The notes beneath the pieces are model-generated. The model was not told where the DNA came from. It ran no database searches and saw only the letters and a program-made list of their open reading frames with translations. Shown one piece after another: positions 1-64,000 of a DNA stretch of 64,000 bases. The translations under genes and the position numbers were made by a program. The stretch is from contig CM071568.1 of the NCBI GenBank assembly GCA_036426205.1, positions 117,512,091-117,576,090 on the forward strand, given 5' to 3'. Source of the DNA: Ascaphus truei. Lineage: Eukaryota > Chordata > Amphibia > Anura > Ascaphidae. Within the stretch, counting starts at the first letter, position 1; each line of letters opens with the position of its first letter.

Positions 1-140
1 CTGGAGCACTCATACATACACATAACACCACCCACACCACACACACACACAGGCACTCACGCACTCATACACACACACCGCACACACACACCACACACAC
101 ACGACAGGCACTCCACTCACAGACCGCTAACCCCCCCCCC
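1..140. repeat. CA-rich simple repeat with poly-C tract
   Basis: Sequence is dominated by CA/CACT dinucleotide-type repeats, followed by a run of C at about 129-145. No coding potential beyond low-complexity frames. Confidence 0.9.
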
Positions 141-316
141 CCCCCGCCGCAGTACAGGCCCGCCGTAGCCAGCAGCGCGCGCAGGGCCCCGCCACCCCCC
201 CAACCCCCACAGCACAATGACTTCCCACCCCCTTAACTTTGTGAAACAAAAGTCACAAGACAGGCAAAATACATCTGTTAAAGTGCAGTTGTCTGTTTAT
301 TTCTATATAATAATTG

Positions 317-1117
317 TGTGCAGTGTGCAGTGTGTGTGCAGTGTGTCAGTGTGTGCAGTGTGTGCAGTGTGAGCAATGAGCAGTGTTTGTGCAGTGTGCA
401 GTGTGTGTGCAGTGTGTCAGTGTGTGCAGTGTGAGTAATGAGCAGTGTGTGTGCAGTGTGTCAGTGTGTCAGTGTGTGCAGTGTCAGCAATGAGCAGTGT
501 GTGTGCAGTGTGTGTGCAGTGTGCAGTGTGTGTGCAGTGTGTCCAATGAGCAGTGTGTGTGTAGTGTGTGTGCAGTGTGTCCAATGAGCAGTGTGTGTGC
601 AGTGTGTGTGCAGTGTGTCAGTGTGTGCAGTGTGAGCAATGAGCAGTGTGTGTGCAGTGTGCAGTGTGTGTGCAGTGTGTGTGCAGTGTGTCAGTGTGTG
701 CAGTGTGTGTGTGCAGTGTGTGTGCAGTGTGTGTGCAGTGTGTGTGCAGTGTGAGCAATGAGCAGTGTGTGTGCAGTGTGAGCAATGAGCAGTGTGCAGT
801 GTGTGTGCAGTGTGTGTGCAGTGTGTGTGCAGTGTGTCAGTGTGTGCAGTGTGAGCAATGAGCAGTGTGTGTGCAGTGTGCAGTGTGTGTGCAGTGTGTG
901 CAGTGCAGTGTGTGCAGTGTGTCAGTGTGAGCAATGTGCAGTGTGTGTGTGCAGTGTGCAGTGTGTGTGCAGTGTGTGTGCAGTGTGCAGTGTGCAGTGT
1001 GTGTGCAGTGTGTCAGTGTGAGCAATGAGCAGTGTGTGTGCAGTGTGTGTGCAGTGTGGCAGTGTGAGCAATGAGCAGTGTGTGTGCAGTGAGTGTGTGC
1101 AGTGTGTGCAGTGTGCA
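317..1117. repeat. TG-rich minisatellite (GCAGTGTGTGT-type units)
   Basis: About 800 bp built from short variants of a cagtgtgtgtg unit, interrupted by recurrent 'gagcaatgagcagtgtgt' and 'ccaatgagcagtgtgt' higher-order units. Open frames on both strands encode only Cys/Val/Ser/Gln or His/Thr/Leu low-complexity strings and are by-products of a repeat that is free of stop codons, not genes. Confidence 0.93.
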
Positions 1118-1124
1118 AAAAAAA

Positions 1125-1198
1125 TATGGGAGCCACGGGAAAACCGCGTTATAAACGAATCGCGGTATAACGAGGCGCGTTATAACGGGGTTTAGCTG
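1125..1198. mobile_element. right terminus of a pogo/Tigger-like DNA element
   Basis: The block has several variants of cgcgttataacg and ends in gggtttagctg followed by TA. That is the reverse complement of a CAGCTAAACCCCG-type terminus with a TA target site, as in pogo/Tigger-like mariners. No matching left end is visible, so the copy is partial or the minisatellite lies inside it. Family assignment is inference from terminus and target site. Confidence 0.45.
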
Positions 1199-1560
1199 TA
1201 TATATATTGTATATAAATATATGTGTATATATGTGTATATTCACACATATATATCTTTTGAATAAAATAGTCTTTTAGTTTAACCCTTTGGCCAAAGTGT
1301 TGTCAGCCCTTGAGCCCCTCCAAGGCAGACCACGTCTCAAGGGTCCCAACACTAAAATAGATTCTTAATAACCTGTATATTACCAGGAAGAATGATTTAT
1401 AATAAATCTGTCAAAATTAGTTGCATAGTTCTAAGTCTGATTGAAGCTCTTATTAACCGGTATAATACCAGGAAAAGCACTCTGTATTAGATTTGTCGCA
1501 ATCATCCTGGATGCAAGTTCCCATGGGTGTGGAAGGTGCAAAGGAATGAGCTTTAACCAT
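1199..1560. other. AT-rich non-coding stretch, nothing recognised
   Basis: It starts with TA-rich simple sequence at 1200-1250 and continues as ordinary AT-rich DNA. No ORF, terminus or RNA gene could be supported. Confidence 0.5.
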
Positions 1561-1599
1561 TTAGAAGTGAAAGATTTCTTTTAATGTCACATCCTCTTC

Positions 1600-2138
1600 A
1601 AAAGAAATATTTCCCAAACCTCCCATTCTTGCGTTCCGCCAACCACCAAACCTCAAACAAAAATTAGTCAACAGAAAACTTCATAACGAACTTAAAGACA
1701 CTGATAATGGCACAAAACCGTGAAACTACACACGTTGCAAACTCTACAAACATATATGCCAAGATCCCACAGTCAGTCACAACCATGGAACAATCAATGT
1801 TAAAGGATCATACAGCTGCACATCCAGGTATATGATTCAATGATATGTATATGATTCAATGCAACAAATGTGACCAAGGTTGCTACATTGGGGAAACCAG
1901 CCAAAAACTACAAGGCAGAATGAATATGCACAGACACGCTATACTCCACCACGAAGAAGGAAGATACTGCTCACCAGTGGGACATCATTTCTCACAATCG
2001 GATCATTCCATAAATGATTTAAAAATCAAAATCCTCAATGGAATGTTTAAAAGCACCCAAGAACGGAAAACATTTGAGCTCAGAATGAGAAGACTCTTTG
2101 ACACCAAAACAAGATGTACTGCCCCCTCCCATCCCTAA
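1600..2138 (+). pseudogene. Penelope-like element, C-terminal GIY-YIG endonuclease fragment
   Basis: The frame 1845-2138 translates to a GIY-YIG-type module: a paired-cysteine CNKC motif, then CYIGET, SQKLQGRMNMHR and a downstream VGHHF. This arrangement is typical of the C-terminal endonuclease of Penelope-like retroelements, which nicks target DNA to prime reverse transcription. Upstream, 1600-1840 continues the homology in other frames (a K/RxK..CKLYKH-like segment), so the ORF is frame-disrupted and 5'-truncated. No reverse transcriptase domain remains. The same strand carries a hammerhead-like motif about 90 bp downstream, consistent with the 3' part of a PLE. Certain as a PLE relic; not functional. 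Confidence 0.8.
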
Positions 2139-2227
2139 TTCTAACCTTCCTTATCTCTGTTTTAACACCCCTCCAGTGCCTCTCTGTCCCTGTCTGAGTC
2201 ACAGAAACCTTTGTATATCCGTATTGC

Positions 2228-2268
2228 TTGACCTGAGGAAGAGAGGAAAACTCTCGAAAGCTTGTCCT
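2228..2268 (+). ncRNA. hammerhead ribozyme-like motif of Penelope-like element
   Basis: The sequence contains core CTGAGGA (fits C-U-G-A-N-G-A). It is followed by a five-base-pair stem II (gagag / ctctc around gaaaa), the GAA of the second core strand, and a short palindromic stem III (agct) followed by tgtc. Stem I can pair gac with gtc. Short palindromic stem III is the form expected of PLE-borne hammerheads, which may act as dimers. It lies just downstream of GIY-YIG coding on the same strand. The motif is seen directly; activity is inferred. Confidence 0.6.
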
Positions 2269-2559
2269 ATGACATAAATTGTTAGTCCAAATAAAAAAGG
2301 TATCACCTAATACTGAAGAACTCATTTATTCTGCAATATATATATTGCAATATGCAATATATATTCAGACAACATACAAGGAGGGTGGTACACACACACA
2401 TTGCACCCACCTTGTCTGTTATCTGAACCTCTCTCAAGCATAAAAGGTATCAGTGAAGGTTGAGTAGGTAACGTCTTGAGGTTTATTCAATGTACAGGGT
2501 ACCTGTCTTTAGCTGATAGGGCATTGGCCCTTTAACTAAAAAAAAACAAACAAACAAAA

Positions 2560-2855
2560 AAAAAAGACATAAAAGCCTTCATGCGCCCCAATATCTCCTC
2601 TCCCCACCGGCTCGCGCCCCCCAAACCCCTCCCCGGCGTCAAATGACGTTGCAGGGTTGTGTGACATCACATGATGCCGGTTGCCATGGAGATGCGTCGT
2701 TGGATCCAAGGTAAATTAAGAAGTTACAGAGATCTCACTTGATCCCTGGCATTTATTTTAAATGCCTTAGGGGAAGCGTGGGGTCTCTGTAACAGCCACA
2801 CCCCCCACCAAATCTAGCGCCCCCCACTTTGCACACCGCTGCACTAACCTATTGG
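2560..2855. mobile_element. hAT-like non-autonomous element (MITE)
   Basis: Its right edge, cactttgcacaccgctg, resembles the reverse complement of the CAGGGGTGCGCAAACTT terminus seen at 6568. The two copies share a core with gcgtcaaatgacgttgc and cacatga motifs. An internal hairpin is formed by ttacagagatctca near 2723 and ggggtctctgtaa near 2780. A related inverted copy lies at 39180-39402. No transposase is encoded. Confidence 0.55.
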
Positions 2856-2859
2856 CTGG

Positions 2860-4900
2860 TTACTACTCACCAGCACAGTGTTTAACTGACTTAACACTGC
2901 AGTTGCTTTACCTTGAAGCTGCGACCACAAAACATAAAGCGTCCTGCTACTAAAAATGCTCCAGTTTGCAGGAGTGCTGTGTGCTTCTTCGTCCTGTCAG
3001 CAACGACTTCCTCCCAGTCTGCAGCTTGGACTCTTTATCAGAGCCTGACTCTACCTCAGGTGCAGCCGATTAGTCAAGGTCTGTATGAATGAACCCTTCC
3101 AGTGTTGTACCCAGGAAATAGGGGACAGTGGAAAAAAATGGACACTAGTTGGACAGCCAATCAGGCATGGGCGATATTGTAAAGCTGGATGATATTGGTG
3201 TTGCAATGGACTTTTTTCAATCATCTACCAAATCAAGAAACAGTGAGAAATCCTGGTACTGATCAAGTGAATATGTAAAATAAAGGATGGTAATTAAATG
3301 ATGGGATTACAGTTACATAGATTCATGCTTTGTACACTTGTGAGATCCATTTCCAGGACATAGAAATCTAATGTGTGATGTCGAAATCCCGTCAAGACCT
3401 GGTGTTTTTGCTATTTCAGAATTCAGTAAAAATACCTTTGAACTGTACATTGGGGAGTATTTTCTATTTATCAGCACGGTCTGTTGTGAGCTACAGTATT
3501 AGCGTTTATTTCCTCTTTATTGTCTGTAATTTGAGGCCTGATCAGCAAACGTATATACTGAAGTGAGCTTCCTTTGGCATCTAAAGAATTCAAACAATTT
3601 AGATAATGTTGTGTGTACAAGACTGGTTGTAAACTCAGAGGGTATAGTGTAAGAGAAGGAAAGGAGGGTTGGTATTGAAAACCACAATCACTTTTGTTTT
3701 GTTTTTACAACTGAAACATGTGAACATGGTGTTGAATCCATCCCCACCAAATGGGGACGCAAAATGATATACGAGTTAGCTAATTCCTAAAGTGCACTTT
3801 TAATGTCTCCATAAAGCTGCATAATCTCAACAGTCTAATATGATATCTGAAAAGGAAACATACATAAAATATTATTACAGGAAATCTCCTGAAAGGCAAA
3901 GTGGAAATATGCTATGCAGAGTGTAATCTGAACATTACAGACAGCAGTACCAGCACTACAATATACAATTTACTGAGCGATCAATGTGTCAAACTCGAAA
4001 CAGAAGCAAGAAGGCAACCAGATGTCAAGGATTATGTCAAGACACCCAGTTCCTGGAAATCATTCAGTGGGAGCGTGGTCCGGATTTAAATGTCTCCATC
4101 GGGTCAGAACAATATTAGCATAGCCCTGACAGAGACGCAGAAAATAAGCAAATTGATATTTGAAAACCAAACTTCAGATATCCAAAATCAAATTCACACA
4201 CAGAAACAATTACAATAACCATTCCAATCATGATCAATGATGGACACATTATATTTAGCAGAAGAGCACAAAATTGGTTCACAAACTATGTAATATTTTA
4301 AAGAAACAAGCACATTTTAAGCATCTCAATCCTAGTAACAATTCTGATCTTGATTCATTTCTGAATGGAAACAGAAAAAGAGCACTTAAATAAATTGATA
4401 GTTCATGGTCTTACTTATGATGGATGACACCTACATTATAGTATGATTGTGAAAAAAGGCTGAATATGAATACATGCATCATTTGCATCTCTGCATTAAA
4501 AAAATTAAGTTCATTTCAGAAAGGATAGCTTCTATTTTCTCTATGAAAGAAAAACTGTGCATTTGATTGAGAAACTACAATAAAGAAACAGGTAAATGTT
4601 TCATAGATACATCCACACAATGTATATTTCAAATATGTTACTTAAAATACAAATGACATTCACAACTGGGGTGGAGTTAACGAATAGGTTTTTAAATTGA
4701 CAGGATACCTCGGTAAGCAAAACTCTAACATTCTGTATGGTTCCAGGCAAATCCATTTAGTGCGGATGTAATATACTGTTCTGCAATGCTTTAGGGGCCC
4801 CTCTAGGAATTAGTAAGAACAAAATAATCAGTAGGAGACTCATTTACTGTATACTGTATGTCTTATAAACAAGAGAAACGCGGAGGACGCCAGGGGGCCG
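2860..4900. other. non-coding, no gene recognised
   Basis: Roughly 2 kb of AT-rich sequence. The short open frames at 3375-3566 and 3901-4089 have no recognisable domain, weak start contexts and no neighbouring splice structure; they are treated as chance. Confidence 0.5.
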
Positions 4901-5110
4901 ATAAAGAATGAGGGCCACCTGCGACCTTTGTTTGGGCTATAAATAAGAGACACTTGGGGGTGTTATTATGCCAGCTACACTTGAGAAAGACAGTTGTATC
5001 TGCCGAAACATTGGCTAAATAAATAGTTTTGTTTTTGCAGAAATCCGTAGTGCCCTGCTTCTAATTTGGCTTGCTGACTTTGGAGTACAGACAGGGATTC
5101 CCTGAAGCAG
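4870..5110 (+). mobile_element. degenerate Penelope-like terminal region
   Basis: The sequence contains a tataaataag stretch, then cttgagaaagac...ctgccgaaacattggc followed by taaataaatag. This matches the decayed pattern TTGAGAAAG...GCCGAAACGCGTTG that recurs at PLE ends, for example at 54366. The hammerhead core is altered, so no ribozyme is claimed. Confidence 0.4.
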
Positions 5111-5918
5111 GAGCACCAGTGATTATGTTGTTATATATATTACTTCTAGTGTGCAGCAGATATCTGTTGTATTATAAGCAAAGGAAACCTTAACCAAAAT
5201 GTAGCTGTTAAAATCAAATGGGAGTTTTAAGCAAGGAAACATTAGCTACCAAAATGATGGCTAAAGTTAAAATGCCACAAGTGCCAAATATCATTAAACA
5301 GGAACCCAATTACAAATGATAACAACATCATAACATGATTCTACAGTGCTCAGTAGTTGTATACTTTACTGTCTCTTCTAAATACCTAGTGTTTATTATC
5401 CCAACCCAATGTTATAGTGCAGATGTAAGGGCAGTCTGCTTACCTGCCAAACAGGATATGGAAATCAAGAAAATACAATTCAGATCTGCATGACGTCTAA
5501 AGAATTAGTCACTGTCTCAGAATTTCCTACAAGCGTCAATCTTTATTTGTCCAATGTCTTTCAAGATTGACGGGGTGTTGCTACGTATAATGTCACTAGT
5601 TTTTTTTTTATATAGAGCAAGTGCTCATCTTCTTTAGTTGGGTTTGGTTAGTAAGTTGTAAACATGCAAAATATGCTTAACCTCTTCAGTGCTGGTAAGG
5701 ACTGCAACAAGCTTATGGCGGGCAGTGCCAAAATCTATGGTGAATTACCATAATATAAACAACTCTAATTTAATGTTTGCCTCACGGGGTGGTGGTTTTG
5801 GCACTAAAATGACAGTAACAGGATCAATTTGAACATGACTGTTTATAAAAGGGCTGCTTGCAACATGGGAAAGGTTAACATTAAGCAAATGGAGCAGGCA
5901 AGAGAGGAGTCACTTTAC

Positions 5919-6290
5919 ACAGTTTATTACGCAGACTTGGCTAGCTATGTCTCATACACATTTCTGTCATGATCGAAGATGGTGGCGAAAAATCAGCAAA
6001 ACACACAAGGGGGTAATTCTATACACGCCAAGGTGGCTGTACGGGCATTTTTCAGTCTAAACTCCTAATAGACCTCAAATGGGATTTTTTTGTCAGAGAA
6101 TGGCCGCTTCGCAGTATATAGAATAAGGCCCTAAATGGAATATGTATTAGTATACCCGCAGAAAAATGCTCGGACAGCCACATCTGCGCATATAGAATTA
6201 CCCCTGGTGTGTTTTGCTGACTTTTCTTCACCCTTCATGCACAACAGTTATGTATGAACATAGCTAGCCAAGTCTGTCTAATAAACGTGC
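5919..6290. repeat. long imperfect palindrome (fold-back MITE)
   Basis: Left arm 5919-6058 and right arm 6152-6290 are inverted copies. Shared segments include cagacttggctagctatgt, tcagcaaaacacac, ggtaattctata and ggctgt.cg.gcatttttc. The loop is about 90 bp. It encodes nothing. The arm sequence without an obvious target duplication suggests a fold-back-type non-autonomous DNA element. Confidence 0.8.
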
Positions 6291-6567
6291 ATAGATCTGA
6301 ACAAACGTAAAAAAAAAAATGTTAAACTTTGATACGAATGTTAGACAATACACTATCGATGGAAACAGAAAAACTGAATTTGCATTAAAAGAGTTTATCT
6401 ACTCTAAAATTCAAAAAAGTTTTACACAATTCTTTATAGGGCGACACTTCCTTTCTCCCCTGAAAATCCCTGTTACAGAAAAAGGACAACATTGCAGAAA
6501 GAGATGAAGCTGAAATTCCAATCTGATATTACTGTCCTCACTTGAGAGGGTCAGCCCATACAGTAAA

Positions 6568-6790
6568 CCAGGGGTGCGCAAACTTCTTGAGCTGCGCCCC
6601 CCTCCCCGGCAGCCGCAGAGTTTGCACCCCTCTCCAAGGACACAGCGTCAAATGATGTTGCGGGTCATGTGACGTTACGTCCCGTGACCCCGCTGCGTCA
6701 TTTGACGCGTATTGCCATGGCGACTTGTCACGTCACATGACTTGTGGAGTCATTTGTATAATCTCAGGCTGTAACTCCAACCCCTTGGAT
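6568..6790. mobile_element. hAT-like non-autonomous element, left end
   Basis: It starts with caggggtgcgcaaactt, a hAT-type terminus, and continues with gtcaaatgatgttgcgggtc and cacgtcacatgac motifs shared with 2640-2700. It abuts the 5'-truncated LINE that begins at about 6780. Confidence 0.5.
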
Positions 6791-7105
6791 ATCATCTGTG
6801 GTGTCCACAAGGCTTTGTTCTGGGGCCCCAACTCTTCTCAGTGTTCATCGTCTCATGATCTTCCCACAGCTTGTAAGGGAGCTTCAATACACGTTAGCAG
6901 ATGACACAATCTTATATGCACACAGCGATAGCCTCTCCGACCTTGAACACATACTTCAATCTGACTTTTTGAGACTGGAAAATTGGATTTCCCAAAACAA
7001 ACTGTTTTTAAACACTGACAAGACTGTAACAATGGTATTTGGGACCAACGCTACATTTTTAAAGCTTCCAATGACTGAGCTCCAGATCAGAACCAACACA
7101 ATCCT
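6780..7105 (+). pseudogene. L2/CR1-like LINE reverse transcriptase fragment, part 1
   Basis: Reading across a frame change gives a CPQGFVLGPQLFSVFI motif (about 6802-6855) and then ADDTILYAHSDSL (about 6897). These are the RT motifs that precede and contain the catalytic ADD of non-LTR retrotransposons. After it come LENWISQNKLFLNTDKT and MVFGT, typical of the CR1/L2 clade. The copy is 5'-truncated (no endonuclease), frameshifted between the two motifs and interrupted at about 7105 by an insertion. It continues at 7905. Confidence 0.82.
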
Positions 7106-7556
7106 AAGGCCTGGGACCCGCTGCGCTCGTTGGCGCGGGCGGCAATGTAGCGAGTTCCCCACCAGCAGGGGAATCCTCGCGAGCCGGTCCCCCCTGGCGG
7201 CACAGCTGACTACACACTGTGGCGCGTCAGCCGCTAGGAGACACAAGAGAATTGTGTTTCCTAGCTTCGACGCGTCACGTGGTGTGGCTGTGAGCCAATG
7301 GGGAGGGGAGGCTGCGGGAGGAGGAGAGGCTTCGGGGAGCGGGGAGGAGTGTGGAGTGAAAGCAGCGTGAGTGCCTGTCTGTGTGTGTGTCTGAGTGCGT
7401 GCGTGCCTGTCTGTGTGTGTGTGTATGTGCGTGCCTGTCTCTGTGTGATGTGGGTGTTGTGTGTAGTGTGTGGTGGGTGTGTGGTGTGTGTGTGGTGTGT
7501 GTGGGTGTGTGTTGTGTGTGTGTGTGTGTGTGTGTGAGTGTGTGTGAGTGCCTGTC

Positions 7557-7588
<32 letters not shown>

Positions 7589-7907
7589 AGTGCCTGCGTG
7601 TGTGTGTTTTTTTAACTTACCTGCAGCCCGTGGCAGCCCATGGAGGGAGGGGGGGGAAGAGTAGCGGGTCCCTCCGCTCAAGCCACGCCCCCCCCTCCCG
7701 TCCATCCTCCACTCCCGCCCAACCTCCCGCTCCGGCCCCCCACGTCATGGCCACGCCCCCTCACGTCATGGCCGCACCCCCCCGACCCGTTTGACCACGC
7801 CCCCCCGCTACTACTGAAGTTTCCTGTAGACCGCAGATCGCGGTACAGCAAGTTGCACGCGCCGCCGGCAAGCAAGCCAGCCGTGCGGACGCGTGCAACG
7901 GGACCTT
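7101..7907. mobile_element. GT-rich insertion that splits the LINE
   Basis: This block interrupts the LINE reading frame: the residues on either side join naturally as TNTIL and TPVTSFKYL. Its edges are short inverted ends, ctaaggcctgggaccc and gggaccttag. It contains a GC-rich hairpin-prone edge, a GT/GTGC microsatellite (about 7375-7605) and a C-rich segment with repeated cacgtcatggcc. It is probably a non-autonomous DNA element. Several overlapping open frames here are simple-repeat by-products. Confidence 0.6.
7375..7605. repeat. GT/TGTA microsatellite
   Basis: Interrupted (GT)n with gtgcctgtct and tatgtatg variants. It is nested in the insertion described above. Confidence 0.9.
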
Positions 7908-8552
7908 AGCCTAACTCCTGTTACTAGTTTTAAATACTTGTGCATATGGTTTGACTTCCTTTTAACATTTGGGATGCACATTGATACCCTGACATCCAAA
8001 ACCTATGCCAAACTAGGTGTACTTTACAGGAACAAATCCTCCCTAAGTTTACTGGTCAGAAAGCGTATCGCACAGCAGATGCTAATGCCAATCATCGACT
8101 ATGGGGACATAGTATATGGCACGGCACCCCAAACCCACCTTAGCAAACTTGATACCCTCTACAATTCAATATGCCATTTTGTTCTCCAATGCAACTACAA
8201 CACACATCACTGCAAAATGCTCAAAAAACTAGATTGGTCATCACATGAGTCTAGGCGCAAAGTTCATCTTTCCTGTCTTGCCTTCAAATACTTTCTGGGC
8301 AAGCTACCCATCTATCTGTACAAGCTCCTCACCCCTACCACATGCAGCACTTATCTGAGATCTTACTCCAAAAGACTGTTCATGGTCCCAAGGTTCAGCA
8401 AATTATCCGGCCGCTCGTCCTTCTCTTACCGTGCATCCCAAGACTGCAACAATCTACCGGAGACTCTCACATCCACCACCAGTCTAAGTTCTTTCAAAAC
8501 TAAAGCTGTCTCACATTTTAATCTGGTCTGTAACTGTTACATACACCTATAA
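7905..8552 (+). pseudogene. L2/CR1-like LINE, C-terminal part of ORF2
   Basis: The frame encodes TSFKYLCIWFD, LGVLYRNKSSL, RKRIAQQMLMPIIDYGDIVYG, LSKLDTLYN and a terminal RSFSYRASQDCNNLP-like block. This is the thumb and C-terminal region of L2/CR1-type reverse transcriptases. It joins the RT fragment upstream across the 7101-7907 insertion. The 3' flank has tcctggtaaaatattttat and then an ATAA tail (8730-8745), the usual short tandem tail of this LINE clade, so this is the true 3' end of the copy. The copy as a whole is dead because the 5' half and frame are lost. Confidence 0.85.
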
Positions 8553-8699
8553 TATATATTATCTCTAACTGTGCACGCTATGTCTTGTAAATAATGTATA
8601 CCCTGTTCACTTATGTAACTGTATGTGTAACCATGTATTATTTGTCATCTTAACTCTATGCCCAGGATATACTTGAAAACGAGAGGTAACTCTCTATGT

Positions 8700-8748
8700 A
8701 TTACTTCCTGGTAAAATATTTTATAAATAAATAAATAAATAATAAGTG
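8700..8748 (+). repeat. LINE 3' terminus with (ATAA)n tail
   Basis: ctctatgtattacttcctgg followed by taaaatattttataaataaataaataaataa closes the L2-like copy. The short tandem tail replaces poly-A in this clade. Confidence 0.8.
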
Positions 8749-9075
8749 TTTCCTTTTTTCATTGTTTTAATGAATTAGAACTGACGGCCCACATGAGTGG
8801 GATGTAGTGCATGGGAACCTACTGTATAACAATTTTGAACTAGTTCATATAGTTGATTAGTGATTAAGTGCCTGTTTTAATTTGTACATTTTGAAGCAAT
8901 TTATGAGACTTTAAGAGGGGATAATGCAATAAACACAGCCCAGTGATGGTAGAACAGTTTTGGCAAAATATCATGGTCAAAATTTTGGAAATTCAAAATC
9001 CCAAAAGTATTCTTAAAGACATTTCAATTTATGTATAATATGACATAAGGGTTGTTGGTGATTCAGAGAATATAT

Positions 9076-9225
9076 ATAGTGTGTGTGTGTGTGTGTGTGT
9101 GTTGTGTGTTGTGTGTGTGTTGTGTGCTTGTGTGTGTGTTGGTGTGTGGTTGTGGTTGTGTAGTGTGTAGTGTGTGTGTGTGTATATATAGATAGAGTGT
9201 ATATATATATTTATTATTATTATTA
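9076..9225. repeat. GT/TA microsatellite
   Basis: (GT)n with ttgtgtg interruptions runs into gtatatata and a (TTA)n tail. No coding content. Confidence 0.9.
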
Positions 9226-9229
9226 TTCA

Positions 9230-10850
9230 AAATCTGTCCGTATAAACATATGGTCTAAAACCTCTCCTCAGGGTCCTTAGTCACATAAGGTTTTTGAGGC
9301 AACCAACCAGTATCATATCAATATACATATCAGGTGTATTTACCCGTGTGCATTAGCAATCTCTAAAACCTGTTCTGGCCAGCGGTCCCCTAGGAGAGAT
9401 TTGAGAAAAACACTATCAATAGAACTGTAGGTCCAGCAAGCATTCAGCAAACTCGCTCAGGAATTCAACAGTACAGTATAAGCAGTGCAGTGGGAGGTGG
9501 GAGTCAGACATAAAACATTACTGCATATGGAGGCATTGAATCTCCAAACTATTCCTGTTTTTTTTATAGAGCAACAACAGAGGTACAATATGGAAATAAG
9601 GCTACAAATGCCTATGTTATATAGTTAGAGGCCCAAGCTGTTATTTGCTCAACGTCATAAGAACACTTTGTGAATGTGCTAGAATGATAAAATTAATCTA
9701 CTGGCACACACAGAATCATTGTTTTCAACACTGCAGTCCAACTGTTGATATGGTTCCCAGATCTCCATTGCCAAAAATGCAAAGAACTGTAATATATTTC
9801 TAGAAATAAATACGCGACGAAATGCAGCCATACTGGTCACCCCCACTTGCACAAATGTGCAGACATTATATAGTAATGCAGACAGGTAAAAACTAAGGAT
9901 AACATAGATTTGTTACTATTAACCAGTGTGATTTACTACAAATACATTCTCCAAATGACAAAAGTCATTTTGGCATTTGCATATAGTTTATGCAAATGTC
10001 ATGCAATTCATAGTTTCCTACACTATACTTCCAATTATATTGTAGTTATCAGAGCAATACAGTCCCTGCTGCCCGAGGTATTGTTTTAGCAATTGCCAAA
10101 GGATCAACCGATTAGTTAGGTCAATTTAACTTTGACTTATTGCTTGTCGTTTCTTATACACACATATAATTGAAATTAGAAAGAAACATTTCTAATTTGA
10201 AATATTCATTCGATTTAAAATAATTTGTAGGTGTGCACTTGTGTTTCCTTTCGAGAATAACAAGCCCCCATTGAAACCTGGCGTACTGAAGAACATAGTA
10301 ACCCGACAAAATATAAATAAGCAATCATTTACATGTTCTAGTCAAATAGGTAAAAAGTTAAAGCATACAATTGCAAGAAACGTTGCGGCTTCCAAATATA
10401 CAGTGTGACATTTTGGATTTCTATTGCAAATGCAATTAAAGCAAGTTAATCTGGGTGCAATTTTAACCTTCAGTTGCCGGAGGGGCCGCAACACTAGATT
10501 GCCACAGGCTCTGAAATCGCGATCACGATCCCAGCGTCACTTAATCCGGAAACAAAAGTCCTCCTCCATTTCCCGGCATTATAGATCGTGTTCTGCACGG
10601 AGCGTGGTCTCCCTTGTAAAATGAACACATAAAGGGCATGCCACAGATCCCATGACGTAGTGTACCTACTGTACATCCTAGGGCACCCAAAAAGTAAAGC
10701 AGTAATCCCCACCACAAGCCCATATGAGATGAACTGTTACAAAACCCCATAATATATAGTTTGATATTACTATGATAAACATCATACTGCAGTGGGCTCT
10801 GGGGGAACGTAATTCTAGCCTACAGGAGACTTTATATTTCAAATGTGTAT
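9230..10850. other. non-coding, no gene recognised
   Basis: AT-rich except for a GC-richer patch at 10465-10620 with aatccggaaac and tttcccggcat ETS-like sites. The short frames here have no domain. The patch could be regulatory but nothing downstream looks like an exon. Confidence 0.45.
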
Positions 10851-11010
10851 ACAGTAGGGCCCTGCTTTTCGGTGTTCCACTCATACGGCGGTACCGAGAA
10901 GGGGCCCGCAATGTCTGCCAAGGTTGCGCATGCGCAGAACGGAGGTCGCACATGCGCAGAAGGGGGGCATGCAGGTCTGCGCATCATAGCTGATTGACGC
11001 TTTAAACTGA
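10850..11010. mobile_element. pogo/mariner-like element, left end
   Basis: After TA comes cagtagggccctgcttttcg, followed by GC-rich gcgcatgcgcag repeats. The CAG start next to TA resembles pogo/Tigger-like elements. No right terminus was identified. Confidence 0.45.
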
Positions 11011-11059
11011 AGGTGTTACACCCTAACCCTCTGAAAAAGCTTTTCCTCAATGGTGCTAC

Positions 11060-11340
11060 ATTAGAGCAGAAAAACATCTGCAATCTTATATTTCAAAATA
11101 AAAAAAATAAAAAAATCAGTTCAGTAGTATTAGATAGTGAATCTTTAAAAATTGAACTCATCTTTAATGAGTTTAGAAAGCATCTTTTGATTTCAATCGC
11201 AGGTTTTAGCCCACCTGACAAGCAGTGCAAGATATTTGTAACACTTTCCGGTTTATGATCATTTGTTGCCAATGTTCCCAGCAGTGTGAGCTGTAAACTG
11301 TAACAATATGTTACCTTGGTAATAGTAGGATACATTGTAG
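11060..11340 (+). repeat. interspersed repeat, family A copy 1
   Basis: It shares long stretches with 62400-62700: aatcagttc.gtagtatta, caggttttagcccacct, atcatttgttgccaat.ttc and aggatacattgtagctgctga. Non-coding; class unknown. The short frames here are spurious because they differ between copies. Confidence 0.75.
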
Positions 11341-11344
11341 CTGC

Positions 11345-13080
11345 TGACTTGCACGAACTGAAGTGGCCATTATGTTAGGCACACAATCAGGATTTTGACA
11401 GATTTATAACAGAAGCACCATATGGTTGCCATCTTAGGTAAGAATGTAGAATTATACATTGTCACATGCTTTACATATGAAAAAGTAGTATTGCTGATTG
11501 AAGATGCATTTATGTTTAAATCCTTGGACCTTGACAGACATACCCAGCAAGTCGTAACCAACAGTGCTTTCCAAACCACCTCTGGATATTCTGGTGCAGT
11601 TTGTGGTTCTTACTGATAACACAATTAGCATGTCCAAATTAGGCCTCAATATACCTTCAATTTAAGTTGCCAACTGCCACAAATTTTGCAGGATTTTGGT
11701 GAACTGTAAAATCCAAAAGTTGGAGACCGTTTCAATTCCTTAGGTTAGCAGTGGGGGCTGGGTGGGCTGGACATGCAGAGTAAGGTATGTAAACTAAGAG
11801 TTTTTTTGCAACAAATAGACTGTTTCCCTGTGGACATAACCAATAATCATAAGTCTACCATCCTTGTTTGAAAAGTTGCCATCCATTACCTGGGAGGACA
11901 CTGCAATATACCTTCCCAGATCTATGTATGTTTCGTTCATCCTGAACATGTCCTGCTTCTCTTAAAAAAAAAAAATGCTTTCCTTATTGTAAAATTTTTT
12001 TTTTAGGTTACCATGGTGTCATTTGGACTGCAATAAACCTATGGGGAGAACTTAATTCTAACCTCTGGGACACGTAATATTTCAAACGCTTGTATCTACT
12101 GAACAAAGCATCCTATTGTAAAAATAAAGACAGCTTTGGAAGGGGGAAGGGGAACTCCCTTAAAGCAAGTAATAAATAAAATGCAGAAGAAATTGGTGAT
12201 CAGCAAGGACTGTTGCTGTTAGTGGTTTAAGTATGGAAATTGAGAGAGTTATGAGTTCTAAACTTTGACTCGGTCCTCCTCCTGGTTTTGTGATTAAATT
12301 ACAAATCATATTGATAAGATAATGGGAACAGGAAAAGCATTGAGATATTATGCGTGATGTAGTTATAGAATGAAAGCTGGGATGTCTCACACACCTTTAC
12401 CAATGCCTTCTACACTGAAGAATACCACCTAGTACATTGCTATGACATTTTCAAAATTGTGTGTAGTTTAAATGCATTTTGTCGTTTGTGTCTAATGTAG
12501 CATGAGGTTTTACGGGCACAATGTCACTATCATTGTACAGAAGCTGAGAAAAGTAACATTTCGGAGTTTCAATGCAGTGACTTGTTCATTGTAAGTTTCA
12601 GATTCTGAAGGATAAAAACACTGGCGCTATAAACAAATTGAATTTCAGAAGTGCTGCTCTTTTGATCTTCATACGTTGACCTTACCAAAGCGGTTAGTTA
12701 ATAACTTCTTGTGAGATTGTGTACAATAACTTGGTTTTTCTCATGATTTCACAATCATTGTCAGGAGTTTGTTTTTTTTACCCTTCAAAATGACAGACGT
12801 ATAGCCTGTGTCCCCCTGGTCCCGTTTGTCCCCTTACCTTTCAAAAGGCAGCAGAGGCTGGGGAGAGTGCGGGGAGGATGCGCAGTAGCAAACGGCGGCC
12901 ATTTATAGTATAGCACAGCAGGGGAACTACAAGTCCCAGCAGCCTCAGGGGGTGCAGACCACATGTTGCCAGGCAACCAATAGGGCTGAGAGATGCATGG
13001 CAGTTAGAATTCTGACAGTTAGGGGGACTGGAGCCAGGACAGAGAAAGGGAAGGTAGGGTCTTGGTGTTGGTGGCATCCA
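11345..13080. other. non-coding, no gene recognised
   Basis: AT-rich. The open frames at 11370-11649 and 12160-12390 overlap on opposite strands and have no domain. Nothing else was supported. Confidence 0.45.
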
Positions 13081-13711
13081 GACTACGCCAGATTAACCCT
13101 TTAGGTCCAAGATAGGCCCCACTCACCTAATTAGTTTGTGGCTGCTACAGGGAAACCCCTAGCTAGGGTAATTTCCCCTGCAGCTGTATACAGTTAATGT
13201 ATAGTGACATTTGAAGACGCCGCAAAGCGATTTACGGACTGTGTGCTGGGGCAGGACCACGACCGCACTATCATAGACTATCAAAGGTGAGACCCTCCTA
13301 CCGGAGTTCACACCACGCAGAGGCTTCGCTGACATAGACGCCGCTGGATCAGTGGATCCCTTTTGCTTTTCGGCCATACCCGGGTGCTGGAGCACCTGGG
13401 CAGGTACCTCACAACATCCACTTTCATTTACTGTGGGCAGCGCTGTCTCACACATTGGATGGGTTGGCTCTTGTGGACAACAGGGAGGTTGGATGCCCAG
13501 GGGCCCCTCTGAACTTTGGGGAAATCTCATCAGGGGTGGACACTACGGTTGGAGGGTATGGAGGGGCTACGGCCCTGCGAGGCCTATATTTTATGTGGAT
13601 TAATGATATATCTAGTTCTACCTGTGTTCAGTAAACTGTTATTAAACATTGGGTCCCATTGCATTGGGTCCTGTGAAGGCATTATCTAGCGCGGTCAGGA
13701 TCCCTCACAGG
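13080..13711 (+). mobile_element. LTR-like block followed by primer-binding-site-like motif
   Basis: A GC-balanced block ends in ggatccctcacagg, followed at 13712 by tggaggcgctgacacc, a TGG-starting primer-binding-site-like sequence. The downstream 100 bp (ctcccagcagcggaggttca, cctcctgtgagcc.caggtaa) is nearly the same as 51560-51640 after an equivalent motif. A shared cctgcgaggcctaata motif lies upstream in both. No gag or pol follows, so this is a solo or truncated LTR retroelement end. Family not resolved. Confidence 0.55.
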
Positions 13712-14169
13712 TGGAGGCGCTGACACCAGACGGTTCAGGTACACCCAGGGCTCCCAGCAGCGGAGGTTCAGGCCTCCTGTGAGCCGCAGGTAAAGCACGA
13801 CACACACTCAGTAGCCGCCACATTTCCCATAGCGCTACAGAAGCATAATCTATTGTTTTTTGTGTTTTAATATAATGTTAGATTTATTGTAGTTTGGAGA
13901 TCAAAAGAGTATAAATGTGTTGTACGTTGTGCTCCCAGCTCTGGTTCCCCTGTCTGCTGGCAAAACATTTAGCCAATAGAAAGCGGCATTATCATCTCCT
14001 GATGACAACGTAACAGCTCTGGGGGACCCCCCAATTCAGGTAAGTTAATTCCCCCCCAAAACAAGACGCGTATGTGAGATTGCTACTTTAAAGGAAATGT
14101 GAAATCAAAATGTTAACCTGTGTTCCACCCTTGTTTACAGTTATGACCAACATATTTAAAATGATTCAC

Positions 14170-14520
14170 CACTGCTTCATCAAGTACCTAATATGTTTTC
14201 CTTAGTTAAGGCAATATCCTGCATGTGTGTTTTTTTTTAATAAATCAGTTCTGTAGTAAGAAAAAATACTTTTAGCATTTTCTGTTTAAAAAAACAACAA
14301 CTTTGAAAGACCAATGTTCTTGTATTCTATTTTAACAAGCATGCTTGTTCCTATAGCAACGATTTTCATTCCCCATATTTAAAGATGTCGCCAAACTTTG
14401 CCGATCAATAGACGGAGAACGAATTGACCGGCAGCTATGCAGTTCTTTAGGTAATTAGAGATTGCCCACATGAAACTATTGAAGTAAAAAAATAAATAAA
14501 AAAAAAATTAAAAAAAGAGA
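14170..14520 (+). repeat. interspersed repeat, family B copy 1
   Basis: It shares caatatcctgcatgtgtgtt, ataaatcagttctgta and caactttgaaagac with 39505-39625. The shared aaatcagttctgtagta core also links it to family A. Non-coding. Confidence 0.65.
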
Positions 14521-14524
14521 CTGA

Positions 14525-16300
14525 ACTGCAGTTTTAATATATGTTTGGAAGGATGTCTCTGTACATATCCTTCAAGCATTCTTTGATCAACTTTACCAAT
14601 AAATTAAGATATTTAAAATCTCTTTCCTTACCTAATACCTTTGTAGTGAACCTTATAGTGGGGGATTTTTTTTGCCTCTATTCTGCCTTTGTATATACTA
14701 TAGTCTTCATAACTGGAGACTGGAACCTGGACTGAGCTGATGGCCTGTACAGGACATTGGTATCTTTATTATCTCAGTTATATTGACCAGATCTGTGTCC
14801 TTGTATCATTATCAGTACCAGATCACCTAATACTGTACTAGGATCATGTGACCACCATGCATACTTATGTTCATCTTAACACTGAGTCATAATTGCAACA
14901 CAACTCCTCAAGCTTGCATAAATCCTTCCTCATTTAAAAGCAGCACTCCCACCTGTTTAAAACCAGACCAAAGGGGAAGGAGGGAGTAAAATAAGGAATT
15001 GCTACTTTAAACCATGGTTAACATTTTAAATTAAGCATTTGAGCAAATATAGTACTGTACTTGGAAACACTTCCTCTGTATACAGTACTTTTCTCTAGCA
15101 GCACACAGTAATATGTCAATGTTGCATTTTTTTTAACGTACAGTTATAAGAGTTAAGTTAAAATTACATTTTAATAAAACAACCAATAGCAAGTTTTTTT
15201 TAAATGACCCAGACTCAGGCTTTGGTTCTCTTTTATGTGTATTTGTGGTGCTCTTATCCCTCTATTCAGGGGTACCATTTACATTAAAACATGTATGTTT
15301 AAATTGCATTTACTTGGCACTTTTTAGACACAACAGCAGTTTAAAATTTGGTCAAATATCCAGTAAAACCCATTGAGTGCCCCCATCACATTCTCAGTGG
15401 CCATTACACTGTCCTGGGAATGTCAGTGGCATGTATACTCATGGTGAACCTGATCTAAACAGGACCCTCCTCCTGCGTTCGCATAATAGGGGGCAGGTAA
15501 CAACAATGTGATCACCCAAGCGATCACATGGTCACTTACCCAAAGAACCATGGCACCTCCACAACACAAAGGGTTAAAATTGCCACTATTGGGATATTTT
15601 AAAATGTATTTTATTACTTACCGCCCGTGATGTTGGTAAGTTTACTCTGTTACATCTACACAACCTTTAACTGACATTTAATAAATTATTGCATCGACTT
15701 CTATTAATATAAACTGATGTTTACATTTTATGGTTTAAAAATCCAGAAGCCTCTCTACCTCTATTAAAAATGAGACCCCCCTCCAAATAATGCTTTCTGT
15801 CTCGATCTAAAATCTCCTTGCATTTCTGTATTTTTTGTTGAATGTCTATAATTGTCAAATTCTAAACACAAATGTAGGGCTTTACAAAATACATAATACT
15901 TTTACCATAAAATGTCCTCACAATAGAAAACTGCATACATATTTCTAAGGAAATTAATGGATTATGATAAAAGTAAAGTAGAGTAAATAAAGCATACAGT
16001 ATGTATTATTGCACTATAAAAAGGTATCTGGGGGAAGGATTCCTTTCCCAACGTAGCGCATGTAATGACAAAAATACCTTTAAAAAAGCACTCTCTTTAA
16101 TTGGGATCTTATTTCCACTGATTTATTACAAAAATGGCTGAATAGATATATGCTATTCCCCACAGTACTAGATTACACGCATATGGCTTTTGCTGAACTA
16201 TGGCGCATGTAGGTTTTTTATCAAACAGAAAAAAATGTCTACAGATACTTATTAAAGTTGTGCCATTCTTACACATACACATTTCTGATTTGAGCACTGA
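14525..16300. other. non-coding, no gene recognised
   Basis: AT-rich. Short frames such as 14541-14735 lack any domain or homologous copy in the window. Confidence 0.45.
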
Positions 16301-16319
16301 AGCATGCGACAATGCAGTA

Positions 16320-16580
16320 CTTGGCTACAGTAGTTAACCAAGTGCCTGCGCAAGCGTTTTGAGAAGACAATAAATGTTGTCTTTTCAGACGACTGCCGCG
16401 TGACGTCAGCGTCACATGAGCTGGTTCAGCCAATGAGGGCTAACAAGCTTCGTGACGCGTCTGCCACACCCCCAAACGCCTGCCATACAATGAGCACAGA
16501 TCTCTTGTGCTACAGCAGCATGGCACGGATGGAGCTCTCACTCTTGCAAGCAAGAAGAGTGTATGAGCTCGGCCTAAGGC
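16320..16580. mobile_element. GC-rich MITE-like remnant
   Basis: It contains cgtgacgtcagcgtcacatg, gctggttcagccaatgaggg and ends gagctcggcctaagg. This resembles the interior of the Harbinger-like MITE at 20564-20879 and the block at 29350. No clean terminal inverted repeat was found. Confidence 0.35.
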
Positions 16581-16584
16581 TAAA

Positions 16585-18780
16585 AGTAGAAACAAATATA
16601 TATATTTGTAAATACATCTCTTCACTGCCAGAGGTAGCTCTAATGCTTCACTGGCCCCTTATACAGTGACTCTATTATATATTAGAGTAGTTCATAGCGT
16701 GATTTGACCTTAATAAGAGAGCACTCAGGACAACTGCTCCCCTATGTCCAGTCATTATTGTTCCACAAACCCCTTCAGTGCCCTAATGACAAACGGTGCG
16801 CACAGCAAGAGGTGCCAACCCAGTGGGCCTTATGATGTACACTGTACGTCATAGCCCTCTGCTTGTTTTTTAGGAGCGCCGGTCGCATACCCCCCCCCGT
16901 AAGGGGCAGGCACTAAAAATGTTTTGTAGTGCTAGTCATATTACTATATAAGATTTAGGGAGAGACTAAGGTAAATGGGCTATAAGGTGGGGAGGTGTCT
17001 TATGGAATAGCACCACTTAATACATTTGGGCCCAAGCCTTTTAAATAGTCTTGGAAAGTTATTTTGAACCCTTCTGTGACACTCAGGATTAGGACACCCT
17101 ATTATCACACTGCCTGTAACAGCACAGCAAGGCCACAGCAGGTGTGCAGAGGTGAAACTGCAAGGCAGGGCACATTCTGCTTCTCTACCTCACTCACATA
17201 CTGTACTTAACTACAGCTGTCTTCCTGCAACATGAAGGCGGGGTAAAAACAGAAGTTATTTTTCTTAACGCTAAAAAGTCACGCCACGATTTCAAACCGG
17301 AAGCACCACTAACCAGACAAGCTCCCGATGTGTGTGCACTTAACAAGCCACTTGTTTTTCAGCAACTTTTGCAAACGGCTGGCACGCCGCAGCTGCAAAT
17401 GCTCTGCTCTCACAGGGCACGGGAGACCCCTGGTTCCTGCATCTTATCAGATGAGCAGGGTCCCTCTCATGTTCAGATACTCAAAAAATCCCCTGTATCA
17501 TTCTGTACTGAAGGGGAATGCTGCGGAGAATGGCTGTGCTGCGGATTTAACCCAGGTCTTATAAGAATAAAAAGAAGGTGTTGCATCTGAATGGTGCTAC
17601 ATAATCCAAATTGCATTGACAAGCTAATCAGATGGATGGATTCAGCAATAAAACAGCAAGTCCCCCTCCTCCTCCTCCCTATACGTACTGGTAACCTATA
17701 CTGGCAAATGCAGGGGGTAAACAGTCAGAAAATGGAAAACTACAATAACAAATATATACATACGAGAAATAATATAGAATATTAAAAAAAAAAAAAAAGC
17801 ATGTGTGTGTGAACATAATGATGTGCGCGGTTAACGTGAAGTGAATATGCTCTGAATGCAGCTTGCTCCCCATTCCTTGGTGCTACTTGTACAATACAAT
17901 GCCAGCCACATCATGCTTTCGCCAACCTATCCCTGCTCAGTCCTCCTCCCTGCACAGTGGGATTAAAACCACACGTAACATACATTAAAATCAGGGTCTC
18001 TGTGACTGCCCTTTATTTAGGATCTGTGTGAGCGTCGCTAGATCTGCAGCTGTGCACTGATTCTCTCTATTACCCCAGCAGTAACAATTCACCCGCGTCA
18101 ACCCCCCACCCAGAGAGCCCAAGGTACATGCATAGCCAGCGACAGGAGGAGGTAGGGGAAACTAAATGCACCCACCGCATGCACATGTAGGCGCCTCCTG
18201 GGGGTCCAAGGACTGCAAATCACCAGCGGGAGAGAAAGGAGGGGCCTCACTATGTGAAGGGATACACGGGCTGATCTCAGGAGGGGTTGCACCAGCCAGG
18301 CAGGTGACAGGTTAATGGAAATTGGAGACAGGGAGATAGAAATCCTCTCGTCTGGAGCTGAACTCTGTACTACTGCAAGGCTCACCCCCCACCCCGCCCC
18401 TAGCTGAGGCTGCTCCTCCTCCTCCAGCTGTTTGCACAGGTTAGCACCAGCGGGATGTGGCCGGTGAGGGCTTCTTCCTGCACAACAGAGGTGCAGCGCC
18501 GTGTGTGATTCTGCTGCTTCTTCCGTTTGAGTGACAGCTGCAATTTCCTATGGAGATTATTGACGCCACCTGCTGGCGTTATAAGGAATGTTCTCAGTGA
18601 GCATCTGACAGATCACTGCAGCCCCCTCCCCTCACCATCATTTCAGTAGGCTTCCTTATTACAGGATTCAATTCTTCTTCCCTAAAGAAAGATCTAGCTT
18701 TTCCGTAGTTTAACTCGAGCTGCACTATACAGTTTGAGTGCTAAAAAGTAAAAAAAAAAAAAAAGTCATAAAGCTTCTCT
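16585..18780. other. non-coding, includes a GC-rich patch
   Basis: 17230-18620 is richer in G+C than its surroundings, with ccacctgctggcg at 18569 and several AG-splice-like sites. No ORF carries a recognisable domain, so no host exon is claimed. Confidence 0.4.
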
Positions 18781-18786
18781 TTCACA

Positions 18787-18900
18787 TGGAGGGCTAGATG
18801 CACCAAGCTCAGCTAAATCCAGGTTCATAATGTGGGGAAGCCGATATGCTAAGCGAAGGCGAAACGCGTAGGGTTTTTGCCACTTGGAGGACACCGTACG
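18787..18900. mobile_element. Harbinger-like left terminus
   Basis: gagggctagatgcaccaagc resembles the ends at 26238 (gggggctatgcactaagc), 41162 and 48756. The following gcgaaacgcgtagggt resembles the second half of a PLE hammerhead, but the CUGANGA strand is missing. Confidence 0.35.
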
Positions 18901-19379
18901 AATTTGCCAGCCAGACGCCTCTGGGACACCGTACTGTGGTGCGCACGCAGACACGGAAGTACCCACTTCGGCAAGGACAACGCGGGACATCTGCGGCTGA
19001 ACGCGGCGATTTCCGGGTTGCTCCAGAGTGGCTACAGTGTGCCCTTATGACACTCATTGCGCTTAAACAGACGGGGAAATATGAGTGTAACTTGTATGTT
19101 CCTTGTTCTGTATATGCATATTAAATGGTATTATGCTATATTCTCCCTATATTTTTATCTGAGGAGGATTTCAATGTGCAGTTAACACTATCTGAAAACT
19201 GCTTTTGTGGTCAACCGACAACCACAGACCAGTTGTGGGTGCTTTTATTCAGCGATTGAGCACTGCACTGGATTTTATTTGCTTATTTGCGCCTTCACTT
19301 TTTCACTAATAATGTGGTGTTACCTAAAACAGGAAGAGATGTTATGTTTCCTGAGTAACAATTTCTTCAAAGTGCAGGT

Positions 19380-19729
19380 CTCCTCAAAGACAGAGATACA
19401 AAGTAAAGCTCTACCCACAAGCTCATAATGAAGTTCTCCATTTAATGTGACAGCTAAGAACAGTGGAAAAACAACAGTTCAGGTCCCATATGGACCTTCC
19501 ATCCTGATGTAAGGTCCATTTGGGAACTGAAACATTGTTATTCTACTGTTCTTGGCTATCACAACCCCTTAATGCCTAATTTTTTTTACATCATCAGATG
19601 AAAAGTCATGGAACGGTACGAGGTGACGTGTGAGGCGAATTCACATCATTCATCCTTAACGGGTTAAATGGAGAGCTTCATTATGAACTTGTGAGTAGGG
19701 CTCTACTTTGTATCCCTATCTTAGAGGAG
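19380..19729. repeat. nested fold-back element
   Basis: Arms 19380-19444 and 19664-19729 are inverted copies of about 66 bp with roughly nine mismatches; both contain gatacaaagta and cataatgaag. Inside, 19446-19562 folds again (ctaagaacagt with actgttcttgg, and gtcccatatggacc). Non-coding. Confidence 0.8.
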
Positions 19730-19734
19730 ACCTC

Positions 19735-20190
19735 ATCAGGATCTGTGCTTCCGCAGGGAGATGGTCCTGGTGAGGAACTCCTTCTTGGTGGTGCCATCCA
19801 CTGCTGAGTAACTTCACACTCACACAGTGGAGGTATCTTTAACAAGGGCATCTTTATTTGCATGGTGGTATGGGCAAGCTGCCCCTCACAGATAACAGCT
19901 CAGCCGCTCATCTCTTTGCAGCACTTCATTAGGAAGGTCCCTTGTCCCTAATAGAGCTGCTTTCCACCTTTACTCTCAAAGAGATTCCCCAGCTTCTCTG
20001 GCTGCTGTAATCTCCTCTCCTGAGCTGCTTTGTCTCTCTCAGCTCCTCTCTTGAGCTGCTCTGTCTGTCAGCTCCTCTAACTCTGCTCAATGTGCTGCGT
20101 ATGCTCACTGACTCACAGCTAGCAGGAGACACTGCAACATTGTTGCAGACCTTCACGTGCCTCTCAGTGAACAGAGCAGCACAACAACAG
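19735..20190. other. possible LTR-like sequence, non-coding
   Basis: A minus-strand aataaagatgccc (about 19848-19860) and repetitive agctgctctgtct blocks at 20010-20070 suggest retroelement-derived DNA. No protein motif is visible. Confidence 0.3.
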
Positions 20191-20191
20191 G

Positions 20192-20324
20192 AAACTGAAC
20201 TTCTAACTTTAGGCAGTGCTGTGTCTTATATCACCCCCNNNNNNNNNNNNNNNNNNNNNNNNNNNNNNNNNNNNNNNAAACTGAACTTCTAACTTTAGGC
20301 AGTGCTGTGTCTTATATCACCCCC
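20192..20324. other. assembly gap with duplicated flanks
   Basis: 39 N at 20239-20277. The 47 bases before the gap (20192-20238) are repeated exactly straight after it (20278-20324). This is what unmerged overlapping contig ends leave behind, so the apparent duplication is probably artificial. Confidence 0.9.
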
Positions 20325-20563
20325 AGAGAACAAACCTGCTCTGTACCACTAAGTGTGGGCACATTGCATGTTGTCACTTCCTTTGGGGATATACGACACC
20401 TCACCAGGGTTTGAGGGCAAACCTCCATTGATTGTTGCTGGCAATCCTGCATACTTACCAGGGTTACTGCCAACATGAGAAAGAGATATGTACACCAATC
20501 TTACAAATGGCTACACTAGCTTCAAAACAGTCTAAGCATTGGTGTGTGTTGGTTGGTGCCTTA

Positions 20564-20879
20564 GGCCTCGGACATAGTAACTTCTCTCGTCCGGATGCGT
20601 GCGGAGGCTGAGGGAAAGCGGGTGCTTTCCCTGGCTATACTAGACGGGCCATGGGGGGTGTGCCGAGGGGAGTCACAGAGCTGGTTCGCCCTCATTGGGC
20701 GAACCGCTCACGTGACCGGCCTGTCGCGCCAAGAAATCAGTTTGAACTGATTTCTTGCGCAACATGCGCCCCCTCCCCTTCTGCGTGCACACGCATGCAC
20801 GCCGCATGAACGCAAACACTGCCTTAAGGCAGTCTGTTCACATGGCGTGTGCACGGTCTGCGGCACTATGTCCGAGGCC
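20564..20879. mobile_element. Harbinger-type MITE with TTA target duplication
   Basis: The terminal inverted repeats ggcctcggacatagt and actatgtccgaggcc are perfect. They are flanked by TTA on both sides (20561-20563 and 20880-20882). A 3-bp TTA/TAA duplication and GGCC-starting ends are hallmarks of PIF/Harbinger. The 316-bp element is GC-rich inside and encodes nothing. Confidence 0.85.
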
Positions 20880-21194
20880 TTAGGCACAGGGAAAGAAAGG
20901 GACTTTCCCTAAGTCACAAGTTGAGCTGATAAAGCAGGGTCACCTGCTTCAAAGACAATATACTAACTGCTGAATGATTTTAGGGACTGTGTATCAAAGT
21001 CCACCAGCTGTCAAAGGGGAGCAACAACACCACCAGATTTATCAAAGAAAAATATTGCCATTGGAAGCAGTAAGACCTTTCTCTTTGATGAGCCTGTAAC
21101 TTTGATTTTACCCCAGTATTGCAACAGAGAGATATTGATAAATAACTAACTTAGGCCGAGATCTGCAAAAGGGTGTTAACTTTTATTACACTTG

Positions 21195-21745
21195 TAACAT
21201 GGTAAGCCTATTCTACCTATCTTGTCCCCTGCTATGTAAGTCCCTAAAAAGTTCAGGGCATTAACTGGTTAATCAGTGGGCTTTTGTCCCCCCCTGCAGG
21301 CTCCTCTGTGATGGACAGAGGTGAGGTGGTGACTCATGGCCTGGGTAAGCCTATCAGTATAGGTCTAGACCCTGAGCCCGTCCCCTCCAAACCCTAATCA
21401 GGGGACATCCAAATTTAGTCTTGAGTCTTGCTCTGGAGAGAAAGGAGAGAGCATGGGCTGTCAGTCTCTCCCATTGCGAGGATGAGCTGGCCCACCCCAG
21501 ACGCAGGCCTGGGGAATATCAAGACTCATTGCCCCTACTATTGGTGTAGGCAACCTCTAGAAGTCTGGGACCATACAGCACTGTACAAAGAGTTGCAGTG
21601 GCTGTATACCATGCTGATAATAAAGGATACTGGTTCTACTATATTCCCCTGTCTGAGTGTCAGTCATTGGACAGGGGGGAAAAGGATGCCGTTGTGGGGG
21701 CTGATATCCGGAACACCCTGGAGCCCACAACAGCTGGAGGCGCTG
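21195..21745 (+). mobile_element. LTR-like block with primer-binding-site-like motif
   Basis: An aataaagga signal at 21617 is followed by ggctgatatccggaacaccc and at 21735 by tggaggcgctgag, the same motif as at 13712 and 51541. No retroviral protein follows. Overlapping short frames (21428-21903) have no domain. Confidence 0.45.
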
Positions 21746-21853
21746 AGTACCCGAGAAGAATTACAGTAATAGAACCCAAAAGCCTGTCCTGCTCTCAACA
21801 ACGCAGACAGCTCAAGATCTCCTGCTCCATACAGGTAGTGCACCAGACAAATA

Positions 21854-22185
21854 CAGGCATACCCCGCATTAATGTACGCAATGGGACCGGAGCATGTATG
21901 TAAAGTGAAAATGTACTTAAAGTGAAGCACTACCTTTTTTCCACTTATCGAAGCATGTAATGTACTGCAATCGTCATATACGTGCATAACTGATGTAAAT
22001 AAGGCAATTGTAACAGGCTCTATAGTCTCCCCGCTTGCGCACAGCTTCGGTACAGGTAGGGAGCCGGTATTGCTGTTCAGGACGTGCTGACAGGCGCATG
22101 CGCGAGCTGCTGTTTGCCTATTGTGCGATATGTCCTTACTCGCTAGTGTATTTAAAGTGAGTGTCCTTAAACCGGGGTATGCCTG
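21854..22185. mobile_element. Tigger-like MITE with TA target site
   Basis: It begins caggcataccccgc and ends cggggtatgcctg, perfect inverted ends flanked by TA at 21852-21853 and 22186-22187. CAGGCATACC with TA is the end type of pogo/Tigger elements. Subterminal inverted motifs (gtacttaaagtga near 21912 and tttaaagtgagtgtcctta near 22150) support one 332-bp non-autonomous unit. Confidence 0.85.
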
Positions 22186-22189
22186 TAGT

Positions 22190-25100
22190 GTAGACTATAG
22201 AAACTCCCAGAGAAGGGTTAAACAGGGCTACACACTTTTACTCCCGTTTGTATGAAAGGGAGGAACAGCATGCTAAAGCTTACCATTCTTTTGTGGATCT
22301 GGGCCTTAGGGTTATATTCAGTATAATTATTATATTCTGTTATATTATACTCGGGCATATTCAGTATATTCCGAAGTCCCCATCCAAGTCAATTGGGGTT
22401 TGCTTAGAAGTAATATTAACCCCATAGCCTTTAAATTAGTAATATTTATTTGTCTTGATCCTTATATTGTTTATTTTGCGCTGGTATCAGGAATTGTATT
22501 TTACAATGTTCCATTATTCCCAGTCCATATTAAACTAATGTAAACAATACACAATATAAAGAAGAAAGATCGTAAATGTGATATTTCTAAAATCATAACA
22601 TTTGTGCTTTTAAAAAACTCATATTTTACATCTATTAGTGCAGTAAGTCAGAGCCCATCTATCTGTCAGCGCATCATTCGTATCTATTTGTCAGATCCAG
22701 CACCTGATGTTTGGGTTTTGTAACTAATGAAGTCCAGCATTGCATATTGCACATGTTCTTGCTAGTGTGTGAGAGCAGAGCAGAATCCCCCTGTCTGTCT
22801 CCTGCACACACTGGTAGAAGCTTAGTTTAGCCTTCAGCTAAACAGAGCAGCTGGCATCTGGTGACATACTTACTACACATCAAATGAAAAGTACTGTATA
22901 ACTAATAAATATTTTTATCAGAGGGATTTTTTCACCACTCCTATTGATTGTATACATTTAAGTATAATGCAAAAATGGTGTGTTAAAAGGCCATTGTAAA
23001 AGGTTTTCACTTCTACTTTAAGCCACACAGAAGAAAGAACAAAATTGTACTAGGTCTGAAACCACATTACACAAAAGCCCCCTTGTAGTACACTCATTTG
23101 GGGAGCAGGAAGATAAATAAAGATGGGTATGACACAGTATTGCTGCACAGATCTGCCAGTTCTCACTGATTGTAAAGTCATGCTTAGAGGAGTGTGAAAC
23201 TTTCCAAAATGTATTCACAAACTTTGTTTTACAGATTTTCACCGAATCCGATTCCTGGCAAACTGGTTTGCAGCATCTACGGCTAAAAGCTTCTCCCAAA
23301 TCACACATTTTCTACCATTAGTTCACTGTTTTGCCAATGAATTTCAGTTACAATTTGCAAGTGATTTGCTAAACATTTCATCATTCAGACCCTGAAATAG
23401 GGCTTTCGCTTTTTCGCCGTTTCTCCCTCTCCCTCAAAAGTCCTTTTTCAGCATCAGCAGAGAAGTTGATTAAATCGACCGGCCATGGACACACTTGTCA
23501 ATTGCGGTTAAGCTTTAGATTAAGCTTAGCCGCAACAGTATTACCCCAAAGTCTCAGGAGGTACCTTAAGCAGGTAGCCCTCCATGTCAGTCTCTGGCAG
23601 GTTCCTGGGTCCTCTGTGTCAAGGAAATATAGGTCTCTGGGTGTCTGGATGTCTTGATCTCAGCATAGCCTTTGTGCTCAAATCAGTGTCTGTTTGCAGG
23701 CTCCTCTGCTCTTCTTCTGTCAGCCCAAATGTGAGCTAAGGAATCTCTCTCCTGTTTCTCACAGGAATTTCTCAGAGTCCTAATCAGCCAGATGGAGTCT
23801 GGTTGATTACCTGTGTGCAATTACTGTAACCAGCAAAGAATTAACCCGCTCTACCTAATATGACCAAAGGTCATGAATATAGACAGATGCAAAAGGGCAA
23901 ATGACTGAACAGTAGTAAGGAGAAATAACACCGAATGAAGCATAGACACTGTCATCCAGATAAGTCCCTCTGTAATGCACTCAGTGTCTGTAGGGAGAAA
24001 GTAACCTTATTAAGTAGCTAGTGTGCAGTGAGAAACAATAAGCTGGTCCTATCTGCATTGGAAAATGATTAATTTAAAATCCATTTATTGGTATATATTA
24101 ATATAAATTGGAACCAGACTGTAAAATGTGAATACAATATATATATATATAATTTAAAAATAATAGCACATCGTGCTTAGTCCCCATGGGGGCAATAAGA
24201 TACACAGAGTTATTAGCTGGTTAAACGGCACAATGAGTATTAATGCGTTGTGCTTTGTCCTTGTAAGGACAAATTAATCAAAACGACGGGCTGAGATAAA
24301 ATAGAAGCACAGGTCCCATTAACCTAATAAATCATTGCTGACGGATACGTCTAATATGGTCACAACGTCCACGAATAGCATGCCTATGAGTGAATATACT
24401 CAAAGTAGTTTGTTAAGAGTGTATGATAATAAACTCATAAGAGCCCGTGCGTATGCACTCACACCGCCAGATATTAGGGGAAAGGGGGTGGAGAGAGGAA
24501 AGAAAAGAGGGAAAGAAGGCCCTCAGCACTTATCTGTTCTTTCCCTGTAGGAGTGCGATCCGGTATGCCAGTGTGCCTGTATGAGTGCAGCTCGTAATGC
24601 TCCGTCGGCGTCCCAATCAAGCCTGTGTCAGTCTGCAGGCTTGATGTCATGACACCCTCTGACGTACATTTCGTTTAGCGTCTTCTTTCTCTCTCATTTT
24701 CACCAATTTAGGCTATGATAAAAACAATAGATAAAAAGGTGTCGAAGCAAAAGTGGATTGGTTCCACTATTTTTTTGCCTTAATGTGCTTATAAAGCTCT
24801 CTAATGTATTAATGTGTTGTCATTGTATGTCTGCACTGACTACAGAGATTTAACAATTTATATAATGGAGGTGTCAAAATGTATTCCTCCTTTTTTAGTC
24901 AAAGTATTACTGGATATGTTTATTTCTCTGTAAATTTGGGCTGTAGTGACGCACTGGTTTTGAGATAATTCTTTGTTAGAAGTGTAACAGTGTTTCCCCC
25001 AGCCTCTGGGAGATCCCCCTGTTACCAGGTGTATGGTGCGTGATACCTGTTGGCTCACGAGGCTGAGTGGTCTGCCGATGGTTGTGGGAACTGCAGGAAA

Positions 25101-25850
25101 GGCTTCTGGGGTATTTACCTGTCGTTTACTCCATGGTACACAGCGCCTCCATCCGCTTTAGGCACCAGATGTATGGAGGTAATCTCCCACAGTAGAACGG
25201 TTTCCTATCACCCCTGTCTGTGTGGGGAAAACCCATAATTAATACTGGCACTGCCTGATCTTACCAGGACTTGCATGGCAGCGAGGGCAGACTAGTATGC
25301 ACACCAGGCATGGCTACAGAAGTATTCCACTGATGTGTCCTTTTCTATTTTCTCATTTCAATAGCCAACTTGGAAGAACAAGAATGATGAAGATTATTTT
25401 ATTTACATTTTTTATTATATTATATATGTGTTTGTCCTGGAACAGAATTGTGTTTTTTCTCTGTCTTCGGGCTGCCAGCATTTCTCAGCCTAGCTGTTGC
25501 AACAATGTTGCATCTCCTTGTGGGTTTCTTGGCTTCAGCCAATTGCCATGGCAACCCCTTGCCTTTTACCATGATTGACTGTTCCCCCTCCCCTTGCCAG
25601 GTGGTTTTGTCCCAGTAAATTTCTCATCAGCCCAGACCAGCATGCTGTCTTTTAGTACCAGCAGCCATCTTGAGCAGTGATTTCTCCTATCCTGGTAAAG
25701 TTACTGATTTTTACCTATCCCTATATCCTCCATTTATTCCACTTCCCTCATAGCTCCTCTTTCCCTCCAGTGCTCTCATGTCCCAGTGTTCCCTCAGTAC
25801 TTTCCCCCCTTTCTATTTGTATGTTACTGAACCAAAAAAACACTTCAGCA
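22190..25850. other. non-coding, no gene recognised
   Basis: Mixed AT-rich DNA. 24600-24700 and 23460-23830 have repeat-like character but no identifiable ends. Short frames at 23466, 24335, 25050 and 25297 carry no domain. Confidence 0.4.
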
Positions 25851-26223
25851 AATAAGAAGGTTGCTTGCTATATGGGATTTGAGAATGACAGAATATGGAA
25901 GTCCACATTTAAAGATGCAATCAAGAGTCTGGGCTACTCTGCGAAGGAAGAACTCAGCCTGCTAACCAAATGGTTGGGAAAAGAATCTGCAGAGCTTGCG
26001 AAGAGGCTATGGGCAGCAAACATAAACCACCCCCAAGTAGGTCTTGACTTAGTATGGGAAAGGCTAGAGGAGTGATATGGTAGCCCCGAGGCAGTCGAAG
26101 ATGCACTCTTCAAGAGAGTCAACAACTTCCCCAGAATCACGGTCAAAGACTATTTGAAGTTACGAGAGCTCGGAGATCTGCTGCAGGAATTTGGGTCTTC
26201 AAGAACAGACCAATCTCTATAAG
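25850..26223 (+). pseudogene. BEL/Pao-type gag-like fragment (DUF1759-like)
   Basis: The frame encodes FENDRIWKSTFKDAIKSLGYSA, then EELSLLTKWLGKESAE and LVWERLEE. After an in-frame stop at 26073 it goes on with VEDALFKRVNNFPRI and LKLRELGDLLQEF. This W..F......L.....E....L...L.G.A...A pattern and the ERLEE(C)YGSPE continuation resemble gag-like domains of BEL/Pao-type retrotransposons in vertebrates. An internal stop and missing flanks make it a relic. Family call is from pattern memory; a gag-derived host gene is less likely because of the stop. Confidence 0.5.
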
Positions 26224-26546
26224 GTTTCAGTGTCTTAGGGGGCTATGCACTAAGCTCAATGGCTTTGCGTTCTGATTTTGCAAAAAAGCAGGTTCGTTAA
26301 AAAGTGAGGCCGGGGACGCGGTTCACTAAGGCCTTGAGCCCATTTTTTAACGTACCTGCTCAAAATAGCTCAGAACAGCCACAGCGTACGTGTTGCTTTT
26401 TTCCCCCCTGCTGCGTTCTTAACCTTTACGTACGCTAGCTGATAGAAAAAAAAGCTGCATGTAACATTTGCATGGAGATTTGCCATCTCCATGCAAGACT
26501 GTTACAGGCGATCGTACACTAAATAAATACATTTTAATAATAGTGT

Positions 26547-26797
26547 TCATGAGCAGGGGGTCTCAGGACCTGAACCGCATTGGTTTCAGGTCAGAGGACC
26601 CCCTACTTCAGGAGATATAGGGCCCGTTATGGGGTGCCGGTATCCCCTGCACTTTAAAGCTCCCGCGTCACGTGACCGGGACATTTAAATTCTGCAGGGG
26701 ATACCGGCACCCCATAAAGGGGCCTATATCTCCTGAAGTAGGGAGTCCCCGAGGCTAAAACCAATGCGGTTCAGCTCAGGAGACCCCCTGCACATCT
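26547..26797. repeat. palindrome 1 in the compound element
   Basis: Left arm 26547-26650 and right arm 26693-26797 pair over about 100 bp: agcagggggtct, ccgcattggttt, tatctcctgaagta and ggggtgccggtatcccctgc in inverted orientation. The spacer is about 40 bp and contains cgtcacgtgacc. Confidence 0.85.
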
Positions 26798-26898
26798 ACA
26801 CTAGTATTAAAACACACATAACAATAAATAATAATTTATTACCGTAGCGGCTATCCGCTATGGTAATGAAGCTGCTTTAATGTATTTTTAATAATAGT

Positions 26899-27160
26899 GT
26901 GCACGAGCAGGGGGTCCCCTGAGCTGAACCACATTGGTTTCTACCTCAGAGACCCCCTGCTTCCCGAGTTACAGGCCCCGGTATGGGGCATCGGGTGCCA
27001 GTGTCGCCGCCATCTTTATAGTGTCCAAGACGCGACGTGGGCTCTATAAAGATGGCGTCCACACTGGCACCGATGCCCCAAACAGGGGCCTGTAACTCGG
27101 GAAGCAGGGGGTCTCTGAGTCGAATCAATGCGTTCAGCTCAGGGGACCCCCTGCTCCCGC
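26899..27160. repeat. palindrome 2 in the compound element
   Basis: Left arm 26899-27020 and right arm 27041-27160 share gagcagggggtcccctgagc, gcttcccgagttacaggccc and gccatctttatag. It is a diverged relative of palindrome 1, with the same gcagggggtc ends, the same 'attggttt' block and the same arm order. Confidence 0.85.
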
Positions 27161-27949
27161 ACACTATTTTACAATTTACATTAATGCAGCTCATTACCTT
27201 AGTGGATAGCCGCTAAGGCAATGAGAGGGTTAGGCACATTAGCATTTTTATTGGGGACAATTGCCCCAATAAACACACACATCCCCCCCCCCCCCCGCCC
27301 CCTAACACTACAGTACTGTAATGGGCAAAATTACTAGTATCCACATATGGATAATAATGCATTTGCCCATTTTAAATACATATAATACAATAATACAGTC
27401 AATATATAGACACTTACCTTTTACAGGCACCCCACAGAGGAAGCCGTCTTCATCCTCATCTTCATCCTGCCCATGCCCCTCCGATGCTGCAAAACTTACA
27501 CAACAATCACAATAGCCAATGTAAGTCCCCTAACCCTTAATCACCATAGTGGTTATTAACCGCTACAGTCATTAAGGAGTTAACCCACCCTCACCCACCT
27601 CTCGGAGGCCTACATACCCCCCCCACTAACCCCCCCACCCGTGAGGCCTAACCCCCCCTCACCCACTACCCAGCCGGAGGCCTACCCACATACCCTTGGG
27701 GCCAATACCCCCCCCCCCACCCCCAGTACCCACAATAAAAACAATACACAGCCCCACAATAAACATCATTCTATTTATTAAATACATAACCCACCCCCTG
27801 TGCCCCCCCATAAATACATGATTTATTATTTTACATACAGGGTTCATATCCCATGCCCACGTGAGTCCCCGGTGGGCCTGACGTGTCACCTCACAGACCT
27901 ACAGGTTACCAGCAACTTGTTTCATACAGGTTCTGGAGGCCTGTTAGTG

Positions 27950-28320
27950 GGTTCCGCCAGGCGCCATGGCCCACCATGTGGTCTCCGCGGGTAACCGTGG
28001 GCCACAATTGGGTCCCCACAGTAGGCCCGTGGATGTCTGGGGGCCCCGGGTCAGACCCATAGGTGTCTGAGGGGCTTTGGGTGGTTCCCACGGGGGTCTG
28101 GGGACCCACGGGTGGGTACTACGGGTCCGCGGTGCCCCCACAGATGTGGGACCACCGGTTCTTCCCCGCACACTACAGGTCCGCGGTGCCCCCACAGATG
28201 TGGGGCCACTGGTTCTTCCCTGTAGGTGTCCCCCGTGGACCACGCAGCCTGATACCTGTGAGATACCCGAGGATACCGCAGGTGGTCCCCAGAGGTCTCT
28301 CGCAGACCAAAGGAACAAAC
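27950..28320. repeat. GC-rich minisatellite-like array
   Basis: Imperfect units of the type ggtgtctggggggcc...gggtggt.cccacgg alternate with ccgcggtgcccccacagatg, which occurs twice at 28118-28210. The same array type recurs at 55600-55900 and 51720-52060. Open frames across it are compositional. Confidence 0.75.
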
Positions 28321-29484
28321 CCTGTATGTAAAAAAAATAAACCGGACCTATACATTAAATACATACATCCACCCCCCCCCCCCCCCCCCCATCACATACA
28401 GTACAATAATGTTCAAAATAACTATTATCCATGTATGGATAATAGATTATTTGCCCATTATGAAACACATTAAACATGCATAAATCAAAACATGAATTCT
28501 TAATCTTAAAATCACCACATTGCAAAATAAAATAAATCCTGCAGCAATTGTAAATATAAACCAACAAACCAGCAGCTACACAAATGTATATGAAATGTCA
28601 CACAATTGCATTGAGTGTGTACATGATGCAATTAATCTGTGCATAATGTAACACTATGCAAAATATATGTAACAATAAAATACACTATGAACAATGTCCC
28701 CTAACCACCAATGCCATCCTGAAAATCAAATAGAAACTAAGCAACATCAATACAATTAGCATCAATCAATTAATCAATTTCCTCAAACAATTACAATACA
28801 ATACAAATCAATGATACAATTCTCTGTTCAATTCCTAAAGCCAAACCATTGCGAAAAGAATTCTAATTTAAAGTAACCACCATCATTCTAATCTAACTAC
28901 CAGAAATAAGCCATTACAAATAACCTGTAACTAAATACAAATTACATTATTCACAACAATGACAAAATAAAGCTGATAAATACATTAGCCATACATGAAA
29001 AGAACATAAACATTAGCAAAACAATCAATTATTATCCCTGTATGTCTATCCATATAGATAGATAAACATAACATACAGGGGCAATAATAGAGCATAAAAT
29101 ACAATGCATTTACATACAAAAATCACTTAGAATACGGCCTTCATCGTGGGTGCCTGTAAAAGGTAAGTGTCATATATATTGACTGTTTTTATTGTAATTT
29201 ATATGTATTTAAAATGGGCAATGCATTATTATCCATATTATCCATATTATCCTTGGCCTTGCAGTTGCTTACCACACGCGCTGTCAGCTGGCTGTCGGGG
29301 GGCGGGCCGGGGGCGGGCGCGTCACTGGCCGGGGGCGGGCCAGTGACGTCACGGAGCTGGTTCGCCCTCATTGGCCGGCAAGCGGGGGAATTTTATATTC
29401 CCCTAAGACCTGTGCTTCCGCAAGCGTGCGGAAGCGCAGGTGAGCCCCTACTAAAGCCGCTTTAATTGCGACTGTAGGGGCTCA

Positions 29485-30395
29485 GTGCTGGTTAGAGTGC
29501 TCTCCTTGCATGAGTGCGCCCAGTGCCAGCGGGAACTCAGACTAATAGTCAAGAAGTCACTAGAGCACTTCAAAATTCCTCTTCCTGTATTGTAATGTTA
29601 AAACAGTGCTGTATGTAATTCGGAGGTTTCTTTTTGGTAGCTCAAAATAAATCCCAAATGTGTTCTGTTTTAGCCTTATATTGATGTCTTATTATGAGGT
29701 TTGTATTCTGCAGCTGAAGAAAAATCTGCTGATTTACCCTTTACTCTAAAGCTTTTGATCAAGTTCTTAAGATTACAATAACTATGGTGTCCTATTATTT
29801 ATTTCATTTATATGTACCCTAGGTCTGTAAATATGCATGCTGCACAATAATAAAAATCCACTAGAATAAGATTGAATATTAAGACAGTTACAAGCAAAGA
29901 ATCCTTATCCTGTTCTAAAGTTCTTAGTGAAGCATAAAAACACTGTTTTTAAAGTAACACATTGATTTGTTCATCTACAAAAACATGAGGCCAGTGTGTA
30001 AAGATTTCAAAAACACAAAGATACAAAAAATGCTATAACAAAAAAAATGATTGTTTTCTGGCACCACCTGTGTGATTGAACTCATCATATAGTAGGTGAA
30101 TAGTGGTAAACTGGCTACAGTCAAAGAAAAGGGAATGGAACAAGGAACCTCCGCAACAGAATATGCATATATCAATCATTATCAATCATTAATAATGATA
30201 ATAAAAATGGGTGCAAGTGAGAACACTAGTAAAATGACAAGAAAAACACTGTACACCAAAAAAAAGAATACAAAAAAAAAATCTAAGAATTGTCAATAGA
30301 ATAAAAGGGAAATAATCTCACCAGACAGGAGAGGGCTGATCACAAACTACTAAAAGATGATGACTCAATCACCATTAAAAATGCTGATAATACAA
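29485..30395. other. non-coding, no gene recognised
   Basis: AT-rich with short frames lacking any domain. Confidence 0.45.
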
Positions 30396-30399
30396 CATT

Positions 30400-31000
30400 A
30401 TGCCCGCAGGGTTGAGGAGTAAATGCCACATTTCTCCATATGTGGTGGGGGTGTCCACTCATATCAGCTTATTGGCTGGAAATCAAGATATGGTCACAGA
30501 GGTTTATTGGCTTTGACCTCCCCCTAGATCCCTGGTTATTCCTGTTAAACAAACCATATCACCTTGTCACGAGACATGCGAATAAATTATTATGCCACTT
30601 ATCTTCAGCAAGATGCGAACTAGCGCAGTATGGAAGCAACCAACTATCCCCTTAATCCCTAAAGTTAAAAATAAAGTCTGGGAGCTTTGCTGCATGAAAC
30701 AATTGGTTAGTCTTAACAATGATACATGCGCAGATTTCCAGAAGGTGTGGATGCCATGGATTTTGGGTGCTGGTCAACCAAATATTAATATCCACCTAAT
30801 TTTGTTGCAAAAACTGCTATATATACTGACTATGTGTATGAATGTTATAAGATGATTTGCTAGGTAAAATTCTAAATGAATGTGTTCTTTCCCCCCCCCC
30901 CCATCTTTATTTTTTGTACCCTTCCCTCCCCTTCTTTTATTTTCTCTATTTACCCCTCTCCCGAAAATTTTTATTAAAAATTGAGTTAAAAAAACAAAAA
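30400..31000 (+). pseudogene. L1/Tx1-type LINE ORF2 C-terminus and 3' end
   Basis: Frames joined across a shift near 30620 give MWWGCPLISAYW, FIGFDLPLDPWLFLL, and then VWELCCMKQLVSL and FQKVWMPWI. This is the carboxy-terminal region of L1/Tx1-clade ORF2 proteins, downstream of RT. It is 5'-truncated and frameshifted. A C-run and an A-rich tail (30888-31003) close the copy. The Penelope-like element begins directly after. Confidence 0.7.
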
Positions 31001-31009
31001 AAACAAATG

Positions 31010-31960
31010 CTGATAAGGGGGAGCAATTGTTGTTCAATCTTCTCTCAAATACAAACAAGAAGCATTAAGATTGTTAGGGGACACTACATTCTATGTTAAA
31101 CTTAGGACAGATCCTACCCAAGCTTTTATGAGAGAATTAAAGAATTTGCTGGAACTCGGCAGTGAACTACATGTTTTGAGTATTAAGGAACATCAATTTC
31201 TTAATTGTTTACTCCCCACCATACCAGTGTTTCACCATCTCCCGAAGATCGATAAATCACTTGAAAGCCCACCTGGCCGGCCCATCATGTCAAGTATTGG
31301 ATCTTTGGGAGATGGTGTTTCCCGTTATGTTGGCAGGTTTCAACAGCCACTGGTACCATATGTTACCGTCATACATCCAGGATACAATAGCACTTCTGGT
31401 AGCGTTGGAGGGGGTCACCTGGAGAGAGAATTACAGATGGGTCACCGTGGACGTCACGTCACTTTACACATTTATTGCACATGACCATGGCTTACGGGCC
31501 ATCCAACATTATTTACAATTGTCACCATTATCTACAGCACAAAACACATCTAGCACAGATTCTATTTTGTTTTTATTAACCCACAATTATTTTTTATTTG
31601 ATTCACAGTTTTATATTCATAAACAAGGCACTGCAATGGGGACCTCCTTCGCCCCTCCTATGCAAATCTTTTTATGGGTCTTTGGGAGTCTGTTCACATC
31701 TATAGTAGCACTAATAGTTTTCGTGAGAATATAATTTTTTACAAATGTTATATAAACGATTTAATTTTCATATGGGAGGGTGACACTTATACTGTGAACA
31801 CTTTCTTTCACATTTAAAATAATAATGATGTTAACCTCAAATTTACTTTTGAGACTGACACACATTTAATTAATTATCTTGACGTGACGCTCCATGTTGA
31901 CTCCAATAACTTGATTAAAACGGATATATACAAGAAACCTCACTCCAGGAACTCCTTCCT
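31010..31960 (+). pseudogene. Penelope-like element, reverse transcriptase part
   Basis: Consecutive frames encode FHHLPKIDKSLESPPGRPIMS, SSIGSLGDGVSRYV, VTVDVTSLYT, IHKQGTAMGTSFAPP and YINDLIFIWEG. These are the Penelope RT motifs in order. At least two frameshifts separate them (near 31330 and 31690), and a stop occurs at about 31818. The catalytic box reads Y-I-N-D at 31749-31760 where Y-I-D-D is expected, so the first active-site aspartate is lost as well. The downstream DVTLHVDSNNLIKTDIYKKP block belongs to the same protein. The protein would copy RNA primed at a nicked target; this copy is inactive. Confidence 0.85.
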
Positions 31961-32840
31961 GCATGCCAGAAGTAGCCACCCTAGGTCTCTTATACGTGGG
32001 ATCCCCAAAGGGCAATTTTTGCGTTACAGGAAATTATGCTTGAATGATGGTTCTTTATCTGAATATTCCAAGGATCTCAGTATGAGATTTAAATCTAGGG
32101 GTTATTGTCAGGATGACATACAGACTGCACTCCATCATGCCCAAGTTAGTGACAGGAAAAATCTGGTTCAATACAAAAAACGGAGTCATAAATCTTTTGG
32201 TGATAATCCTTTGTTTATCACCAGATTTAATAGACAAGCAAACCTGATACGTACCATTATCCATAAACATTGGGACATACTTAAATTAGACCCCGACTTA
32301 CAGCAAGTCACTCAAAAGAGACCTAGGTTTGCATTTAAAAAGGCCAATACTTTGGCCTCCTCTTTGTCGAGAAGCCTATTTCAGTCTAAAATTACAAAAC
32401 CCATTAGTATACCAACAGGGTTTAATAAATGGTGTCTATTTACTAAACCTACTAAAAATCTACATACCACAAACCCCAAAACCAGATACAAAATTACGTC
32501 TTTTATTAATTGTCAGACAAGTTTTGTTATCTATGTGATTTTATGTGGGTGCAACAAAAAGTATGTTGGCAGAACCATTAGACCCTTAAAAACTAGAATT
32601 GCTAAACCTGCGCGACCAATTATGAAGAAAGATACTTTACATCCAGTATCTAGACATTTTACAGAATGTTCACAGGAGGGCATGGAAAACTTCAAATACT
32701 TTGGTCTAGAACACATACCTTTACATAGCAAGGGTGGTGACAGACTCAATGCACTCAACAAAAGAGAAATGCACTGGATCTTTACGTTAGATACTCTCTT
32801 CCCCAAAGGTTTAAATGTGGAATGGTGTTACGCAGGTGCT
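31884..32840 (+). pseudogene. Penelope-like element, linker and GIY-YIG endonuclease part
   Basis: A long open frame of about 320 codons starts inside the RT C-terminus (TDIYKKPHSRNSFL) and runs through the linker (HKHWDILKLDPDL). It ends in a GIY-YIG domain: FVIYVILCGCNKKYVGRTIRPLKTR, then a conserved HPVSRHFTECSQEG, LEHIPLHSKGGDR and NKREMHWIFTLDTLFPKGLNVEW. The nuclease half is thus nearly complete. The frame then runs about 100 bases into unrelated sequence, so the true C-terminus is near 32840. It belongs to the RT block upstream; the element as a whole is broken there. Confidence 0.85.
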
Positions 32841-32844
32841 GCCC

Positions 32845-33915
32845 GCAGACCAGACCTGTCCCCTGTGCTGAAGGGGGAGGTAGGAATTCACGCACCCGCA
32901 GAAAAGGGAGCGTGTCCGGAGTATGGTATTAAGCGTTGCTAGGCCAGATGTAAGTAACATAGACAATACTTGCCGGTACCGGGTATAGGAGTAGAATAGT
33001 GATTGCCTTGCCGAGGTCAGGGAGCGGAGAGATGAGGAAGGTTGAAGTCCAAGCCATGATTGTGGGATGCCAAAGAATACGTAGTTATAGGAGAGCCGAA
33101 GTCGAGAGCCAAAGGAAGTAGTCGTACGAGCCGTGTCAAAACCTGTAGTAACCACCAAACACTTCCATACAGGGACTATGTTGGGCGATGAGTGTGGGCT
33201 CAGAGATGCTAGATAAGGCTGGGCTGACCAATCAGGGATGGAGGTGGGTCAGGAGGACTGCAGGGAGCCTCTCTGGATAGGTGTGGCTGATACAACCCAG
33301 GTGAGCACTGGTAGCACTCTGATTACACCTGTGCGGTGTACAGGGGCGGAGTCTCACAGCAGGAGTGGAAGTAGAAGAGTGGATGCTGGGCGTGCGCTCT
33401 GTAAGCTGCGTGTGCACGCGACCAGTGTTGGAGGAGGACACACGTGTTCGGGCGGGATGGAGGACCGGCGCCTGCCACTGAGAAGGTGTCATATTCTCTA
33501 GCCTGCTGTTCCCATGCTTGGCCACCGGGACTGCTGCCACTCTCAATGTCTGGTTCTAGCCTGCAGTACCTATACTTGCCCACCGGGAGTGCTGCTGCTA
33601 AACTAAGGAATATTCCAGACTCTGATACCTGACACCTCTGCACCTGTGCTCCACCTCCCAGCCTGCCTATATAAACCTCCCTTTCCTGTTCCTCTTTGCC
33701 TGTTTATACTGGTTCCTTAGCTTCTGCAAGGTTCCTGTGTTTACTGCTGTGCTAGCTATTGCTATCATCCTGTTCCAGTTTCCTCGTTGCCGACCTCTGC
33801 TTGTTTCCTGACTTCGCTACCTGCCGCCTGCCTCGGACCCCTGCTTGTTTCCTGACTTCGCTCCCTGCTGTTCCTGCCACTGGGATCCACTTCAGCCGAA
33901 GTCCAATCCTTGACA
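32845..33915 (+). mobile_element. LTR-like region with TATA box
   Basis: After the PLE ends comes a GC-balanced block with repeated phrases (tgcttggccaccgggact / acttgcccaccgggagt and tgcttgtttcctgacttcgct twice). A tatataaa box lies at 33668-33675 and the block ends near 33914 in ccttgaca. This resembles the U3-R-U5 of Ty3/Gypsy-type LTRs. Internal coding sequence is absent, so it would be a solo or truncated LTR. Confidence 0.4.
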
Positions 33916-34039
33916 GAAGGAGGAGGAGCGGTGGGGCCGCCGAGCGGAGGGGCCCTGCGGTGACGGAGGAGCTGACGGCCCGTGGAGGCAGGTAAGTGGA
34001 GGTTGCGCTGCGCGCCCCGAGCCTCCCTGAGGGTAGTCT

Positions 34040-34790
34040 GTGTGTTCCGCGGACGGCGCTGAGAAATCAGATTCCTAACAAATGGGAGCTCAAATTTTTT
34101 TACATGAATGAGAGCTCCGTCTACATATTTGAGAGTTTTTGATATGCTACAACATCTTTTTGATATCCTTTGATATGCTTTTAATGATAGGTGTTTTGAT
34201 TATTTTATATTTGTTAATAATTTTCATACAAATATAGACATATGTATTTATATTATTTACAGCTTTCATATTCTACCTTATTTAGTCTTAGTTAAATACA
34301 CGTTTTTATGTTGAATAGCAATGTATGTTTAGATATATGGAAAAAGGAGACTAGGGCGCTCCAAACCTCACTTACAAAAATGTAATAGACTGTGTCTGAG
34401 ACATATGCACATATGATGGGGCACATAATAAAAAACCAATACAATAAATAATAAAAATAATTAATACTGGCCCGTCGAAAGATATGCAGCTCTACCCGAG
34501 AGGGTTCGTCCCAACGATCCTCATAGAATATTTGAAGGAAGAGTAGGGGAGCGCAAAACAGAAAGAAAGAAAGAAAGAAAGAAAGAAAACAATAATAAAT
34601 AAAAACAATAAATAATAATAGTAGATACACAGACCAAACGGACTGGGTTACACAGGAAGCTCTACACCCAAGTGAGGGGGATAGCTGGAAGTGGTGGGGG
34701 ATTCACCAAATAAAAATATAATAAGGACTCACACGGCCATGTATGAATCTAGGCTGCACATGGTGTCTTTATCACAGGTGTGCTGGCTTC
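34040..34790. other. non-coding, includes GAAA tetranucleotide run
   Basis: AT-rich; (gaaa)n at 34559-34588. No protein motif. Confidence 0.6.
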
Positions 34791-34859
34791 ACGTCTGTCT
34801 GGTGTGGTGCTGGGAGTAGACTCCTCCAAGATGCACCCGATGGTAATGGAATGAGAAGT

Positions 34860-35145
34860 GCCCAGGTTGATGGTTAAAAGACAGCTTTAATAAAATGACA
34901 ATAACAGCAAAGCACTCACATATCAGAAAACGACAGTGCTCCTTGGCTGGTCCGGGCTGCGCGTCACTAAGCAACTCCTCTGGAGACTGCGTCCGGTCCG
35001 CAGAACTGGAGAGTAGTGATGACGTCACTCCACGGTGGGCAGCAGGAGACAAACTTGTGAACGTTGCCCAAACAATGCGTTTCGTATCAGAGGATACTTC
35101 ATCAGGTTCGGCCATCACTACTCTCCAGTTCTGCGGACCAGACGC
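34860..35145 (-). mobile_element. Penelope-like terminal region
   Basis: On the minus strand this segment carries a hammerhead core followed by sequence running into a tttattaaagctgtctttt-type end (about 34876-34895). A perfect 27-bp inverted repeat (34995-35021 with 35113-35139) encloses the ribozyme. Assignment to a PLE rests on the ribozyme type and the similarity to other PLE ends in the window. Confidence 0.5.
35066..35112 (-). ncRNA. hammerhead ribozyme motif
   Basis: On the minus strand: stem I 5' half gccgaac, core ctgatga, stem II gtatc/gatac, core gaa, short stem III acgcat, then t (cleavage position) and the stem I 3' half gtttgggc. Stem I pairs over six positions with one G-U. 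All invariant core bases of the hammerhead are present. The very short, near-palindromic stem III is the form known from Penelope-like elements. Activity is not shown by sequence alone. Confidence 0.75.
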
Positions 35146-35570
35146 ACCCCACGTTGCTGCTACTGCGCCGGTGTGCTGCGGGGGTGGGGCCGATGTTGTG
35201 GGGGAGGGGGATGGTGGGACAGCCCGGTGGCAGCGATGGGGGGAGTGGCGACGGCCGGGTGATAGCGGGTGGGGCTGGCGGTGCCCCAATGCTTCTGGGG
35301 CAGGAGGGGGCTGGCGGTTTTGGCCCGGTGGTTGCGGTGGGAGTCGTGGGGGGGGAGGTGGCAGGGGCTGCGGGGGGCCGGCAGAAACTGCTGTGACACC
35401 AGTCTCCCGATGCTGCTCCCGCGCGTGCTGGGCCTCCCTCTCACGCCGGAAGCTTAAGCCAACCTACCTCCGGCGCTGCCAACAGGGAGACAGCGTTTTT
35501 TTTTAAATAACTGGCGCCCGGCACCCACGGGGCCCGGGACACCAGTGCCCTTTGTCCCCCCCTGTTGGCG
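35145..35570. other. GC-rich non-coding block
   Basis: G-rich on + (ggtggc.gggg runs). Long overlapping frames on both strands are compositional: Gly/Trp-rich on + and Pro/His/Ser-rich on -. No domain seen. Confidence 0.5.
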
Positions 35571-35574
35571 GCCC

Positions 35575-36985
35575 TGTTAGCATATATATTAATAACAATT
35601 TTAAAAAAAATCAGACAAAATGTGACCATGAGTGTACATGGAAAACACAATTGGAATATAACAATTAAAATGGATATTGGTGGATGCTGTATCCTTTCTA
35701 CTTTTAGGATGGGTAAATTTGTGTTGCTAGTCGGAGGATTACAGCTACCCCTACCTACGCCTTACGGGTGAAGGACGCAGGTTCCAACTCCTCACAACTT
35801 ACAAAACACACAGCGTAGCACACCGCTCACTCTTAATTAAAGAATCTTAATATTTCATTAACTAGTGTCTAATAATTGACACAAATGAGTGCAACCAATG
35901 TACAATAGTTCACAAATAGGACTAATTGAAAGAGCCCGTGATATAGTCAAGAGTACCTTCAGAAGGGTACATTTTTGGTGCACATCACACTAATATTTTT
36001 TTATTTTTATGTGGAATACATAAAGTGAAAAATCAAGGTGAAACCTAAATCTAAAGTGATAATAAAATATTATTAAAACAGACACGCAGTGCTTCCTACT
36101 GTTACCAACCACTTGTATGTACACTCTGGTAATTGTGACTTTACAACAGTGTGAGGTGTGCTTGATACACAATAACAACACTAATATTGTCCTCCTGCTG
36201 AATACAATCTGGTTAATAGTGCCTCTCGCAATTGTATGAGTGACTTCAACATAGTATTTGTGAGAGGCACTATTAACCAGATTGTATTCAGCAGGAGGAC
36301 AATATTAGTGTTGTTATTGTGTATCAAGCACACCTCACACTGTTGTAAAGTCACAATTACCAGAGTGTACATACAAGTGGTTGGTAACAGTAGGAAGCAC
36401 TGCGTGTCTGTTTTAATAATATTTTATTATCACTTTAGATTTAGGTTTCACCTTGATTTTTCACTATATGTATTCCACATAAAAATAAAAAATTGTTAGT
36501 GTGATGTGCACCAAAAATGTACCCTTCTGAAGGTACTCGTGACTATATCACGGGCTCTTTCAATTAGTCCTATTTCCTCACAACTTACTAATCATGTACT
36601 CCGTATCCACACTGCCCACAACAGACTGTTTCTATCCCTCCAGGACATAAGGCTCCTAGCTTACGGTTGCGCAATTGAGCGTTACTCCCAAATCAGCATA
36701 CATCAGGGCGTGAATTGTCAGTAGTTAGTAACATATCATCTATTACTGGAACCGTTTGTTAATGGGCTAAAGTCGGAGTTACACCCATCTTCACAGGAAG
36801 ATATTATAAGACACACACACAAAGTCAAAGAGTTTATTAACCCTCAAGGTTTATTCCTCTTTTCCACTACGGATACAGCATCCACCAACATCTATTTTAA
36901 TTGCTATATTTCAATCGTGTTTTCCATGTACACTAATGGTCACATTTTGTCTGATTTTGTATTAAATTGTTATTAATATATATGT
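35575..36985. repeat. giant inverted repeat (palindrome)
   Basis: The inner arms 35918-36229 and 36247-36567 are nearly identical inverted copies around a loop of about 25-30 bp. The outer parts 35575-35700 and 36870-36985 are also inverted copies (e.g. acaaaatgtgacca and tggatgctgtatcc with their complements). The right arm holds roughly 85 extra bases. Frames at 35990, 36181, 36236 are the same sequence seen twice, on opposite strands, and are not genes. Confidence 0.88.
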
Positions 36986-37009
36986 AAATAGGAGTGTGCG
37001 CTCATCAAT

Positions 37010-37105
37010 TTGTTTTTTTTTTACATATACATACATACACACACACATACATATACACACACACATACATATACATATACATATATTACACATACATATA
37101 AAAAG
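37010..37105. repeat. TA/CA microsatellite
   Basis: catacatacacacac and atacatata units. Confidence 0.9.
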
Positions 37106-37109
37106 TAGT

Positions 37110-38900
37110 TTATTAAAAAATTAAAGGATGAATAATCCCTGAAGCAGAAGCAAAACTTGGACAGGTGGGAGGTACACATTCTAATAGTTCATATCCAAAT
37201 TTCTAAACTGCTATCGAGGGGGCACCATTGAGACCAAATCTTAATAATATACTAATATTGCCAACAAGAGATTGTATGCAGACCGAATGCAGCTATTATA
37301 TCTCAACTCAAAATATTGTGAATCCACAGCAAACTCCATAACTGTGATGTAGACTTATCTTCCCAAAATAACAGAACATCCATTCATAGAACACGTTCTT
37401 CATCATGCAACATGGGTGAATCTATGACAAGAGCAGAATGGGCAGGCCTAAGGGTTTGGATGTCACCACCATCCCAGCCCATACTACTTTTCTGAGCGAC
37501 ATGACAGTACTTCATCCCACAGACCGTCCTATGTTTGTATAGTGGTTTATTGAAAGCAATTAAGGTCCAAATCCTTGTTTATTCTTTGAGGAAATACAGT
37601 TTGCAAATGGTCTATCCAAAATGCCTCTCTCTGTTTCAGTCTCCTATATTTATCACCTCCAAGTGGACCTGTTAAAGAATCTGAGATCTTCATTGACTTG
37701 TATTGTGACCATGGGTCAAAAATGTCATGCTACAGACGACCTCTCATCATTCCATCTGATTACACTTTTGTGAGGTTTCTTCCACGTATAATAAGCCCCA
37801 TTGGCATTTCAAAGTATATACAACATACTAAGTATAGCATGTAAAAAAAAACCTACTGGAATAGCTTTCCCACTCCCTGGGTGACTCAAAAATGCCCCCT
37901 TAATGATTACTGCAGCATAAACACTGCAAGCAGGGAAAAGTAACCATACTTGGGTGACCTAAGAAGAACTTGATACCCTTAGGTTTAGAGGACACCAAAT
38001 CTGCAAGGATCAGTTTATCACAAAAACTAGGAGCTCTTTAAAACACGAACAATAGTAAAACACTAAATAATTCTCCATATCGTCAGTTATTCCTCAAAAT
38101 ACCCCCTTATCTAGTAATACTTTTGTTCGAACAATGTAGAAAAGGTATTAAATATAGTGTATCAGCAAAAGGCAAATGCCTCCAACGATACATCACCCAT
38201 GTTGCAGCCGGCCGCACGGATTAAGAAGGCAAGCCTGGTACAATATTAGCAACAATGCTACATGTGATATTGTTATTCTTTGGTCATTACAACTGCGGTT
38301 TAATCAACTGTTGCAGCACGTAACGACAATCTCTATAGCACCAGCAATTGAATATAACCCTCAACAAAATGCCAGTCTCTGTAGCGATGTCTGTGACTAA
38401 TGCAATAGGATCTCACTGAAGTCCTTCACACAGTATATGCAATTGTATCTGCACATACATTTATTAGCAGGCGTTCTATTTGACTGGAAATATTAGACAA
38501 AAAGCTTTGCCAACAAACTGCCTGGCATATGAACAGACATTTTTAACAAGCTTTTAAGTGGTAGGTCAAGACAAGGGCAACTGAAGCAGTGCTATGTACT
38601 CTACACGGTCCACTGGGTTAAGAGCGACTGTTAAAGTAAGTAGGGGTCAGGAGCCAGGAAGTCTGTCTGAAGGAAAAGAGGTCAGGAACAAGAATCAAGA
38701 ATCATAAACGACAGGAGCAACCAGGAAAAAGAAACAATATTGCAAAGTAGCAGGAAAAGACGCTGGTAGCAGAGTCCTAGAAGTTGGATAGTTCAGTGCA
38801 ACTGTGTATGAGCTAAAAAATCTCAGGCACAGGTACAAATCCTGTGACCTTTAAATGTATAGTCACATATAACAGGACCTGACAAAAACTCCTCCCACCG
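37110..38900. other. non-coding, no gene recognised
   Basis: AT-rich; nothing with a domain or terminus. Confidence 0.45.
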
Positions 38901-38929
38901 GAGGATGAAGCGATGCACAGCCGTGAAGA

Positions 38930-39050
38930 AGAACCGGAGAAGGCTGAAGTGGTGACTAAAAAAAACTTTATTGAAGCATAGTGTAGTACTGGCGGATCCT
39001 CTGACGCATATCAGCCACAGCAGGACTTTGTCAAAGAGGCATATAACAGG
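38930..39050 (-). mobile_element. degenerate Penelope-like terminus
   Basis: The minus strand reads tttgacaaagtcctgctgtggctgatatgcgtcagagg and is followed by an ttcaataaag signal. This is the layout of the hammerhead-bearing PLE ends, but both core strands are changed. Confidence 0.35.
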
Positions 39051-39179
39051 ACAAAAACCCCCCCAATAATTTGTAAAGAATGGTATAGCCTATTTGGCTT
39101 CCCTAAACAAATCTAACCATGCGAAAAGAAACAATTTGGATGGTTTTGTTTCTTTAATAATTAATAACAAGTTGAATAT

Positions 39180-39402
39180 GTAAGGGCAGGGGGAGCGCCC
39201 CCCAGAGGGATGCAAGATTTTATCGGGGGTGCGGCACTTACAGAGGCTCCGTGCTCTTCCCCAAAGCATTGAAATTAAATACCGGGGGATTGCACGCAAG
39301 CCTCTGTAAGTTCCCTTACGTCAATGCCAGTGACAAGGTAAGGGAGGGGGCGCGAGCAGGGGGGAGATCAGGCAGGAGGATGCAGACTAAAAAGTTTGCG
39401 TA
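39180..39402. mobile_element. hAT-like non-autonomous element, inverted relative of 2560-2855
   Basis: It ends in aaagtttgcgtaccctg, a hAT-like terminus, and has the same internal hairpin (cttacagaggctc ... gcctctgtaag) around a central aaagcattgaaattaaatac block as the copy at 2723-2793. Confidence 0.55.
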
Positions 39403-39499
39403 CCCTGTGTTAGGTGCCTCTTAATAGGGAAGTGTTTATCAATCCTGTGTCTTCCTTACCTGGATCTCATGCTGTCCTTATCAGAGAGCCAATTAAAGC

Positions 39500-39640
39500 T
39501 GCAGTTCTAGCAATATCCTGCATGTGTGTTTTTTTAAAATAAATCAGTTCTGTACTATGAAAAAATACTTGTAGCATTTCCTTCCTTTTTTTTAAAAAAC
39601 AACTTTGAAAGACAATTTTCCTTTTCTGTAACAGGCCCTC
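39500..39640 (+). repeat. interspersed repeat, family B copy 2
   Basis: It matches 14200-14320 (caatatcctgcatgtgtgtt, ataaatcagttctgta, caactttgaaagac). Confidence 0.65.
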
Positions 39641-39787
39641 CCTCTAGCCGTGCACGAGCACAAATGCATCGGTTACTGCCTGGTCACATGATCTTCCCCA
39701 CAGAACTGTGTCAGAGCAGCAGCGGCAGACGCAGCAGAAAAGTAGCTCAGAAAGAATTAATTAAACCTTATTCCATTGCACATGTGA

Positions 39788-39846
39788 ATGTATATATATA
39801 TCTATATCTATATACACACACTATATATATATATATATATATATGT
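39788..39846. repeat. TA microsatellite
   Basis: (TA)n with tatctata interruptions. Confidence 0.9.
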
Positions 39847-40067
39847 AGCAGGCTTCCCCCTAGCCCCCTTGCCACCGCGGTAGCATTACAGGATCGCGCG
39901 TGCGCAGTAAAGATAGCGCACGTGGAGGCACATGTGCGACGGACTAAGAGATGGCTGCTTAAGCTGAGAGCTCCTCCGATCCCCAGCGCATTTATATAAA
40001 TAAATACCAGAAAAACCCACCCAAACTCAGCGCAAAATATACCCTCAGCAGCATTGAAGCGGCGGCT

Positions 40068-41054
40068 ATGCCCATAACTCGGGCCACGACAAAAAGCACG
40101 AAGAGAAAGTCCCTGGATTTGAGATCCTATTTCTGGCACACAGAGCAAGTAAAGGCCAGGGACGAGAGGGCCATGTCTGCAGGGGGGAGTTCTGACACAG
40201 ATTCCACGCAGGGCAGAGGAGACCCAGAGGAGGATGCGGGGATGCAGCCCGTCCTAAGGAAGGACATGACTAAGTTCCTAACGGAAATAAAAGACTTTTT
40301 CCGTAGTGAAATAGATGGGCTGCGCAAGGACATACAGGGCATAGGAGAACGCACCCACGAATTGGAGCAGCAGATGGATGTCTCTATGGAGTGTCACCAG
40401 CACACGGGACAAGAATTAAATCACATAAAACAAAGGCTGCTCGAGCTGGAAGAGAAGCAAGAGGACGGAGAAAACAGGGACAGAAGGAACAATCTCCGGC
40501 TGAGAGGCATACCTGAGGAGGTCACGGACATCGAGGACTTTGTGGAGAGGTGGATGGAGTCCCTGCTGCCAGATAAGTCCCCTTCTGAGCTCCAACTGGA
40601 CAGATGTCACCGTGCCTTGCGAGCGAAACCTCTTCCCAACAATCCCCCACGTGATGTCATCCTGCGCATTCACTATTTTAAAATAAAAGAGGCGCTTAGT
40701 AAAATCACAAGGGCATCCCCCACCCTCCAATTCGAGGGAGTGAAGCTGGCTGTTTACCAGGACATCTCCCCCACTACTCTACACAGACGACAGGCACTAC
40801 AGCCCCTTACAAAAATACTGAGAGAGAGGGGCATACGTTATAGGTGGGTTTTTCCCTTTGGACTCCTCGTCATTAAGGATGGCAAAGCCCGCACCATAAG
40901 GCATCTTGAGGAGGGGGCAGCACTCCTGCAATCCTTAGGAGTTGGGGACAAGCTCCCGCAGCAATCAGAGCAGCGCCCGATTGCAGAAACCTCCTGGACA
41001 CGAGTGAGCAGGGCGGCCGAGAACAGGAAGACCAACAATAAAAACAAACCCTAA
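40068..41054 (+). CDS. L1/Tx1-type LINE ORF1 protein (RNA-binding)
   Basis: A 328-residue intact frame. Residues 1-62 are basic and then acidic/polar and disordered. About 65-138 form a heptad-rich coiled coil (EIDGLRKDIQGIGERTHELE, IKQRLLELEEKQED). From 139 comes RDRRNNLRLRGIPE, the signature at the start of the RRM of L1 ORF1 proteins, followed by a C-terminal domain (RASPTLQFEGVKLAVYQD, RRQALQPLTKILRERGI, FPFGLLVIKDGKARTI). L1 ORF1p trimerises through the coiled coil and coats LINE RNA as a chaperone. A tatataaa lies upstream at about 39993. ORF2 does not follow: Harbinger-like sequence begins about 110 bp downstream. The intact frame suggests a young copy. Confidence 0.85.
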   Translation: MPITRATTKSTKRKSLDLRSYFWHTEQVKARDERAMSAGGSSDTDSTQGRGDPEEDAGMQPVLRKDMTKFLTEIKDFFRSEIDGLRKDIQGIGERTHELEQQMDVSMECHQHTGQELNHIKQRLLELEEKQEDGENRDRRNNLRLRGIPEEVTDIEDFVERWMESLLPDKSPSELQLDRCHRALRAKPLPNNPPRDVILRIHYFKIKEALSKITRASPTLQFEGVKLAVYQDISPTTLHRRQALQPLTKILRERGIRYRWVFPFGLLVIKDGKARTIRHLEEGAALLQSLGVGDKLPQQSEQRPIAETSWTRVSRAAENRKTNNKNKP

Positions 41055-41161
41055 GGTCGGGAGGGGAGATTGGACTGGATATTACCCCCTAGTTATACCC
41101 CCGATTCTCCTAGAGGACACGTTGCCCCCTAGAAGTGACAGTTATTGGCTATAGAGACTAA

Positions 41162-41520
41162 GGGCCTCATGCAGTAAGCGTTGATAAGGGAAATATGGCC
41201 ATGTTATAGCCAAAATTGGGTTTGAGATTCAGTAAGCGCCGATAAGTGCTTCATATCGCCAGGTTTCGGAGCCGATAATTTGGTTATGGCCAGTCGCCTG
41301 CCGATAAGCCTGTTTTCGACACTGATCGCCACTTTTTTAAATCGGCTGGATTCAACAAAAAAAAACAGCTTATCGGGGCTGATCGGCACTACGAAATTGA
41401 GATGTTATGGCCGATTTCTCCCGCCAACTAAAGTTGGCATTTTGGACGGGAGAACGATCGCTAAGGCTGCCGGAACGGCACTTAGAAAAAAAAAATCTTC
41501 TGTACATCAATGGAAGTCAA
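41162..41520 (+). mobile_element. Harbinger-like terminus with CGATAAG subterminal repeats
   Basis: After a TAA comes gggcctcatgcagtaagcg, a Harbinger-type end. The next 250 bp contain several gataag / cttatc motifs (at about 41184, 41240, 41303 and 41368), plus related gatcg motifs. Subterminal motif clusters like this are usual binding sites for transposition proteins. A diverged copy in the same orientation starts at 48756. The element start is well supported; the right end was not found. Confidence 0.65.
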
Positions 41521-42440
41521 TGGAGCGGGGACGTATAACAGTATAGTACTGTTTACGTTTCATTGCTCACAATACAAGGGGGATTTGCATTACAGTGTGG
41601 GGGCATTCCCTGCATTGTGTCACAGCTGATGTGTCTTATTTGCATAACATTCGACTTTTACATGTTTTCAGCATTTGCGGGTCACATTACTCATCATGTG
41701 ATGATGTGGCAAGGGAAAATACTATACTACACTCTTAAAGGAGAACCTCACATCATATCACACATTTTACTCAACTCAGCGACAATTATTTACATGATGT
41801 CACACATGTCACACATACACCGTATATTCATGTTCCTTTACATTACACAATGCTTGTAATGTGTCACGCATCTTTAAACCTTCATGTACATCTAAATTCT
41901 CATGTTTACATCTACGTTTGGGTCCTCCCTATTTTCATGACGTCACTTATTGGACGCTCAATCACATTGCATGTTTACATAGTAACCGTTGCATTACAAG
42001 CACTTCAACCTAACTTATACACACATGTACAGTAATTCATCATTGGGACACCTTGTAAACTCATTCTATAGCAACTATCCTCCTTACACAAATGCATGCA
42101 TATGCACACGACTATTCATTGTTGCCAACATGTCACAATAACATGGCTAATTACACATGTTACACAAAACTTTTCCCACGTCAATCTCAGCCTTTTTGTC
42201 TCATTACATGACTGACTCTTGCGTTCACAAGTGTTACATGCATTGCACATGCAACTATTTATTTGCAAGCAATCTTTGTACAAAGCTTCACGTCACATCA
42301 TTGCCAAATATCATCATTCCCTGCAGAATACACACAACAAATACTTAGAACAACAAGTGCACACAGCTTGCCACAGAAGTACTTTATTATGTTAATGTAA
42401 CACCTTGCATTTTACTATGTCACCTGACATCATCACATAC
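41521..42440. other. 5' non-coding part of the Harbinger-like element
   Basis: AT-rich with repeated catgtt/cacat phrases. Open frames here have no domain. It leads into the transposase promoter. Confidence 0.45.
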
Positions 42441-42441
42441 C

Positions 42442-42449
42442 TATTTAAA
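42442..42449 (+). promoter_or_regulatory. TATA-like box of the transposase gene
   Basis: tatttaaa followed by ggacgc, about 42 bp upstream of the transposase ATG. A similar tttttaaggacgc occurs at 46267-46279. Confidence 0.4.
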
Positions 42450-42490
42450 GGACGCACATTACCTGCTCATTCACAGCTACTCATTTCAAA

Positions 42491-43796
42491 ATGTTGCGAA
42501 TGTTTAGGAGACGCAGGAACATTCTTTTCTATGACATGCTTGCTGATCAAGAGAATGATATAGGGCAAGGTAGGGACACACCGAGGGACAGTGACAGTGA
42601 CGCGGATACGACAGGGACAGGGAGAGGGACAGGAGATCAGAGGAGAAGACAGAGGAAACAACTTGTGCCTCGTCCGCGTCTGTACAGGGAGAGAACCCTG
42701 TTAGATGGGATGAGTGAGGAGGAGATTGTAAGTCGCTATCGTTTGAGTTCAGCAGCAATCTTATCTCTTTATGAGGAGATAAGGGGTGATTTAGATTTTT
42801 TCACAGCCAGAGGTCGTGCAGTCCCTGGGCTTGTTAAAATGCTGTGCTCATTACATTATCTTGCTTCCGCGTCATACCAGACAACTGTGGGCATAGTGGG
42901 CGGGGTCTCGCAATCTACATTCTCGCGGGCCTTGACCCAGTTTCTCTATGCACTCAATAGACGCGCTAGGAATTATATTCATTTTCCTACAGAGGCAACA
43001 GAGTGGCTGGAAGTCAGGACTGGCTTTTATAATATAGCAGGGATACCATCTGTGCTGGGTGCAATCGATTGCACACATGTTGCTTTGATTGCACCTAGTC
43101 AGAGTGAGCATGTGTACCGCAATCGGAAGCACTACCATTCACTCAATGTACAGGTGGTATGTGATGCCACGATGAGGATAATGCATGTGGTACCCAAGTT
43201 CCCTGGTTCCAGTCACGATTCCTCTATCCTGAGGAACTCTTCAGTCTTCCATGCGTTCGAAGAGGGTCATTTTGAACCTGGTTGGCTGCTGGGTGAGTAC
43301 ACATTTACATGTTCTAACACAAAACACATTTTGATTTAGGAATGTTGGCATTGTACAATTTGATCACTAATGTCAGCTTATGTGTGCTCCATTCATTATA
43401 GGTGACTCAGGATACGGAATTAGGCCGTGGCTCTTGACTCCGGTGCTAAACCCTCAAACTGAAGCAGAGGACAGGTACAATGCAGCCCATATATCTACAA
43501 GATCTGTTATAGAGAGGACATTTGGCCTACTCAAGACCAGGTTTAGGTGTCTGGACAGAACTGGTGGGGCTCTTCTATACAAGCCTCAAAAAGTGTCTGA
43601 TATTATCCTTGCCTGTTGCATTTTGCACAATGTTGCACTCAGGCACAATGTACAGTCAGACCTAGCTGAGGCTTTGGTAGACGAGCATCCCACCCATGTA
43701 GCTGCTGAAAATGAACAAACAGCCAGTGGTGGCCAGACACGACAGAATCTCATCAATTCATTTTTTTCTTGTAAGTACAAACTCATATGTTCCTAG
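42491..43796 (+). CDS. PIF/Harbinger DDE transposase, two coding exons
   Basis: Exon 1 42491-43292 and exon 2 43402-43796 are separated by a GTGAGT...TATAG intron (43293-43401) that keeps frame. The product is 398 residues and matches the HARBI1-like DDE_Tnp_4 family in length. It has a basic/acidic N-terminus, a helical region about 75-160 (SRYRLSSAAILSLYEEI, VGGVSQSTFSRALTQFL), then the catalytic residues D193 in AIDCTHV, D243 in GSSHDSSIL and E305 in SVIERTFG, plus GDSGY at 268-272 across the splice. The enzyme cuts and pastes elements with TTA/TAA targets. No stop or frameshift, so it is potentially functional. A second possible donor at 43771 with acceptor at 43861 would end the protein after NSFFS. 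The convergent forkhead ORF lies 2.8 kb downstream. Confidence 0.93.
43293..43401 (+). other. intron of the transposase gene
   Basis: Donor g|gtgagt and acceptor attatag|gtgac. Splicing joins GWLL to GDSGYGIRPWLL, restoring the conserved GDSGY motif. Without splicing the frame ends after a short non-homologous tail. Confidence 0.85.
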
Positions 43797-43861
43797 TACT
43801 ACTTTTATAGTTTAATTATGTTATATTAACAATAATGTTTCTTTATATAACCTTCTGTTAG

Positions 43862-44990
43862 GACACAGATGAATATGGGTTGCACACCTTTCTTTTCTCT
43901 GCTGTGTGCACAAAGGGATTTGGCACCGGTATGTTATTGTTGCACAGGTTATATAATCCCTCTTCAATTGTACTTTAGTTGTGTGTATGTGAATACAACT
44001 TGGGTAACAAAGCAATAATATTTTAGCATTGTGTTATTCCTTATGCTAAGACAAAACACATATTATGCCCATAATCATTCATGCTTCTAGTATGCTTACA
44101 TACAATGTTATTGGTGCAGTGTAACATGTACATCCAGATGATGTGTACACCAGGCTGATTTACATTTTGAATGTCATTAAATATACATGGTGTTGCACAT
44201 TTAACACCAAATACACACTTTGATGTGTTCTTTACGGTACTGAAGATGGCATGTCAATGTTTGCAATTTATATATTGTTCCTTTGCATTATAGGTATATT
44301 TGCAGTATGACTGATCATGGTATGTATATTTGCTGACATCTCTCATAAGACGTGGCTACCTCAATCTTCCTATAATTATTGGAACTAAAAACCCAACATA
44401 TTGGTTTAAACACAAATGTTACATATATGTACTTTCTGTATCATGTATATGCATTTAGCTACTCTTGAGGTTTCATGTGCATTGTATTACAAAATGATTA
44501 CTCACATTTCATCACATTTTATGTATGTTTCCTTATAATTTCCATTAATGTAATATAGAGGTGGTTGGAGAAAAGGGGATAACTGTACTTATTTGTTTAC
44601 TTACGGGAGCACATTCATCACTAGCATAGACACACTTTTTAAGACAACTGTTTGTGTCTCTATCAATTGGTGTAGGATCCATGTATAACACCGACAAATA
44701 ATAACACCAGCTTTATTATGGTAGCTTATATCATCATATTGACTATACTATGTATTTCTAAACGATTAATAAACACAGTAAACTATAGTTAGTTAGGTTA
44801 ATGAAATATACACAGAAACGTACTTCATAACATGATGGTGATGTCATATTCAGAACATCATGCATTGGAGGGGACCATAACATCTGGCCAGTAACATTAT
44901 TTGCTACAGTCCCAAACCATTTTATCTACATACCCATGTAACAAGAGATTTTAAAAATAAATGGCTACTTGGTTGTAAGTGTCCTTTACA
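43862..44990. other. non-coding interior of the Harbinger-like region
   Basis: AT-rich, no domain. It could contain the 3' UTR of the transposase. Confidence 0.45.
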
Positions 44991-44994
44991 TTGG

Positions 44995-45241
44995 GAGAAG
45001 GAGTGGCTCACTGAGTAAAGACACACACTGGCACTAATAGTTTGAAGCAGGGGAGTCTGGTTCAATTCCCGGTGTGGGCTCCTTGTGACCTTGGCCAAGT
45101 CACTTTATCTCCCTGTGCCTCATGCGGCAAAAAAACATTTCACGGGCCAGGGACCTCAGGCTGAAACATGTGTCTGTAAATCGCTGCGTACAACTAGCAG
45201 CCCTATACATGAACATGCTCATATTATTATTATTATTGTTA
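44995..45241 (+). mobile_element. tRNA-derived SINE with MIR-like core
   Basis: The 5' part is tRNA-like, with an A box (tggctcactgagta) and a B box (ggttcaattcc). It is followed by a core ttgtgaccttggccaagtca and ctccctgtgcctca typical of MIR/CORE-type SINEs. The 3' end has gctgcgta...agcagccctata and an (att)n tail. Polymerase III type. It lies inside the Harbinger-like interval and is therefore younger than that element, or is part of its host sequence. Confidence 0.85.
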
Positions 45242-45244
45242 CAT

Positions 45245-45790
45245 AGTTTCGACAGTCATACGTTCCATTACATATTAGAATACACAAATGTGTTAGCAGA
45301 GTGGGAATGGTTGTTATATATAAAACACACCATGTCATAAAATGTTAGTAGTCATTAAAGAACACTCAATAAAAATTCATGAGGCACTCTTTTGCAACAT
45401 CATTATGTTAATTAAGTGCTTATGCAATATAGGCATAAGGGTATCACATTTTTAATTGTTTGTTAATAAGCGCTGCAAGCAATATAAAATTAGTTCCATA
45501 TGTAGTATAGTAGTCGGTGGCTCCTCCTCACAATCATCTCATATAAAGGTAGACTCTTCTGAAATCATACATTGATCCGATTGTATCTTCCCCGACATCT
45601 CTGAAATACAGCAAACACATGATGGTCAAAGATGGCACCTTACTAGATATGCATCCGTGACAACGCGTTACGCAGCTCTATATGATTGTGTAGATACACA
45701 CGTCAGTCACTTATATGTTAGAAGTAAAACTGTTCATCAGTATGTAATGTTTCTTTAAATTTGTAGCAGGCATAACTATGTATAAGAAGT
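45245..45790. other. non-coding, no gene recognised
   Basis: AT-rich; nothing supported. Confidence 0.45.
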
Positions 45791-46204
45791 GAACGTTGCC
45801 TGTATACTGAAAGATGTGCGCGCACATCTTTGTGTGCGCACGCACTTCACGCTTGGCTCCACTAACTGTTAGCGCATGCGCAAAACAAAGCGTACGTTGT
45901 GCGTTCAATACATGTTGAAAATACCAGTAAACATAACATCTTTATTTCAAATACAATGAAGACGAAACTACATTCGTTCTAAACGAGTACATCTGTATTC
46001 TTTTTAAACAGACGTGTTTGAACAGAAAGCACGGCCGATAACACAATGCGCAAATGCAATACGTGTGACGTCATGTTAAGCCAGCGTGAAACGCACGCTA
46101 ACACTCCTCCCACTCAATTAACATTCGGCTAACGCCCAGGGTACGCCTACAAACACTGAGCCGCACGCATCACACACTGCAGTTACCGTTACTATAACAA
46201 AACA

Positions 46205-46361
46205 TGACAGCCAATAGGCTTTGAGGCGCGCACGTCGCTTGGGGGCGGGACTTACATCAGTAATCCTTTTTAAGGACGCCTTGGCCCATGACAAGGGTCC
46301 CACGTCATACGTGGTGGACCCGGTTTTCAATGTTGTAGATGTTGCATGATAACAAAACAGG
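46205..46361 (+). promoter_or_regulatory. possible core promoter with first-exon donor
   Basis: Within a CpG-richer stretch (45800-46340): CCAAT at 46211, gggggcggg GC box at 46241, TATA-like tttttaagg at 46267, and a good splice donor cag|gtatgt at 46360/46361. An acceptor-like ttttttaacgcag is at 46587. It points toward the 3' end of the forkhead ORF on the opposite strand. Element order is seen; promoter function is inference. Confidence 0.35.
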
Positions 46362-46612
46362 TATGTGTTAGAGTAATGGAAAAATGTTGCTAATATGTTT
46401 AAAGGGATAGGAAAGTACGTATATTTATTCCGTCAGCAATGTGTACTACTCTTTCAGGTTCTACTATATTGTATTAGGAAACAATTTGTTTGTGATCGCT
46501 ACATGTTATGCAGTCTGCAATGTTACGCTGTATCCACGCATTGAAAGTGAAAATGGTGGTTACAAAAAAAAAAATTTTTTAACGCAGAGTCAACGTATAA
46601 CGATTGTTATAT

Positions 46613-47281
46613 TTACCATTCTTCTAGAATTAACTCTTCGCCTGGCTGCAACTGGTCGCTCCAGAAATGCAAGGCATTTTCATCCACGCTTAACCCAACC
46701 GCTGAATCCAGTATGGCACATATCTCCTCCAGGATGCGCTCATAGGAATCGCCACTGCTTTCTTCAAATAATTGGTCGGGAGGTAGGTTCATTTCTTCGG
46801 GTTCCCATTCCAATGCATTTTCAGCTGAAAGGCTTGGTACATAATCATAGTACTTTTGTTCTTGTACAATGTGGGTTTCAGGAATGGAGGCTGCAGATAT
46901 TGCAGCACGTATCGATTCAAACGGATCAGTAGTAGCGGATACATTGCTATTGCCATTAGGAATAAATATGCCTTTCACGACAATATAAGTGCCGTCTTTC
47001 AGGAGAAATTGTTTTTCCGGGGCAATCTTCCAGAAACCATAGGTGTGTTGTAGCTTATCCTGGTCACGTTCAAAAAAGTCATTACTTGATAAAGTGAATC
47101 TTATTGAGGAATTAAAATTCCGTGCATGCTTACGGTCTTGGTAATAAGGATATTTTGCTCGAATGAAATCATCGATTTGGCGTGTGCTTGCTTTCTGTCC
47201 GCGACTGTTCAAGATGGCTTCACAGATCATGTACTTATACCCTAAAAGGGGATTAATATTGTTAACGAATTCATCAGCCAT
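46613..47281 (-). CDS. divergent forkhead (winged-helix) protein
   Basis: Single-exon frame; the chosen ATG at 47281 has G at -3 and G at +4 and gives 222 residues. An upstream in-frame ATG at 47386 would add 35 residues of poor character. Residues about 11-94 align with the forkhead domain: YKYMICEAIL (helix 1), ASTRQIDDFIRAKYPYYQD (helix 2), NSSIRFTLSSNDFFER (recognition helix and turn) and YGFWKIAPE (wing strand). The normally near-invariant NSIRHNLS reads SSIRFTLS, so the DNA-contacting H is F, and the W before it is F. The C-terminal third is acidic (EWEPEEMNLPPDQLFEESSGDSYERILEEI), as in an activation domain. It converges on the Harbinger transposase. It could be the element's second protein or a captured/duplicated host Fox gene. 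The domain call is strong; the role is unknown. Confidence 0.85.
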   Translation of the reverse strand: MADEFVNNINPLLGYKYMICEAILNSRGQKASTRQIDDFIRAKYPYYQDRKHARNFNSSIRFTLSSNDFFERDQDKLQHTYGFWKIAPEKQFLLKDGTYIVVKGIFIPNGNSNVSATTDPFESIRAAISAASIPETHIVQEQKYYDYVPSLSAENALEWEPEEMNLPPDQLFEESSGDSYERILEEICAILDSAVGLSVDENALHFWSDQLQPGEELILEEW

Positions 47282-47384
47282 GTCTGAGTAGCACAAAAGC
47301 TGTGTGCAGGTCTGTGTTATTTGCTCATCAAAATGAATGTGCTGAATGGCTAACAAACTCCTGTTTTTCCTTGTCAAGGTCAAC

Positions 47385-47640
47385 AAAACTAACTACTTTG
47401 ACTCCTTATTTCAAACGCCAATTGGATTTGTTTGTCTAATTGGGTTAACAGTTGTGGTTCGTGATATGGGACTGTGGGAGAAACATTTCTCCTTCTTTTA
47501 TCTCGTTTGTGAAAAACATCCCTAGACTTTGAATGCGTTCACATAGTGTTTTTTTGAAAACTAACAAAGACCACTGTGTGAAAATATTTCTTAGCCAGGC
47601 ATATCAGTAAAAACACACCTGCAAAAAGAAATGTTTTTTC
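47385..47640 (-). promoter_or_regulatory. upstream region of the forkhead ORF
   Basis: On the minus strand a gagataaaag (about 47497-47506) and a ccaattgg (about 47418-47425) precede the ORF by 140-225 bp. Weak TATA- and CCAAT-like matches only. Confidence 0.25.
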
Positions 47641-47699
47641 CCCGCTTACATTTCTGTGTGTATGTGAAAGTCTGGTTAACTCCCTGTCTGCATGAGTTT

Positions 47700-47790
47700 A
47701 AATACGTGTGTATATATATATATATATAAATATATCTCTCTTATAAAAATATATATATATTTATATATTATATTTTATTTTTTTTAATAT
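47700..47790. repeat. TA-rich microsatellite
   Basis: (TA)n with tata/taaa interruptions. Confidence 0.9.
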
Positions 47791-47884
47791 TGCAGGAGTA
47801 CACACAACATTGATGGCATTAAGTATACCTTGTATGAAACCTATTTAAATGGTGAGAAACATGATTGAATTAAGTAATAAACAT

Positions 47885-48205
47885 TTTACCCATGGAGACT
47901 GTGATGGCAGATACAATAGATGTGTTCAAAAAAAGGTTGGACATCTTTTTAGATGGAAAGGTATACAGGGATATACCAAATAAGTGTACATAGGAAGGAT
48001 GTTGATCCAGGGATTAATCCGATAGCCAATCTTGGAGTCAGGAAGAATTCATTTTTCCCCTTAATGGGGTTTTTTGTTTGCTTCCTTGGATCAATAAGTA
48101 AGTATAGATATAGAATAAAGTATCTGTTGCTAAAATTAGCAGTGCTGAGGTTGAACTTGATGGACGTACGTTTTTTTTAACCTCATCTACTATGTAACTA
48201 TGTTT
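47885..48205 (-). repeat. interspersed repeat, family C, inverted copy
   Basis: Its reverse complement matches 61430-61735 almost throughout (gttacatagtagatgaggtt, caaacaaaaaaccccattaa, ccctggatcaacatccttcc, tatccctgtatacctttcc). Low divergence over 300 bp means a recent repeat. Class not resolved. Short frames in both copies are by-products. Confidence 0.85.
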
Positions 48206-48209
48206 TAAA

Positions 48210-48750
48210 ATAATATTCTAACCTGAAATTTGAGCATTCACCAGAGTGGTTTTTTTCTTCTACCCGATCTCATGCAGCCAAACATATGTCAGTGTTTGTT
48301 GTAGCTTTGAAATGCAGCAGCTATCTAATAAGTCTGAATGAAATGGAAAGACCTAACATAGAAGTAAATATAGAGGAAAACTGTTTTGGGGCCTGTCTGC
48401 AAAAGCCCTTGTCTGTTCTCTTCTTCTGATGGGCATTACCAGATTGAAGTGCTTGTGTTACTAAGGCAAACCTGAACAAGTGAAAGTAAGCTGAACTGTG
48501 TTGTACAGTAACTCAATGTACCTCTGAGAAAAACAGGACTATTGCAGCTCAGGTAAGACAAACAAGCAGAAGACTTATCAAGCTGTGTGAAAGGACTATA
48601 CAAAGTTCTTGGGGAACAGGGTGCCCCTTTAAATGGAAAACAATACATTGCACTACTGTATGGCTCTCTATCAAATGAGAAAAGGCATTGAAATGCAATA
48701 CTATGTAACCAAATATACTGCCCCTTTGCCTTGCATTTTCTTAGTCACAA
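48210..48750. other. non-coding, no gene recognised
   Basis: No domain or repeat end identified. Confidence 0.45.
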
Positions 48751-48755
48751 ATATA

Positions 48756-49600
48756 GGGCCTCATGCTATAAGCAGCGATAAGCCCTTATCGAAACGAAAA
48801 AGCCTACAGTGATTCAGTAAGCCCAATAAGCTGGCGATAAGAGCAAAAATCAGCGGGTATTTTTGCCGGGGGAAAAAAGCCAAACGACGCGGTCATACGC
48901 CGCTTATTCACCAGCTTCCAAACTCGCTCAATTCTAGTAGCCCCGAGTCAGCTTATCGCGACAGATCACCGCTCTAGAATGGAGATTTCTCTCCAAATCG
49001 TCCCGCACAAAAAGTTGGCAACAGCAGGTGTGAGAAAACTGCCGAGAAGAGGCGAGACGGGACTTAGAAAAAAAAATGCATTTTTTCCTGCATCGGATTA
49101 TGCCGGGAGACACGATGCATGAAAAATGCATTTACAGTCAACTTCATTACCTTAGTGGCTAACTGCTTAAGGCAATGGAAGGGTAACCACCAGTGCATGC
49201 TTAGTGTGGTAGCGGGGGTGGGTGAAGTGGTATTTGCCCTCGTGGGGGTTTAGGCTGCGCAGGGCTTGCGGGTGGACTAACCCCTCATTACCTTAGGCGG
49301 TTAATAACCGTTATGGGTAATGAAGGTTAACCCTTCCCGCTACCCACTAGTAGGCCTAAACGTCCATCCTTGGGGCTATACCCTTTCACCTACCACCGCT
49401 ACCCACAATTAAAAAAAAATAAACACACCAACAGCCCTACTAGCCACCTCTAGACCACTAAAAAACCATTACAATTTAATAAACAATAATATGCAACCCA
49501 CCCACCCCCTGTATCCCCTATAAAACCTTATTTTTCTTTTTAATGTAACCCTGGTCCCCGTAGCCCCTACCTCCTGGACTGGGCGCTAGGCAGCGGAGGC
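48756..49600 (+). mobile_element. second Harbinger-like terminus, diverged
   Basis: gggcctcatgctataagcag with gataag motifs at about 48776 and 48837, a gttggca and an acttagaaaaaaaaatg block, in the same order as in 41162-41500. It then runs into ccttagtggctaactgcttaaggcaatg, which links it to the non-autonomous family at 27190. The orientation is direct, not inverted, relative to 41162, so it is not simply the other end of the transposase-bearing element. Confidence 0.55.
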
Positions 49601-49604
49601 AGGA

Positions 49605-50985
49605 GGCAGGTTCCAGTGCCGACGGAAGGTGCCGCCAGCGGACATGCCCGGAGGTTGGCGGCTCCCTTGCAGGGTACTGCCATGTTTGATTGGACGTTCA
49701 TGCGCAAGATGCGCTCATGCGCAGTATAGGCAAGTCATTAGTTAGAATAGGCTCCGCAAGGGAACTTCAACACCAGCAGTCAATGGGGCTGAGCCATTGT
49801 GATGCCCACAGCCAATAGGGCTGCAGCTTTCCCCTGCACAGATATAGATACATTCGCATGCTGCAGCCATGTTAGTCAGAGCTGGGTGCCATTAGGGTAG
49901 GGTGTATGTGTGCAGGAGACTGTGGCACCTGCACTAGGCCAGATTATGCTCAGCTAGGCCCGCCCCCTCAGCTTGTGGTTGCGCAGCAGGACAAGCTCAT
50001 AGATAGGAATACTCCCTGTAGCATAGTGTTAACACGTTGCTCACACAAAACAAGGCGCGACCGTGGGGCTGAGGGAAGGGATTGTATAGAACGCAGACCA
50101 CAACCGCGTGGGCGCGTCTAGAGTGTAGGATAGTCTTGCAGCGTAAACGTGGATTTGCTGGGTCTTGGAGTGTAGAGTAGCAGATCGTTGGGGTATGTAG
50201 CCGGAAGTCGGGATTGGAGAGCTTAGAGTAGTCGTAGAGCTAAAGACCAGGGTCAGGGTGTAGGAGAAGAGCAGCAGGACGTCATATTTCAATGCCAGGG
50301 TCAGTGCAGGAGAGAGTGAGTTAATTGTGATCCGAAGCCAAGGTCAGAGCAGGAGAATAATACAAGGTACAAGTTCCGGCAAGGTCAGGCAGCAAGATAA
50401 GGCACGAGTAGTAGGGAGGTTCAGCGTCACAACAAGAGTCGGCGGGGTATGGAAGTGCAGAAGCATATTTAGAGGTATCCCCATCAATGGGAGGCATCCA
50501 GGAAGTGGGGCTTGCGGTTCCTGATAGGCCTGTGGATCGTCTGCAGGTGCATCCTATTGCACGCCAATTGAGACCGCATCAGAGTGTGTGCGCGCGCCGC
50601 CATGCAACGCGCGCATCACGCTGGTGACCAGTTGCACTCTGTCATCGGCGCCATGACACACGCACCAGTACAGAGGCGGAGACCAGAGGCGGAGACCAAG
50701 GCGGGACCCGCGGGAACAGAGGAGGAGCGCGGAGTAGTACAGCCGCACCGTGTTAGTCCTAAACGCGGGGCGGGAATAAGGGGTGGAGACCGTTGCACGC
50801 GCAGCGACGGAGCGCATCAACGCCAGAGGAACAGAAGCATGCCCTGTGCCCAGAAACAGAGAGACCAATGGAACCCGCGTTGTGCTCGCGCGCCACACGT
50901 AAGTACCACCGCTAGGCTGCCTCTCTTGGGTGCCACGGAATCAGATGAGGAGTAAGGGTTAAGGGGATAGAAGCACCAGAAGGGT
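49605..50985. other. GC-rich, probably retroelement-derived non-coding block
   Basis: cacacaaaacaaggcg...gtggggctgaggg (50041-50075) and gggcgcgtctagagtg resemble the leader of the Gypsy element at 60540-60640 (on the same displayed strand). No gag/pol motif is legible. Overlapping frames at 50554-51020 are compositional. Confidence 0.35.
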
Positions 50986-50989
50986 GAAT

Positions 50990-51540
50990 CCTCACACATA
51001 GTAGTGAGGGATACAGTCAAGATTCAGCTGCATTCTGGCCTCAGGTGTTCTTGGACCAGACACCATCTACTGAGAGACTATCAACGGTGGTACAATCCTG
51101 CGGGACCCACCACCATAGAGGCGGAGGCTTGGCAGGTTACTGCAATGGTTCTGTGGATCCATCACAAGTACAGCATCTGCGTGCCGGGTTGGACACACGG
51201 GCAGGTACCCAACTAAGTGCACCAACTCAACCTTCACATTAGTCGGCGCAGCAGTGTCTACACCCACTTGGGTAGGTGGTTGATTCGGGGACACTGGAAC
51301 GGTTCTGGTGCCTGAAGCACCTCAGTACATTGGGTAACACCACAGGGTATGGGCATGGTGTTGGGAAAGGCGCAGTGAGGGGTTGCAGCCCTGCGAGGCC
51401 TAATATTGCGGTATTGGTGCTAATGTTGTGATTGTTCACGAGTATGCCTATAGTAAATTGTTATTGTTTCCTCACAACAGTGTATATTGGTCATATATGG
51501 TTGCACGGGGCTATTCCACATAGTTAGGATCCCGCGCAGG
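50990..51540 (+). mobile_element. LTR-like block with primer-binding-site-like motif
   Basis: Counterpart of 13080-13711: it shares cctgcgaggcctaata, ends in ggatcccgcgcagg and is followed at 51541 by tggaggcgctgtcaccc. The following 51560-51650 matches 13735-13830. Solo or truncated LTR retroelement end. Confidence 0.55.
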
Positions 51541-51659
51541 TGGAGGCGCTGTCACCCATCGAATCAGGTACACCCTGCCTCCCAGCAGCGGAGGTTCATG
51601 GTTCATGCCTCCTGTGAGCCACAGGTAATGCACCACACACTCAGTAGCCACCATATCTC

Positions 51660-52070
51660 CCAGGGGGGGGGGGGAAAGTGCGCTACATTTACACACAGGA
51701 TTAATACCACAGGCTGGGGGGGTCACAGGGTGGTCCCCATGGGCCAATGCATGCCCCACAGGGCACCCGGGGAGTTCTCACAGGTGTCTGTGGGCCCCAG
51801 TTGGTCCCCCGCTAGGCTCTGTGGGCTTCAGGTGGTCCCTGTGGTGTTCTTGGGCCCAACCGAGTCCACAGGTAGTCCCCCATGGGTGTCTGGGTCCCTG
51901 GGTCATCCCCACGGGTGTCTGGGGGCCCTTGGGTGGTGGGGGCCCTCGGGGGCTCCCACAGGTGTCTGGGGTCCTCGTGTGTCCGGGGTCCACGGGTGCT
52001 CCCCATTGGCGTCCGTGTGTCCTCAAGTGGTCCCTCTGGGTCCCCGCTCGCCGCTGCGGTACCATTCCTG
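51660..52070. repeat. G-run and GC-rich minisatellite-like array
   Basis: A G-run at 51664-51673, then ggtgtctggggcccc.ggtggtcccca-type units as at 27950-28320 and 55600-55900. Confidence 0.65.
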
Positions 52071-52074
52071 TATT

Positions 52075-52880
52075 TAAAAAAAAACACTGGCCAGTGGCCT
52101 GTGACGTCACATTTGGGTGGCAAATAGTTCACACGCCATCTGATTGGCTTTGAAAACCATGTGCCTTTTAATTTTTTTATTTAACGTGACATCATGAAAG
52201 GGACTGAAGCCAAACAATCAGAATGGCTGTGCATCATTCCCCTTTAACATTGACGCACAAAACCCACATGGACAAAAGATAGTTTCCGTGGGCCTATATT
52301 AACAACTACTACAAAAAGGTATATGAAAACCAAGCCGTTGGCTGTGAAGAAACGTGGCTCCTCACGGTGTGCTTGAAGAAAAGAAAAAGCACAAACACAT
52401 AGCGTAATAACTGTTAAAATGTAAGACAAACAACACTTAAGACAACATATACAGCTGAGAACTGAATAGGTGAAATTAGCACAATAAAAAAATTTAATAA
52501 CAATTAAACTTAATATAATGCACAATATACATGGACATATTATATGAACAAATAAAATAATGAATTGATGATTCTTATACTCCCGTAGCACCAATGATGA
52601 TGATAGCAATGCCTACTCACCAGATGGAATAGGTTTGCAGGCAGTGGATGGATAATTGAGAGTTATCCCCTCTCGTTTAAAGTTGCTCTCTGCTAGCTGG
52701 CGTCTCCGTCTGCTCGTGGATGTGACTCGTCAAGCAGGAACTCCTGCAGCACGCCGGGAAGGGCGTCCGGATGGATGGTAAACAGCACAAGCGATTCGGC
52801 ACGCCGTCGGCAACGGGAACTAGTCAGTTAGTGGCGCACACAATTCGCCAATGCGTGGGGATACTAACACCAATGGTGCT
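52075..52880. other. non-coding, right part probably PLE 3' region
   Basis: AT-rich to 52610, then GC-rich to the hammerhead. No protein motif. The 52630-52890 part is likely the downstream non-coding end of the minus-strand PLE. Confidence 0.4.
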
Positions 52881-52895
52881 GGGGTATTAAAATCG

Positions 52896-52942
52896 CCACC
52901 CTACGCGTTTCGAGAGCGCTCTGCTCTTTTCCTCAGGGGTAT
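52896..52942 (-). ncRNA. hammerhead ribozyme motif of Penelope-like element
   Basis: On the minus strand: stem I half ataccc, core ctgagga, stem II agagc/gctct, core gaa, palindromic stem III acgcgt, then a at the cleavage position and stem I half gggtgg. Stem I pairs over five positions including one U-G. All fixed core bases are present and the N7 position is G. It lies about 530 bp downstream of the GIY-YIG coding remnant on the same strand. The palindromic stem III fits the dimer-type hammerheads known from PLEs. Confidence 0.75.
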
Positions 52943-53469
52943 ATGAAATAAAGTCGCAGCAATGTCCTTTAAATACAAGGTCCGCAATTTTAGTAATAAT
53001 TTCACCTGTAGCTGATGCACATGCGCCGTGGATGAAATGAAGTAGTTCTTGAAAGTGATTATGCAATCAAACACATGCCGTAGGACAGTCAAGAATGCTT
53101 ATTGCAAAAGCAACTATATTTGATACAGCTGTTATACGTTACAGACAACATTGACATAACAAATTTATTCTATTATTAACAAATGACATATATAACTAAC
53201 AACATATATTTATATATTTAAATAATTCTTCTAAGAATAAGAAAAAAATAATAATAAAATGATAAAAAATATAATCAATATATAATTGAACTTAATAATT
53301 GTGAACTAATATGACCATTGATAACTAATATAACTTAATAATTAAAATATTTAGGAATGTATTAAACTAGTGGTAGTGTACTTATGATATATGTAGGAGG
53401 AGCCTACTGCTAGAAGTGAAATAGACACTATTATCTGTGATATGTCTGTTTAAATGGACGATTGTAATT

Positions 53470-53724
53470 TTAACCCACCAGGAAGGATTTCAAATCAAAT
53501 TCTACATTTAAGCCCATTGGGGACAGAGTGCGTAACTCATAGATCCAATAGGATTCTCTTCTCCCCAATAGGCTCAATGTATTTCCTCCTCTCCAGTGTG
53601 GTGTAATACACTCTATCCCTACACATCTTAAACCTTTTGGATCTCTATTGTGCACCTGAAGAAAATGATTAGACACATTGTGTGTAACTAAACCGGTTTT
53701 AATATTGTATATATGTTCGTACAA
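53470..53724 (-). pseudogene. Penelope-like element, C-terminus of GIY-YIG region
   Basis: The 84-residue frame contains TGLVTHNVSNHFLQVHNRDPKGLRCVGIECI, HWRGGN, LSLLGRRESYWIYELRTLSPMGLNVEFDL. This is the conserved C-terminal part downstream of the GIY-YIG core in PLE proteins. The rest of the endonuclease and the RT are absent upstream, so the copy is 5'-truncated, as PLE insertions often are. The hammerhead motif at 52896-52942 belongs to its 3' end. Confidence 0.8.
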
Positions 53725-53729
53725 ACGTC

Positions 53730-54340
53730 ACTAGCCCTATGTTGAGTGTATTGACAAATTAGAAAAAGCTGTCAGTAAATTCATATCTTCAGTCTTTCAA
53801 TGTCCATTTGATGTGCAGCAAAACAAACCAAATTGCTACAAATGTATATACATTGTTTTCTATATATCATTTGGTTACATGAAACCATTTGACTTTGTTC
53901 TGAAGTCTGTTCAAAATAGAATGAATGTAAGGTAATCCTAATTATTGTCTAAAACGAAATGTTTCATACATTCCACCCCCCTGCTATTACTTGATTTTAA
54001 CCCTTTAATGCATCTTTTTGCTCAATATCATTTTAATTTGTTTCATTACCACAGCAGGTAGAGGTTAATAGAATATTGTTTGGTGAATAGTATTGTTGTC
54101 TTACCTCCCTGCAAGGTTTATTATAGTTGTATAAATGGTTATTTAAACATCTGATGTAACCTAATTGTTTTTACACAGGCAATGCCTTTGCCAGATTTCT
54201 GCCCTGACTCCTGGTAGTGGCTCACCACGGGTGCGTTCATGCTCATCAGGTGAGCAGAGCTCCCCTGTCAATCAAGGGAGTGACTGCTCACACTGTGGGA
54301 ATGATGTCACTTCCGGGTGGGTTTGTATTTCAGCTGACAC
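53730..54340. other. non-coding, no gene recognised
   Basis: AT-rich to 54160, then GC-richer. Confidence 0.4.
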
Positions 54341-54344
54341 GGCA

Positions 54345-54480
54345 GCAGGTAACATGTACTCTTTGAGAAAGGCCCGTTGCGGCTGAATTGCGTTCGAGTT
54401 GAGGGGGGGGCCTCCCTCTCTCTCTTTTTTAACTTCCATGTTATAATAAAGAAGATTTTTTCACAGCACAGTCCAGCCTT
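54345..54480 (+). mobile_element. degenerate Penelope-like terminus
   Basis: ctttgagaaaggcccgttgc followed by ggctgaattgcgttcgag has the shape of the degenerate hammerhead-like pattern, followed by ataataaagaaga. Core bases are changed. Confidence 0.4.
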
Positions 54481-54484
54481 GTTC

Positions 54485-54955
54485 ACTTGCAGCGCGGCCG
54501 TGACCGCTGTCTTTCCTCCCCGGTGAGGTTATTTTGCTTGCTATTTCCACCATACAGCTTGGAGCACGCCGCAGATCAGACGGATTTAAAGACATATGTG
54601 AGTCATTTATTCCTCATTTGTTCCTTCATTGTGGAGTCCCCCAGGCATTGTGGGTTACACTATGCGTGATTAAAGGGGTCTGGGTGGGTCCACGGACTTC
54701 CCCCTGACATCCCTAGACAATCACTGCTATACCACATACCTAATAGGGGTCATTTCATATTGTTCCTCCACACCCTGTCCATCTGGACACAGCAGCATTC
54801 TTTATTAGTCAATGTGGTTTTTAAATAAAGCCCTGCAGCACTGGCTTATTGATGGTGAATGTCCCTCAATGTTCTCTCTACGGGAACAAATACACAGGCA
54901 AGTGTCAAGTTCTCTACTTCTCTATAGATTAAGATACTGAGTATCGACGCCTATT
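54485..54955. other. non-coding, no gene recognised
   Basis: No domain; nothing supported. Confidence 0.4.
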
Positions 54956-54959
54956 ATAC

Positions 54960-56045
54960 CACATACACTATAGTAATGTGCAAAATTACTACTATCCACA
55001 TATGGATAATAGTGACTTTGCCCATTTAAAATACATAAAGAACAATAAATACATTAAATACATATTGCACTCACCCTTCTCCGGCTGGAACGATGAAGGC
55101 CATCCTCATCTTTATCACCGTCCATGCCCCCTCCGATGCTGCCAAACATAAACAAGAATAAAAACAGCCAATGTAATGTCCCCTAACCCCTTAATCACCA
55201 TAGCGGTTATTAACCGCTACAGTCATTAAGGGGTTAACCCACCCTCACCCACCACTCGGGAGGCCTAAATACCCTCCCCCACTAGCCACCCCATGAGGCC
55301 TAACCACCCTCACCCAATATCCAGCCGGGAGGCCTACCCACATACCCGTGGGCCAATACCCCCTTCCCCCACCCCCAGTAACCACAATAAAAACAATACA
55401 CAGCCCCACAATAAACAGCATTATATTTATTAAATACATAACCCACCCCCTGTGCCCCCCCATAAATACATTATTTATTATTTTACATACAGTGTTAATA
55501 CCCCAGGCCCACGGGAGTCCCCAGTGGCCCAGACGGGTGTCCGTAGACCTCACAGTAGCCCAGCACCATGTTTCAAACAGGGTCTAGAGGCCTACGGGTG
55601 GTCCCCACCACCACCGTGGTCCACCAGGTGGTCTCCGCGGGTCACAATGGGGTCTCCATAGGTAGGCCTGTGGCTGTCTGGGGGGGCCCGGGTCAGACCC
55701 ACAGGTGTCTGAGGGGCCTCGGGTGGTTCCCATGGGGGTCTGGGAGCCCTCGGGTGGTCCCTATGGGTCTGCGGTGCCCCCACAGATGTGGGGACACCAG
55801 TTTTTCCCTTCAGGTGTCCCCCGTGGACCCGGCAGCCGTTTACCCGTGAGAAGACCAAGGAGACCTCAGGTGGTCTCCAGAGGTCCCCCGCAGACCTGAG
55901 GAAACAACCCTGTATGTAAAAAAAATAAACATGTCCAATACATGAAATACATCAATCCTCCCCCCAAACACATACAGTACAATAATGTGCAAAATAACTA
56001 TTATCCAGATAGGGATAATAGATTATTTGCCCATTATTAAACACA
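54960..56045. mobile_element. second copy of the compound non-autonomous element interior
   Basis: It parallels 27300-28460 over about 1 kb: tatccacatatggataata, taatcaccatagcggttatt, gaggcctacccacataccc, cacagccccacaataaac, the GC-rich minisatellite (55600-55900) and the ctattatcca...gggataatagattatttg end. Same orientation as the first copy. Long frames are compositional. Confidence 0.8.
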
Positions 56046-56179
56046 TTAACTAGCATAATAAAATAAATAAAGTTCTACTAACCTCATCAATATGAAGGCC
56101 CCTCGACAGCAAATTCCGTGTCCTCCGTTGCCAACAAAATACATAGCCAATACATTGCAATTACATTCTGATATCAATT

Positions 56180-56580
56180 GACCCCTTAATCACCTTATCG
56201 GATAATAACCGCAAAGGTAATTAAGGGGTTAAGCCACCCTGGTCCGATACCCACCCTTCACCCATTCATTTGTACAGTGGCTTCATCATGCAACTATATA
56301 TATATATATATATATGGGTTTATGTGCCGGTTTTTCTACTGAATACACGCTGCTTTTTGTACCTTTGAGTGTGCTGTCTCCTTCTTGCCTCGTGATCCTG
56401 GATCTACTCGTAAGAATAGAACCAAATCCCTACTATAATTATATATATATTCATATATATATATAATCTATCCTTATATATTATATATATATAGTACTAT
56501 ATACACACACACATACATATCAACAGATTAAATAAAAGTAAATATATAATCATAAAGATATAAGCAGTAATGGTTTTGAA
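56180..56580. other. non-coding with TA/CA microsatellites
   Basis: (TA)n at 56295-56315 and 56440-56530 region; no gene. Confidence 0.6.
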
Positions 56581-56584
56581 CCAA

Positions 56585-56727
56585 ATCAACCAAAAAAACT
56601 ACTCGCCACACAAAAAAATCTACTCGCCACCTAGTACCAAATGTGTGCTGCTTGGGCCAATATTTACTCGCCCGGGGGTTAAATCCACTCGCCCGGGGCG
56701 AGCAAATGTATAGGTTTGTCGAACACT
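56585..56727. mobile_element. hAT-like terminus with actcgcc repeats
   Basis: Several actcgcc copies, then gcccggggcgagcaaatg and tcgaacactg before TA. The complement, cagtgttcgacaaacc, resembles a hAT-type end. The left end was not found. Confidence 0.4.
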
Positions 56728-56920
56728 GTATATATGCGCTAAGAGCCCCACGAGAACACCTACTACAATACAGACAGAAAGAACCTACCACACGCATATC
56801 ACTAGTGGCCACATACAACCCTACCCTAGAGGGAATACTAAAAATAATCAAAGATCTGCAACCCATGCTGGAAGAGGATGTGACCGCTTTATCAGATTGG
56901 GAGCATGTATTTGGTGGTGA
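56728..56920 (+). pseudogene. Penelope-like element, linker fragment
   Basis: The frame contains RQKEPTTRISLVATYNPTLEGILKIIKDLQPMLEEDVTAL. The R(I/V)xLVxTYxPxxxxLxxIIxDLxPxLxxD pattern is the segment between RT and GIY-YIG in PLE-type proteins. It is truncated on both sides, joined to the Gypsy element near 56920. Confidence 0.5.
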
Positions 56921-57661
56921 GGTATCCATGACCGTTCCTCTGGTCCAAACCCTTTCCAGTAGACCAAATACTGAATGGTTCCTTTTGATGATCTTGAATC
57001 GATAATGGACTGTACCACGTACTCTTACTGTCTTTGGACATTATAGGAGCTGCCGGTGCGAAGGAAGGATCTGGAAAGAGAAAGATCTGGAAGACGGGCT
57101 TTAAAAGAGAGACGTGGAAAACCGAGGGTATCCTCATGGAAGAGGGGAGTTGGAGGCGATATGCCACAGGGTTAATTTTTTCAATGATTGGGTAAGGGCC
57201 CAGAAATATTGGTACCAACTTGATTGTAGGTGCCTTGAGTCTGATGTTTTTTGACAATAACCACACCTTGTCTCCTGGTTTGAATTCTGGAACTTCACGA
57301 CGGTGACGATCCGCCCCGAGCTTTTGTCTGATGTTGCTTTTTTTAGATTCTCTTGAATTATCCTCCATGACTCTTGCAAGGAGCGTATTCTATTGGCCGC
57401 CGCTGGTACACCATAAGGGGATGAGGTGACAGGAAGTCGTGATGGGTGGAATCCATAGTTGATAAAGAATGGTGACTCCCGCATGGATTCGTTCCTAAGA
57501 CAATTGTGGGTAAATTCGGCCCAGGGGAGAAGGTCCGTCCAGTCGTCTTGGGTGTCAGATATGAAACAGCGCAAATACTGTTCTAAGGCTTGATTAGTTC
57601 TCTCTGTCTGGCCATTGGTTTGAGGGTGATACCTGGAAGAGAAGTGCAATGAAATACGCAA
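56915..57661 (-). pseudogene. Gypsy integrase C-terminal half and chromodomain-like end
   Basis: The frames encode SSRYHPQTNGQTERTNQALEQYL (contains the catalytic E), DDWTDLLPWAEFTHN, SPFFINYGFHPS. After a shift near 57350 come FKPGDKVWLLSKNI, LKAPTIKLVPIFLGPYPI and RIPSVFHVSLLKP, the GPY/F module. The end EVESIQDHQKEPFSI-like stretch (partly frame-broken) matches the start of a chromodomain, as in Sushi-type chromoviruses. Integrase inserts the cDNA and the chromodomain guides it to chromatin. Broken by frameshifts. Confidence 0.85.
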
Positions 57662-58266
57662 TCTTTAAGAGAACGAGCACCAAAATTTGGGGATAAATTG
57701 TGAGCCTCGGTTGGAGACTATGGTTAGAGGCATGCCATGAATACGAAAAATCGCCTTGATGAAAATATCCGCCAGTGTGGCAGAATTAGGAATTCCCTTC
57801 AATGGGATAAAATGTGACTGCTTTGAGAATCAGTCGACAATGACCAGGATACTGTTCATAACTTTGACAAGAGCAATTCGACAATAAAGTCCATGGACAA
57901 GTGGTTCCAAGGGCTATCACCGCGGTATAGGGAGAGAGTGTAAGAGTCCCGATGGTTTACTGCGTGGAATCTTGCTATGCGTGCATGTGGAACATGCCTT
58001 GACGAATTCGTTGATATCTCCTTGCATATTGGGCCACCAAAGGTTAGTACGATAAGGTCAGTGGTTCTTCTGGTGCCTGGATGTCCGGCGGATTTGGAAG
58101 AATGACCCCACTCCAAAATCTTCCTGCGAAAGGATGGTGCAGCAAACAAACAACCCTCTGGAGCCTGTAGACCCTCAGGAATGTTGGATTGGTCCACCAG
58201 TATGTCATCTAAAACATTGAATGTGTTAGCGGATAAGATATATTTGGATGGAAGAATAGTCTCCAA
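57662..58266 (-). pseudogene. Gypsy integrase N-terminal half
   Basis: The frame has FRRKILEWGHSSKSAGHPGTRRT (zinc-binding H-H part), then PWNHLSMDFIVELLLSK, with the first catalytic D in MDFI. Past the stop the homology continues as FIPLKGIPNSATLADIF and GMPLTIVSNRGSQF. The second catalytic aspartate, normally in SDRGSQF, reads N here (near 57715). So the catalytic triad is lost in addition to frame breaks. Confidence 0.82.
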
Positions 58267-58299
58267 GTGATCATCTGGCTTGACCTCGACTAAGAACTG

Positions 58300-59490
58300 A
58301 CGGGATAGGGCATCGGCTTTCAGATTTTTAGAACGAGATACTATATAAAAGAAATTATATAATGAAATCGTAAAAAAAAAAAAAGTGACCAGCGAGTCTG
58401 GCGAGCTCCTAGACGACGGGCACTCTCTATGTACAGCAAATTATTATGATCCGTTAGTATGGTGATCGGACTCCAAAAGGTGTCTCCACTCTTCCAAAGC
58501 GAGCATGATAGCTAGAAGCTCTCAATTCCCAACGTCATAGTTCTGCTATGCCGATGAGAACTTCTTTGGAAAAAAAAGCGCAGGGATGTTGTCTGGCTTG
58601 AAGTGACTGTCTCTGTCATAAGATGGCTCCGGCCCCAATGTCGGATGCGTCCACATCCAGGGTGAATGGTAACTTGTGATCCGGGTGTATCAAATTCAGC
58701 ACTGAGACGAAGGCCTTCTTAAGCAGGTCAAAGGCTTGGATAGCCACGAATGGCCAGGAAGTAGCATCTACCCCTTTTTTGTCAAAGCTGAGATGGGGGC
58801 TACTGTGGACGAAAAGTTCCGAATAAATCTACGGTAGTAGTTCACAAACCCCAGGAATCATTGAATAGCCTTGAGAGAGGTGGGTCGCGGCCACTCCATA
58901 ACTGCTTTAAGTTTGGCAGGGTCCATAGAAAAACCAGAGTCAGAAATAATGTATCCTAAGAATGCCGAGGAAGTCTGGTAAAATTGACATTTTTCCAATT
59001 GGGCGAAGAGGTGATTCTCACGGAGGCGTCATAGTACCTGTTTGACGTGGTTGATGTGCTCCGGAAATGAATTTGAAAAAATCAGAATGTCACCAATGTA
59101 GACGATGATAAAATGATTGAGAAGATCCCGGAATTTCTCATTCACAAAATCTTGGAAAACGGCCAGAGCATTGCAAATTCCAAAGGGCATGACCAGGTAC
59201 TGTTAGTGCCCGTCTCGGGTGTTGAAGGCCGTCTTCCATTCGTCACCCTTATATGCACCACGCAAGTCTAATTTAGTGATGATGGTAGCACCCTGGAGGT
59301 GATCGAAAAGTTCTATGATCAGTGGTAATGGGTAACGATTTCTTAGTGTGATCTTGTTAAGACCTCTGTAGTCAATGCAAGAATGAAGAGAACCAACTTT
59401 TTTCTTGACAAAGAAAAAACCTGCTCTGGCTGGAGAAGAAGAGTTCCATATGAAGCCTTTCTTTAGATTTTCCGGTATGTACTCAGACAT
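58300..59490 (-). pseudogene. Gypsy reverse transcriptase and RNase H region
   Basis: 59203-59490 encodes [52 protein letters not shown] and [11 protein letters not shown] deletion of about seven codons follows GAY, before [14 protein letters not shown]. Downstream in other frames: [13 protein letters not shown] (about 59080-59115), where the active site Y-I-D-D reads Y-I-G-D. Then come LGYIISDSGFSMDP and FLGFVNYYRRFI, and an RNase H start LDVDASDIGAGAIL near 58640. RT copies the genomic RNA; this copy has lost a catalytic D and the frame. Confidence 0.85.
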
Positions 59491-59699
59491 GGCTTTGGTC
59501 TCAGAGAGTGTGAGAGGGTAAGATCTTCCCTTAGGAAGAAAGAAAGCGGATATGAGGTCAATCGGCCAGTCGAAAGAACGATGGAGAGGGTGCCCTCAAA
59601 CCGCATATCTGTTGGGCAGAGATCACACAGGTCTTGGCACACAGGGTACTCCAATGGATGGGTCTTTTATTGGTCCAATAAATGCTTTTCCGAGAAGGA

Positions 59700-60535
59700 C
59701 AATCTATGACTTCCCAGCTGAAGGTGTTCTGGATCGTCAGAGACGGGAGAATCTGTCAGAGAAAAATGGAGCAGGTGATTTGGCCGGTAGTGGGCGAAGG
59801 CGCAAGCGTTCAGCTTTCCTCACTTGTAGACGTTGATCTACCCGGATACAGACAGCGATCAGTTCTACCATGTCCGAAGGGCGTTCTTGGGCAGTGAGTT
59901 CATCCTTAAGGGTTTATGATAGTCCATGCCAAAAAGCTGCTGACAAGGCCTCATTGTTCCATCCTGTCTCAGCCGCGATGGTGCAAAACTCTAAGGCGTA
60001 TCTGGCCATGGGACGATTTCCTTGGGAGATGTGAAAGAAAGAAGAGGCAGCAGTTACTTTACGGCCCGGAGTATCGAAGACTCATCTGAATTCTTTGGTA
60101 AAACGTGCTAGATCCTGTGTAAGGTCATACCTCTGTTCTCAGATGGAAGAGGCCGAAGCCAGAGCATCGCCTGTTACTAGAGAGGCAATATACGCCACCT
60201 TGGACCTTGGAGAAGGAAAACAGGACAGCTTTATTTAAAATTGGATGAAACATTGGTTGAGAAAACCTCGGCATCCATGGCGGTCGCCTGAATAGCGATT
60301 CGGGGTGGGCAGTCGAGGCTCAGAGGAGAAGGGGTTAACCAGCTAGGATGAGGAAGGACTAGTGGGCATGGAAGGAGTGGGCTGTTGGGCCTGAACCGTG
60401 AGAGCCAAGAGGTTCTATTGCAATAAGTCCATTCGTCCGTCACTATGTTCAATATATTTTTCCAATTTGGAAAACATACTGGCGTGTGAGGACAAGACAT
60501 TTCCCACCTCAGTGGGGTTCATGTTTGTGGGGCTG
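59700..60535 (-). pseudogene. Gypsy gag-like region
   Basis: The minus-strand frames give SKLEKYIEHSDGRMDLLQ, NLLALTVQAQQ, then RYSGD, CRGFLNQCFIQF, SPRSKVAYIASLVTGDAL with several stops. This is the Sushi-type gag (also the ancestor of the mammalian PEG10/RTL genes). A zinc knuckle was not identified. No continuous frame remains. Confidence 0.65.
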
Positions 60536-60664
60536 AGCATACTTTAACGCTGTGCTCCCCACAAACAAGGCGGAACCCCGGGACTGAGGTGGGAATTGGT
60601 AGAAACACCACCCACAGCCACGGAGGCACATCTGTAGAGTGGGTTGGTCGAGGTAGCCGGGTCG

Positions 60665-60900
60665 GCTGTGTGTGTGTGTGTCAATTGTTGATTTGCACAC
60701 TCCCGTTGATACTTCTATCTGTTTTTCTGTTGGTGCTGCTATGAAATAAGAGCTGGGATTCCTGGGCAGCCCCTGTTGCGGAGACTATTTGATCAAAAAA
60801 CAAATTGTCATTTCAAACTATTTATTAAAGGCAAGTAGTGAGATTTGGCTAATGTTTTGCGGGTTAACCCCTTCGTCAGGTGTCCTATAATAAACAGTGA
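60665..60900 (-). mobile_element. degenerate Penelope-like terminus
   Basis: On the minus strand, acctgacgaaggggttaaccc carries a hammerhead-type CUGANGA (CTGACGA) and a GGG/CCC stem II, but the second core strand reads gcaaaac instead of gaaac. A tttaataaa-like signal follows at about 60818. Decayed ribozyme. Confidence 0.45.
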
Positions 60901-60904
60901 TATA

Positions 60905-61425
60905 AATACCGACACCATTTTGGTCTGTCCCCTTAATTTTGGCCCTCCTTTTCAAAATCATCACGCGTTTCCACTCATTTGCATACTACGCTTACAGGAG
61001 ATCTTACATAAAGTTAGTAAAAACCCACTATCCTTAAGAATATCAAACAACTTCAGAACTGCAAACATTCATGTACAAAGATTAATCTTTACATTACACA
61101 GCATTATTTATATATACTGTATAATTTCTCCTATCGTGATTATTCTATATAAATGTAAATGTTGCATTATATTTCAGTCTCTGAGAGAACAGCATTTGAA
61201 TCTACATAAAGTAGATGCCGATTTTGATTAAAAGGTTATTGTATCTTTAGTTAGACTCAAACATGTTACATGTAGTTATTTAAATGTTGAATACACTGTC
61301 TATTTACAGATTATTCATATAATTAGAATCTCTCAGTGGGATTTATTTGATTAGTCAAGCGCTCATTCACACTAGCATTGATTGAGGTGTATGAACATGA
61401 AGGTGTTCCTTCTATTATTTGCCTC
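60905..61425. other. non-coding, no gene recognised
   Basis: AT-rich; the frame at 60845-61231 has no domain. Confidence 0.45.
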
Positions 61426-61429
61426 AATT

Positions 61430-61735
61430 ACATAGTTACATAGTAGCTACATAGTAGATGAGGTTGAAAAAAGACATAGGTCCATCAAGTTCAACTTATG
61501 CTAAATTTAGACAACAGATACTTTATCCTATATCTATACTTACTTATTGATCCAGAGGAAGGCAAACAAAAAACCCCATTAAGGGAAAAAATTAATTCCT
61601 TCCTGACTCCAAGAATTGGCAATCAGATTAATCCCTGGATCAACATCCTTCCCATGTATACTTATTTGGTATATCCCTGTATACCTTTCCCATCTAAAAA
61701 GATGTCCAACCTTTTTTTGAACAAATCTATTGTAT
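61430..61735 (+). repeat. interspersed repeat, family C, direct copy
   Basis: Partner of 47885-48205 in inverted orientation. It starts in cttattgcctcaattacatagttacatag-type sequence and ends in gaacaaatctattgtattac. Non-coding. Confidence 0.85.
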
Positions 61736-61739
61736 TACA

Positions 61740-62385
61740 TTTATTAAATTATTTTATATATATTTTTATTTTTTTTAATGCATAACTGGTAGCAGTCTGT
61801 AATATAATTAAATTCATTTACATTCCGTTTTCTTTGATATGAATATGTATTTATCACAGTACATGGAGGTAGGGGGAAGGGAATGGCATTAGTTCAACTG
61901 TCTTGTAAAGACTTATTCGTCGCATCAAACGGTTACTGGATCCTACCAAGGGGATTCAATATTATATAAACAAAAAGAGGATCTGAAAGAAAAGAAACCC
62001 CTTTTACTTCAGTGCACTCCACAGTTTAAGTTATAGTCATCATATATACAGTGCTGTTGTTCGTGTTATAATTACATGAGCATAGTAATATATGGTTTTG
62101 AATGTCAACTCTAATGTAATTAGTACCTGTTATGCATCCCGTGTTAATGTAAATTGAGCTTTAGAAATAGATAAATATTTAGGATTGAAAAGATCCTTGT
62201 GCAGGCTAGATTGCTTTATCAGGGTTTCACCACCTGTGATCACTTTAGGTTTAGGATCAACAAAAAAGGCTTACTCCACTAATAGCCAACTCGTCTAATG
62301 ATATTATGTTGCTAGTCTGTGTAAAGTGCTCCAAAAGAGAGAGGTATGCTTAAAATGTACACCTTTATTAATTCATACGGAAATT
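61740..62385. other. non-coding, no gene recognised
   Basis: AT-rich; nothing supported. Confidence 0.45.
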
Positions 62386-62389
62386 TAAA

Positions 62390-62760
62390 GGAACAATCCA
62401 TGCCATATCCTACCTGTTTTTTTAATAAATCAGTTCTGTAGTATTAAGTAATACTTACTACATTTTTTCTTTAATTCAACTCAATGCCATTTTTAATGAG
62501 TTTTAATATAATGAGCATTCTTTGGTTTCTATAGCAGGTTTTAGCCCACCTCCCAAACAGTGCAAGATCGTTGAAGCACATTCCTGTTTTTGATCATTTG
62601 TTGCCAATATTCCCAGCAGTTTGATCTGCAAAATGTAGCAATGGATAATGTTACCTTAGTAATATAAGGATACATTGTAGCTGCTGAGTTACATCGAATG
62701 AAGGCTTGATAGAAACTGAAAGGAAGCAATTTAGTGAGCCCAGGGAGCAAGATTTTTCCT
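62390..62760 (+). repeat. interspersed repeat, family A copy 2
   Basis: It matches 11060-11340 over about 250 bp in the same order and orientation. See that entry for shared blocks. Confidence 0.75.
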
Positions 62761-62764
62761 GATC

Positions 62765-63270
62765 GATCACGGGAGAACTAATCTATTGGTAGCTTAGGAA
62801 ATTCGTTTTCAATAAAAAATAATCAAAAGCTGCATTTATTAAAACAAAAAAAAAATTTTTTTGTGTTCTGCAGACTGGCTCCTTAATGTTTAAAAGATAC
62901 TGCAGTGAACACAAAAGTGTGTTTCAAAATGCTACAGGGGCTGAGAGATTAGATTGATAATTGTAGCTAATTAGCATAATTGAATCTACAAACCTACATT
63001 TCTTCTAGTCAAATTTAAAGTATTATCACTTGATGCAACAATGTCTTTTAAATGACATCATTATCTATCGTTTACAGTACTGTTGTGATCCCAAGTATAA
63101 TAGTATTGAAGGGAGTTTGGGTGTTTTGTGGAGAAGGGAAGTAGAGTTGAGTGGATTGAGTAGAGAGAGAACCTGGTTTCTATTAATTGAATCCTAGCGA
63201 GAAATTGCTACTTTCAAGGAAAACTAGGAGCTCATGTGAAAGTCCCAACCTGATATAACTCCTAACACAA
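62765..63270. other. non-coding, no gene recognised
   Basis: AT-rich; nothing supported. Confidence 0.45.
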
Positions 63271-63284
63271 ACTAAGCTCAGACG

Positions 63285-63350
63285 TTGCGTCAAAGATGAC
63301 GAGTCATGTTACAGTTTCGCTGCCTAGCGGTTTCTTCGGGGTTGAATGCC
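63285..63350 (-). mobile_element. hammerhead-like PLE terminus, one core change
   Basis: On the minus strand ccgaagaaaccgct...ggcagcgaaactgtaac has the layout CUGANGA-stem II-GAAAC, but the core U is C. A short gct/agc stem II is possible. Probably a decayed copy. Confidence 0.35.
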
Positions 63351-63438
63351 TAAATATTTATCTTTTTGTAAAGCTGACTTTATTTTATCATGGAATATGT
63401 ATTTATCCTTTATATAGTCCAAATATTCTTATTTGCCA

Positions 63439-64000
63439 GTTTAAAAACACGTATGGATTGTAAATAATCACAGTAGGGAAACTAATTGTACTGTAATTTT
63501 AAAGTATTTTTAAAATTACAGAGTAGGATTCAATTGTGTTCAATATACAGTTGTAGCCAGCCTTACCATACGCGTGACCGCAACTGCGTGCAGAAAGATT
63601 AAGGCTCGTAATATACTGTTTGCGGACGTGCGCCCACGTGTGCCTGTGCGAACGCGCATGCACGTGCCGCTCACCTTTTGTGTGTATGCTGTGAGCGAGG
63701 TACTGTGTGTGTATGTATATGTGTGTGTATATAAGTATGTATGTGTATGTATATGTGTGTGTGTGTTATAAATACGTTTGAAATAAATAAATACGTTAAT
63801 AAATTATTTGTTAATTGTACACATATACATACATGCACACACATATATATCTACATTTCAGCGGCGGTAGCGGCGCAAATTAATTATTTTCCTTATCTTC
63901 CCCCCTGTCGGCTGGTTCCACGCACACTGCGTGCGCGCGCCAGGTCCTATTATAGTTTAAAAACACGTATGGATTGTAAATAATCACAGTAGGGAAACTA
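63439..64000. repeat. direct repeat about 514 bp apart, cut by the window end
   Basis: The 47-base segment at 63440-63486, starting agtttaaaaacacgtatgg and ending agggaaacta, recurs exactly at 63954-64000, the last bases of the window. Between them lie GC-rich gtgcgcgcgc blocks and a GT/TA microsatellite (63695-63850). It may be a tandem unit or the flanks of an insertion. Confidence 0.85.

Follow-up and report, generated by a model that had tools for sequence, protein, structure and literature searches.

Genes and features of the element

The window, a stretch of 64,000 nucleotides from Ascaphus truei (GCA_036426205.1, contig CM071568.1, positions 117,512,091 to 117,576,090 of the forward strand; all positions given here are those of the window), contains the following features:

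41162..47886, plus strand: right-truncated copy of a three-gene Harbinger-type element
41162..41180, plus strand: left terminal inverted repeat, GGGCCTCATGCAGTAAGCG; the right end of a complete copy carries the identical inverted version
41162..41500, plus strand: subterminal region with repeated CGATAA motifs, as counted in the complete copy E003
42491..43292, plus strand: transposase exon 1 (D193, D243), matching DDE_Tnp_4 (PF13359)
43402..43796, plus strand: transposase exon 2 (GDSGY from residue 268, E305), stop included, matching DDE_Tnp_4 (PF13359)
46613..47281, minus strand: forkhead gene, a single open frame of 222 codons (PF00250, E 1.9e-14)
47009..47251, minus strand: forkhead domain (PF00250), residues 11-91
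47886..47887, no strand: break point, beyond which about 5.4 kb (the Myb-like gene and the right terminal repeat) are missing from the window

The window contains one truncated member of a young PIF/Harbinger-type DNA transposon family, about 12.2 kb long when complete and present in many copies in the tailed frog. The full element has three genes, for a DDE transposase on the plus strand and for a forkhead and a Myb/SANT-like protein on the minus strand. The two transposase exons each match DDE_Tnp_4 (E 8e-20 and 6e-18), and the catalytic residues and GDSGY motif lie exactly where the original prediction had placed them in an intact, intron-containing gene. The predicted 222-residue forkhead frame about 2.8 kb downstream is likewise present, after a gap of 2,816 bp. 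The 15 best database relatives of the transposase (45-56% identity) are mostly caecilian and frog HARBI1-type proteins, and HARBI1 is the name borne by most relatives among the matches listed (the best 120 of 551). Three of the caecilian transposases have additional length, in which neither a forkhead nor a Myb domain was found.

Position 41162 is a genuine element end, as had been proposed: non-homologous flanks begin at the identical base in six other loci and two further copies. The sequence GGGCCTCATGCAGTAAGCG occurs there without mismatch and once more in the window, at 48756, with three mismatches; it was found in none of 100 shuffles. Homology to E003 (12,157 bp), 99.4% identical over positions 1-6748 of that copy, ends at 47886. 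Searches of the window for a right terminal repeat and for Myb-like sequence found neither, in agreement with the original prediction, because the copy there breaks off at 47886, ahead of the Myb-like gene. The CGATAA motif occurs four times in the first 500 bp of E003, once in the last 500 bp, and once across the other segments counted.

Complete copies, target duplications and mobility

The unit of forkhead gene, transposase and the same left terminus recurs in all six of the other loci fetched on that side, and three copies were traced to both ends; the linkage between forkhead and transposon that the original prediction had left unproven is thereby established. The 12,157-bp copy at L003 was read without a gap from one terminal repeat to the other and has 19-bp inverted repeats identical at 19 of 19 positions, flanked by TAT/TAT. 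Two further copies, each with 3.7 kb unread on its transposase side, measure 12,215 and 12,217 bp and are flanked by TAT/TAT and TTA/TTA; the right end is identical in all three. Target duplications of 3 bp are thus present in every copy traced to both ends. They had been predicted to be TAA, a prediction that holds for their length but not for their sequence, and only the TTA among the three fits TWA. Four of nine left flanks fit TWA (TAA, TAA, TTA, TTA), the others being TAT (three), ATT and CTA.

The element is mobile and has been active recently, as proposed: copies are about 99% identical to each other, the transposase frame is open in six of seven, and at least 150 near-identical forkhead genes, the window copy among them, have no internal stop (a count that covers only the best candidates, which alone were scored). 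The anatomy of the element and the inclusion of the forkhead gene within it are close to certain.

The complete copy at L003 has a Myb/SANT-like gene, located to the right of the forkhead gene on the same strand, whose spliced N-terminal exons match PF13873 (E 1.5e-10). In two annotated Ascaphus gene models, Myb-like sequence is joined by splicing to stretches of 52 and 48 residues that match the window forkhead exactly. The forkhead gene is therefore an added third gene beside the usual Myb/SANT-like gene and not its replacement.

A retrotransposon-like reading, suggested by a fixed left end and by right ends that are ragged in 16 of 30 loci picked by their forkhead genes, was dropped in view of the inverted repeats and 3-bp duplications of the complete copies. 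Other observations also speak against it: element homology resumes further along in L017 and L019, about half of the breaks adjoin simple or minisatellite repeats (judged by eye), and five of the 16 ragged loci (L016, L017, L021, L027 and L030) end at AT-rich repeats, where the alignment may merely stop.

The forkhead protein

Forkhead proteins are DNA-binding proteins that ordinarily switch genes on or off. The window forkhead scores 54 bits against PF00250 (curated cut-off 27), and those of three older subfamilies score 63, 69 and 72 bits (E 4e-17 to 4e-20). No relatives outside Ascaphus were found in one protein database search (five matches of 274 candidates), which required shared 5-residue words and so does not imply absence elsewhere for a gene that evolves this fast. 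The best match of solved structure is FoxC2, to which residues 10-100 align as a complete forkhead domain (profile E 1.3e-12), very divergent from those of Fox proteins. Whereas the recognition helix of FoxC2 reads NSIRH, the aligned families have SSIRF, SSVRF or TSVRF: the histidine after the helix arginine is replaced by phenylalanine, and the asparagine three residues before that arginine by serine or threonine. Because these differences from ordinary Fox proteins fall at positions that presumably contact bases, the element forkhead probably reads a DNA sequence of its own. The ends of the element are not enriched in canonical forkhead sites (RYAAAYA). The predicted structure (mean pLDDT 32) is of no use for judging DNA binding.

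Divergent elements and selection on the forkhead gene

Of 12 divergent loci, those that rank first by similarity of their transposase, eight have a forkhead gene in the expected place and on the expected strand, with identity down to 36%; three of these eight give the PF00250 matches at E 4e-17 to 4e-20. Transposase copies complete without a forkhead gene had been named as evidence against the linkage; one of the 12, L057, runs from the transposase side through the Myb-like gene without one, and in three more no forkhead gene was found within the stretch read. The forkhead frame is full-length in only two of the eight forkhead-bearing loci, L055 being one of the other six and containing Ns in its stretch.

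Judged by dN/dS, the forkhead domain is constrained in most pairings of the window family with another subfamily. The six values are 0.35 (P 2e-4), 0.37 (8e-4), 0.33 (7e-5), 0.25 (9e-7), 0.29 (2e-5) and 0.61 (0.048), so that five lie at 0.25-0.37 (P 8e-4 to 9e-7), near the 0.29-0.36 of the transposase in four older elements; the Fisher tests behind them assume independent sites, the window sequence is common to all six comparisons, and dS, at 1.2-1.8, approaches saturation. Recomputation for two elements left the forkhead-domain values unchanged, those for L051/L055 and L048/L052 being absent from the recomputation made beside the transposase. In eight comparisons of the L042 and L044 subfamilies with L043 and L045-L047, domain dN/dS is 0.75-1.30 (given without P values), and constraint is therefore not seen everywhere. 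The C-terminal half of the forkhead protein gives no sign of purifying selection against the window (dN/dS 0.66-1.6, P for constraint 0.59-0.90).

Comparison with other Harbinger-type elements

Harbinger transposons are known as two-gene systems. The frog element shares with the PIF/Harbinger group of the PHIS superfamily a DDE_Tnp_4 transposase, a Myb/SANT-like second gene, terminal inverted repeats and a 3-bp target duplication. It differs in its third gene, which encodes the forkhead protein, and apparently in its duplications (TAT, TAT and TTA), whereas those of PIF/Harbinger are strictly TWA. A transcription-factor domain encoded by a third gene, in divergent elements and in no fewer than 150 copies free of stops, would be a case of a transposon equipped with a transcription factor of its own; such an element would spread forkhead genes through a vertebrate genome, where they could be recruited by the host. 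With three intact genes, defined ends and young copies, it offers an experimental system for accessory transposon genes.

In the portion of the source available, candidate autonomous PIF/Harbinger elements are about 4.1 kb long (PMC4482050), in contrast to about 12.2 kb here. Teleost Harbinger elements have a transposase and a Myb-like gene, as the frog element does, and both frames persist in all fish elements studied; neither "forkhead" nor "third" appears as a word in the available text of that survey (PMC9179366). Parallels are Harbinger-type elements of oomycetes and fungi with an extra gene, HarbingerS (SET methyltransferase) and PHISTA (TET/JBP dioxygenase); as far as the available part of the source goes, PHISTA third proteins lack Myb/SANT and PHISTA duplications are TA (PMC12730594). 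Whereas the extra genes of HarbingerS and PHISTA encode enzymes that modify chromatin or DNA, that of the frog element encodes a transcription-factor domain (PMC12730594). No forkhead-bearing Harbinger was found in searches of the open-licence literature.

Possible roles of the forkhead protein

The forkhead protein is probably a functional component of the element. The preferred explanation, with a probability of roughly 0.6, is a three-gene Harbinger-type transposon in which the transposase and the Myb-like protein would act jointly in transposition, as in other Harbingers, while the forkhead protein would regulate the element. Its role as a self-encoded, DNA-binding regulator of element expression is put forward tentatively: it would bind the element's own DNA and may drive or de-repress the element's own genes. 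More speculatively, this vertebrate transposon lineage may long have used a self-encoded forkhead factor as a working third component, its recognition helix re-tuned to its own DNA, with the DNA-binding half and about 340 bp upstream of the gene swapped together as a unit from one subfamily to another, as though the two, reader and promoter, were matched to each other.

The forkhead protein might instead be a third transposition cofactor that binds subterminal repeats and helps to assemble or target the transposase alongside the Myb-like protein. The comparable strength of constraint on its DNA-binding domain and on the transposase in the pairs compared, the non-canonical recognition helix in every family aligned, and the subterminal CGATAA repeats, whose tie to the forkhead protein is putative, are consistent with such a role, which is nevertheless doubtful: in zebrafish Harbinger3_DR, according to the part of the source available, it is the Myb-like protein that binds the element ends (PMC9710019). 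By analogy with third genes of other transposons that act on chromatin or DNA marks, SET in HarbingerS and TET/JBP in fungal PHISTA (PMC12730594, as far as available), the forkhead protein could counter host silencing of the element. This is unlikely, as nothing ties it to chromatin here and its C-terminal half gives no sign of constraint against the window.

It is improbable that the forkhead gene is a functionless passenger, a captured fragment of a host forkhead gene. Its loss from the element at L057, the higher domain dN/dS in the eight comparisons among other subfamilies, the seemingly neutral C-terminal half and the six incomplete frames in older elements picked by transposase (one, L055, with Ns) would fit that origin, but the low domain dN/dS in five of six window comparisons and the presence of the gene in eight of 12 divergent elements argue against it. 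That the forkhead protein took over from the Myb-like partner, as the original prediction supposed from a window without Myb-like sequence, is refuted for the family by the complete copies: Myb-like exons lie on the forkhead strand in all three right halves read (halves selected for continuing rightward), and the window copy is merely truncated. An ordinary single-copy host gene beside which the element landed, for which only the forkhead domain itself could speak, is refuted by the at least 150 dispersed copies, which in those read have the same flanking element DNA; the forkhead gene is a component of the transposon, inside the element at many loci.

Structure of the element

The copy in the window belongs to a Harbinger-type transposon that has three genes, one of them for a forkhead protein. 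The window copy comprises the following parts.

Parts of the window copy
41162 (start), + strand: left end, terminus sequence GGGCCTCATGCAGTAAGCG
42491-43292 and 43402-43796, + strand: Harbinger transposase in two exons (D193, D243, E305)
46613-47281, - strand: forkhead ORF of 222 aa (PF00250, E 1.9e-14), convergent with the transposase

Transposase and forkhead are spaced 2.8 kb apart. The window yielded neither a right terminal repeat nor any Myb-like sequence; homology to other copies, which continue, ends at 47886, and just 6748 of the 12,157 positions of E003, the complete reference copy at locus L003, are retained. At three loci of the same assembly, selected because the sequence continues there, about 6 kb further was read, and all three right halves contain Myb-like exons on the same strand as the forkhead gene, followed by the right repeat. 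The original prediction that the forkhead may have replaced the Myb-like partner is wrong; the window copy breaks at 47886, before the Myb-like gene. The gapless read of the L003 copy spans 12,157 bp, with 19 identical and inverted terminal bases and TAT on both flanks. Both ends were also reached in the copies at L022 (12,215 bp, TAT/TAT) and L014 (12,217 bp, TTA/TTA), each with 3.7 kb unread on the transposase side. The forkhead gene lies within the element boundaries as predicted, but the target duplications are TAT, TAT and TTA in these three copies rather than TAA.

PF13873 matches the spliced N-terminus of the Myb-like protein (E 1.5e-10). In two public gene models this protein is fused to part of the forkhead: 52 residues in one and 48 in the other are the same as in the window. 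One of these fused models is matched by 59 database proteins, each of them labelled Ascaphus or the window's own. Near its C-terminus, the Myb-like protein of three loci (L037, L038 and L039) contains a coding minisatellite of SLPKSPVGE units, variable in length.

Harbinger elements are described as having two genes, DDE and Myb/SANT (PMC4482050, PMC9179366, PMC9710019), and third genes, TET/JBP and SET, are known from fungal and oomycete Harbingers (PMC12730594). No forkhead-bearing Harbinger element or other transposon was found among open-licence papers, as judged from titles, abstract openings and word counts; those matching Ascaphus together with Harbinger were genome papers.

Distribution and linkage of the forkhead gene

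The forkhead is mobile. A search of the window's assembly scored 150 of 6169 candidates, window copy included, all with 100% identity (rounded) and 0 internal stops; because only the best candidates were scored, the count of at least 150 is a lower bound skewed to intact copies. Thirty forkhead loci were loaded (L001-L030, the window being L004), and the transposase side was fetched in six of the 29 others. In all six, the segment that runs from the forkhead past the transposase as far as base 41162 is 98.7-99.3% identical to the window, and unrelated flanks start there (the aligner added at most 17 flank bases). Forkhead and transposase are one unit, and the predicted linkage holds at every locus compared. 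The transposase frame is open in six of seven copies, counting the window; in L035 a stop lies inside the N-terminal repeat. Exon 1 in L031-L036 carries an in-frame minisatellite of GRGT units that differs in copy number among copies, one of them with the stop inside it.

P0003, a divergent forkhead 65% identical to that of the window, served as another query. Of 7830 candidates, 150 were scored; identities are 71-100%, and in most the frame is open over about 224 aa. Thirteen carry a further stop in addition to the single TAA taken as the natural end, an end verified in L043 and L045-L047. A further sample, meant to avoid forkhead-based choice, consisted of the first 12 loci listed with a caecilian transposase as query, with 3.8-4.0 kb read to the right of each. 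Eight have a forkhead on the expected strand (L052-L056, L060, L061 and L063; weak in L056), with a full-length ORF in two (L053 and L054). In L057 the region behind the transposase leads to the Myb-like gene without a forkhead, the segment from about E003 3842 to 6968 being missing; this is probably a deletion, because over 719 bp L057 shares 93% identity with the forkhead-bearing L054. In L059 and L062 homology to the element is lost within the stretch read, and no forkhead was found in that of L058. The forkhead is present in most of the divergent relatives examined.

Selection on the forkhead and the transposase

The forkhead domain of the window was compared with six others.

Forkhead domain, window versus other loci (dN/dS; one-sided Fisher P)
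L043: 0.35; 2e-4
L047: 0.37; 8e-4
L042: 0.61; 0.048
L054: 0.33; 7e-5
L053: 0.25; 9e-7
L055: 0.29; 2e-5

Another run covered all pairs of seven sequences, without significance tests. The domain gave dN/dS of 0.37-0.65 against the window, 0.26-0.43 among L043 and L045-L047 (one pair lacking silent changes), 0.75-1.30 for L042 or L044 against those four, and 1.37 for L042 against L044, which differ little. Given this spread, constraint on the domain is clear in most window comparisons but not in all of those among the others; selection may be relaxed or diversifying between L042/L044 and L043, L045-L047. The C-terminal half gave 0.66-1.6 against the window, with P of 0.59-0.90 for constraint, so constraint is seen in the DNA-binding half only; among other subfamilies, where computable, this half gave 0.26-1.07, without a significance test. 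Transposase dN/dS in four older elements is 0.29, 0.36, 0.32 and 0.32 (P 7e-8 or lower).

Mosaic structure and possible role of the forkhead

FoxC2 is the best match to a profile built from seven element forkheads (E 1.3e-12); other Fox classes score slightly lower, and the match covers the whole domain. The element forkheads have SSIRF, SSVRF or TSVRF as their recognition-helix motif, whereas FoxC2 has NSIRH; the Asn and His so replaced are base-contacting residues in Fox-DNA structures. An AlphaFold2 model of the forkhead was too poor for use.

E003 was compared with five copies of closer subfamilies (L042, L043 and L045-L047; L044 aligns only from about 5521). Divergence is 0-15%, mostly below 10%, at E003 4081-5760; 14-37% at 5761-6480, a segment that takes in the DNA-binding half together with some 340 bp of sequence upstream of the gene; and down to 10-19% at 6481-6600, the last 60 bases varying from 12 to 42%. 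The sharp rise probably reflects recombination between element lineages. In the two element pairs with both genes measured, silent divergence is 1.17 and 1.49 in the domain versus 0.32 and 0.24 in the transposase (about 4-6 times). The window family's domain is therefore of deeper origin, presumably by recombination between elements. The shared travel of domain and upstream region is compatible with a matched reader and promoter, and equally with an ordinary recombination tract.

The favoured, tentative reading, with a probability of roughly 0.38, is that the forkhead would regulate the element's own genes. A role as transposition cofactor ranks next, somewhat less likely, and one as anti-silencing factor is less likely still. 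That the forkhead is a passenger is the least probable of these.

Right ends and surroundings of the window copy

In 16 of the 30 forkhead-picked loci, window included, the shared sequence breaks off at various positions no more than 750 bp to the right of where the forkhead starts; it continues further in 11, and an N run or contig end is reached in L023, L025 and L029. At least L017 and L019 have internal deletions, since the shared sequence resumes later in both. Five of the 16 ragged ends are at AT-rich repeats, where the alignment may merely end, and about half, by eye, adjoin simple or minisatellite repeats.

Another left-end sequence, GGGCCTCATGCTATAAGCAGCGATAAG, related to the first (81% to the element's end), lies at 48756-48782 in the same orientation; no partner right end was found within the window. 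Inside the element, at about 45010-45240, is a SINE-like stretch with a tRNA-like box and ATT tail by eye, in which ARAGORN finds no tRNA; a stretch 77% similar sits elsewhere in L024. A 328-aa coiled-coil ORF (40068-41054), LINE ORF1-like by eye and with only below-cut-off Pfam matches, stops about 107 bp short of the element's left end. ORFs at 56500-58300 on the - strand resemble, by eye, pieces of LTR-retrotransposon integrase and chromodomain. A dispersed repeat forms an inverted pair at 47911-48137 and 61504-61735 (pieces 76-96% alike), the former beginning immediately right of the element's break point.
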